From a virus: DNA of 32,880 bases. The DNA lies in IMG/VR virus record IMGVR_UViG_3300020371_000033, positions 1 through 32,880 of that record, one strand, 5' to 3'. The position numbers were made by a program, and so were the translations under genes. This document shows, in pieces, positions 1 through 32,880 of the stretch (position 1 is the first letter of the stretch; each line of letters opens with the position of its first letter). A model generated the notes under the pieces. It had not been told where the DNA came from. It did no database searches and worked only from the letters and a program-made list of their open reading frames with translations.

Positions 1-245
1 CTACCGCACTATCAACTCAAACTAACACTGGTGATGTAATTACTGCCACCATATTCTGGTGTTCAACTGGAACTTCATCTTACATTAATGTTGTTGATAT
101 TGATGGTGTAACGCAAACTGTAAATTGGGTTGGTGGTGCTGCTCCGACTGATGGTTCAGGAAGTAATAAATTTGATATTTACACTTTCACAATTTTTGAT
201 ACAGGAAGTGGTTATTCTGTCTTTGGTAATCAAACAAAATGTTGA
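1..245 (+). CDS. C-terminal fragment of a fibre-like structural protein (5' truncated by window edge)
   Basis: An open frame with codons starting at position 3 runs from the window edge to TGA at 243-245, about 80 residues. It is a paralogue of the C-terminal domain of the 194-residue protein at 3566-4150: both share GDV, an A-x-x-F/W-x-x-S pattern, IDG, WVGG-A-P, GSG, a DIY-F-TI strand and a final GN segment. The stop is three bases before the next ATG at 249, so translation is probably coupled. The domain is Ser/Thr/Gly-rich and beta-strand-like, typical of cyanophage fibre proteins. No enzymatic motif is visible. The N-terminus lies outside the window, so total size and anchor are unknown. 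Confidence 0.7.
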   Translation, partial: TALSTQTNTGDVITATIFWCSTGTSSYINVVDIDGVTQTVNWVGGAAPTDGSGSNKFDIYTFTIFDTGSGYSVFGNQTKC

Positions 246-248
246 TTT

Positions 249-3098
249 ATGATATATCCTAATTACGTAAAGCAAAGTCCTGTTCTTGGTTTAACAAGTG
301 GTGCTGCTGGTGGTGCGAGTCTAAGTTATTTTACACATACTGTCGATGCTGCGCCACCAGGAGGAGGAGGAGGAGATGACTTAGGATCAGTTTACTTTGA
401 TGGTAATGGTGATTACTTAAGTTTAGCAGCCAGTAATGATTTTGATTTTGGAACTGGTGATTTTACTATTGAAGGGTTTTTCTACAAAACTACAACAACT
501 ACACTTCAAACATTACTATGTTCTTCAAGATATTATACATCAGGAAATAATGGCAATTGGATATTAAGAATTACAGACGCAAGTAATATAGCATTTGCTG
601 CTTATGATGGAACAGGAAATGAAGAATACACTAACTTTAGTGCCTCAACTTCAGTGAATACTTGGTATCATTTTGCATTAGTAAGAGAAGGAACTGGAAC
701 TAATCAAACAAAGTTTTATCTTAATGGAGCACTCGCAGGTTCTATGACGGTAAGTAAATCCCTTAGTGATGCAGGAACTAATGGTTTAAGAATTGGTGAA
801 GAAAGTCCTAATGGACCAGGAAACAATTTTATGAATGGATACCTTTCAAATATTCGTATCATCAAAGGAACCGCACTTTACACATCAAACTTTACAGCAC
901 CAACATCATCACTCACTGCAGTAACCAACACAAAACTTCTATGTTGTCAGTCAACTACCGATGCGACTGCGGCCGCAGTTGCTCCTGGAAGTATCACAGC
1001 AAACGGAAACGCAGCAGCATCTAGTTCTACTCCCTTTGGTAAAGGATCAGTTTCATTTGATGGTAATAATGATTATTTGAGTATCGCTGACAGTCCCAAT
1101 TTTAATTTAGGAAGTGGTGATTTTACCATTGAGGCTTATGTGTATGCAAATTCTTTTGGCTCATGGGATGGTATAATTGGACAGTGGCCTCAACAAAGTG
1201 GTAATTCTGCTAATAGTTGGGTTTTAGAAATAGTAGGTGGTAGCCTACAGTTTTACTATGTTGTTGGTTCTACATTATACGGACCAATCAACGGAGGAAG
1301 TCTTTCTACAGGTACATGGCATCATGTTGCAGCAGTTAGAAGCGGCAACACCATGTATATGTTCAAGGATGGAGTGATGTATGGTGGCAGTGGACAATCA
1401 GTAACTCATACTTTTAATAATCCAACATCTGATGTCACGATTGGTGGAAATATAGCTTCGGCTGGATACTTGAATGGTAACATTTCAAATCTTAGATTAG
1501 TAAAGGGAACTGCACTCTACACATCAAACTTTACACCATCAACATCACCACTCATAGTAGTTACCAACACCAAACTTCTGTGTTGTCAGTCAGATACTTC
1601 TCCGACTGTTGCTGCTGTAAGTCCTGGAACTATTACAAATAATGGATCAACAGCAGATAGTTCTAATCCCTTTATTAATGTTGACAATTTAGGATCAGTT
1701 TTATTCGATCAAACTAGTGATTATTTGTCATTATCAGACAGTAGTGACTTTAATTTAGGAACTGGTGATTTTACAATTGAATGTTTTATAAGTCCTGAAA
1801 CTTTAAATACATCTGCTTATTCCAGTGGTTTTTCAACTATATTAGATCATGATGGTGGCACCAACAATTACACCGGAGCCTGGTTTGCGATTCACCAGAA
1901 TAATAAGCAAATATATTGGGCAAGTAATAATGCTAACCAAATAAATGGAGGACAACTACATTTTGGTTGGAATCATGTTGCAGTTGTTCGTTCTGGTAGT
2001 ACAACTACTCTATACGTAAATGGATCATCTGTTGCAAATTACACTGATAATCTTAATTATACTGATAGTCTAACAAGAGGATTATATATCGGAACGCAGA
2101 GTGGAAATTCCAGACGTTTTGGTGGTTATATAAGTAATTTACGTTTAGTTAAAGGAACAGCAGTTTATACCTCCTCAAACATTACAGTACCAACAGCACC
2201 ACTCACGGAAATACCGAACACTAAACTTCTATGTTGTCAGTCAGATACCTCTCCGACTGCTGCTGCTGTAAGTCCTGGAACTATTACAAATAATGGATCA
2301 ACAGTATCTACTTCTAGTCCCTTCGCTCTTTCTGGAAGTGTTGACTTTACTGGTGACCCATCTCAAAAAGATTATCTTAACGTAGCAAAATCTTCTGACT
2401 TTGATTTTTCTGGTGTATTTACACTTGAAGCATGGGCTTACTTTGATTTCTTAGCATATGATTCAAGTCCTACAGGATCGGGTGTGGATAGCAATGGTCG
2501 AACAAAGATAAAAACTATAGCTGAAAGTATTAATTGGAACGCTGAGATAGGTCAGTATCATTTTGGTGTAAGTGCAAATAATAAGTTTCAGTTTTATATT
2601 TTTGATTATCCATCGAGTTATGAAAACAGATATTATCAGGGAAATACCACAATTCAAACAGGTCAATGGTATCATTTTATGGTAAACAGAGATAGTTCTA
2701 ATGATATAAGATTATATGTCAATGGAACTAGACAAACTGTTACTAAGTATATAAACGGATCTTCTCAAGGATCGTCATCCTCCTGGAATGAATCCACAGC
2801 ATTATCTAATTCAAACCAACCAAATCCTTTAAGAATTGGAGCAACTAAGATTGGTGGAACCATTTATGGTATGGACGGAAAAATATCTAACCTGCGTATG
2901 ACCAGACAACAGCTTTATGGAGTTAGTTCTAATATACCTGTTCCAACTTCTAAACTATTATTAACAACTAATGCCACTGCCTCTAACGTAAAACTCCTTT
3001 GCTGTCAAGATCTTAATAGTGCTACTAGTGCTACAAAATCACCGACCAGCATTACGGCAAATAATACTCCAACAGTAAGCAGTAGTCATCCCTTCTGA
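249..3098 (+). CDS. Four-repeat LamG/concanavalin A-like lectin-domain virion protein
   Basis: 949 residues. Four tandem jelly-roll units of about 215-225 residues start near residues 46, 266, 482 and 696. Each opens with G-S-V-x-F-(D/T)-G, then a DYL-(S/N) segment, (N/D)F-(D/N)-(F/L)-G-x-GDFTIE, a W-(Y/N)H-x-x-(A/M)-V-R strand, x-LYVNG, LRIG and an ISNLR segment, and each closes near residues 229, 442, 658 and 915 with the strand K-LLCCQ. This is the LamG/laminin_G_3 (concanavalin A-like) pattern, a glycan-binding fold; a receptor-binding role on the tail is inferred. The N-terminal 45 residues end in a Gly linker and could be the attachment segment. There is no Shine-Dalgarno; the ATG sits 3 bases after the previous stop, suggesting coupling. 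Paired cysteines in each LLCCQ strand are unusual for a virion protein. Confidence 0.85.
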   Translation: MIYPNYVKQSPVLGLTSGAAGGASLSYFTHTVDAAPPGGGGGDDLGSVYFDGNGDYLSLAASNDFDFGTGDFTIEGFFYKTTTTTLQTLLCSSRYYTSGNNGNWILRITDASNIAFAAYDGTGNEEYTNFSASTSVNTWYHFALVREGTGTNQTKFYLNGALAGSMTVSKSLSDAGTNGLRIGEESPNGPGNNFMNGYLSNIRIIKGTALYTSNFTAPTSSLTAVTNTKLLCCQSTTDATAAAVAPGSITANGNAAASSSTPFGKGSVSFDGNNDYLSIADSPNFNLGSGDFTIEAYVYANSFGSWDGIIGQWPQQSGNSANSWVLEIVGGSLQFYYVVGSTLYGPINGGSLSTGTWHHVAAVRSGNTMYMFKDGVMYGGSGQSVTHTFNNPTSDVTIGGNIASAGYLNGNISNLRLVKGTALYTSNFTPSTSPLIVVTNTKLLCCQSDTSPTVAAVSPGTITNNGSTADSSNPFINVDNLGSVLFDQTSDYLSLSDSSDFNLGTGDFTIECFISPETLNTSAYSSGFSTILDHDGGTNNYTGAWFAIHQNNKQIYWASNNANQINGGQLHFGWNHVAVVRSGSTTTLYVNGSSVANYTDNLNYTDSLTRGLYIGTQSGNSRRFGGYISNLRLVKGTAVYTSSNITVPTAPLTEIPNTKLLCCQSDTSPTAAAVSPGTITNNGSTVSTSSPFALSGSVDFTGDPSQKDYLNVAKSSDFDFSGVFTLEAWAYFDFLAYDSSPTGSGVDSNGRTKIKTIAESINWNAEIGQYHFGVSANNKFQFYIFDYPSSYENRYYQGNTTIQTGQWYHFMVNRDSSNDIRLYVNGTRQTVTKYINGSSQGSSSSWNESTALSNSNQPNPLRIGATKIGGTIYGMDGKISNLRMTRQQLYGVSSNIPVPTSKLLLTTNATASNVKLLCCQDLNSATSATKSPTSITANNTPTVSSSHPF

Positions 3099-3104
3099 TA
3101 AATA
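3097..3104 (+). promoter_or_regulatory. T4-type late promoter GATAAATA
   Basis: The octamer matches the cyanophage late consensus NATAAATA and lies 17 bases before the ATG at 3122. It overlaps the stop codon of the LamG gene. Confidence 0.6.
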
Positions 3105-3121
3105 TCTAAAAAAGTAATACA

Positions 3122-3532
3122 ATGTCTAAGGTTAGGGCAGAACAGTTTACTAACAAAGCAGGTAACAATGGTCCAAACTTTCCGTTTGGTCTAAGTGGAA
3201 TTGGTATTCATTCTGCTGGAACTGCAGTTCATACTGGTATTATCACAGCACTAAATTTTGTTGGTTCCGGTAACACTTTTTCTGTAACTGGTAGTAGAGT
3301 AGATATTAGTATTGCTGGTGGTGGTGGAGCTGGAGGAGAAACTGCTGTTTCTGGAACTGATGACTTGATTGTATCTGTAGGCAATCAGGCAGAAATAACT
3401 TCAAACGTTGTTTTAGAGTCAACTGATGATGACACCTTCATGACAAAAAGAAAAGCATTAGTTATCTCTTCAAGTGGTAGTGTTGAGATTGGGGATGGTG
3501 AAGTTATGATTATCAATCCATTTGAAATCTAA
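3122..3532 (+). CDS. Small modular fibre-like structural protein
   Basis: 136 residues. The first ~25 residues (MSKVRAEQF, then a GP-FPFG segment) form the N-terminal block seen in several other fibre-like proteins here (for example at 3566, 18866 and 25727). Residues 35-65 hold the ITALNFVGSGNTF / VDISIAGGGG module that also occurs in the proteins at 5382, 10187 and 24621. The C-terminal 65 residues are acidic and Ser/Thr-rich with no recognised domain. A late promoter lies just upstream and another just downstream, so this gene may be transcribed alone or read through. It is probably a virion decoration or fibre component; the exact location is unknown. Confidence 0.7.
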   Translation: MSKVRAEQFTNKAGNNGPNFPFGLSGIGIHSAGTAVHTGIITALNFVGSGNTFSVTGSRVDISIAGGGGAGGETAVSGTDDLIVSVGNQAEITSNVVLESTDDDTFMTKRKALVISSSGSVEIGDGEVMIINPFEI

Positions 3533-3535
3533 ACA

Positions 3536-3543
3536 TATAAATA
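3536..3543 (+). promoter_or_regulatory. T4-type late promoter TATAAATA
   Basis: Exact TATAAATA, the canonical T4 late octamer, 22 bases before the ATG at 3566. Confidence 0.65.
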
Positions 3544-3565
3544 CAAATAAATTGATAAGTAAGTA

Positions 3566-4150
3566 ATGTCCATACTTAGAGCAGATAGTATTCGTGATAG
3601 AGCAGGAACTGGTGCTCCAGATTTTCCTAATGGTCTAACAGTCACTGGTGATGTTAGTATTGGTGGTATTCTAACTTATGAAGATGTAACTAATATAGAT
3701 TCTGTTGGTATTGTAACTGCAAGAGCGGGTTTTGTTGCTGATGGATTTAAGATTGAGGAAGGATATATCGATACTTCGACTAGTTTAAATGGTGCTATTG
3801 ATATTAATTTTGATTCTGGACAGATTCATAGATTTAGTGCTGCCACTGGAGGTAACTACTATCCTAACTTTAGATTGAATTCTTCAAATTCACCAACTTT
3901 AAGTTCTAAGATGGGTGTTGGTGATGTAACTTCTGCAACTTTATTCATAGCTTCGAGTAGTCACTATATTGCTTCACCTAGTAGCATTCAGATTGATGGT
4001 TCTTCTTCTAATATTGATGTTGATTGGGTAGGAGGAAATGCACCATCTGCTGCTAATGGATCGGGATTTGATATCTATGCTTTCACAATTATAAAAACAG
4101 CATCAACTCCTGCTTATCACGTTATTGGAAATGTTGGTGCTTGTGCTTGA
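3566..4150 (+). CDS. Modular fibre-like structural protein with YEDVTNIDSVG module
   Basis: 194 residues. The N-terminal block (MSILRADSIRDRAGTGAPDF) is the clearest example of the shared anchor-like module of this region. Residues 28-52 hold SIGGILTYEDVTNIDSVG followed by IVTAR, a motif common in cyanophage fibre proteins and present in three other genes of this window. The C-terminal ~120 residues match the truncated protein at the start of the window (GDV, IDG, WVGG-A-P, DIY-FTI, GN), so this domain is duplicated on either side of the LamG gene. The domain probably forms the distal tip. No catalytic motif is seen. Confidence 0.75.
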   Translation: MSILRADSIRDRAGTGAPDFPNGLTVTGDVSIGGILTYEDVTNIDSVGIVTARAGFVADGFKIEEGYIDTSTSLNGAIDINFDSGQIHRFSAATGGNYYPNFRLNSSNSPTLSSKMGVGDVTSATLFIASSSHYIASPSSIQIDGSSSNIDVDWVGGNAPSAANGSGFDIYAFTIIKTASTPAYHVIGNVGACA

Positions 4151-4151
4151 T

Positions 4152-4158
4152 AGGAGGA
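4152..4158 (+). promoter_or_regulatory. Strong Shine-Dalgarno (AGGAGGA)
   Basis: AGGAGGA lies 4 bases before the ATG at 4163. It is one of the few near-perfect Shine-Dalgarno sites in the fibre region, where most starts have a weak site or none. Confidence 0.7.
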
Positions 4159-4162
4159 TACA

Positions 4163-5347
4163 ATGAATTCTTGGTATTCTGAATTTAATAAAAAGCAAAA
4201 ACCTTACGCTGGATTTTCTGGCATGGGTGGTGGTGCTATGGGACTGGCTAATAAGATGGCTGTTGGTCATCCATTTGAACAAATGTCAAATTATCCTGGC
4301 GCTACGAAGTTGAGTGATGATATAATTTACTATCACAATGCAGGTCAATATATTTTTCCAGCAGATGGTTCTTCATTTAGATTCACTGTAGTTGGTGGTG
4401 GTGGCGGATCTGATGGTGATGGTAGTGGATGGTATGGAGTTAGTGGTGGTGGCGGAGGTGGTGCTGCTAGAGCAGTTATCGCCGCAAGTCAGACTTTATA
4501 TATTGGTGTAGGTCAAGGTGGAGAGGGTCTTCAATCTCCTAATCAAGACTCCACATACTATGTTGATTCAATACAAGGTGGTCAAATAAAGAATGCAACT
4601 TATCAAAGAAGTAGGGGTAGAGGTGGACATTCTTACGTGAAAATTGGTTCTCATAGTGCTCCATTTCTAAACACACTTATGGCAGGAACGGGTGGAATGC
4701 AGGGCATGTATGGATATCATGCTACTGCTTATCCTAACATCAACCCATATGGTGGTTATACTTACCCGCATCCTCAGGGATTTTTCTCCAATAGTACGGT
4801 TTCTCATACTGTTAATATGTGGGACAACCATGGATTTGGATGGACTAATCCTCATTCAAGTCTTTCTAGTCCATATACTGAGCCTGGTGGCGTTGGCGGA
4901 TGCGCTGCTCATAAATCAGGAAATCCTTGGAATAATTCAGGAACTAATCCAACAGGGCAAGCGTTACATCCAAGAGATAGTGCTGTTTTATATGGCAATT
5001 ATCCCGATGGAACATATAGAGGAACTTCAGGTGCTCCTTCCGCAGTGAAGGGTAATGGTTGGGGTGGCGCTGGCGGCGGAGGCGGCGGCGACCAGGCAGA
5101 CCAATATCAAAGCAACTATGCTTCAGGTGCGACTGGTGGATTGTCACCAGCTCTCTCCACATTATTAAGTGGTTCTGGATTAACATTTGGTGGTGGTAGT
5201 GGTTCTAATGTTGGATCCGGGCAACAAGCATCGGCTGGAGGTGTTGGTAGTGGCGCTGGCGGAAATGCTAGATATCAAAACTCTGATACCTGGACTGAAA
5301 ATTTGTCTGGTGGAGATGGAATTGTTGTTGTAGAATACTTAGGTTAA
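4163..5347 (+). CDS. Glycine-rich adhesin-like virion protein
   Basis: 394 residues. Residues 1-70 form a non-repetitive N-terminal segment. From about residue 77 the protein becomes Gly-rich, with a strand leading into GGGGG, later GGGGGG and GAGGGGGG runs, and long Tyr/His/Pro/Asn-containing loops. It ends in GGDGIVVVEYLG, the closing strand of the glycine-rich tip domains also seen in the four paralogues at 14081-20413. Unlike those, it has no Ig-like domain. Gly-run adhesins at fibre tips (for example gp38 of T4-like phages) pack as polyglycine-II helices with variable loops that contact the receptor; that role is inferred here. It has a strong ribosome-binding site and follows the previous stop by 12 bases. 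Confidence 0.75.
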   Translation: MNSWYSEFNKKQKPYAGFSGMGGGAMGLANKMAVGHPFEQMSNYPGATKLSDDIIYYHNAGQYIFPADGSSFRFTVVGGGGGSDGDGSGWYGVSGGGGGGAARAVIAASQTLYIGVGQGGEGLQSPNQDSTYYVDSIQGGQIKNATYQRSRGRGGHSYVKIGSHSAPFLNTLMAGTGGMQGMYGYHATAYPNINPYGGYTYPHPQGFFSNSTVSHTVNMWDNHGFGWTNPHSSLSSPYTEPGGVGGCAAHKSGNPWNNSGTNPTGQALHPRDSAVLYGNYPDGTYRGTSGAPSAVKGNGWGGAGGGGGGDQADQYQSNYASGATGGLSPALSTLLSGSGLTFGGGSGSNVGSGQQASAGGVGSGAGGNARYQNSDTWTENLSGGDGIVVVEYLG

Positions 5348-5360
5348 ATCGATCTCAGAT

Positions 5361-5368
5361 AATAAATA
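5361..5368 (+). promoter_or_regulatory. T4-type late promoter AATAAATA
   Basis: Matches NATAAATA, 13 bases before the ATG at 5382; the leader would be very short. Confidence 0.55.
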
Positions 5369-5381
5369 ACTAAAAATTCCA

Positions 5382-6785
5382 ATGTACATCGGAAGACCCC
5401 AAAGAACTGGACCTTATATAACACTGGATGACATTTCAAGTCAGTTCAATGGTGTTGATGTATCATTTAATCTTACTTCTGGTGGATCACCTTTCATTCC
5501 AGACAACCCATATACAGTTAGTATATCACTAAACGGTGTAATTCAGGAACCAGTTACTTCATATACACTTGTAAATGATGTAATAACATTTGCAAATCCA
5601 CCTAGTTCAAATGCTAATTTCTTTGCATTAGTAATTGGATTAACATCCGATAGAGTTATAACAAATGCGACTAGTCTCGCTACTGGTGTTGATATAAGTG
5701 CAGGTGATATTTCTGGCAACAATCTTTCGGTTAGTGGTAATCTTACTGCTGCCGGAATTGTATCTGCTTCTTCTTTCGTAGGTGATGGTTCTCAACTTAG
5801 TGGTATTGATGCCACTTCATTGATAGATCAAAACGGCACAGTAAGAGCACAAGCAAATCCTGCTGGTCTTGTCGTTACTGGTATTCTTACTGCCACTCAG
5901 TTTGATGGTGTAGATGTTACTGCTCTACGTGATAGTGCCGGTGGTAATATTATAGTTCAGGCAAATCCTGGTGGTGTTGTTATTAATGGTATTGCTACAG
6001 CAACTACCTTTGTTGGTAATGTAACTGGTAATTTAACGGGTAATGTTACTGGTAATACCTCTGGAACTGCTGGTGGACTTACGGGCACTCCAAACATCAC
6101 CGTTGGTTCTGTAACAGCTTCTTCTGGTTCCTTTAGTGGTGATGTAAATATTGGCGGGGTCCTCACTTATGAAGATGTCACTAACATTGATTCCGTTGGA
6201 CTGATAACAGCAAGAAATGGTATTAATGTTCCTGCTGGTGGTGTTGATGTAACTGGAACTTTGGATGTTAGCAGCACTGCTACATTTGGTGCTGATGCGA
6301 ATGATGTTCAAGTTTATGGAACCACTAAAATTCTCAGAATGGGTGGATCAAATGGATTCAAAATTCAGGAAGAAGGAACTAGTGCTCAAATAACTCAGCA
6401 AACTGGAAGTTTAAGATTTTTCTATGACTCTGGAAACCAATATAAGTGGGCAATATTTAATAATGCTGGATCTGTAGATTTATATTATGCCAATAATAAG
6501 AAATTTGAAACAACTAGTAATGGAGTTACAATAACTGGTGGTATTTCTGCCACTGGAGGTACCAACGCAATAGGAATTCAATCCGGTGGGCTAAATATTT
6601 CTACAGGTATTATTACAGCTCTTAATTTTGTAGGAGCTGGCAATACTTTTTCTGTCAATGGAAGCACAGTTGATATTAGCATCGCTGCCGGTTCCGATCT
6701 CGTAATTGTTGACGGTGGAGATTTTAATTCATCCAGTTCTACTGCTGGTGCTAGTTCAGAAATAAACGGAGGAGAATTCACCTAA
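5382..6785 (+). CDS. Modular tail-fibre-like protein
   Basis: 467 residues. Residues 1-90 carry a beta-sandwich-like module (FNGV-x-x-SFNL, then V-x-LNGV-x-Q-x-P, and a later TFANPP strand) that recurs in the proteins at 10187 and 12561. Next come repeated spacers (ATSFVGDGSQLSGI-like, repeated QANP-G segments, GNVTGN repeats), one GVLTYEDVTNIDSVG block around residue 260, and an ITALNFVGAGNTF / VDISIA block near the C-terminus. The final residues are Ser/Glu-rich. It lacks an S74 chaperone tail. Its TAA overlaps the next ATG by one base (TAATG), so translation of the Mtd-like protein downstream is probably coupled; the pair may assemble together. Confidence 0.75.
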   Translation: MYIGRPQRTGPYITLDDISSQFNGVDVSFNLTSGGSPFIPDNPYTVSISLNGVIQEPVTSYTLVNDVITFANPPSSNANFFALVIGLTSDRVITNATSLATGVDISAGDISGNNLSVSGNLTAAGIVSASSFVGDGSQLSGIDATSLIDQNGTVRAQANPAGLVVTGILTATQFDGVDVTALRDSAGGNIIVQANPGGVVINGIATATTFVGNVTGNLTGNVTGNTSGTAGGLTGTPNITVGSVTASSGSFSGDVNIGGVLTYEDVTNIDSVGLITARNGINVPAGGVDVTGTLDVSSTATFGADANDVQVYGTTKILRMGGSNGFKIQEEGTSAQITQQTGSLRFFYDSGNQYKWAIFNNAGSVDLYYANNKKFETTSNGVTITGGISATGGTNAIGIQSGGLNISTGIITALNFVGAGNTFSVNGSTVDISIAAGSDLVIVDGGDFNSSSSTAGASSEINGGEFT

Positions 6786-9619
6786 TGGGCGTTCCATCTA
6801 CACGTACTCCCGTAAGAATTGCTAGGGGTACATACGCAAACTTAACAACAGTAAATGCACTTGCTGCTCTTGAAGAGGGTGAAATCTGTTACGCTACAGA
6901 TTTGGAACGCCTTTATGTGAAGCAGGGTGGTACTATAAAAGCTGTTTCTGCCACCACAAACGCTGCCCCAGCACCAGGAGATGTGACTGCTTCTCCTGCT
7001 TTCGTTAGTGGAACTGGTACACAGTCAGATCCTTACATAATCACAAACGGTGCTGTTGCTTTTTCTGGTGGAACACTAGAGAGTACACAAGAAATTACAC
7101 TGGATGCTACTGCTGGTGATATTGTTGTATTAACTGATAATAGTGGATCGGGATCTGGTACAAGATTTGCAAATCAGGATGTTGGTATTGTAAACAGTGC
7201 TGGTAAATTCACTTTCAAGTTAAAGTATATTGATAGTCCTGGAACTGCGACCAACAATACGACATATACAGGAGATCTTCAAATTGGGACGACCTATTTT
7301 AGTTGGGTTGTTGTTCAGTCTAATCTGACTAATCTTTCGGAGTCATCAGCAACAACTATTTCTTTTGATTCTCTCGCTGTAGGTGGAACTGGTACTGCTG
7401 TTCCTGGTGCTCTAACTGGAGGAACATCACCTTATTCCTATACTACACGTTGGCAACGTTCATTCACAGGAACTGGTGGATGGTTTGACACAGGAATCAC
7501 TGGCACAAGTTATACAGTTGTAAGTGCTGATTCTGGTTATTATGTTCGTGCAGTAACAACTGGTACTGATAGTACTCCTGGAAGTCAAGGCGGTCCTTTG
7601 ACTCTTGAACTTCCCTCTGCTTCAAGTGGTCAGATCAATATCAATAGTGTTGCCACTGTTAATTCACTTACACTAACTGCAAATAACATTAATCCTAATA
7701 GATTTACTTCTGAAACATTCGATGTAACTGCTGTAATGGCACCTGAAGGTGTTCCAACAACAACTAAGAGTCTTAAGGTTGAGTTTGGTGGTTCACTGAA
7801 TGCGTATCCACAAACTGATAATGTATCTAGTACTACAAGTGGTGATCCAATTGGAACTAATGTAAACCAAACATCTCTTGACGGCATCAAAAATGCTGGT
7901 GGTACATCTGGTTCAGCTTACTATAATTGGCACGCTCCATTGTTCTATAGTGGTTCTGGTGGCACTGGGTTTATAAACATGGCCCTGTATCATTCGAGTG
8001 GTTACTCTATGCAATTTTATTGGACCGATACATATGGTATCAGTAATGATCAACCATATAGTGGTAGTGCTCTGCAAAACCAACTTTCTTCCTATGGCCG
8101 ATGGTATACAGACACAAGCCTCAACACATACAGGGACTGGTACCAAAACTCTGGTGGTGGCAATTCAGGACAATCTGTTTATCATGTATCAATGTATAAA
8201 CCTGATTGTATCTTAATTCGAGGAAATCTAGGTGGATGGATGTTTATTGATAACTTCAGTCAGGTGAAGACTGATTCTACATTATCCAGATGGAAACCGA
8301 TTGCTCAAAATAAAACAGTTACAAGTAATAATAAAATAGCATATGTTGATGCAGGTGGTGAGAAATATGCTGTTTTAGGTGCTAACAGTGAAATTTATGT
8401 GATGGAGGGAGACCTTACTGATTATAATAATTGTACTTCAACTACTGTTAATACAAGTACTCTGACTCCTAATAGTTCTTATACTAGTGTAGATTTTATG
8501 GGAGTATTTTCGCATGGAACCAAAGTTACAATAAGTTACAGATATTATTATAATAATAGTTATTATGTCTTCCGTTTTTATACTTGTGATTTTAGTGTAA
8601 ATGATGGAACAAACATCTCTCATTGGGTGTTTAAACAAGAGTTTAATAGTGGTAGTTCTAATGGAATGTATACTGGATTAACTGCAGTTAATCCAGACAA
8701 TCCCAACCAAATCTGGACAAATTTTGGTTATGATTTGTTCGTCTATAGTTCAAATGGTGGGGAAAGTTACAGTACAAGAGGTACTCCTTCACCACAAAAT
8801 TGGCAAAGATCCGGTAATTTAAGGGGAATCACATGGCACCGTGGAAGACTTCTTGCTGTTATGACGGCAGATGCAACGTGGAATGGTAATGGAACCGGTA
8901 GTAATAACAGGTATTGGGTACTTGCCCAGTCTTCTGATACTGGAAATAATTGGACTGTTGCTCAGTATGATCCCACAAAGAGAAATGATAGTACTAGCAC
9001 GAACAACATATACAATAATAATAATCCTAATAGCTTGATAACACCAACACATTATCAACCTCTCTTCGTAAATGGTGGTTGGATCTTTGCTGCTGGAAAT
9101 GCCGCATATCATGGTAGTAGTAGTGCCTATTATTATTACAGAAGTGGACTATACATCAAAGACCAAGACACTGTTAACCTAGCAGGAACAACAAACCTCA
9201 CTAATAATAGTATAAGAGAGGGTGATAAAGTCATTCAACCAGGAACTAGTCCTACGATTTCTGCATTTATTCTTGATATATCTGGATCCCAACTGAAATG
9301 TGCTGGTTTCAATAATGCTAGTGCATTTGAAAATGGTAAACCACTTCAAAATACAGTTTCATACTTTGGTGGATCTACATCTAAATTATATGGAGTAATG
9401 AATTCAGCTGGAAATGTAACTGATTTAGTGGCTAACGATCCTGGATCTGTAAATATGGGTTATAGTGCGAGTAATACAATCACAATGCCTGCCACATTCC
9501 CTTCTGGCAACAGTCCAGATTTTGAACTTCCTGCTGGAAGTACGATTAAAGCAACAGTAACTTTCACCAATACCTCTGGTATTGTTACAGCAACAAGTAA
9601 TACTCTTACCCCCTCTTAA
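6785..9619 (+). CDS. Large tail protein with Mtd-like N-terminus, Ig-like segment and Asp-box motifs
   Basis: 944 residues. Residues 8-50 (VRIARGTYANLTTVNALAAL, then EGEICYATDLERLYV) resemble the N-terminal domain of phage major tropism determinants and similar fibre N-termini. Residues about 200-270 look Ig-like (GALTGGTSPYSYTTRWQRS, then SYTVVSADSGYYVRAV). The centre contains two sialidase-type Asp-box motifs, SSNGGESY near residue 653 and SSDTGNNW near residue 715, which usually mark turns of beta-propeller blades. The C-terminus is a further beta-rich segment (LPAGSTIKATVTF). Binding or cleavage of surface glycans is plausible, but no complete set of sialidase catalytic residues was identified. 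It is very Asn/Ser/Tyr-rich. The start overlaps the preceding stop by one base. Confidence 0.75.
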   Translation: MGVPSTRTPVRIARGTYANLTTVNALAALEEGEICYATDLERLYVKQGGTIKAVSATTNAAPAPGDVTASPAFVSGTGTQSDPYIITNGAVAFSGGTLESTQEITLDATAGDIVVLTDNSGSGSGTRFANQDVGIVNSAGKFTFKLKYIDSPGTATNNTTYTGDLQIGTTYFSWVVVQSNLTNLSESSATTISFDSLAVGGTGTAVPGALTGGTSPYSYTTRWQRSFTGTGGWFDTGITGTSYTVVSADSGYYVRAVTTGTDSTPGSQGGPLTLELPSASSGQININSVATVNSLTLTANNINPNRFTSETFDVTAVMAPEGVPTTTKSLKVEFGGSLNAYPQTDNVSSTTSGDPIGTNVNQTSLDGIKNAGGTSGSAYYNWHAPLFYSGSGGTGFINMALYHSSGYSMQFYWTDTYGISNDQPYSGSALQNQLSSYGRWYTDTSLNTYRDWYQNSGGGNSGQSVYHVSMYKPDCILIRGNLGGWMFIDNFSQVKTDSTLSRWKPIAQNKTVTSNNKIAYVDAGGEKYAVLGANSEIYVMEGDLTDYNNCTSTTVNTSTLTPNSSYTSVDFMGVFSHGTKVTISYRYYYNNSYYVFRFYTCDFSVNDGTNISHWVFKQEFNSGSSNGMYTGLTAVNPDNPNQIWTNFGYDLFVYSSNGGESYSTRGTPSPQNWQRSGNLRGITWHRGRLLAVMTADATWNGNGTGSNNRYWVLAQSSDTGNNWTVAQYDPTKRNDSTSTNNIYNNNNPNSLITPTHYQPLFVNGGWIFAAGNAAYHGSSSAYYYYRSGLYIKDQDTVNLAGTTNLTNNSIREGDKVIQPGTSPTISAFILDISGSQLKCAGFNNASAFENGKPLQNTVSYFGGSTSKLYGVMNSAGNVTDLVANDPGSVNMGYSASNTITMPATFPSGNSPDFELPAGSTIKATVTFTNTSGIVTATSNTLTPS

Positions 9620-9624
9620 TAACT

Positions 9625-10119
9625 ATGGCTACTGACGAACAATTTGAAGCAGATAGTCTTCAATTTCAACAAATCAAAAATAGATTTGATAGTTACGAAG
9701 AAAGACGTAATAAAGTTGTCGCCAACAACTATGAGTTTTTACGTTCACAGGTAGAACCAGGATATACTCCAAAATATGTTTCCGGTTCTTACGTCAAACC
9801 TGATGTTGCTATCAATCATAACACTGAACTTGATGATTCTGATGGATATTGGAGAATGTGGTTCTTAAATTTGGAAACCGCACAATCAACAGTAGATGTT
9901 AGTGTGACTGTAACACTGTCTAATGAATCATCTGAAACTCTGACATCAACTGGTCTTGATGCTTCTGTTTCTTATACTGATTTCATTGATTCTTTTATTA
10001 GTGGTTTAACTTCTTCGACTGTTATTACATCACAAAGACATTGTGATACTTGTGTTAGATTTGATGTTGTTGAAGGAAGTGAAATTGAAATCACCAACAT
10101 CACTGCATCGATAGATTAA
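9625..10119 (+). CDS. Conserved-looking hypothetical virion-associated protein
   Basis: 164 residues; not recognised. The N-terminal ~45 residues are charged and helical (ADSLQFQQIKNRFDSYEERR), followed by a beta-type half with Thr/Ser-rich strands (VDVSVTVTLSNESSETLTST) and a Cys pair in RHCDTCVRF. It starts 5 bases after the stop of the 944-residue protein and has no promoter of its own, so it is probably co-transcribed and co-translated with it. A small helical-plus-beta protein directly after a large fibre suggests a chaperone or connector, but that is inference from position only. Confidence 0.6.
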   Translation: MATDEQFEADSLQFQQIKNRFDSYEERRNKVVANNYEFLRSQVEPGYTPKYVSGSYVKPDVAINHNTELDDSDGYWRMWFLNLETAQSTVDVSVTVTLSNESSETLTSTGLDASVSYTDFIDSFISGLTSSTVITSQRHCDTCVRFDVVEGSEIEITNITASID

Positions 10120-10150
10120 ATAATAAACAATTACTTGATGTAAATAACCT

Positions 10151-10158
10151 GATAAATA
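10151..10158 (+). promoter_or_regulatory. T4-type late promoter GATAAATA
   Basis: Matches NATAAATA, 28 bases before the ATG at 10187, in one of the few intergenic gaps of the fibre region. Confidence 0.6.
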
Positions 10159-10186
10159 GTCTTAACGAAGGTAATCTAATAATCAG

Positions 10187-12061
10187 ATGCCCCTTATTGG
10201 AAATCCCTATGTCATAGGGGACACTACAGGCAATTTTAAATTACTTGATGATGTATCGTCGTACACTCTGGCGTTTAACCCAGCTTTGGCGTTATCGATT
10301 GGCGCAGATACTATAACCGTTAATGATCATAGATTCATTACTGGACAGAGGGTTGTATATAATAATGGTGGTGGATCAAGTATTGGGGGATTAACCTCAG
10401 GTGATGCATATTTTATTATTAATAATAGTTTAAACACTATAAAACTAGCTGCAAATTATAATGATTCTTTATCTGGAAATTCTATAAATTTAACCGCAGG
10501 TGGAGTTGGAGCTAATCATACTCTTAATCTGGGGTTTGATGGATTCAATAAAAAATTTAGAGCGACTTTTGATAACGGGAGAAAATCTAGAGCAACCAGT
10601 GCCGCACAGGTCCTGATAACTATAAATGGTGTTCTTCAAAAACCACACCAAGCAGTAGTTCCCTCCGAAGGATTTGCACTTGAACATCCAAGTGTAATTT
10701 TATTTGCTACAGCACCAGCATCTACGGATATTTTCTGGGGAAATATAATTGCAAATAATTTCCCAACATATGATGTAACTGATCATAAGATTGATAATTT
10801 TGTAGGTAATGGATCTCTTACTGATTTTAATCTTTCTAAGATTCCAGCAAACAGTCAGAGTATTCTTGTATCTCTTGATGGTGTAATTCAAACTCCAACA
10901 GATGCTACTACCACAAGAGATTATGAAGTAATTGGTAATACTTTAGTATTTGTTAATCCTCCAGGAAATACTGTAAAAATTCAAGTAAGGCATCTTGGAT
11001 TTGTTGGTGCGGTATCCAGTGATGTAACTGGATTTTATGGGAGAACTGGTAATGTAGCACTTAATAATACAGATAACATTGAGGTATTAACTGCCAAGAT
11101 TGGTACAGGAACTACATTCACTGAAGATCTTGTAGTTCAAGGTGATGCTAGAGTAACTGGTATATTAACTATCGGAACAGGAACTATTGTTCTTGATGGT
11201 GACAATAATAATATAAATGTTGGAACAGCACTTACATTATCACACACTAACGGAGTTTTAGTTGGTAGTTCTAACCTTCACACCACAGGTTTAGGAGTTC
11301 AGAATTTTAATGTTTCTGGAATTTCAACATTTTCTGGACCAGTAAATTTAAATGGTTCTTTAAATGTCAATGGAATTTTTGATAGTGATGTAGTTTTTGC
11401 GAAAAATGTAAGTATAGGTGGCACACTTACATATGAAGATGTTACTAATATTGATGCAGTTGGTGTTATTACCGCAAGAAGTGATGTAAGCGTTGGTGGT
11501 AATTTCTCATCAGTTGGTATAACAACACTTGCATCATCTGGTGGTATCACTACAACTGGTGGTGATTTCTTTGTAGGTGGTAATGTTTCTGTTGCAGGAA
11601 CCGTTACTGCTCTTGAATATAGAAAATCTGATGGTTCAGAAGTTAGCGGATCGATTGGCATTCAATCTGCCGGACTTTTAGTTGGATCTGCTGTTACTAC
11701 ACTGAATTTTATTGGTGTAGGAAATACATTTAAGTTTCATGAATCAACAAAGACTCTTGATGTAAGTATTTCTGGTGGTGGCGGAGGTTCAATTAGTATC
11801 AGTACTACTGCACCAGAGGAACCAGCATCTGGTGATTTGTGGTACAGTCCTGATTATGGAAGAATTTTCATATATTATGACGAAAGTGAAGTTGGTTATG
11901 GCAATGATGCACAGTGGATTGATGCTGCACCTTTCAATATGCCACCTCCTGATAGTAGAAGTTTAACCATAGGCAGAAGAACTGGTGCAAAAGTTATTAG
12001 TGTTGTTGGCATAGGACTTTCTATCTTCACACGTACTGGTATTGGCACTGCTAGCTTCTAA
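10187..12061 (+). CDS. Modular tail-fibre-like protein
   Basis: 624 residues. Residues 30-110 hold the DTITVNDHRFITGQRVVY / GLTSGDAYFII / NTIKLA / GVGANHTLNL module found in cyanophage virion proteins. Two LNGV-x-Q-P type sandwich modules follow (ITINGVLQKP; VSLDGVIQTP with VFVNPPG). The middle has EDLVVQGDARVTGILTIGTG, also present in the protein at 25727, then GTLTYEDVTNIDAVGVITAR around residue 415. Near the C-terminus is EEPASGDLWYSPDYGR with QWIDAAPF, a common fibre module, and finally LTIGRRTGAKV, echoed at the end of the protein at 22965. It is a long mosaic fibre shaft. No S74 tail is present; the separate S74 protein follows immediately. Confidence 0.78.
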   Translation: MPLIGNPYVIGDTTGNFKLLDDVSSYTLAFNPALALSIGADTITVNDHRFITGQRVVYNNGGGSSIGGLTSGDAYFIINNSLNTIKLAANYNDSLSGNSINLTAGGVGANHTLNLGFDGFNKKFRATFDNGRKSRATSAAQVLITINGVLQKPHQAVVPSEGFALEHPSVILFATAPASTDIFWGNIIANNFPTYDVTDHKIDNFVGNGSLTDFNLSKIPANSQSILVSLDGVIQTPTDATTTRDYEVIGNTLVFVNPPGNTVKIQVRHLGFVGAVSSDVTGFYGRTGNVALNNTDNIEVLTAKIGTGTTFTEDLVVQGDARVTGILTIGTGTIVLDGDNNNINVGTALTLSHTNGVLVGSSNLHTTGLGVQNFNVSGISTFSGPVNLNGSLNVNGIFDSDVVFAKNVSIGGTLTYEDVTNIDAVGVITARSDVSVGGNFSSVGITTLASSGGITTTGGDFFVGGNVSVAGTVTALEYRKSDGSEVSGSIGIQSAGLLVGSAVTTLNFIGVGNTFKFHESTKTLDVSISGGGGGSISISTTAPEEPASGDLWYSPDYGRIFIYYDESEVGYGNDAQWIDAAPFNMPPPDSRSLTIGRRTGAKVISVVGIGLSIFTRTGIGTASF

Positions 12062-12064
12062 ATA
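12058..12064 (+). promoter_or_regulatory. Possible variant late promoter CTAAATA
   Basis: One mismatch from ATAAATA, overlapping the preceding stop and 21 bases before the ATG at 12086. The same variant at similar spacing precedes the genes at 18866, 23543 and 32339. Confidence 0.3.
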
Positions 12065-12085
12065 AATCATAAGGTAACGTAGAAA

Positions 12086-12517
12086 ATGGCGAATCAAATC
12101 CCTCTAGTTTTTAATAATACAGTTAATCAGATACAAGAACTTCCTGCACTGGACAATCTTGATTTGACTGGTTGTGGGATTAGTGGTGCAACAGATATCG
12201 CCGCTAGTGGAACCATAACTGCTGGTGACTTCAACACTACATCTGATGAAAAGTTAAAAGATGATGTAAAGATCATAGAAGGATCATTAGATAAAGTAAT
12301 TCAGATAAACGGAGTTTCATTTAAGTGGAAAGATAATGGTGAAGAGTGTTTGGGTGTTATCGCTCAGAATATAGAAGAGGTATTTCCACAACTCGTAAAA
12401 CAAGGTGAGGATCATAAGACTGTAAATTATAATGGATTAATTGGTGTATTGATTGAAGCAGTAAAAGAACTTTCTGATGAGGTTAAAGAACTCAAAGGAA
12501 GATTGGATGAAAAATAA
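12086..12517 (+). CDS. Minimal peptidase S74 (intramolecular chaperone) protein
   Basis: 143 residues. Residues 50-143 are a peptidase S74/endosialidase-type chaperone domain: TTSDEKLKDD with the expected Ser53 and Lys58 (Ser plus five, the autocleavage dyad spacing), then FKWK, LGVIAQNIEEVFPQLV, VNYNGLIGVLIEAVKEL and a C-terminal coiled coil. Such domains trimerise, fold the attached fibre and cleave themselves off before the Ser. Residues 1-50 match the N-terminus of the 355-residue S74 protein at 23543 (NQIQE, DNLDLTG), so this is in effect that protein with its shaft missing; cleavage would leave only about 52 residues. It may be a deletion product, a chaperone acting in trans, or a short fibre. 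Confidence 0.85.
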   Translation: MANQIPLVFNNTVNQIQELPALDNLDLTGCGISGATDIAASGTITAGDFNTTSDEKLKDDVKIIEGSLDKVIQINGVSFKWKDNGEECLGVIAQNIEEVFPQLVKQGEDHKTVNYNGLIGVLIEAVKELSDEVKELKGRLDEK

Positions 12518-12526
12518 TCATCGAAT

Positions 12527-12534
12527 CATAAATA
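12527..12534 (+). promoter_or_regulatory. T4-type late promoter CATAAATA
   Basis: Matches NATAAATA, 26 bases before the GTG start at 12561. Confidence 0.6.
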
Positions 12535-12560
12535 CTGAAATAAGGGGGTAGTATAATACT

Positions 12561-13640
12561 GTGGCTCTAAATTTTCCCACTAGTCCATCTTTAGATCAGG
12601 TATATCACGATACTACATCTGGTTTCGCTTACAAGTGGAATGGGACAGTATGGCAGAGCCATAACCCATTTAATAGAATAGAGACTAAAAAGATAGATGA
12701 TATTTCATCTGCTTTTAATGGAGTTGCTACTTCATTTAATCTTCTTTCGTCAGGTAATCCTGTAATATCATCACCAGAAGCTTTACGAGTTGTTCTTGGT
12801 GGTATCGTTCAAAATCCTGGTGTGGATTATACCTCTAATGCATCTACAATTACATTCACAACTCCTCCAGTATTTGGATTAACATTTTCTGCAGTTTTAA
12901 ATGGTGGTTCCGTATCTTTTGAAACTTATACAGACGGATCAATCGCACCATCAAAATTATCTGCAGGGGGACCAAATTGGGATTCAACAGGTGTTTTAAG
13001 CACCACATCTATTTCCGTTAGTGCTGGCGCTACAATTAATGGAGGTGCTACAATAAATGGGGGCGCTACAATAAATGGATTAACATATCCCACTGTTGAT
13101 GGAAATACAAATGAATTTTTAAAATCAGATGGTGCAGGTAATTTATCTTTCGGACCTGCAACCGGAGCATTTCTTACCTCAGTTGTTGAAGATACTACTC
13201 CTCAACTTGGTGGAAATTTAGATCTTAATGGTAATAGCATTACAGGGACTGGTGGTATTAATTTCACTGGTGACGTTACCTTTACAGGAACCACTAATAT
13301 CACTGGTAATGCAAATATCTCTGGTGTAGTTACAGCAACAGATTTCAATTCATCATCTGATATTAATTTGAAGGAAAATATTAATCATATTGAAGATCCT
13401 GTCATGAAGATTATGTCCATAAGTGGTGTTACTTTTGATTGGAAGGACACTGGAAAGTCTTCAGTTGGAGTTATTGCCCAGGAAGTTGAGGGCGTGCTTC
13501 CACAATTAATTGGAGAGTCTGATGGAAATAAGACAGTAAATTATAATGGACTGGTTGGACTGCTCGTAGAAGCAGTTAAGAATCTGACGATGGAAGTTGA
13601 ACATCTACGAGAAGAATTGAGGGACAGTATAAATAAATAA
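12561..13640 (+). CDS. Tail-fibre protein with C-terminal peptidase S74 chaperone
   Basis: 359 residues, starting at GTG; it follows a late promoter and a purine-rich AAGGGGG stretch at 12542-12548. The N-terminus (ALNFPTSPSLDQVYHD, then Y-KWNG-VW) is a common phage tail N-terminal module. Residues 45-115 repeat the sandwich module of the 5382 protein (ISSAFNGVATSFNL, GIVQNP, TFTTPP). A short ATINGG triple repeat lies near residues 156-173. The C-terminal ~95 residues are S74: SDINLKEN with Ser266/Lys271, FDWKD, VGVIAQEVEGVLPQLI, VNYNGLVGLLVEAVKNL and a coiled-coil end. Self-cleavage before Ser266 is expected and would leave a ~265-residue trimeric fibre. Confidence 0.85.
   Translation: MALNFPTSPSLDQVYHDTTSGFAYKWNGTVWQSHNPFNRIETKKIDDISSAFNGVATSFNLLSSGNPVISSPEALRVVLGGIVQNPGVDYTSNASTITFTTPPVFGLTFSAVLNGGSVSFETYTDGSIAPSKLSAGGPNWDSTGVLSTTSISVSAGATINGGATINGGATINGLTYPTVDGNTNEFLKSDGAGNLSFGPATGAFLTSVVEDTTPQLGGNLDLNGNSITGTGGINFTGDVTFTGTTNITGNANISGVVTATDFNSSSDINLKENINHIEDPVMKIMSISGVTFDWKDTGKSSVGVIAQEVEGVLPQLIGESDGNKTVNYNGLVGLLVEAVKNLTMEVEHLREELRDSINK
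13026..13079 (+). repeat. Three in-frame 18-bp repeats (GATING)
   Basis: Three consecutive 18-base units, differing at a few positions, encode three GATING hexapeptides in the shaft of the S74 fibre protein. They probably arose by slippage or unequal recombination and set shaft length. Confidence 0.7.
13628..13635 (+). promoter_or_regulatory. T4-type late promoter TATAAATA
   Basis: Exact TATAAATA inside the last codons of the S74 fibre gene, 31 bases before the ATG at 13667. It is the last exact NATAAATA before the four-paralogue adhesin array, so it may drive the genes from 13667 onward. Confidence 0.6.
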
Positions 13641-13666
13641 AATAACCGCCGAGTGTATTCACGAAG

Positions 13667-14059
13667 ATGGCAATCAAAGTAGGGGGAGTTACCGTCGTTG
13701 ATGACGGTAGAAATCTATCTAATATAAGTGGTGGTGCTATCACTGGTATTCAGTCTGGAGGGACTGCTATCGGTGCCGGTGCTACCACTTTAAATTTTAC
13801 TGGAAGTGGTAACCAGGTTACTTACAATTCTGGAACAAATACTATTGATATTACTATCGCTGGAAGTGGTGGTGGTGGAGGCGGCGGCGGTGGATCCGCT
13901 GGAATTAGAACTGAGATTGCATATTCGAATTCAGCTAATATAACAACAAATCAAGATTTTACTGTTGATGATACTAATTATTTTGTTGCCGGACCAATAT
14001 CAATAGCGAATGGTGTAATTGTTAATGTTGGAACTGCCAGCACGTTTAGAGTACTCTGA
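13667..14059 (+). CDS. Small fibre-like structural protein with Gly linker
   Basis: 130 residues. The start is AIKVGGVTVVDDGRNLSNI, a short N-terminal module typical of phage fibre proteins. Then comes IQSGG-AIGAGATTLNFTGSG with ITIAGSG, the same strand pattern as the ITALNFVG-GNTF / DISIA modules of other proteins here. A run of nine or more Gly near residues 67-77 precedes a ~50-residue C-terminal domain (ITTNQDFTVDDTNYFVAGPI, VNVGTASTFRVL) that resembles surface beta-helix caps. It probably forms a virion component with an anchor, hinge and small head. It is the first gene after the late promoter at 13628 and leads into the adhesin array. Confidence 0.65.
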   Translation: MAIKVGGVTVVDDGRNLSNISGGAITGIQSGGTAIGAGATTLNFTGSGNQVTYNSGTNTIDITIAGSGGGGGGGGGSAGIRTEIAYSNSANITTNQDFTVDDTNYFVAGPISIANGVIVNVGTASTFRVL

Positions 14060-14080
14060 AAAAATTATTAAAAAGGAAAA

Positions 14081-15688
14081 ATGTCAAGAATTAATGTAAA
14101 TACCATTTCCGGAATTGGTGGCACACACATTCAACTTTTGCATGGTGCTGTTGGAGATGCTTCTAGATTAACATTTCCACCAAACATTATTGCATTTAAT
14201 CCGGAAGTTTTAAGTAGCAATTCTGAAATTAACACTAATATTACCTTTACATTTAATACTAATATTGAATTTAGTAATGTTCCTGGTGACATTAAATTGA
14301 GATCAGGTTCTTCTAGTGGAAGTGTAATTGAAACTTTCACCACCGGATCATCCTCAAGACTAACAATTGCTGCAAATACACTTACTATTGATCCAACCAA
14401 TGATCTTATTCATGATACAACTTACTACGTTGAATTACCTAGCGTAGGTATAGCTAATACTTTTGGAGCCCACTATTCAGGATCAAATACATATCACTTT
14501 AGAACTAAAGTAAATGATTTCGAACTAGTTGGTGGTAATTATAGCTTCAACAGAATGGATCCTACTTCACCAACAGGACTTTACAGATATCACGTTTTTA
14601 CTGGAAGTGGTAGCTTTACTATCAATAAACCAATGAATTCGGCGGTTGATCTGACTTATATGTTAATCGCTGGTGGAGGAGGAGCAGGTGGTGGGTATAG
14701 TCCTAGTTATGCTGCCGGTGGCGGCGGAGGTGCTGGTGGAATGTTGAATGGTTCAGGACCTACACTTTCTATGCCTGGACCAAACCCATATACTGTTACC
14801 ATTGGTGGCGGCGGTCAAGGTGGACCATACAGTAGTTATAATCCCGAACCAACTGGTAAAGGCACTAATAGTGTTCTTAGTGGTCCAACAGGAACTGTCA
14901 TAACAGCTCAAGGTGGTGGTGTTGGTGGAACAGGATACCCATCAGATTCTACTTGGGGACCAGGAAAACCTGGTGGTTCTGGTGGTGGCGGTGGGTTGGG
15001 AAGTCCCACTTATCCAACTCAACCTAGTTATCCAAATAGGGGAAATCTTGCTTGGCCTGGCGGTAATGGGGTTCCTGGACAAGGAAATAGTGGTGGTAGA
15101 TCAAGTTTTGCTTATACTCCGACTTATGGTCACTGGATGAATGGTGGCGGTGGCGGCGGTGCCGGTGGTGGAGGTGGAAATGGAACTTACTCACCATGGC
15201 CTGGACCAGGATATTGGCCTAATTATCCAAACAATCCAAACTGGAATACTAAAGGTGGTGATGGTGGACCAGGAAGACCAATTCCTGCATTTGCTGGACC
15301 TAATTTATTAGGATATTTGCCAGATTCAGTATATCCAATGAATTTACTTGTGAATGCTAATAGTAACGGAATTGGTCCCAATGGATATTGGAGCGGTGGT
15401 GGAGGCGGCGGAGCACCGCATTCCGTTCCATTTTCTAGAGGTGGTGCTGGTGGTGTCGGCGGCGGCGGACATGCTTCTTGGTTTAATACTACATCTCAAC
15501 ATCCTACTCCAGCTTCAATCCAACCAGAATGGCCAAGACCTTCTCCTCATCCATACCATGGAAATCCTGGATGGGCTAACACAGGTGGTGGAGGTGGTTC
15601 AAGAGGAGGTCCAGACCCAAGTACTTACACTAGAGGTTCTGGAGCTTCCGGAGTATTCATGGTTCGCTACGCTATCGTGGAGAATTAA
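14081..15688 (+). CDS. Adhesin array member 1: SbsA Ig-like plus Gly-rich domain
   Basis: 535 residues. Residues 1-35 are a short N-terminal block (MSRINVNTISGIGG). Residues 40-145 form an SbsA/Big_5 Ig-like domain: NTNITFTFN, IKLRSGSSSGSVIETF, LTIDPTNDLIHDTTYYVELP, YHFRTK. Residues 150-190 (YSFNRMDPTSPTGLYRYHVFTGSGSF) are a linker conserved in all four paralogues. From about residue 195 the rest is Gly-rich with GGGGG runs and Pro/Tyr/Trp/Asn loops (GPGYWPNYPNNPNW), ending in the strand SGVFMVRYAI. It is a likely receptor-binding adhesin at a tail-fibre tip, by analogy with Gly-run adhesins. AGGAAAA lies just before the ATG. It shares a 44-base identical stretch with member 2. Confidence 0.8.
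   Translation: MSRINVNTISGIGGTHIQLLHGAVGDASRLTFPPNIIAFNPEVLSSNSEINTNITFTFNTNIEFSNVPGDIKLRSGSSSGSVIETFTTGSSSRLTIAANTLTIDPTNDLIHDTTYYVELPSVGIANTFGAHYSGSNTYHFRTKVNDFELVGGNYSFNRMDPTSPTGLYRYHVFTGSGSFTINKPMNSAVDLTYMLIAGGGGAGGGYSPSYAAGGGGGAGGMLNGSGPTLSMPGPNPYTVTIGGGGQGGPYSSYNPEPTGKGTNSVLSGPTGTVITAQGGGVGGTGYPSDSTWGPGKPGGSGGGGGLGSPTYPTQPSYPNRGNLAWPGGNGVPGQGNSGGRSSFAYTPTYGHWMNGGGGGGAGGGGGNGTYSPWPGPGYWPNYPNNPNWNTKGGDGGPGRPIPAFAGPNLLGYLPDSVYPMNLLVNANSNGIGPNGYWSGGGGGGAPHSVPFSRGGAGGVGGGGHASWFNTTSQHPTPASIQPEWPRPSPHPYHGNPGWANTGGGGGSRGGPDPSTYTRGSGASGVFMVRYAIVEN
14696..14739 (+). repeat. 44-base sequence shared by adhesins 1 and 2 (copy A)
   Basis: Identical base for base to 16315-16358 in the next paralogue. 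It encodes the first Gly-run of the tip domain (YSPSYAAGGGGGAGG). Identity at synonymous sites suggests recent gene conversion or duplication. Confidence 0.8.
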
Positions 15689-15690
15689 TT

Positions 15691-17292
15691 ATGGCACATT
15701 TAGAAGTAACAGCAGTATCGGGAATTGCCAGTGGTTCAAGTTACCTACCTGTATATTTTGAAACTGGCGTTGCAGGTGATGGAAATCACATGTCTTTTAC
15801 TCCAGAACTACTATCTTCCAATCCACCAGCGTTTGCAACAAATGTAGACGTAACATCTAATATTTCTTTCACTTTCAATCAAAATATAGAATTAGTACCA
15901 AATGGAATAATTGAAATTCGCTCCGGATCAAATAACGGAACTTTAATAGAATCATTTAATACAGGTATTTCTGGTGCCTTGAGTGTCAATGGTGACACAT
16001 TAACAATTAATCCATCTAATGATCTGAGTTTTTTTACTGATATATTTGTTGTTCTTCCTTCTGTTGGAATTGCAAATACCTTTGGTGCCTCATATTCTGG
16101 AGTATCAAACTACAGTTTTAAAACTCAATACCAGCAGTTAAATGCTACTGGTGGAACTCATACATTTCCAAGGTCTAATCCTTCTTCACCAACTAATTAC
16201 TATAAGTACCATGTATTTCTAGGTACTGGTAATTTACAAATGAACGTCCCTAGCAAATCTAATCCCGACTTCAGAGTTCTTGTTGTTGGTGGAGGAGGTG
16301 CTGGAGGTAATGGTTATAGTCCTAGTTATGCTGCCGGTGGCGGCGGAGGTGCTGGTGGTGTTCTTGAAGGACCTGCTAGCTCTTTTGTTGATATTCCTTC
16401 AGGAACTCACACGATTTCAGTGGGTGGTGGTGGAGCTAGAGTTCCTTATAGTGGTAGCACCTATGATCCTCAATATAGTGGAAATCCATCAAAAATTGGT
16501 AATATAAGCGGATTAGAAGCATTTGGTGGTGGTCATGGAGGAGTATATGATCCGACTGCATACCGTGCTACGCCTAGTGGTGGTTCTGGTGGTGGAGGAT
16601 GGGGAGGACCATCTCCTTCAGCCTCACAAATAGGATATATACCTCCTGCGCAGGATGGACCTGCGAAGGGATTTCTAACGAGGAAAGGTGGATATTCTTA
16701 CCCCACTCAAGGAAATCCAGGTGGTATAGCGGCTAAAGGATATAATCCAAACTATGGAGATTATTATGGAGCTGGTGGTGGCGGAGGTGCTGGACAAGTG
16801 GGTGGTAATTCAACCTATCCAACATGGCCTGGACCAGGATATTGGCCATCATATCCAAACCATCCAAACTGGAGATGTGTGAGTGGAAATGGAGGAGGTG
16901 GAAAAGCTTGTCCTAATTTCTCAAATCCAATCATCGGACCTTATTGTCCTTTGATTCCGAGTCCATCTAAAAGTGAGATTGGTCCACAAGGATATTATGG
17001 CGGCGGTGGTGGCGGCGGCGCTCCTGATATTCCATGGGTTACATCTGGAAATGGTGGTGCCGGAGGCGGCGGACATGGTGGATTTGTTAATTGGCCACCT
17101 TCAAGTTATCCCTACACCCCATCACCGTTTTCACCAAATGTTTCCCCAAATTATAATGCTGAGGATGGATATGTTCATTTAGGTGGAGGCGGTGGCGGTG
17201 GATGTTCGCCAAATCCAAGTAATTATAATATAGGTGCAGGTGGATCTGGTATCGTTATTGTCAGATATGCAATTCCTTCAACTTTAGCTTAA
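15691..17292 (+). CDS. Adhesin array member 2: SbsA Ig-like plus Gly-rich domain
   Basis: 533 residues, starting 2 bases after the stop of member 1, so translation is likely coupled. The N-terminal ~35 residues have diverged from the other members (MAHLEVTAVSGIASGSSY). The Ig-like domain covers about residues 38-148 (NISFTFNQNIELVPNGIIEI, LTINPSNDLSFFTDIFVVLP, YSFKTQ). Then come the HTFPRSNPSSPTNYYKYHVF linker and, from about residue 198, the Gly-rich domain with loops such as GPGYWPSYPNHPNW, nearly the same as in member 1. It ends in GSGIVIVRYAI. Cysteines occur in the late loops (GNGGGGKACPNF, GPYCP, GGGGCSP), absent from member 1. A receptor-binding role is inferred. Confidence 0.8.
   Translation: MAHLEVTAVSGIASGSSYLPVYFETGVAGDGNHMSFTPELLSSNPPAFATNVDVTSNISFTFNQNIELVPNGIIEIRSGSNNGTLIESFNTGISGALSVNGDTLTINPSNDLSFFTDIFVVLPSVGIANTFGASYSGVSNYSFKTQYQQLNATGGTHTFPRSNPSSPTNYYKYHVFLGTGNLQMNVPSKSNPDFRVLVVGGGGAGGNGYSPSYAAGGGGGAGGVLEGPASSFVDIPSGTHTISVGGGGARVPYSGSTYDPQYSGNPSKIGNISGLEAFGGGHGGVYDPTAYRATPSGGSGGGGWGGPSPSASQIGYIPPAQDGPAKGFLTRKGGYSYPTQGNPGGIAAKGYNPNYGDYYGAGGGGGAGQVGGNSTYPTWPGPGYWPSYPNHPNWRCVSGNGGGGKACPNFSNPIIGPYCPLIPSPSKSEIGPQGYYGGGGGGGAPDIPWVTSGNGGAGGGGHGGFVNWPPSSYPYTPSPFSPNVSPNYNAEDGYVHLGGGGGGGCSPNPSNYNIGAGGSGIVIVRYAIPSTLA
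16315..16358 (+). repeat. 44-base sequence shared by adhesins 1 and 2 (copy B)
   Basis: Identical to 14696-14739; the flanks differ, so the identity is confined to this block. Confidence 0.8.
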
Positions 17293-17298
17293 TTAAAA

Positions 17299-18831
17299 AT
17301 GTCTGAAATTAGAGTAAACACAGTTATATCTTCGGCAGAGCCAGGTAGAAAGGTTCATTTTGAAAATGGTCTATCTGGAATAGGTAGTCATTTGAGTTTA
17401 GCACCAGAGATAACTAATTTTTCTCCTGAAGGTAACGCATTTGAAGTTCCTTTAAATACAAATATTGTATTCACTTTTGATCAAGATATACAATTTTCGA
17501 GTGTGCCTGGTGATATTGAGTTGAGAATTGATAGTGCTGATGGTGAATTGATAGAATCCTTTACTACAGGATCTTCTTCAAATCTCAGCATCTCTAACAA
17601 TGTATTGACTATTAATCCTACGGATGATTTATATTCTAATAATGCTTATTATATTATAATACCAACACCAGCTATATCTAATAGTTTTGGTGTTCCGTTT
17701 AAAGGTATTAATAAGTATAAATTTACCACAACAAGAACTGGATTTGTAATAACTGGTGGCACACATACGTTTACAAGAAGTGATCCGCAATCTCCTACAG
17801 GATCTTTTAAGTATCATGTATTTACCGGAACAGGTCCTCTTGTTTTGAATTCTCCTGGAGGAACTTCACCTTCATCTGCCATGCTACTTGTTGGTGGAGG
17901 CGGTGGCGGTGGTTCATATCCTGGTAATTATCAAGGAAGCGGCGGCGGAGGCGGCGGTGGATTTATTAAAGAAAATTCTATATCAAAACTATCGAGAGGT
18001 TCTTATACTGTCACTATTGGATCTGGAGGAATAGGACATAGACCCACATCTAGTAGTTATGGTCAAAGCGGAGAAGATAGTATAGTTGCAACTCCTACCG
18101 GAACACAAATTTTAAAGGCCAAAGGTGGTGGCGGTGGATATTTTCAAGAACCTTATTCACCTGAAGGACAACGAAAAGGTGGTTCTGGAGGTGGACGTAA
18201 TGCGGGACAACCTAGTCCACAACAACCACAGGCTAGATTTGGATCACCTGGTTATATCGGTCAAGGAAACCGTGGTATGGGTAATAATTCTGGTAGCCCA
18301 CAACCATATCATTATATAGTAGGTGGTGGTGGTGGTGGCGCTGCTATTGAGGGTGGTGCTAGTGCTACATTCAATGCACCAGGAACTCCATATGGTTCAG
18401 GAAGCAGGGGTGGTTTTGGGGGTTCTGGTTCTCCTGCACCAGAGTTTAGATCACCAGAAATCGGTCCAAGTTCACCAACAATCCCACCATCTTCACGAAC
18501 TAAAATAGGAAGTCAGGGTTTATATGGCGGTGGAGGTGGCGGCGGTGCCGGTGGTCCATGGCCTAGTTACCCAACACCAGCTTTTACTGCGGGTGCAGGC
18601 GGTCCTGGTGGTGGTGGGCATGGTTCAAGAGTAAATCCATCATATTCACCTTTTGGGGGTCCACTAATGACTCCAACTAGTCCTGAACCCGCATTCCAAG
18701 GTCCAGATAACTTTGCTCAACCTGGATATCAATGCACAGGTGGAGGTGGTGGTGGATCTCCTGGTCCATATGGAACTTACTATGCTGGTAATGGTGGTAG
18801 TGGAATCTTTGTAATTAGATATTCTGTTTAA
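17299..18831 (+). CDS. Adhesin array member 3: SbsA Ig-like plus Gly-rich domain
   Basis: 510 residues, the shortest member, starting 6 bases after member 2. N-terminal block MSEIRVNTVISSAEPGRKVH; SbsA Ig-like domain at about residues 35-146 (NTNIVFTFDQDIQFSSVPGD, LTINPTDDLYSNNAYYIIIP, YKFTTT), closest in this part to member 1, with which it shares SSVPGDI-like wording. The linker THTFTRSDPQSPTGSFKYHV is followed from about residue 197 by Gly-rich sequence with different loops (QPSPQQPQARFGSPGY, SGSPAPEFRSPEIGPSSP) and the closing strand GSGIFVIRYSV. The scaffold is conserved while loops differ, the pattern expected of receptor-specificity diversification. Confidence 0.8.
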   Translation: MSEIRVNTVISSAEPGRKVHFENGLSGIGSHLSLAPEITNFSPEGNAFEVPLNTNIVFTFDQDIQFSSVPGDIELRIDSADGELIESFTTGSSSNLSISNNVLTINPTDDLYSNNAYYIIIPTPAISNSFGVPFKGINKYKFTTTRTGFVITGGTHTFTRSDPQSPTGSFKYHVFTGTGPLVLNSPGGTSPSSAMLLVGGGGGGGSYPGNYQGSGGGGGGGFIKENSISKLSRGSYTVTIGSGGIGHRPTSSSYGQSGEDSIVATPTGTQILKAKGGGGGYFQEPYSPEGQRKGGSGGGRNAGQPSPQQPQARFGSPGYIGQGNRGMGNNSGSPQPYHYIVGGGGGGAAIEGGASATFNAPGTPYGSGSRGGFGGSGSPAPEFRSPEIGPSSPTIPPSSRTKIGSQGLYGGGGGGGAGGPWPSYPTPAFTAGAGGPGGGGHGSRVNPSYSPFGGPLMTPTSPEPAFQGPDNFAQPGYQCTGGGGGGSPGPYGTYYAGNGGSGIFVIRYSV

Positions 18832-18836
18832 ATTTT

Positions 18837-18843
18837 CTAAATA
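18837..18843 (+). promoter_or_regulatory. Possible variant late promoter CTAAATA
   Basis: In the only sizeable gap of the adhesin array, 22 bases before the ATG at 18866. One mismatch from ATAAATA. Confidence 0.3.
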
Positions 18844-18865
18844 ACTAAACGATAAACTTAGATAA

Positions 18866-20413
18866 ATGTCATCAACTTTAAGAGTTAATTCACTAACTAA
18901 TGCCGATGGGACAGGTGCTGTAAATTTCCCTCATGGGATTACTGGTGACGGTTCTGGTTTGGATTTTAATCCAGAAGTGATTGGATTTAATCCGGATTTA
19001 TTCAAATCTGGAGTTGCTGTTGATACCAATATAACTATATCCTTCAATCAAAATATTCAATTCTTTGGCACTGGAACTATAGAAATTAGACAAGGTTCTT
19101 CCAGTGGAAGTATAGTTGAAAGTTTTGCTATTACTAGTGGGAGTCCTGCCTCTGGATTGTCTATTGTAAATAATCAATTAATTATAAATCCAACTGCGGA
19201 TTTAGCTATTAATACTACTTTTTATATTGTTCTTCCATCTCAAGGAATTTCTAATACTTCTGAAGTTTTTTATGCAGGATCAAACCACTATGCATTCACC
19301 ACAATAAGTGAAACATTTAGCATGAGTGGTGGTAATCATGAATTTATTTCTGCAAATCCTTCATCACCAACAGGATTTTATAAGTATCATATATTTACTG
19401 GAACATCTGCTATTTCATTATCTGCACCATCAGCAAATGCAACGGACTTTACAAGTCTATTTGTTGCTGGCGGTGGCGGTGGTGGTGGATATCCTAGTAG
19501 CTATCGTGCTGGTGGTGGCGGCGGCGCTGGAGGATTGCTTAAGAGAACAGGACCTCAACTTGGAATACCTGCAGGAGATTATACTGTGGTGGTTGGTGCT
19601 GGTGGACAAGGAATGGGATGGAATCCTACTAACACAAATGGTCAAGATACTGTAATATCACCACCTACTTCACCAACAACTTATTTAATTAGAGCGGTTG
19701 GTGGTGGTGCTGGTGGATATCCAGCATATAATCCCTCACCTCCACACTATCAGGGAATGCCTGGTGGTTCTGGTGGTGGTGCTTACTCCGAATCTACACC
19801 CAATCAATCAACCATGCCATCTTTATCGCAAGGCGGCAGTGGTTTTACTGGTCAAGGAAATCCAGGTGGCGGAAATATGTTCCATTCCCCTCCTGGTTAT
19901 TGTCAGGTAGGTGGAGGTGGCGGCGGTGCCGGTGCGCCTGGTACAAGAGGCTTTACCGATACCAATAATTATCCTACTTCTAATTATTATTATGGTGGAA
20001 CTGGCGGTGCTGGGATACAAGTTTCTGAATTTCCATTTACTGAAATTTTCTCCCCTGGAGTTATTCCAGAATCAGATTTTCCAAGTGATACATTAGAACG
20101 TTCTGAAAATGGTTACTTTGCTGGTGGTGGCGGCGGTGGTGCATCACCACCACCATCAAACCATTACCGTGGGCAAGGTGGTATAGGTGGTGGTGGAAAC
20201 GGATCTGGTAATTCAGCTCCAGTTCCTGTAGGACCACCAGTTTATACCCCATATCCTGGACATCCTACTTCAACCAACTATGCACAAGATGGTGCTGCTC
20301 GACTTGGTGGTGGCGGTGGTGGTGGAAGAAATTCTGTCCCATCATACCGTGGTGGCAGAGGTGGTTCGGGTGTCGCTATGATTAGATACGCATACCCAGC
20401 GGATCTGGTATAA
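18866..20413 (+). CDS. Adhesin array member 4: SbsA Ig-like plus Gly-rich domain
   Basis: 515 residues. Its N-terminal block (MSSTLRVNSLTNADGTGAVN, FPHG) is the canonical fibre anchor-like module, matching the proteins at 3122 and 3566 better than members 1-3 do. Ig-like domain at residues 36-148 (NITISFNQNIQFFGTGTIEI, LIINPTADLAINTTFYIVLP, YAFTTI), linker NHEFISANPSSPTGFYKYHI, then Gly-rich sequence from about residue 200 with GGGGGGGYPSSYRAGGGG, FPFTEIFSPGVIPESDF loops and the closing strand GSGVAMIRYAY. It is separated from member 3 by 34 bases, unlike the 2-6 base gaps inside the array, so it may have its own promoter. An adhesin role is inferred. Confidence 0.8.
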   Translation: MSSTLRVNSLTNADGTGAVNFPHGITGDGSGLDFNPEVIGFNPDLFKSGVAVDTNITISFNQNIQFFGTGTIEIRQGSSSGSIVESFAITSGSPASGLSIVNNQLIINPTADLAINTTFYIVLPSQGISNTSEVFYAGSNHYAFTTISETFSMSGGNHEFISANPSSPTGFYKYHIFTGTSAISLSAPSANATDFTSLFVAGGGGGGGYPSSYRAGGGGGAGGLLKRTGPQLGIPAGDYTVVVGAGGQGMGWNPTNTNGQDTVISPPTSPTTYLIRAVGGGAGGYPAYNPSPPHYQGMPGGSGGGAYSESTPNQSTMPSLSQGGSGFTGQGNPGGGNMFHSPPGYCQVGGGGGGAGAPGTRGFTDTNNYPTSNYYYGGTGGAGIQVSEFPFTEIFSPGVIPESDFPSDTLERSENGYFAGGGGGGASPPPSNHYRGQGGIGGGGNGSGNSAPVPVGPPVYTPYPGHPTSTNYAQDGAARLGGGGGGGRNSVPSYRGGRGGSGVAMIRYAYPADLV

Positions 20414-20419
20414 TAAATA
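20412..20419 (+). promoter_or_regulatory. T4-type late promoter AATAAATA
   Basis: Matches NATAAATA, overlapping the stop of adhesin 4 and 25 bases before the ATG at 20445. Confidence 0.55.
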
Positions 20420-20444
20420 AAAACAAGAGAGGTACTTACTTAAA

Positions 20445-20855
20445 ATGGCTCATTTTGCTGAATTAGATTCAAACGATGTTGTAACAAGGGTTATTGTTGT
20501 TGCAAATAGTGATACTGCCGATGCAAGTGGTGTTGAAGATGAAGCAATTGGAATTGCTTACTTGAAAGGTCTTTTTGGTGAAAACACTAAATGGGCTCAA
20601 ACTTCTTACAACGGTAATATCAGAGGAAGGTATGCTGGAGTAGGATTTACTTTTGATAGTGAAAATGATCTATTCATTCCACCACAACCATATCCTTCTT
20701 GGATTCTTGATGCAAATACAAAGGAATGGAAAGCACCAATGCCAGAACCTGAACTGACTTCGGGCATGATCGAGAATGGACAAATTTGGTTGTGGGATGA
20801 AGAAAATGGAGAATGGAAAGAAAGTGAAGCAATTGTAGCTCCTCCAGCAGAATAA
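20445..20855 (+). CDS. Conserved small phage protein of unknown function
   Basis: 136 residues. The sequence MAHFAELDSNDVVTRVIVV, then FGENTKWAQTSYNGNIRGRY, YAGVGFTFD and PPQPYPSWILD is a familiar pattern in marine T4-like phages, usually annotated hypothetical. The second half has several W-containing short strands (WKAPMPEPE, IWLWDEENGEW) and an acidic C-terminus. Its position at the end of the adhesin array and its own late promoter suggest a virion or assembly role; a tail-fibre accessory protein is possible but not shown. A purine-rich AGAGAGG precedes the start. It is followed directly by the oxygenase promoter. Confidence 0.75.
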   Translation: MAHFAELDSNDVVTRVIVVANSDTADASGVEDEAIGIAYLKGLFGENTKWAQTSYNGNIRGRYAGVGFTFDSENDLFIPPQPYPSWILDANTKEWKAPMPEPELTSGMIENGQIWLWDEENGEWKESEAIVAPPAE

Positions 20856-20877
20856 TAATTGACATAAAGTCATTATT
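20854..20877 (+). promoter_or_regulatory. Imperfect inverted repeat over the -35 element
   Basis: Left arm AATAATTGAC and right arm GTCATTATT flank ATAAA; the arms pair fully apart from one unpaired T. The left arm contains most of the -35 TTGACA. It could be an operator or a weak transcript end for the preceding gene; there is no T-run after it. Confidence 0.35.
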
Positions 20878-20887
20878 GAACTATAAT
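20859..20887 (+). promoter_or_regulatory. Consensus sigma70 promoter (TTGACA-17-TATAAT)
   Basis: TTGACA at 20859-20864 and TATAAT at 20882-20887 with exactly 17 bases between, both perfect consensus hexamers. Such promoters serve host RNA polymerase and in T4-like phages mark early transcription. It lies immediately before the oxygenase cassette, in contrast to the late octamers around it. Confidence 0.8.
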
Positions 20888-20901
20888 TAAAATTGAACAA
20901 T

Positions 20902-20906
20902 AGGAG
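20902..20906 (+). promoter_or_regulatory. Shine-Dalgarno (AGGAG) that selects a TTG start
   Basis: AGGAG lies 8 bases before the TTG at 20915. It supports TTG as initiator, since no ATG or in-frame GTG is better placed. Confidence 0.65.
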
Positions 20907-20914
20907 TGTGAAAA

Positions 20915-21535
20915 TTGGCATTTCAGAGTGTTTGGTACTTCAGTGATATTCCTGAAGACATTGTCACTATTTTAGAAAAAGATCTTGCCGATACTTTTGA
21001 TAAAGAGATGGGTGACTCTCGTCTTATGGGAGATGCACTGAATAAAGATAAAAGAAATTCAAAGAATGCATGGGTGCCAACCACTCATTGGTTGGGTGGT
21101 TTCATGTGGCATTATATTGAACGTGCAAATCGTGAAAACTTTTTGTATGATCTGAGATGTATTGATGGTGAATCCATGCAGTATACTCAATATGGTCCTG
21201 GACAGTTTTACAGTTGGCATAATGATTCTGGTCTTGCAGGTCATTATAAACCAGAAACTGTTGGTAATAGAATGGAAGGGAGAGCAAGTGACTTTGTTAA
21301 TGAAAATACTGAACTGGTTCGTAAACTTTCATTTGTTCTTCAACTTTCTGATCCTGATGATTATGAAGGTGGAAACCTTCAATTGCTTGATGAGGCTGGG
21401 AAAGGTTACTTTGCACCACGTAAACGAGGAACTGTAATTTTATTTGATTCTCGAACACAACATCGAGTTCTCCCTGTTAAATCTGGTCTCCGTAAATCTA
21501 TCGTTGGTTGGACTGTTGGTCCTCGTTGGAAGTGA
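20915..21535 (+). CDS. 2OG-Fe(II) oxygenase (prolyl/PKHD hydroxylase-like)
   Basis: 206 residues from a TTG start with AGGAG at good spacing. The fold signature is clear: FYSWHNDSG gives the iron ligands His102 and Asp104 (H-x-D), TQHRVLPV gives the distal His183, and GLRKSIVGW gives Arg193, the usual 2-oxoglutarate carboxylate contact. LSFVLQLSDPDDYEGGNLQL, followed by GTVILFDS, matches prolyl 4-hydroxylase/PKHD-type enzymes, which hydroxylate using O2 and 2-oxoglutarate. All key residues are present, so activity is expected; the substrate is unknown (protein residue, nucleotide or small metabolite). It is first in a three-gene cassette behind a sigma70 promoter and runs into the next gene with an 8-base gap. 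Confidence 0.85.
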   Translation: MAFQSVWYFSDIPEDIVTILEKDLADTFDKEMGDSRLMGDALNKDKRNSKNAWVPTTHWLGGFMWHYIERANRENFLYDLRCIDGESMQYTQYGPGQFYSWHNDSGLAGHYKPETVGNRMEGRASDFVNENTELVRKLSFVLQLSDPDDYEGGNLQLLDEAGKGYFAPRKRGTVILFDSRTQHRVLPVKSGLRKSIVGWTVGPRWK

Positions 21536-21543
21536 GGTAAATC

Positions 21544-22263
21544 ATGGCAGAAGCAATGACTTTAGAAAGTCTTCAAGCGCAAGAGTTTCATAATACTGGA
21601 ACTTCCTGGACTAGGAACGAACAGTTTGAAAAGGATGGATATCTTGTAGTAAAAGATTTGTGGAATGTTGAGGAACTTCTTCGTCCAGTTCCAGAAGAAA
21701 GGGGGCAAATAAACTATTGGGGCACTAAACCCGATCAGTTTAATTTTACACCTCTTGAAGGACAGGTAGAAGGTTCACTAGCTGTTTATACGCATCCGCA
21801 ATATAAACATATTCATACTGGTATTCGTCTTAAGCTTGAAGAGATTATCGGTAGAAAATTATATAATACGTATTATTATGATAGATTTTATTTTGCCGGA
21901 CAAGAATTAACAATTCATGCTGATAGAGATGCTTGTGAAATATCTGTTAGTGTACACATCAGCACTAACCTTGATGAGTGTTGGCCACTTTGGATTAAAA
22001 CTCCTGATACCTACAATGAAGATAAATCAGAAGTTCTAAAAGGTGGTGAGAAACGCTCAGTTTGTTTGAATCCTGGTGATGGTATGATTTACAAAGGATG
22101 TGAAAGACCACATTGGCGTGAACCACTTGTGTCAAGACATACCGGTAATCATTTTATTCGTAAACTAAATCAAGAGGATGATACTTTCTATCATCAAGTA
22201 TTCTTTCACTATGTACTTGCTGATGGAAAACGTGCCCATTGTGCATATGATATGGCGAGGTAA
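21544..22263 (+). CDS. 2OG-Fe(II) oxygenase-like protein, second type
   Basis: 239 residues. The N-terminal 50 residues are helical and include NEQFEKDGYLVVKDLWNVEE, the opening typical of phytanoyl-CoA-dioxygenase-like and related oxygenases. YFAGQELTIHADRDACEISV supplies His125 and Asp127 (H-x-D); GDGMIYKGCERPHWREPL supplies a candidate distal His190; VFFHYVLADG closes the fold. The 2OG-binding Arg is less certain, with Arg192 or Arg200 possible. It is clearly different from the first gene at sequence level, so this is not a recent duplication. The family is common in marine T4-like phages and has no assigned substrate. It has a GAGG upstream and is separated by two bases from the third gene, indicating one operon. 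Confidence 0.8.
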   Translation: MAEAMTLESLQAQEFHNTGTSWTRNEQFEKDGYLVVKDLWNVEELLRPVPEERGQINYWGTKPDQFNFTPLEGQVEGSLAVYTHPQYKHIHTGIRLKLEEIIGRKLYNTYYYDRFYFAGQELTIHADRDACEISVSVHISTNLDECWPLWIKTPDTYNEDKSEVLKGGEKRSVCLNPGDGMIYKGCERPHWREPLVSRHTGNHFIRKLNQEDDTFYHQVFFHYVLADGKRAHCAYDMAR

Positions 22264-22265
22264 TT

Positions 22266-22907
22266 ATGAAAACACTTGAAGAAATTTTTGGTGATGTAAG
22301 TTTGATTGGTCAAACTCCAAATATGATCATGTCTGTACAACTTCCCGATAGAATTTTCGGTGAAGTTGAGAGTTGGATTGAACCTTGTCGGTCAATTAAA
22401 GATGATGAATATGCAGAACTTTTGAATCATCGTAACGTTGGTACAGGACACAATTCATATCAAACTGGTATTGCTAAAAAGTATATTGATAATAGTTATT
22501 TCTTAGGTTATACTATTCAGCTAGCTGAATTATACTTAAAAACTATTAAACATCCATTGAGACAACCGATGGGTGATTATAATCGTTCTGTGGCAATGAG
22601 AGATAGTCCTGGTCATTATGATGGATATGATATTTGGATGAATTTCACATATAAAGGTGATGATAATCCAATCCATAACCATGCAGGAGATTTTTCCTCT
22701 ATCATCTATGTTAAAGATGATGATTGTCAACCAACCATTTTCCCAAGTATTAATTACGTACATAATCCAAAGGTGGGTGAAATGCTACTTTTCCCTGCAC
22801 CACTGATGCATGAAGTTAATGTAAAGCAAACTGAATCTGAGAGAATAACAGTTTCTTATAATTTAATTCTTGTAAATTACGACAACAATAATACTGGAGG
22901 ATACTGA
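22266..22907 (+). CDS. Putative 2OG-Fe(II) oxygenase, 2OG-FeII_Oxy_5-like
   Basis: 213 residues. The C-terminal half fits the 2OG-FeII_Oxy_5 pattern: WMNFTYKGDDNPIHNHAGDF (H-x-H at His137/His139), SSIIYV, GEMLLFPAPLMHEVNV (distal His182) and ERITVSYNLIL (Arg193). In this family the first motif often reads H-x-H rather than H-x-D, so the metal ligand set differs from the two upstream genes; catalysis is likely but less certain. Residues 1-100 are an N-terminal region with helices (YTIQLAELYLKTIKHPLRQP) of unknown role. It begins two bases after the second gene and ends six bases before the terminator stem, so it is the last cistron of the cassette. Confidence 0.78.
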   Translation: MKTLEEIFGDVSLIGQTPNMIMSVQLPDRIFGEVESWIEPCRSIKDDEYAELLNHRNVGTGHNSYQTGIAKKYIDNSYFLGYTIQLAELYLKTIKHPLRQPMGDYNRSVAMRDSPGHYDGYDIWMNFTYKGDDNPIHNHAGDFSSIIYVKDDDCQPTIFPSINYVHNPKVGEMLLFPAPLMHEVNVKQTESERITVSYNLILVNYDNNNTGGY

Positions 22908-22913
22908 TATACA

Positions 22914-22940
22914 CCGAGCAGTAAAATGCTCGGTTTTTTT
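22914..22940 (+). terminator. Rho-independent terminator of the oxygenase cassette
   Basis: CCGAGCA (22914-22920), loop GTAAAA, TGCTCGG (22927-22933), then seven T. A perfect 7-bp GC-containing stem with a T-run closes the cassette just before a late promoter. Confidence 0.88.
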
Positions 22941-22947
22941 ATAAATA
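22940..22947 (+). promoter_or_regulatory. T4-type late promoter TATAAATA
   Basis: Exact TATAAATA overlapping the last T of the terminator and 17 bases before the ATG at 22965; it restarts late transcription after the oxygenase cassette. Confidence 0.65.
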
Positions 22948-22964
22948 TCTAAAAAGCACATATA

Positions 22965-23513
22965 ATGTCTCAGACAAGAGCGCAATTATTATCTCCTGTT
23001 GGTATTTTTACTGGTACGGGTATCAGTATAAATGGCATTATTACTGCTACTAGCTTCGTAGGAGATGGTTCTGGTCTCATTAACGTTGCCGGTGGTGGCG
23101 GAGGTGCTGGATCACTAATTGTAAAAGATAGTGGCACTCTTGCTGGAACTATCGGAACTATTGATTTTGGATCCGGTCTTGATGTTACTGATGCAATATC
23201 GGGTATAGTCACAGTTTCTGCCACTGATACTGATACACTTTATTCTCAGTCAGCAGTTGCATCTGGTGATGATGTTAATTTAAGATTATCTGGCACTGAC
23301 TCAACCACTGATGATCTATTGATAACGGCAGGTGACAATATAACTATTACATCAGTAAACTCTAATGGTTTTACAATCAATAGCACATCTGTGGAAGCAA
23401 CTAAAGTTTTAACAATTGGTGTTAGGACAGGTGCTGCTGTTTCATTTGGACTACCTTCCAGCACATTTAATGTTATTGGAAGAAGTGGGAACAACATTCC
23501 CATCACAGTATAA
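22965..23513 (+). CDS. Modular fibre-like structural protein
   Basis: 182 residues. The N-terminus MSQTRAQLLSPVGIFTGTGI is a variant of the shared MSxxR block. ATSFVGDGSGLINVAGGGGG is the common GDGS-L module found in four other proteins here. The middle has a repetitive beta-type region (GTIDFGSGLDVTDAISGIVT, then DDVNLRLSGTDSTTDDLLIT and ITITS) that recalls beta-helix turns. The C-terminus, LTIGVRTGAAVSFGLPSSTF, echoes LTIGRRTGAKV at the end of the 10187 protein, so the same terminal cap is used twice. It is a probable virion component with no enzymatic motif. Confidence 0.7.
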   Translation: MSQTRAQLLSPVGIFTGTGISINGIITATSFVGDGSGLINVAGGGGGAGSLIVKDSGTLAGTIGTIDFGSGLDVTDAISGIVTVSATDTDTLYSQSAVASGDDVNLRLSGTDSTTDDLLITAGDNITITSVNSNGFTINSTSVEATKVLTIGVRTGAAVSFGLPSSTFNVIGRSGNNIPITV

Positions 23514-23515
23514 TA

Positions 23516-23522
23516 CTAAATA
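23516..23522 (+). promoter_or_regulatory. Possible variant late promoter CTAAATA
   Basis: One mismatch from ATAAATA, 20 bases before the ATG at 23543. Confidence 0.3.
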
Positions 23523-23542
23523 GATAAAAATAGTTCTTTAAA

Positions 23543-24610
23543 ATGGCTGATAGGTTTCCACTAATTGCCAATACTAGTGCTAACCAGATACAAGAGATTG
23601 GGTCTGGAGATAACTTAGACTTAACGGGAAATAATATAAAAGGTGTTTCAAACGTTGAAGCTATCAGCATCAACGTTGCTGACAACATCAGCGTTTCTGG
23701 AGTATCAACTTTTGCCGGGCAAACTTTTATTCCTAATATCGCTGGAGTATCTACATTTGCCTCTGATGTAGATTTAAGTTCTAATCTTACTGTTAGTGGA
23801 GCAACTAACTTAAATCAATTGTCAGTCACGGGCGTGACAACAATTGGAGGTTTAACATTTGCTGCCGATGGAAATAATACTGAACTAACGGAAGATAATG
23901 GTTCTATAATTATTAATCAACCAGAACTTCATCACGGTGGATCAAAAAAACTTGAGACCACCAACTCTGGAGTTACCGTAACTGGTGGTATAACAGCAAG
24001 TTTATTTACTGGTAATGGTTCTGGATTAACAGATGTTGTTGGTCAAGGATCTGGTGTTCAGGTTAAAGATGATGGTAGCACTGTAGGCGTTGCTGCAACA
24101 ATTAATTTTGGTGGAAACTTATATGTAAGTGCATTATCTAATGGAGCTGTAACAGTTACTTCTGGTGGTATTGATTCTGGATATTTTGAACTTAATAATG
24201 TAGGTATTCACACATTATCCCGTGTTGGTGTTGGAACTGACAATCCAACTGTTCCTTTAGAAGTTCTTGGAAATATTAAATCTTCTGCTACAATATCGGC
24301 ACAAGATTTTAATACAACATCAGATCAAAGTCTTAAAGAAAACGTAGAAAATATTGTTGGAGCACTTGATAAACTAAGTCAGATTAGAGGTGTAAGTTTT
24401 GATTGGGTTGGACGTGAAGAATCTTCGATGGGTGTGATTGCACAGGAAGTTGAATCTGTATTCCCAGAAATAGTTTCAACCACGGAACCAAAACAGGTAA
24501 ATTATAATGGATTGATTGGTGTTTTAGTTGAAGCAGTTAAGGAGTTGAAGTTGGAAAATGATTTATTGAGAGCACAAATTCACGATGTTATGAACACAAT
24601 CAATAGTTAG
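23543..24610 (+). CDS. Tail-fibre protein with C-terminal peptidase S74 chaperone
   Basis: 355 residues. The first 40 residues (MADRFPLIANTSANQIQEIG, DNLDLTGNN) are homologous to the N-terminus of the minimal S74 protein at 12086. The shaft carries repeated GVSTFA motifs, a GGSKKLETTNSGVTVTGGIT module, GNGSGLTDV and VQVKDDGSTVG. The C-terminal domain is S74: TTSDQSLKENV with Ser260/Lys265 (Ser plus five), FDWVG, MGVIAQEVESVFPEIV, VNYNGLIGVLVEAVKEL and a coiled-coil tail. Autocleavage before Ser260 is expected after trimer folding. It is the third S74 protein of the window and the complete counterpart of the short one. Confidence 0.85.
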   Translation: MADRFPLIANTSANQIQEIGSGDNLDLTGNNIKGVSNVEAISINVADNISVSGVSTFAGQTFIPNIAGVSTFASDVDLSSNLTVSGATNLNQLSVTGVTTIGGLTFAADGNNTELTEDNGSIIINQPELHHGGSKKLETTNSGVTVTGGITASLFTGNGSGLTDVVGQGSGVQVKDDGSTVGVAATINFGGNLYVSALSNGAVTVTSGGIDSGYFELNNVGIHTLSRVGVGTDNPTVPLEVLGNIKSSATISAQDFNTTSDQSLKENVENIVGALDKLSQIRGVSFDWVGREESSMGVIAQEVESVFPEIVSTTEPKQVNYNGLIGVLVEAVKELKLENDLLRAQIHDVMNTINS

Positions 24611-24620
24611 GTAATTTCAG

Positions 24621-25691
24621 ATGGCTTTTACTAAGATATCTGGTGCCGGAATATCATCAGAAGCACCAGTTATAATCAATAATTTAATTGGTGTAGGTGC
24701 TAAACTATCTGGAATTGTTACTGCTGCATCATATCATGGTGATGGATCTTCTTTAGATGGAATATCTGTAGCTGGTATTGACACAACTGCTACTTCAGTA
24801 TTCAATAGTGTTAATTTTGATAATGCGATTTCAACTGGAAATTTAAATATTGGTGGCAACTCAATCTTTACTGGTATTGTTACAGTAACTGGATTGTTGG
24901 ATGCTACTCTCAATGGCAATGTAATTGGTAATGTTACTGGTAATGTCACTGGTAATTCTGATAGTGCTACATTAGCAACCAACGCTCAAGGACTTACAGG
25001 ATCACCTAATATAACTGTTGGCGACATAGTTGCAGATAATATCTCAGTTATTAATACTATAACATATGAAGATGTAACTAACGTAGATTCTGTTGGTATA
25101 GTTACCGCCAGAGGTGGTTTTGATATTGGTATATCTTCTAGTGGAACTTTAATTAATAATGGTCCAATAAAGGCATTGAATTTTGTAGGGACAGGAAATA
25201 CTTTTGCTGTTCGTGGAACAACTGTTGACATCAGTATTGAAAGTGGTTCTGGTGGAGGGGGTGGAGGTAGTGGATTATCGGATGATGATCATTTAAATAA
25301 GACTCTCTTCATAAATTATTCTGGATTTGATTCTAATACCACTATTGGTTCTCCACAAAAATTTGGGGAAGTATTTGCACATGATGAGATATTTGTTGAT
25401 ATTGAAGATGGTGTGACTGTATCGATTGATGAATCATGTGTTCTAGATATTACATCAAAGGATGATTTTGATATTGCATTCTTTGCTAATGGAGCATCTG
25501 CTACAAATATTATGAAGAAAAATGGTTTTGAAGATAACATTAGAAGTGTATTCAGTTCTAATATTCATTTGACTGGTAAAGCCAAGGTTGGTTACGGCAA
25601 AATTCCTCCAGAAATTCAAGATATAGTTTCATACGATATTGAACCTGGAGTACAAGTCACTGTTGATGAAGGTGGACTCCTTGCATTATAA
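24621..25691 (+). CDS. Modular tail-fibre-like protein
   Basis: 356 residues. N-terminus MAFTKISGAGISSEAPVIIN. Modules in order: ATSYHGDGSSLDGI-type strand, a GNVTGNVTGN repeat with ATNAQGLTGSPNITVGDI (also in the 5382 protein), TITYEDVTNVDSVGIVTAR near residue 150, then ALNFVGTGNTFAV and VDISIESG followed by a Gly run. The last ~130 residues form a separate domain with no recognised relative here (IFVDIEDGVTVSIDESCVLD, YDIEPGVQVTVDEGGLLAL); its two VTVS/T-x-D-E-(S/G) repeats suggest a small beta-solenoid. It ends 4 bases before a late promoter extends across its stop. It is a probable fibre with a distinct distal head. Confidence 0.75.
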   Translation: MAFTKISGAGISSEAPVIINNLIGVGAKLSGIVTAASYHGDGSSLDGISVAGIDTTATSVFNSVNFDNAISTGNLNIGGNSIFTGIVTVTGLLDATLNGNVIGNVTGNVTGNSDSATLATNAQGLTGSPNITVGDIVADNISVINTITYEDVTNVDSVGIVTARGGFDIGISSSGTLINNGPIKALNFVGTGNTFAVRGTTVDISIESGSGGGGGGSGLSDDDHLNKTLFINYSGFDSNTTIGSPQKFGEVFAHDEIFVDIEDGVTVSIDESCVLDITSKDDFDIAFFANGASATNIMKKNGFEDNIRSVFSSNIHLTGKAKVGYGKIPPEIQDIVSYDIEPGVQVTVDEGGLLAL

Positions 25692-25694
25692 ATA
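25687..25694 (+). promoter_or_regulatory. T4-type late promoter TATAAATA
   Basis: Exact TATAAATA overlapping the preceding stop codon, 32 bases before the ATG at 25727. Confidence 0.62.
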
Positions 25695-25726
25695 ATTTCT
25701 AGCAAAAACCGTCACGACAAAAACGA

Positions 25727-26764
25727 ATGTCTACATTAAGAGTCGATAATATAAAATCGAGGACGGGTTCGGTTGTAACTGTTCCCGATACAAATACACT
25801 TGCAGTGACGGGTATTGTTTCCGTTACAAGCGGTGGTGCTATTACAAATGCAGGTAACTTAACTAACACTGGTAACTTAACTAACACTGGTGATTTAAGT
25901 GTTGGTGGTAATGCAACAGTTTCTGGATCACTGGATGTAACTGGTGGTGGAAACTTTAGTACTACTGGTATTATCACTGCTGGATCACTTAATGTTGGAA
26001 CACTTACCCAAGAAAATGCTGCTTTTTCTGGTGTTGTAACTGCCACAGCATTTAGTGGAGATGGTTCTGGACTTACAAATGTAGGATTATCAACCACTGG
26101 AATTTCAACAGGTGTTGGATTGCATGTCGTTCCTGTTGGTCAAACTGCTGGTTCTTACGGTGAGGATCTTGTTGTTGTTGGTGATGCTAGAGTTACTGGC
26201 ATACTTACAATTGGAACTTCTTCAATCGTACTTGATCCTTCAAGCAGATCCTTATCTCTCCATACAGATACGGTAATTCGTAGAAATAATCATTCGGGAG
26301 AAATTGAGTTTGTTGATGCATCTAACAATCCTAAAAAGATTGTTGCAGAAGAACTTACTCTCGGTACCGGTGCTAACGCTACCAAGTTAAAAAGAAAAGG
26401 CAAAAAATTAGTTATTGAAACAGGTGATGGTACAGGTGGTGTTAGTATCGGTAAATCTTGGACAGTTTTACCATCAGGAATTACAACAAATCTCTCCATA
26501 AATAGTTACTACTTTGTTGATACATTAAGTGGTGTTGTTAATGTTAAATTACCACAAACTCCAGAAGTTGGGGACTTTGTGGTAATTGCAGACCACACGG
26601 GAGGATGGGGAATTACTAGTTGTGTGGTAGCACCTCATGCTTCAGCAACAGGTGGAGCAACTTATATTCATGGATCAACTGAAACTTTAGAAGCAAATGT
26701 TAAATTTGCTACTGCTACATTAACATTTACAGGAATTTCTACAGTAGGCTGGTTAGTAAAATGA
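25727..26764 (+). CDS. Modular tail-fibre-like protein
   Basis: 345 residues. Starts with the shared block MSTLRVDNIKSRTG. Residues 43-54 contain NLTNTG twice, encoded by an 18-base direct repeat. FSGDGSGLTNVG and EDLVVVGDARVTGILTIGTS (also in the 10187 protein) follow. The last ~100 residues are a recognised phage tail module: SYYFVDTLSGVVNVKLPQTP, VGDFVVIADHTGGWG and strands ending TFTGISTVGWLVK. This module often caps virion proteins. The TGA overlaps the next ATG by four bases (ATGA), so translation of the possible propeller protein downstream is coupled. Confidence 0.75.
   Translation: MSTLRVDNIKSRTGSVVTVPDTNTLAVTGIVSVTSGGAITNAGNLTNTGNLTNTGDLSVGGNATVSGSLDVTGGGNFSTTGIITAGSLNVGTLTQENAAFSGVVTATAFSGDGSGLTNVGLSTTGISTGVGLHVVPVGQTAGSYGEDLVVVGDARVTGILTIGTSSIVLDPSSRSLSLHTDTVIRRNNHSGEIEFVDASNNPKKIVAEELTLGTGANATKLKRKGKKLVIETGDGTGGVSIGKSWTVLPSGITTNLSINSYYFVDTLSGVVNVKLPQTPEVGDFVVIADHTGGWGITSCVVAPHASATGGATYIHGSTETLEANVKFATATLTFTGISTVGWLVK
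25853..25888 (+). repeat. 18-bp tandem direct repeat (GNLTNT)
   Basis: GGTAACTTAACTAACACT occurs twice head to tail with no mismatch, encoding GNLTNT twice, then a degenerate third unit. It is a recent slippage or duplication event in a fibre shaft. Confidence 0.75.
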
Positions 26765-28137
26765 CAAAACTCTCAGGATTAATCGGATTTGGTGCTGGTT
26801 CTGGTGGTGCAGGGGACTCTCGTCTTACATCTTTCCCAGATTCAATAAAACTGGGTTCATTCTCAACTGATGGCACTGCTCAGGGATACAACTTTCAAGA
26901 TTCAAATATGGATGCATATGCGCAACCGTTGCGTATTAGGGGTTTTGATACCAGTAGTGATGCATTTGTAGCGTATAATGTTTCTACAAGACAGAGTAGC
27001 TCACCCGGATCTGGCAACCACTATCATGGATTATGGTTATTTTCTATTGATCAAACAACTGGTGTGCCTTCGTTTGCAGACTATACTAGTGCATTGAGTA
27101 GTAATAGTCCTTATGACTATTCAACTTTTTCTAGAGCTTCTGACGAATGGAGTGGTAGATATTGCTATATGGGTAATATTCCACGACAAAGTAGTCCTGC
27201 CCACCAGCAGGGTTATAACGCATATAAAATAAACTGGAATGGTTCCAGTGTTAGCACTAGTGGAACTTATAGTAACAATAGCTCCTATTCAGCCAACGGT
27301 AATTCAGGTGAGCATAGTTTTTATCTAGAACCATCTGAGAGAAGAAACGGGGGAGCAGTAACTCATATTTGTACCGGTAACAGTAGCGGTAATGCTGCTG
27401 CCATGGAATTTAGATATTCATATAGTGCCTCTAGTTTATCTAATCAGTCTGTCTATAATCCAGTATATACTAGTAGCGTTACCTCTACAAATCGTAATGT
27501 TAGACATTTTTGGCAATGGGATCAAGGTTCACAACCTTATTACGATGTTTTTCATAGTATGCCAAATGGCATCCTAGCGAGAACTAGAGGCAGTAATAGT
27601 TGGGGTATTGTTCAATCAGGATCTCATGATCTACGGAGTTGTGTCTTTCATTTGAGCACTGGTAAATGTGTATTGTATTATGATGGAAATCAGTATTTAA
27701 TCGACACTTCCGGGACTAAAACTCAAATTACATCAAATATAGTCGGCTGGTTAGGTGCTTGCCGTGGAGCTAGTTATGGTGCTTCTACTCACGCTTGGAA
27801 CATTGGTCAAGATGAATGGATTCTTAATACTTCAGGAGGATTATGGCTTAAATGGAAATTTGATCCTAATACTGGACAGCTTGATAAAGCATCTCAAGTC
27901 ATTAGATCTGATGATGCATTTTATGAAACTTTAGATCAGAATTCTCATTATAAAACCGGTTTAAGAAGTCAAAATTTGGGTTATTCACACCAAACGTTTA
28001 CATATGGCACCAATAATAGTAGTGGACCGGGATATGGTAATAACAAATTAGTTTACATTGGTGGAACACAATATAAATTATACGTCAAAACTTATGACCT
28101 TCAATTAATAATTGACAAATTAGAGTACCTTAGCTAG
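26761..28137 (+). CDS. Possible beta-propeller tail protein (distal head)
   Basis: 458 residues. N-terminus MTKLSGLIGFGAGSGGAGDS, then a Ser/Tyr/Trp/Asn-rich body. Two D-x-x-TG motifs at strand ends (LWLFSIDQTTGVPSF near residue 100 and LKWKFDPNTGQLDKA near residue 370) and several W-ended strands (NIVGWLGACRGASYG, NIGQDEWILNTSGG) suggest beta-propeller blades. This is weaker evidence than a family match. No Asp-box or catalytic signature was found. Composition resembles the central part of the 944-residue protein at 6785. It starts inside the stop of the preceding fibre gene, so the two probably form one fibre or fibre-head pair. Confidence 0.65.
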   Translation: MTKLSGLIGFGAGSGGAGDSRLTSFPDSIKLGSFSTDGTAQGYNFQDSNMDAYAQPLRIRGFDTSSDAFVAYNVSTRQSSSPGSGNHYHGLWLFSIDQTTGVPSFADYTSALSSNSPYDYSTFSRASDEWSGRYCYMGNIPRQSSPAHQQGYNAYKINWNGSSVSTSGTYSNNSSYSANGNSGEHSFYLEPSERRNGGAVTHICTGNSSGNAAAMEFRYSYSASSLSNQSVYNPVYTSSVTSTNRNVRHFWQWDQGSQPYYDVFHSMPNGILARTRGSNSWGIVQSGSHDLRSCVFHLSTGKCVLYYDGNQYLIDTSGTKTQITSNIVGWLGACRGASYGASTHAWNIGQDEWILNTSGGLWLKWKFDPNTGQLDKASQVIRSDDAFYETLDQNSHYKTGLRSQNLGYSHQTFTYGTNNSSGPGYGNNKLVYIGGTQYKLYVKTYDLQLIIDKLEYLS

Positions 28138-28144
28138 GAGAATT

Positions 28145-28384
28145 ATGGCTTACAGTTCAATGGCAGATTTGCGTGCTGCACGCGATTTAGCACTTAAAAA
28201 TTCTGATTTTTATGTTCTTCCAGATTATAAATTTACTGGAGAATTTGCAGATGAAAATAAAACATTAATCATGTTGTACAGACAATACCTTAGAGATCTT
28301 CCTTCGGAAGTGGATGAGAATGACCTGACTGGAGTAGAGTTACCAGTATTTCCAGAACTTCATCCCAGAGCTGTAGTAGAATAA
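28145..28384 (+). CDS. Tail-fibre assembly / phage tail assembly chaperone-like protein
   Basis: 79 residues. The pattern LRAARDLALKNSDFYVLPDY followed by a helix ending YRQYLRDLP resembles phage tail assembly chaperone proteins (R-x-x-RD-x-L-x-x-(S/T)D-(W/F)-x-x-LPD ... YRQ-x-LRDLP). Those assist folding of neighbouring fibre proteins and are usually encoded just after them, as here. AGGAG lies just before the start, 7 bases after the stop of the possible propeller protein. It is small, mostly helical, and not expected to be in the virion. The family call is from pattern only. Confidence 0.7.
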   Translation: MAYSSMADLRAARDLALKNSDFYVLPDYKFTGEFADENKTLIMLYRQYLRDLPSEVDENDLTGVELPVFPELHPRAVVE

Positions 28385-28387
28385 TTA

Positions 28388-28396
28388 TGCTATAAT
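28388..28396 (+). promoter_or_regulatory. Extended -10 sigma70-type promoter (TGCTATAAT)
   Basis: TG-C-TATAAT is a perfect extended -10 element. No convincing -35 is seen. It is 21 bases before the glutaredoxin ATG, and the same TTATGCTATAAT string recurs at 31313-31324. Confidence 0.6.
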
Positions 28397-28417
28397 AATT
28401 GAAACATTTTATTTAAT

Positions 28418-28654
28418 ATGAAATTTTTAGTATATTCAAAAAATGGATGTCCTTATTGCTATAAGGTGAAACAAGTGTTAGAATTAACTGGTAAGCAATT
28501 TGTTGAGTACAAACTCGGCAGAGAGTTTACGGGTGAAGAATTTTATGATAAATTTGGAGAGGGTGCTACCTTCCCACAAGTTCTTTGTGATGATCGAAAG
28601 TTAGGAGGATGTGTTGACACCATTCAGTTTCTCAGAGAAGAAAAAGTTATTTAA
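28418..28654 (+). CDS. Glutaredoxin
   Basis: 78 residues. The redox centre CPYC is at residues 11-14 after the strand FLVYSKNG. The cis-Pro segment is TFPQVL, and GGCVDTIQFL matches the GG-x-D glutathione-binding loop, in which Cys replaces the usual residue. Length fits phage glutaredoxins. It would use glutathione to reduce disulfides, most likely ribonucleotide reductase in phage nucleotide synthesis, fitting thyX downstream; other targets are possible. It is often labelled NrdC in T4-like phages. No Shine-Dalgarno is visible, but an extended -10 promoter lies just upstream, indicating early or middle expression. Confidence 0.92.
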   Translation: MKFLVYSKNGCPYCYKVKQVLELTGKQFVEYKLGREFTGEEFYDKFGEGATFPQVLCDDRKLGGCVDTIQFLREEKVI

Positions 28655-28660
28655 TCAGGG

Positions 28661-28668
28661 CATAAATA
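28661..28668 (+). promoter_or_regulatory. T4-type late promoter CATAAATA
   Basis: Matches NATAAATA, 17 bases before the GTG at 28686; it could drive the next small genes late in infection. Confidence 0.5.
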
Positions 28669-28685
28669 AAAATAACACCCGTGAA

Positions 28686-28835
28686 GTGAATCGCGGAGTT
28701 GAACTTATTCTTAATGGAGGCAAGAAGAAGCAACCTAAACCATTTCACATAATCTTTGAAAAGATGGTTTGCTTCTTCAAAAGGGAAGTAACTATCTATT
28801 TTGAGTTTTCCTTAGAGACTAGGAAAAAAAGTTAG
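28686..28835 (+). CDS. Small basic hypothetical protein
   Basis: 49 residues from a GTG start (NRGVELILNGGKKKQPKPFH after the initiator). The frame is open further upstream to an ATG at 28611, but that would overlap 44 bases of the glutaredoxin gene and read through the late promoter, so the GTG is preferred; no clear Shine-Dalgarno supports either. The protein is basic, with KKK and KREV, followed by alternating hydrophobic strands (FHIIFEKMVCFFKREVTIYF) and a basic end RKKS. Similar small proteins are known to me from cyanophages, without a function. A membrane- or nucleic-acid-associated role is open. Confidence 0.5.
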   Translation: MNRGVELILNGGKKKQPKPFHIIFEKMVCFFKREVTIYFEFSLETRKKS

Positions 28836-28853
28836 ATCCCAGAGGTAAGAACA

Positions 28854-29084
28854 ATGTTAGCAGTAAGTTTAGTCTTCGGTTCATTTTTGACGATTCTGTT
28901 TCTTGTAGTGGGACTGATAGGAGGTTGGACTGCTAGAGAATATATGATGAACTATCGGGAAGTACCCAGACCTCACCCCGAGATGTTTGATAATCAAGGA
29001 AACTTGATACCAGATGAGGTTATTGCATTCAATTTTGAAAACTATTATGACGACAGCGAAGAGAACGACGACAACGAGGGCTAA
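28854..29084 (+). CDS. Single-span membrane protein, hypothetical
   Basis: 76 residues. Residues 2-25 are a strongly hydrophobic segment (LAVSLVFGSFLTILFLVVGL), a transmembrane helix or uncleaved signal anchor, followed by W-T-AREYMMNY. The rest is soluble and ends in an acidic tail (YYDDSEENDDNEG). AGAGG precedes the start. The 3' end overlaps the next gene by 38 bases if that starts at 29047. It is a familiar conserved hypothetical of T4-like cyanophages; possible roles are host-membrane modification or superinfection exclusion, neither shown. Confidence 0.75.
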   Translation: MLAVSLVFGSFLTILFLVVGLIGGWTAREYMMNYREVPRPHPEMFDNQGNLIPDEVIAFNFENYYDDSEENDDNEG

Positions 29085-29661
29085 AAAAACTGTTACTACC
29101 CGCAAGAAAGCGACACCAGCCCCATCAATTCCAGATCTTCCAAACAATCCTTTTATTTACGAAGTTCTGGATGTAATTTCCAAGCAGAGAAGTAAAGCGA
29201 AGAAAATTGAAGCACTTAAAAAATATGAAGCTCCAGTTTTAAAAGCACTGTTTATTTGGAATTTTGATGAAAGTGTTATCTCGGCACTCCCTGAGGGTGA
29301 TGTTCCTTATGCAGCACTTGATAAAGAAAGTGGATTTAGTGGCACTCTATCTGAAAAGATTGCAGATGCTGTTAGTAAAATGGAAGAACTTGATACTCGT
29401 TCTCTTGGTGCTAACGATCAAGGAAGAACGACTATTCGTGCTGAATACAGAAAGTTATATAATTTTATCAAAGGCGGCAATGACTCTTTGAGTATGTTGC
29501 GTAGAGAAACAATGTTTATTAACATTCTTTCAGGTCTTCATCCATTAGAGGCAGAAATTCTTTGCCTATGTAAAGACAAAAAACTGAATACAAAATATGA
29601 TCTCACAAAAGAGATTGTTGCAGAAGCATACACTGACATTCAATGGGGAGGTCGTTCTTGA
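29047..29661 (+). CDS. Conserved cyanophage protein (possibly DUF6433 family)
   Basis: 204 residues from the ATG at 29047; an earlier in-frame ATG at 29014 would lengthen the overlap with the membrane protein. Residues 1-30 are a Thr/Lys/Arg-rich tail (TTAKRTTTTRAKKTVTTRKK) that could bind nucleic acid. The rest is helical and conserved in pattern: FIYEVLDVISKQRSKAKKIE, LKALFIWNFDESVISALPEG, YRKLYNFIKGGNDSLSMLRR, ETMFINILSGLHPLEAEILC, DIQWGGRS. I recognise this as a widespread marine T4-like phage protein, believed catalogued as DUF6433, of unknown function. Its last bases overlap the next start (TTGA). Confidence 0.75.
   Translation: MTTAKRTTTTRAKKTVTTRKKATPAPSIPDLPNNPFIYEVLDVISKQRSKAKKIEALKKYEAPVLKALFIWNFDESVISALPEGDVPYAALDKESGFSGTLSEKIADAVSKMEELDTRSLGANDQGRTTIRAEYRKLYNFIKGGNDSLSMLRRETMFINILSGLHPLEAEILCLCKDKKLNTKYDLTKEIVAEAYTDIQWGGRS
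29646..29650 (+). promoter_or_regulatory. Shine-Dalgarno (GGAGG) that favours a TTG start
   Basis: GGAGG lies 7 bases before TTG at 29658 and 16 before the first downstream ATG, so the TTG is the better-placed initiator. Confidence 0.5.
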
Positions 29662-29921
29662 AAATTATGAAAATGATTCATGAAAATTGTGATCCAGAAT
29701 TGGCAAATGATAAGACACTGCCAAACAATGCATTTATAATTGAATATAAAGTTGATGACGTATCCTACTTTGATATTGTTGCAGCAGCAAAGCAGTCAGA
29801 AATATTCGACCACTACTATGATAAGTACAAGAGTGGTTTCGTTACCATGAAGCAAGCGGAGGGTAGGATTAGTCCCAAGTTGTGGGGTAATGAACCACCC
29901 AAAAACAAAAAGAAGAAGTGA
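29658..29921 (+). CDS. Small conserved hypothetical protein with basic tail
   Basis: 87 residues from the TTG at 29658; alternatives are ATG 29643, inside the ribosome-binding site region, or ATG 29667. The sequence includes MIHENCDPELANDKTLPNNA, FIIEYKVDDVSYFDIVAAAK, IFDHYYDKYKSGFVTMKQAE and the end PKLWGNEPPKNKKKK. It is probably alpha/beta with a poly-Lys tail. It overlaps the preceding gene by four bases, so the two are translationally coupled and likely functionally linked. I recognise it only as a conserved cyanophage type, with no known function. Confidence 0.7.
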   Translation: MKIMKMIHENCDPELANDKTLPNNAFIIEYKVDDVSYFDIVAAAKQSEIFDHYYDKYKSGFVTMKQAEGRISPKLWGNEPPKNKKKK

Positions 29922-29937
29922 TTTCCCAGATAGGGCA

Positions 29938-29960
29938 AAAAAATTTCGCCAAAATTTTTT
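29938..29960 (+). terminator. Possible AT-rich terminator hairpin
   Basis: AAAAAATTT (29938-29946), loop CGCCA, AAATTTTTT (29952-29960). The stem has nine pairs but all A-T, so it is weak. It sits between the 29658 gene and the promoter at 30006. Confidence 0.35.
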
Positions 29961-30005
29961 AGTTCTTAAGATTTTGTAAAATTGTATCACAAATTACATA
30001 ACTGC

Positions 30006-30034
30006 TTGACTACATAGGGTATAGGAGTTATAAT
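30006..30034 (+). promoter_or_regulatory. Strong sigma70 promoter (TTGACT-17-TATAAT)
   Basis: TTGACT (5 of 6) at 30006-30011 and TATAAT at 30029-30034 with a 17-base spacer. It starts the small-gene operon that ends at the terminator at 30952. The leader to the ATG at 30054 would be only about a dozen bases. Confidence 0.75.
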
Positions 30035-30043
30035 ACTCTAGTA

Positions 30044-30056
30044 CGTTCATCTCATG
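30044..30056 (+). promoter_or_regulatory. Repeated start-site element CGTTCATCTCATG
   Basis: The 13 bases ending in the ATG of the 30054 gene match 12 of 13 bases at 30280-30292, which end in the ATG of the 30290 gene. There is no Shine-Dalgarno at this copy. It may be a common leader or a protein/RNA-binding translation element. Confidence 0.45.
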
Positions 30057-30254
30057 CTCAGTATCTTACTGGCATTGACCCTTGCCCATCATGATGATGG
30101 CAACCCCTATGGGTGGCACATGAGTTGTGAAAGGTTCTTACAGAGACGAGTAGAAATCCAAGCAGATCCTAATCTTGACCTTAGGTCAAAGTTAAATCTA
30201 ATTAGATATCTTAAGTCAAAAGTAGAAGGTCAATGTGAGGGGACATTTACATGA
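30054..30254 (+). CDS. Small exported-looking protein with signal peptide, hypothetical
   Basis: 66 residues. Residues 1-10 (MLSILLALTL) then AHHDDGNPYGWHMSCERFLQ look like a short signal peptide with likely cleavage near residue 11, leaving a two-Cys mature domain (Cys25 and Cys61, possibly disulfide-bonded) made of charged helices (LRSKLNLIRYLKSKVEGQCE). Export to the periplasm is inferred. It is the first gene behind the promoter at 30006. Similar small secreted-type proteins are known to me from cyanophages, function unknown. The stop overlaps the ATG of a five-codon reading frame (30251-30265). Confidence 0.7.
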   Translation: MLSILLALTLAHHDDGNPYGWHMSCERFLQRRVEIQADPNLDLRSKLNLIRYLKSKVEGQCEGTFT

Positions 30255-30265
30255 GACGCAAGTAA
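30251..30265 (+). other. Possible mini-ORF MRRK in a conserved-looking leader
   Basis: ATG AGA CGC AAG TAA overlaps the preceding stop (ATGA) and precedes the hairpin GAACG-GAG-CGTTC at 30272-30284. A leader peptide or coupling device is possible; chance is not excluded. Confidence 0.3.
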
Positions 30266-30271
30266 GTCGCG

Positions 30272-30284
30272 GAACGGAGCGTTC
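30272..30284 (+). promoter_or_regulatory. Small hairpin next to repeated start-site element
   Basis: GAACG, loop GAG, CGTTC; the 3' arm is part of the CGTTCATCCCATG element (30280-30292), and the 5' arm and loop include the GGAG Shine-Dalgarno at 30276-30279. Folding would hide the ribosome-binding site of the 30290 gene. Confidence 0.4.
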
Positions 30285-30289
30285 ATCCC

Positions 30290-30451
30290 ATGTTTGAATT
30301 TTTACTTTACTCTGGTATTCACTGCACCGATGCTAAGGATATGATCCAACGTATCGAAGCAAATGATAGAGTAAGTAAAATTGTTCAGACTGAGGTGATT
30401 GAGACCGTAAAGGAATCAACACCTGAGTGCAACTGGGACGCAAACGACTGA
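30290..30451 (+). CDS. Small conserved cyanophage protein, hypothetical
   Basis: 53 residues: MFEFLLYSGIHCTDAKDMIQ, then RIEANDRVSKIVQTEVIETV and an end KESTPECNWDAND. Start ATG at 30290 with GGAG 10 bases upstream; the frame is closed by TGA at 30449-30451. The first ~10 residues are hydrophobic and may be a weak signal sequence, and two Cys (12 and 47) could pair. The pattern of short hydrophobic start, Cys, amphipathic helix, Pro-x-Cys and W recalls many small cyanophage proteins and the gene just upstream. Function unknown. Confidence 0.68.
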   Translation: MFEFLLYSGIHCTDAKDMIQRIEANDRVSKIVQTEVIETVKESTPECNWDAND

Positions 30452-30519
30452 AGGAACGGGAAACTCGGATCACCCACAAGGGTTAAAGGAGAAAAATCAC
30501 CCAACTTCAGGAGTAAAAA

Positions 30520-30684
30520 ATGAACACACTCAATCTCATCAAAAAGCAAATCGATAAGCAGTCTGCACTGCATGACGCACAGATTACTCACACCGCATAT
30601 CGTGGTGTAAAGTGTGAAGTTCGTAAAGCAGCACAGGAGTCTCACGGCACCTTCTGCTATCGTGGTCGTACTTACACCAAATGA
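30520..30684 (+). CDS. DUF4278-like small protein
   Basis: 54 residues: MNTLNLIKKQIDKQSALHDA, then QITHTAYRGVKCEVRKAAQE and SHGTFCYRGRTYTK. The paired YRG strands (TAYRGVKC and FCYRGRTY) match DUF4278, a family found in cyanobacteria and their phages. AGGAG lies well placed before the ATG. Helix 1 followed by a two-strand YRG unit is the whole protein. Function is unknown; a host-derived regulator or RNA-associated role is speculation. A second, shorter YRG protein lies at 30798, so the operon carries two. Confidence 0.75.
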   Translation: MNTLNLIKKQIDKQSALHDAQITHTAYRGVKCEVRKAAQESHGTFCYRGRTYTK

Positions 30685-30691
30685 GGCAATC

Positions 30692-30787
30692 ATGGAAGCA
30701 CTACAAATCACAAGTGTAATCACCTTGGCATGTATTGCTGGAATGTCTTTAATTTATGGTGAAATCCTTCTACTACAAAAAGGTTGA
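30692..30787 (+). CDS. Putative 31-residue membrane peptide
   Basis: 31 residues: MEALQITSVITLACIAGMSL, then IYGEILLLQKG. A single hydrophobic segment (residues 5-22) could span the membrane. It starts 7 bases after the stop of the DUF4278-like gene, in the same operon. Such micro-proteins occur in cyanophage small-gene operons; ORF size makes chance possible. No Shine-Dalgarno beyond GAGG in the preceding stop region (30683-30686). Confidence 0.5.
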   Translation: MEALQITSVITLACIAGMSLIYGEILLLQKG

Positions 30788-30797
30788 GGGGTATTAA

Positions 30798-30962
30798 ATG
30801 CTGAAGATCAAACTTTATTATGATCTTCCAGAATACGATCCAGAGGTTCACGATCCTGATAGTGTCTTTAGACTACTAACATATCGTGGAGTAACATATG
30901 CCAAATTGGTTTATCTTAAATCTAAAGGCATACAAAATTGGAAAGTTTTCAAGAGAGGTTAA
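30798..30962 (+). CDS. Second DUF4278-like small protein
   Basis: 54 residues: MLKIKLYYDLPEYDPEVHDP, DSVFRLLTYRGVTYAKLVYL and KSKGIQNWKVFKRG. LLTYRGVTYAK is the DUF4278 signature; only one YRG strand is present, unlike the 30520 protein. GAGGGG lies upstream (30786-30791). Its stop codon is inside the terminator stem, so it is the last cistron of the operon that begins at 30054. Function unknown. Confidence 0.68.
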   Translation: MLKIKLYYDLPEYDPEVHDPDSVFRLLTYRGVTYAKLVYLKSKGIQNWKVFKRG

Positions 30963-30979
30963 GAAACCTCTCTTTTTTT
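30952..30979 (+). terminator. Strong rho-independent terminator
   Basis: AGAGAGGTT (30952-30960), loop AAGA, AACCTCTCT (30965-30973), then a T-run to 30979. Nine perfect pairs, overlapping the end of the second DUF4278-like gene. Confidence 0.88.
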
Positions 30980-31121
30980 GTACTTATATTAAAAATTTAC
31001 AATAGTATATTACGATACCAAAACATTACTAGATAATATAGAATTAAGGATTCCGCTTATGTCTTGAAATTCACTCTTTATTATGTTTTCTACGTTATTG
31101 TAAAATTGCGTTGGAGGTTTG

Positions 31122-31298
31122 ATGCACAATCTAATTTCTCGCAATCAATTGGCAGAATGGATACATTTTGAGCAAACAATAGACCGATGTAATGACGAAT
31201 TAGATCTGGTAAACGACTATTTTGACTGCTTAATTGAATGCGATGAAGACCAGGCTACATGTAAGCGAATCTGCAGAATTCTTTTAGATGAGGGTTGA
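31122..31298 (+). CDS. Small conserved cyanophage protein, Cys-rich helical
   Basis: 58 residues: MHNLISRNQLAEWIHFEQTI, DRCNDELDLVNDYFDCLIEC, DEDQATCKRICRILLDEG. GGAGG (31112-31116) is well placed before the ATG. Five Cys lie in an acidic helical setting (positions 23, 36, 40, 47, 51), so metal binding or disulfides are possible. I recognise this as a frequent small protein of T4-like cyanophages, function unknown. It stands alone between two terminators; about 140 bases before it show no clear promoter hexamers, so its promoter is uncertain. The stop is inside the following terminator. Confidence 0.75.
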   Translation: MHNLISRNQLAEWIHFEQTIDRCNDELDLVNDYFDCLIECDEDQATCKRICRILLDEG

Positions 31299-31314
31299 TC
31301 ACCCTCCTTTTTTT
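31290..31314 (+). terminator. Rho-independent terminator
   Basis: GAGGGT (31290-31295), loop TGATC, ACCCTC (31301-31306), then C and seven T. It overlaps the stop codon of the 31122 gene and is followed within two bases by a promoter. Confidence 0.85.
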
Positions 31315-31315
31315 A

Positions 31316-31324
31316 TGCTATAAT
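31316..31324 (+). promoter_or_regulatory. Extended -10 sigma70-type promoter (TGCTATAAT)
   Basis: TG-C-TATAAT with a poor -35 (TTGATC at 31295-31300, 18 bases upstream, inside the terminator hairpin). Identical core to the promoter at 28388. It leads to the 31346-32314 genes including thyX. Confidence 0.6.
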
Positions 31325-31345
31325 ATCTACAGTGTATACACTATT

Positions 31346-31528
31346 ATGGACAAAGAACGATTAAAACTCATCGTTCGTAACTTAGAACTTTTGGTTGATG
31401 GGTTAAAAGCAGAGGTATATTCGGATCCGAGTGCTTATATAGATAAGCGGGATAATTACGACGATCCTCCACATCATTACAGCGATTACGACGAGGTGTT
31501 TAACGATGACGATGGGTACCCCGACTGA
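31346..31528 (+). CDS. Small acidic conserved protein
   Basis: 60 residues from the ATG at 31346 (MDKERLKLIVRNLELLVDGL, KAEVYSDPSAYIDKRDNYDD, PPHHYSDYDEVFNDDDGYPD). An in-frame ATG at 31295 is rejected because it lies in the upstream terminator and before the promoter. An N-terminal amphipathic helix is followed by an acidic Asp/Tyr-rich tail, which could mimic DNA or bind a basic partner. It is familiar as a conserved cyanophage protein, function unknown. It overlaps the next gene by 23 bases. Confidence 0.75.
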   Translation: MDKERLKLIVRNLELLVDGLKAEVYSDPSAYIDKRDNYDDPPHHYSDYDEVFNDDDGYPD

Positions 31529-31682
31529 CAGGGCTAGAAAATATATGAAATTGCTTCGCAGATTGGTGAAGCAAGAACATCTCTACACAAACGAAAAACT
31601 TATAGAGATGAAGAAACAATTGCGAGTTCTAGAAGAAGAGCTTGCAGAGCTGGAGAAAAAAGTATCTAAAGGATTTAAATGA
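31506..31682 (+). CDS. Small coiled-coil protein
   Basis: 58 residues from ATG 31506; MTMGTPTDRARKYMKLLRRL is followed by VKQEHLYTNEKLIEMKKQLR and VLEEELAELEKKVSKGFK. ATG 31512 is a second possible start two codons later. Residues 30-52 have heptad-like leucines (L-x-x-L-E-E-E-L-A-E-L-E-K), so a coiled coil is likely. The TGA overlaps the thyX ATG by four bases, giving coupled translation. The pattern is common beside thyX or similar genes in cyanophages; function unknown. Confidence 0.75.
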   Translation: MTMGTPTDRARKYMKLLRRLVKQEHLYTNEKLIEMKKQLRVLEEELAELEKKVSKGFK

Positions 31683-32314
31683 GCGTAAAATTGATTAGTG
31701 TTACTCCCGATGCGGAGAAGATGATGGCATATGTTGCTAGAGTATCAAATCCAAACAACCAAGAAAATCCAAATTACGCAAAACTTCTTGGTTATTGTAT
31801 CAAACATAATCACTGGTCTGTTTTCGAGCAGGCATTTATGACCCTTGAACTAGAAACTACAAGGGGGGTGGCAGCTCAAGTGCTTCGTCACCGTAGCTTC
31901 ACATATCAAGAATTTTCGCAACGTTACGCTGATAGTTCAATGCTTGCGGATCAGATTCCTATGTTTGACCTTCGTCGTCAAGATACAAAGAATCGTCAGA
32001 ACTCTATTGATGATATTGATCCTTTTGTGAAACAGGAATTTGAAATCAAGATTCGTCGCCATTTTGATGAGGCAATGGTCTTGTATCAATCCATGCTTGA
32101 TGCTGGTGTCGCAAAGGAGTGTTCTCGTTTTGTGCTTCCTCTCGCTACACCCACAAAAATCTACATGTCCGGTTCATGCCGTTCATGGATCCATTACATC
32201 AATCTTCGCACTGCTAACGGTACTCAGAAAGAGCATATGGACCTCGCAGAAGGTTGTAAGAAAGTCTTTATTGAACAGTTCCCAACCTGTGCGGAAGCCC
32301 TTGAGTGGGTCTAA
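31679..32314 (+). CDS. thyX: Flavin-dependent thymidylate synthase ThyX
   Basis: 211 residues, typical ThyX length. The ThyX motif is at residues 70-83, RHRSFTYQEFSQRY, a variant of RHRxxSxNExSxRY that is usual in cyanophage and cyanobacterial enzymes. Other conserved parts are HWSVFEQAFMTLELETTRGV (FAD/dUMP region), ECSRFVLPLATPTKIY and SGSCRSWIHYINLRTANGTQ. It makes dTMP from dUMP using methylene-tetrahydrofolate and NADPH with FAD, supplying thymidine for an AT-rich phage genome. Start overlaps the coiled-coil gene by ATGA. It is likely transcribed from the extended -10 promoter at 31316. Confidence 0.96.
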   Translation: MSVKLISVTPDAEKMMAYVARVSNPNNQENPNYAKLLGYCIKHNHWSVFEQAFMTLELETTRGVAAQVLRHRSFTYQEFSQRYADSSMLADQIPMFDLRRQDTKNRQNSIDDIDPFVKQEFEIKIRRHFDEAMVLYQSMLDAGVAKECSRFVLPLATPTKIYMSGSCRSWIHYINLRTANGTQKEHMDLAEGCKKVFIEQFPTCAEALEWV

Positions 32315-32317
32315 ATA
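32311..32317 (+). promoter_or_regulatory. Possible variant late promoter CTAAATA
   Basis: Overlaps the thyX stop codon and lies 21 bases before the ATG at 32339. One mismatch from ATAAATA. Confidence 0.25.
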
Positions 32318-32338
32318 AATTACATTGAATTTAGTATC

Positions 32339-32581
32339 ATGCCCATATATCCTGTTAGACACAAAGAAACTGGGGAAGAACAAACATTGAATATGACTAT
32401 TGCTAATTATGAGCAATGGCGTAAGGAAAATCCCGATTGGGATAAAGATTGGTCAAAAGGAGTGGCATCTGCTCAGGAAGTTGGAGATTGGCAAAATAAA
32501 CTAGTTTCCAGAAATCCTGGATGGAATGATGTCCTTGGTAAAGCAGCAAAAGCACCTGGTTCTAGAGTAAAGAAAATTTAG
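32339..32581 (+). CDS. Small conserved cyanophage protein, hypothetical
   Basis: 80 residues. MPIYPVRHKETGEEQTLNMT, YEQWRKENPDWDKDWSKGVA, EVGDWQNKLVSRNPGWNDVL and the end GKAAKAPGSRVKKI. The N-terminal strand pattern (MP-x-Y-x-V-x-x-x-x-TGE) resembles the start of FmdB-type regulatory proteins, but the CxxC zinc pairs are absent. Trp-rich middle and basic end. I recognise the type as a conserved neighbour of phoH in T4-like cyanophages, with no known function. It ends one base before the phoH ATG, so the two are co-transcribed. Confidence 0.75.
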   Translation: MPIYPVRHKETGEEQTLNMTIANYEQWRKENPDWDKDWSKGVASAQEVGDWQNKLVSRNPGWNDVLGKAAKAPGSRVKKI

Positions 32582-32582
32582 T

Positions 32583-32880
32583 ATGGCAAGAAGAAAAAGA
32601 GCATCTGCAGAGCAACCTATTGGGGTTGGACTCACGGCAAAGCAGATGAAGCGGAAGAAACCACTCAGCCAAGAATATCTGATTGATATTGATCCACTTT
32701 CTGATAATCAGAAACAACTTTTTGATTCATATAATGAAGGTAAGCATATTGTTGCTTATGGTTGTGCGGGTACTGGTAAGACCTTTATTACCCTCTACAA
32801 TGCACTTCGTGATGTTCTGAGTGAAAATACTCCTTATGAGCGTATCTACCTTGTACGCTCTCTTGTAGCAACCAGAGAGA
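32583..32880 (+). CDS. phoH: PhoH-like ATPase (3' truncated by window edge)
   Basis: First 99 codons. Residues 1-28 are basic (ARRKRASAEQPIGVGLTAKQ), then PLSDNQKQLFDSYNEGKHIV leads to the Walker A loop GCAGTGKT at residues 60-67, followed by FITLYNALRDVLSE and IYLVRSLVATRE, the standard PhoH order. PhoH-like proteins are P-loop ATPases widespread in marine phages and used as diversity markers; their role in infection is not settled, with RNA metabolism and phosphate stress proposed. The Walker B and C-terminal parts lie outside the window. Confidence 0.95.
   Translation, partial: MARRKRASAEQPIGVGLTAKQMKRKKPLSQEYLIDIDPLSDNQKQLFDSYNEGKHIVAYGCAGTGKTFITLYNALRDVLSENTPYERIYLVRSLVATRE

Follow-up and report, generated by a model that had tools for sequence, protein, structure and literature searches.

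Three genes that lie among the tail-fibre genes of a marine virus are best read as an early-expressed mobile pair of co-acting hydroxylases accompanied by an optional third enzyme, a reading to which we assign a probability of roughly 0.6. The genes were studied in a 32,880-base IMG/VR fragment (IMGVR_UViG_3300020371_000033), the whole of which is called the window below. That cyanophages and pelagiphages carry the gene 1/gene 2 pair is already known. The structural reassignment of gene 2 as a predicted 2-oxoglutarate (2OG)-Fe(II) oxygenase, the operon-specific promoter and leader signature, and the relics showing relocation of the unit appear to be new.

Genomic setting of the cassette

The window comes from a T4-like marine cyanophage, its right end having about 70% DNA identity to S-SKS1 and S-SM2. 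Tail-fibre and fibre-chaperone-like genes extend to about 28.1 kb and are followed by a glutaredoxin-like gene, a ThyX-like gene and the beginning of a PhoH-like one; the cassette is located among the tail-fibre genes. It consists of three plus-strand open reading frames at 20915-21535 (gene 1), 21544-22263 (gene 2) and 22266-22907 (gene 3), with gaps of 8 and 2 bases, and is as tightly packed as had been stated in an earlier, sequence-only reading of this DNA. That reading had also placed a host-type promoter within late genes that use T4-type octamers on both sides of the cassette, and this is borne out. The preceding late gene (20445-20855, plus strand; phrog_7759, no function assigned), relatives of which are also found near the cassette in other contigs, has the octamer AATAAATA at 20412-20419. 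The next late gene (22965-23513) has TATAAATA at 22940-22947, overlapping the T run of the terminator described below. Both octamers are on the plus strand, and a scan of the window found none inside the cassette. ATAAATA occurs 12 times on the plus strand of the window and 0 times on the minus strand; this total does not exceed chance (13.3 expected), whereas so uneven a distribution between the strands does (two-sided p 0.0005). The octamer lies 13-32 bases 5' of nine gene starts in the window, both cassette-flanking genes among them.

Codon third-position GC is 0.21-0.22 in the three cassette genes, like that of the tail-fibre genes, and 0.25-0.43 in the genes to the right of 28850. Because of this resemblance the cassette genes do not look like recent imports; recent import was considered, and composition gives no signal of it, the values being equal to those of the fibre genes.

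Some other features of the window may be recorded here. Codon usage changes sharply between modules: third-position GC is about 0.2 in the fibre genes, and the small genes at 28854-32314 reach about 0.4. Four adjacent, apparently paralogous and strongly glycine-rich proteins of 510-535 residues are encoded at 14081-20413; they resemble variable adhesin-type fibre tips, and the last of them matches phrog_2295. A further strong promoter-like site (11/12, TTGACT-17-TATAAT) is located at 30006-30034, 19 bases 5' of a small open reading frame at 30054, in what is presumed to be an early region. An Rfam search of 20300-23600 gave no match.

A conserved promoter precedes gene 1

The claimed perfect promoter is present. 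A sigma-70 type site matching TTGACA-17-TATAAT at 12/12 positions occupies 20859-20887 on the plus strand (-35 box 20859-20864, -10 box 20882-20887), and its -35 box begins 3 bases past the stop codon of the preceding late gene. This is the sole 12/12 site in the interval 15000-32880. Promoter-like sites in that interval number 46, compared with a mean of 58 in shuffled sequence, so there is no excess and the reality of the promoter must rest on its conservation rather than on its score.

With gene 2 as the query, 73 IMG/VR loci were obtained, and six annotated phages were added. Gene 1 has sufficient upstream DNA in 72 loci, including the window, and these provide 61 distinct upstream sequences. 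A promoter scoring at least 11/12 is found within 110 bases upstream of gene 1 in 69% of the 61. The equivalent frequency is 0.8% in dinucleotide shuffles and 1.2% (7/586) upstream of other open reading frames in the same loci. Fisher's test gives p of about 1e-43 for this enrichment, a value that overstates independence since the loci are related. All nine relatives that share the third gene have promoters scoring 11 or 12. Among relatives the -10 box is mostly 22-32 bases from the start codon, and the spacer and the five bases past the -10 box vary freely. Because of this variation, common descent alone fails to explain the fixed boxes. The diverged phages S-MbCM6 and P-RSM4 have no strong promoter upstream of gene 1. 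Each phage record that was fully searched contains about 16-25 sites when up to one mismatch is allowed, nearly all on one strand, compared with 0-3 for the reversed pattern. By these sequence comparisons the cassette promoter is a member of a genuine class of early-type promoters. From its conservation we infer that the cassette is expressed early; a search of the literature for early expression of these genes found nothing.

An operon-specific leader

The leader (20888-20914, plus strand) has a Shine-Dalgarno sequence, AGGAG, at 20902-20906. In the window's clade it contains TTGAACAATAGGAG, a shortened form of the operon-specific leader TGAATANATTATAGG that is common to many relatives. Alignment of the upstream sequences places the start of this block 6 bases past TATAAT, near the expected transcript start. 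In 12 phage records, TGAATANATTATAGG occurs almost exclusively at this locus when up to two mismatches are allowed. When all 2.9 million IMG/VR contigs were scanned for exact matches to TATAATN5TGAATANATTATA, 47 sites were found, of which 40 are directly 5' of gene 1 or of a gene 1 piece; the other 7 have no -35 box. Judged by these matches, the motif is essentially specific to this operon.

In many relatives the leader could be read as a short upstream open reading frame, NTG-AAT-ANA-TTA-TAR. This was rejected: the first base is not fixed, one codon has a middle base that ranks with the most variable positions, and in the window the frame is interrupted. A Fur-type iron box, considered since gene 1 is PiuC-like, was also rejected because the half-site spacing does not fit.

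Termination and late read-through

An intrinsic terminator, earlier described as strong, was found on the plus strand at 22913-22941, where an 8-pair stem (5 G-C) at 22913-22934 is followed by TTTTTTT. It is predicted to shield the downstream gene from early transcripts. Between the late gene at 20445-20855 and the promoter there is no terminator, and late read-through into the cassette is therefore to be expected. The proposal that the cassette is an insulated unit thus holds on the downstream side and fails on the upstream side. Moreover, although a similar hairpin follows the operon in 5 of the 9 closest relatives, a terminator is present at only 10 of 69 distinct operon ends (still more than the 2.5% of other open reading frame ends), and was rejected as a general part of the cassette.

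The open upstream side, together with the late octamer at 20412 and the fibre-like codon composition, would also suit a situation in which the promoter has no early use and late read-through from the fibre genes is the only source of expression. This would leave the strong, position-specific conservation of the promoter amid variable surroundings without a reason, and we consider it very unlikely. In the reading that we prefer, host RNA polymerase would transcribe the operon early in infection from its own sigma-70 type promoter, and late read-through from the octamer at 20412 would probably transcribe it again.

Three different predicted oxygenases

Gene 1 (phrog_61, T4-GC 412) begins with TTG, and in most relatives the aligned position is ATG or TTG. 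It matches PF13640 (2e-15, 58 bits over a cut-off of 27). The residues H102-x-D104, H183 and R193, which correspond to the HxD...H motif and the basic 2OG anchor, are invariant in nine diverse members, and by homology gene 1 belongs to the 2OG-Fe(II) oxygenase superfamily. It is nearest in sequence to PKHD hydroxylases and may be called prolyl-4-hydroxylase/PKHD (PiuC)-like, having a C-terminal catalytic core in common with the PKHD hydroxylases PiuC, YbiX and Sbal_3634 and with prolyl 4-hydroxylases. Gene 1 lies far under the NCBIfam cut-offs for YbiX/PiuC-type proteins (47.2 bits, with the curated PiuC/YbiX PKHD cut-off at 143) and is not filed as a member, though it may work like one.

Gene 3 (2OG-FeII_Oxy_5, PF13759, TIGR02466-like) matches PF13759 with an E-value of 2.3e-12 (47.6 bits, cut-off 27) and at 38.4 bits does not reach the curated TIGR02466 cut-off of 62.5. 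Its putative metal motif is HxH...H instead of HxD...H (H137-x-H139, H182, with R193). The predicted model is closest to 2rg4 and 3bvc (Z 15.5 to 2rg4), TIGR02466/PF13759 proteins that have the fold and the HxH...H motif in common with gene 3 and are likewise uncharacterised.

Gene 2 (phrog_2954, T4-GC 615) has no Pfam match. It had been read as an oxygenase from its motif alone, and the structural prediction that was then proposed as a check now supports this. The AlphaFold model (pLDDT 89.5) has the double-stranded beta-helix fold, and 2OG oxygenases make up all of its best matches (Z 14.6 over 161 residues, rmsd 3.0; Foldseek E 5e-8). The facial triad H125, D127 and H190 is conserved without exception in the 49 close and 11 diverse members compared, and from cyanophages to pelagiphages there is no variation in H125-x-D127-R128, G178-D179, H190-W191-R192 and Q218. 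R114, R128 and R192 are invariant as well, none of them at the usual 2OG-anchor spacing. The model predicts that gene 2 encodes a 2OG-Fe(II) oxygenase, and the three enzymes would then be of different types and not duplicates, as had been claimed. A search for a cellular source of gene 2 gave one match, in a short contig labelled as an Anaerolineales MAG, which may be a phage contig that was binned with it.

Foldseek lists AlkB with the structural matches to gene 2, and three members of the gene 2 family weakly match PF13532 (2OG-FeII_Oxy_2), the family to which AlkB belongs. The enzymes might then oxidise nucleic acids in repair or base modification, as AlkB or TET do. These matches are weak and non-specific, however, and gene 1 matches PKHD/P4H-type enzymes instead, so that we regard this activity as improbable.

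A different function is implied by the name that the gene 2 family carries. T4-GC 615 was listed by Sullivan et al. 2010 (PMC3037559) as 'Hyp. with ferrochetalase domain', PHROGs gives phrog_2954 the 'ferrochelatase' label too, and surveys have taken the phage 'ferrochelatase' as a heme metabolism or auxiliary metabolic gene (PMC9599517, PMC11561400). If these labels were right, the operon would serve heme or iron supply. PF00762, however, has no match in 49 members of the family at E up to 5. A search of eight phage records with it, at E up to 10, was likewise empty, although 10 of 14 control genomes were positive. The model, moreover, has a 2OG-oxygenase fold with an invariant HxD...H. A true ferrochelatase is strongly disfavoured, and we leave it almost no probability. 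On this evidence the label of phrog_2954 is very probably a mislabel, and the repeated heme-enzyme claim about ocean viruses probably needs correcting. The reassignment is not wholly unprecedented, because some recent records already name this family oxygenase, or give both names.

A further label may be noted. Proteins of cyanophage and pelagiphage called 'DNA endonuclease V' (phrog_274; L084:1707-2225, L084:2830-3414 and L082:589-1071) weakly match PF13640 (0.0003 to 0.03), their genes sit inside oxygenase arrays, and the S-RIM50 'DNA endonuclease V' is among the fold matches of gene 2. This is probably another mislabelled oxygenase family.

An obligate pair and an optional third gene

Gene 1 is upstream of gene 2 in 69 of the 69 IMG/VR loci whose contig reaches far enough, directly so in about 63, and by this gene order the two are an obligate pair in the IMG/VR relatives. 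In S-PM2, which has gene 2, gene 1 is absent from the 2.5 kb shown. ACG-2014f has the two fused into one protein of 362 residues (phrog_3531), of which residues 11-183 match phrog_2954 and residues 179-361 match phrog_61; direct BLAST gives 1e-16 for the N half with gene 2 and 8e-11 for the C half with gene 1. Here the order is reversed relative to the window, the gene is near nrdB and CpeT, and no third oxygenase is annotated in the 5.3 kb shown. The obligate adjacency and the natural fusion suggest that genes 1 and 2 act jointly, and the complementary action that had been attributed to the cassette is supported for these two.

Gene 3 follows the pair in the nine closest relatives (L008-L016). 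A few other loci have a distant PF13759-type gene in its place and most have none; 71 of 79 further loci fetched with relatives of gene 3 lack genes 1 and 2 nearby. Gene 3 is an optional, exchangeable add-on at the level of the clade. What had been described as a three-gene unit is therefore a conserved pair to which gene 3 may be added: all three occur together in the nine closest relatives, but elsewhere mostly only the pair is found.

The two families correspond to the T4-GC 412 and T4-GC 615 pair of S-SM2, Bellamy, P-RSM4, ACG-2014b, S-RIM50 and Syn9, and are adjacent in most of these. The pair or array of T4-like cyanophages is often located at the end of the tail-fibre region, but the third gene and the flanks differ and some lack a strong promoter. 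The P-RSM4 and Syn9 arrays include further oxygenases, and in Syn9 and S-PM2 gene 2 is in another setting than in the window. Inside the Syn9 array, gp49 (L084:406-1116) is a JmjC/cupin-type oxygenase (PF08007, 1.3e-16), a further 2OG-oxygenase type. The pelagiphage 'ferrochelatase' is reported always to adjoin an oxygenase (PMC9599517), and the '2OG-Fe(II) oxygenase + ferrochelatase' partners (PMC9599517, PMC11561400; HTVC008M) belong to the phrog_61 and phrog_2954 families, as in the window. They differ in having other hosts, a different gene order and more oxygenases, and have been described as heme-related.

Relocation of the operon

The downstream neighbours of the operon belong to about twenty families, which include fibres, glutaredoxin, carbamoyltransferase-like and glycosyltransferase-like proteins and others (names assigned by eye). 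Two contigs were found to hold a decayed copy besides the intact operon. On the L014 contig, behind another fibre gene, promoter and leader are present with just the beginning of gene 1, some eight codons (MAYQSIWYS) before stops set in. On the L065 contig, a broken piece of gene 1 that still spells YGWHND comes after promoter and leader. Decayed second copies of promoter, leader and gene 1 pieces are recorded at L088:1590-1720 (G001:23089) and in L204 (reverse strand, about 900), in contigs with an intact operon. We read these copies as relics of earlier placements. Because they carry promoter and leader, they indicate that the unit relocates together with its promoter, moving among variable tail-fibre genes. 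The earlier description of the cassette as an inserted module is in this sense upheld, by the variable flanks as well as by the relics.

Possible targets

The core of the operon would thus consist of gene 1, prolyl-4-hydroxylase/PKHD-like, and the gene 2 oxygenase, to which the window's clade adds a TIGR02466-type oxygenase. Each enzyme should bind Fe(II) and 2-oxoglutarate and hydroxylate a substrate. Most likely the pair would act jointly, whether as a complex or on one target at which they modify two positions or carry out two steps. The probable early timing favours a target in the host, for example a protein belonging to its translation or metabolic machinery.

The location of the genes invites another proposal, namely that they sit among fibre genes because fibres are the substrate. 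The oxygenases would then hydroxylate the phage's own Gly/Pro-rich and sometimes collagen-like tail fibres, as viral collagen prolyl hydroxylases do. Genes for Gly/Pro-rich fibres do adjoin the cassette, at 14081-20413 in the window and in many relatives as well; L080 has a collagen-like neighbour; and structural comparison of genes 2 and 3 lists a viral collagen prolyl hydroxylase, 5c5t, with the neighbours of each. However, dozens of other 2OG enzymes rank level with 5c5t, the host-type promoter predicts expression before fibres are made, and neither the ACG-2014f fusion nor the S-PM2 gene 2 adjoins annotated fibre genes. A search for literature on hydroxylation of phage fibres found nothing. 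We consider fibre hydroxylation unlikely.

It has also been put forward that such enzymes draw down or sense 2-oxoglutarate and so tune host nitrogen or energy metabolism, the oxidised substrate mattering little (Sullivan et al. 2010, PMC3037559). The occurrence of 2OG oxygenases in 14 of 16 T4-like cyanophages (PMC3037559) and the early-type promoter are consistent with this, but the pairing and fusion of two distinct families with conserved active sites would be left unexplained, and the probability of this model seems to us low.

Returning to a jointly acting pair with a host target, a more specific form may be offered tentatively. Genes 1 and 2 might constitute a two-subunit or two-step early hydroxylase system with a mobile operon-specific leader, which would promote infection by modifying one particular host protein, and the many 'ferrochelatases' of marine phages might all be its second subunit. 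Published surveys read these 'ferrochelatases' as genes of heme and iron metabolism and report their enrichment in seasonal marine viruses. If they are in truth paired 2OG oxygenases, those heme and iron interpretations would change, and a widespread, conserved enzyme pair would become directly testable: both proteins are small, 2OG turnover is easily assayed, and a fusion of the two exists in nature.
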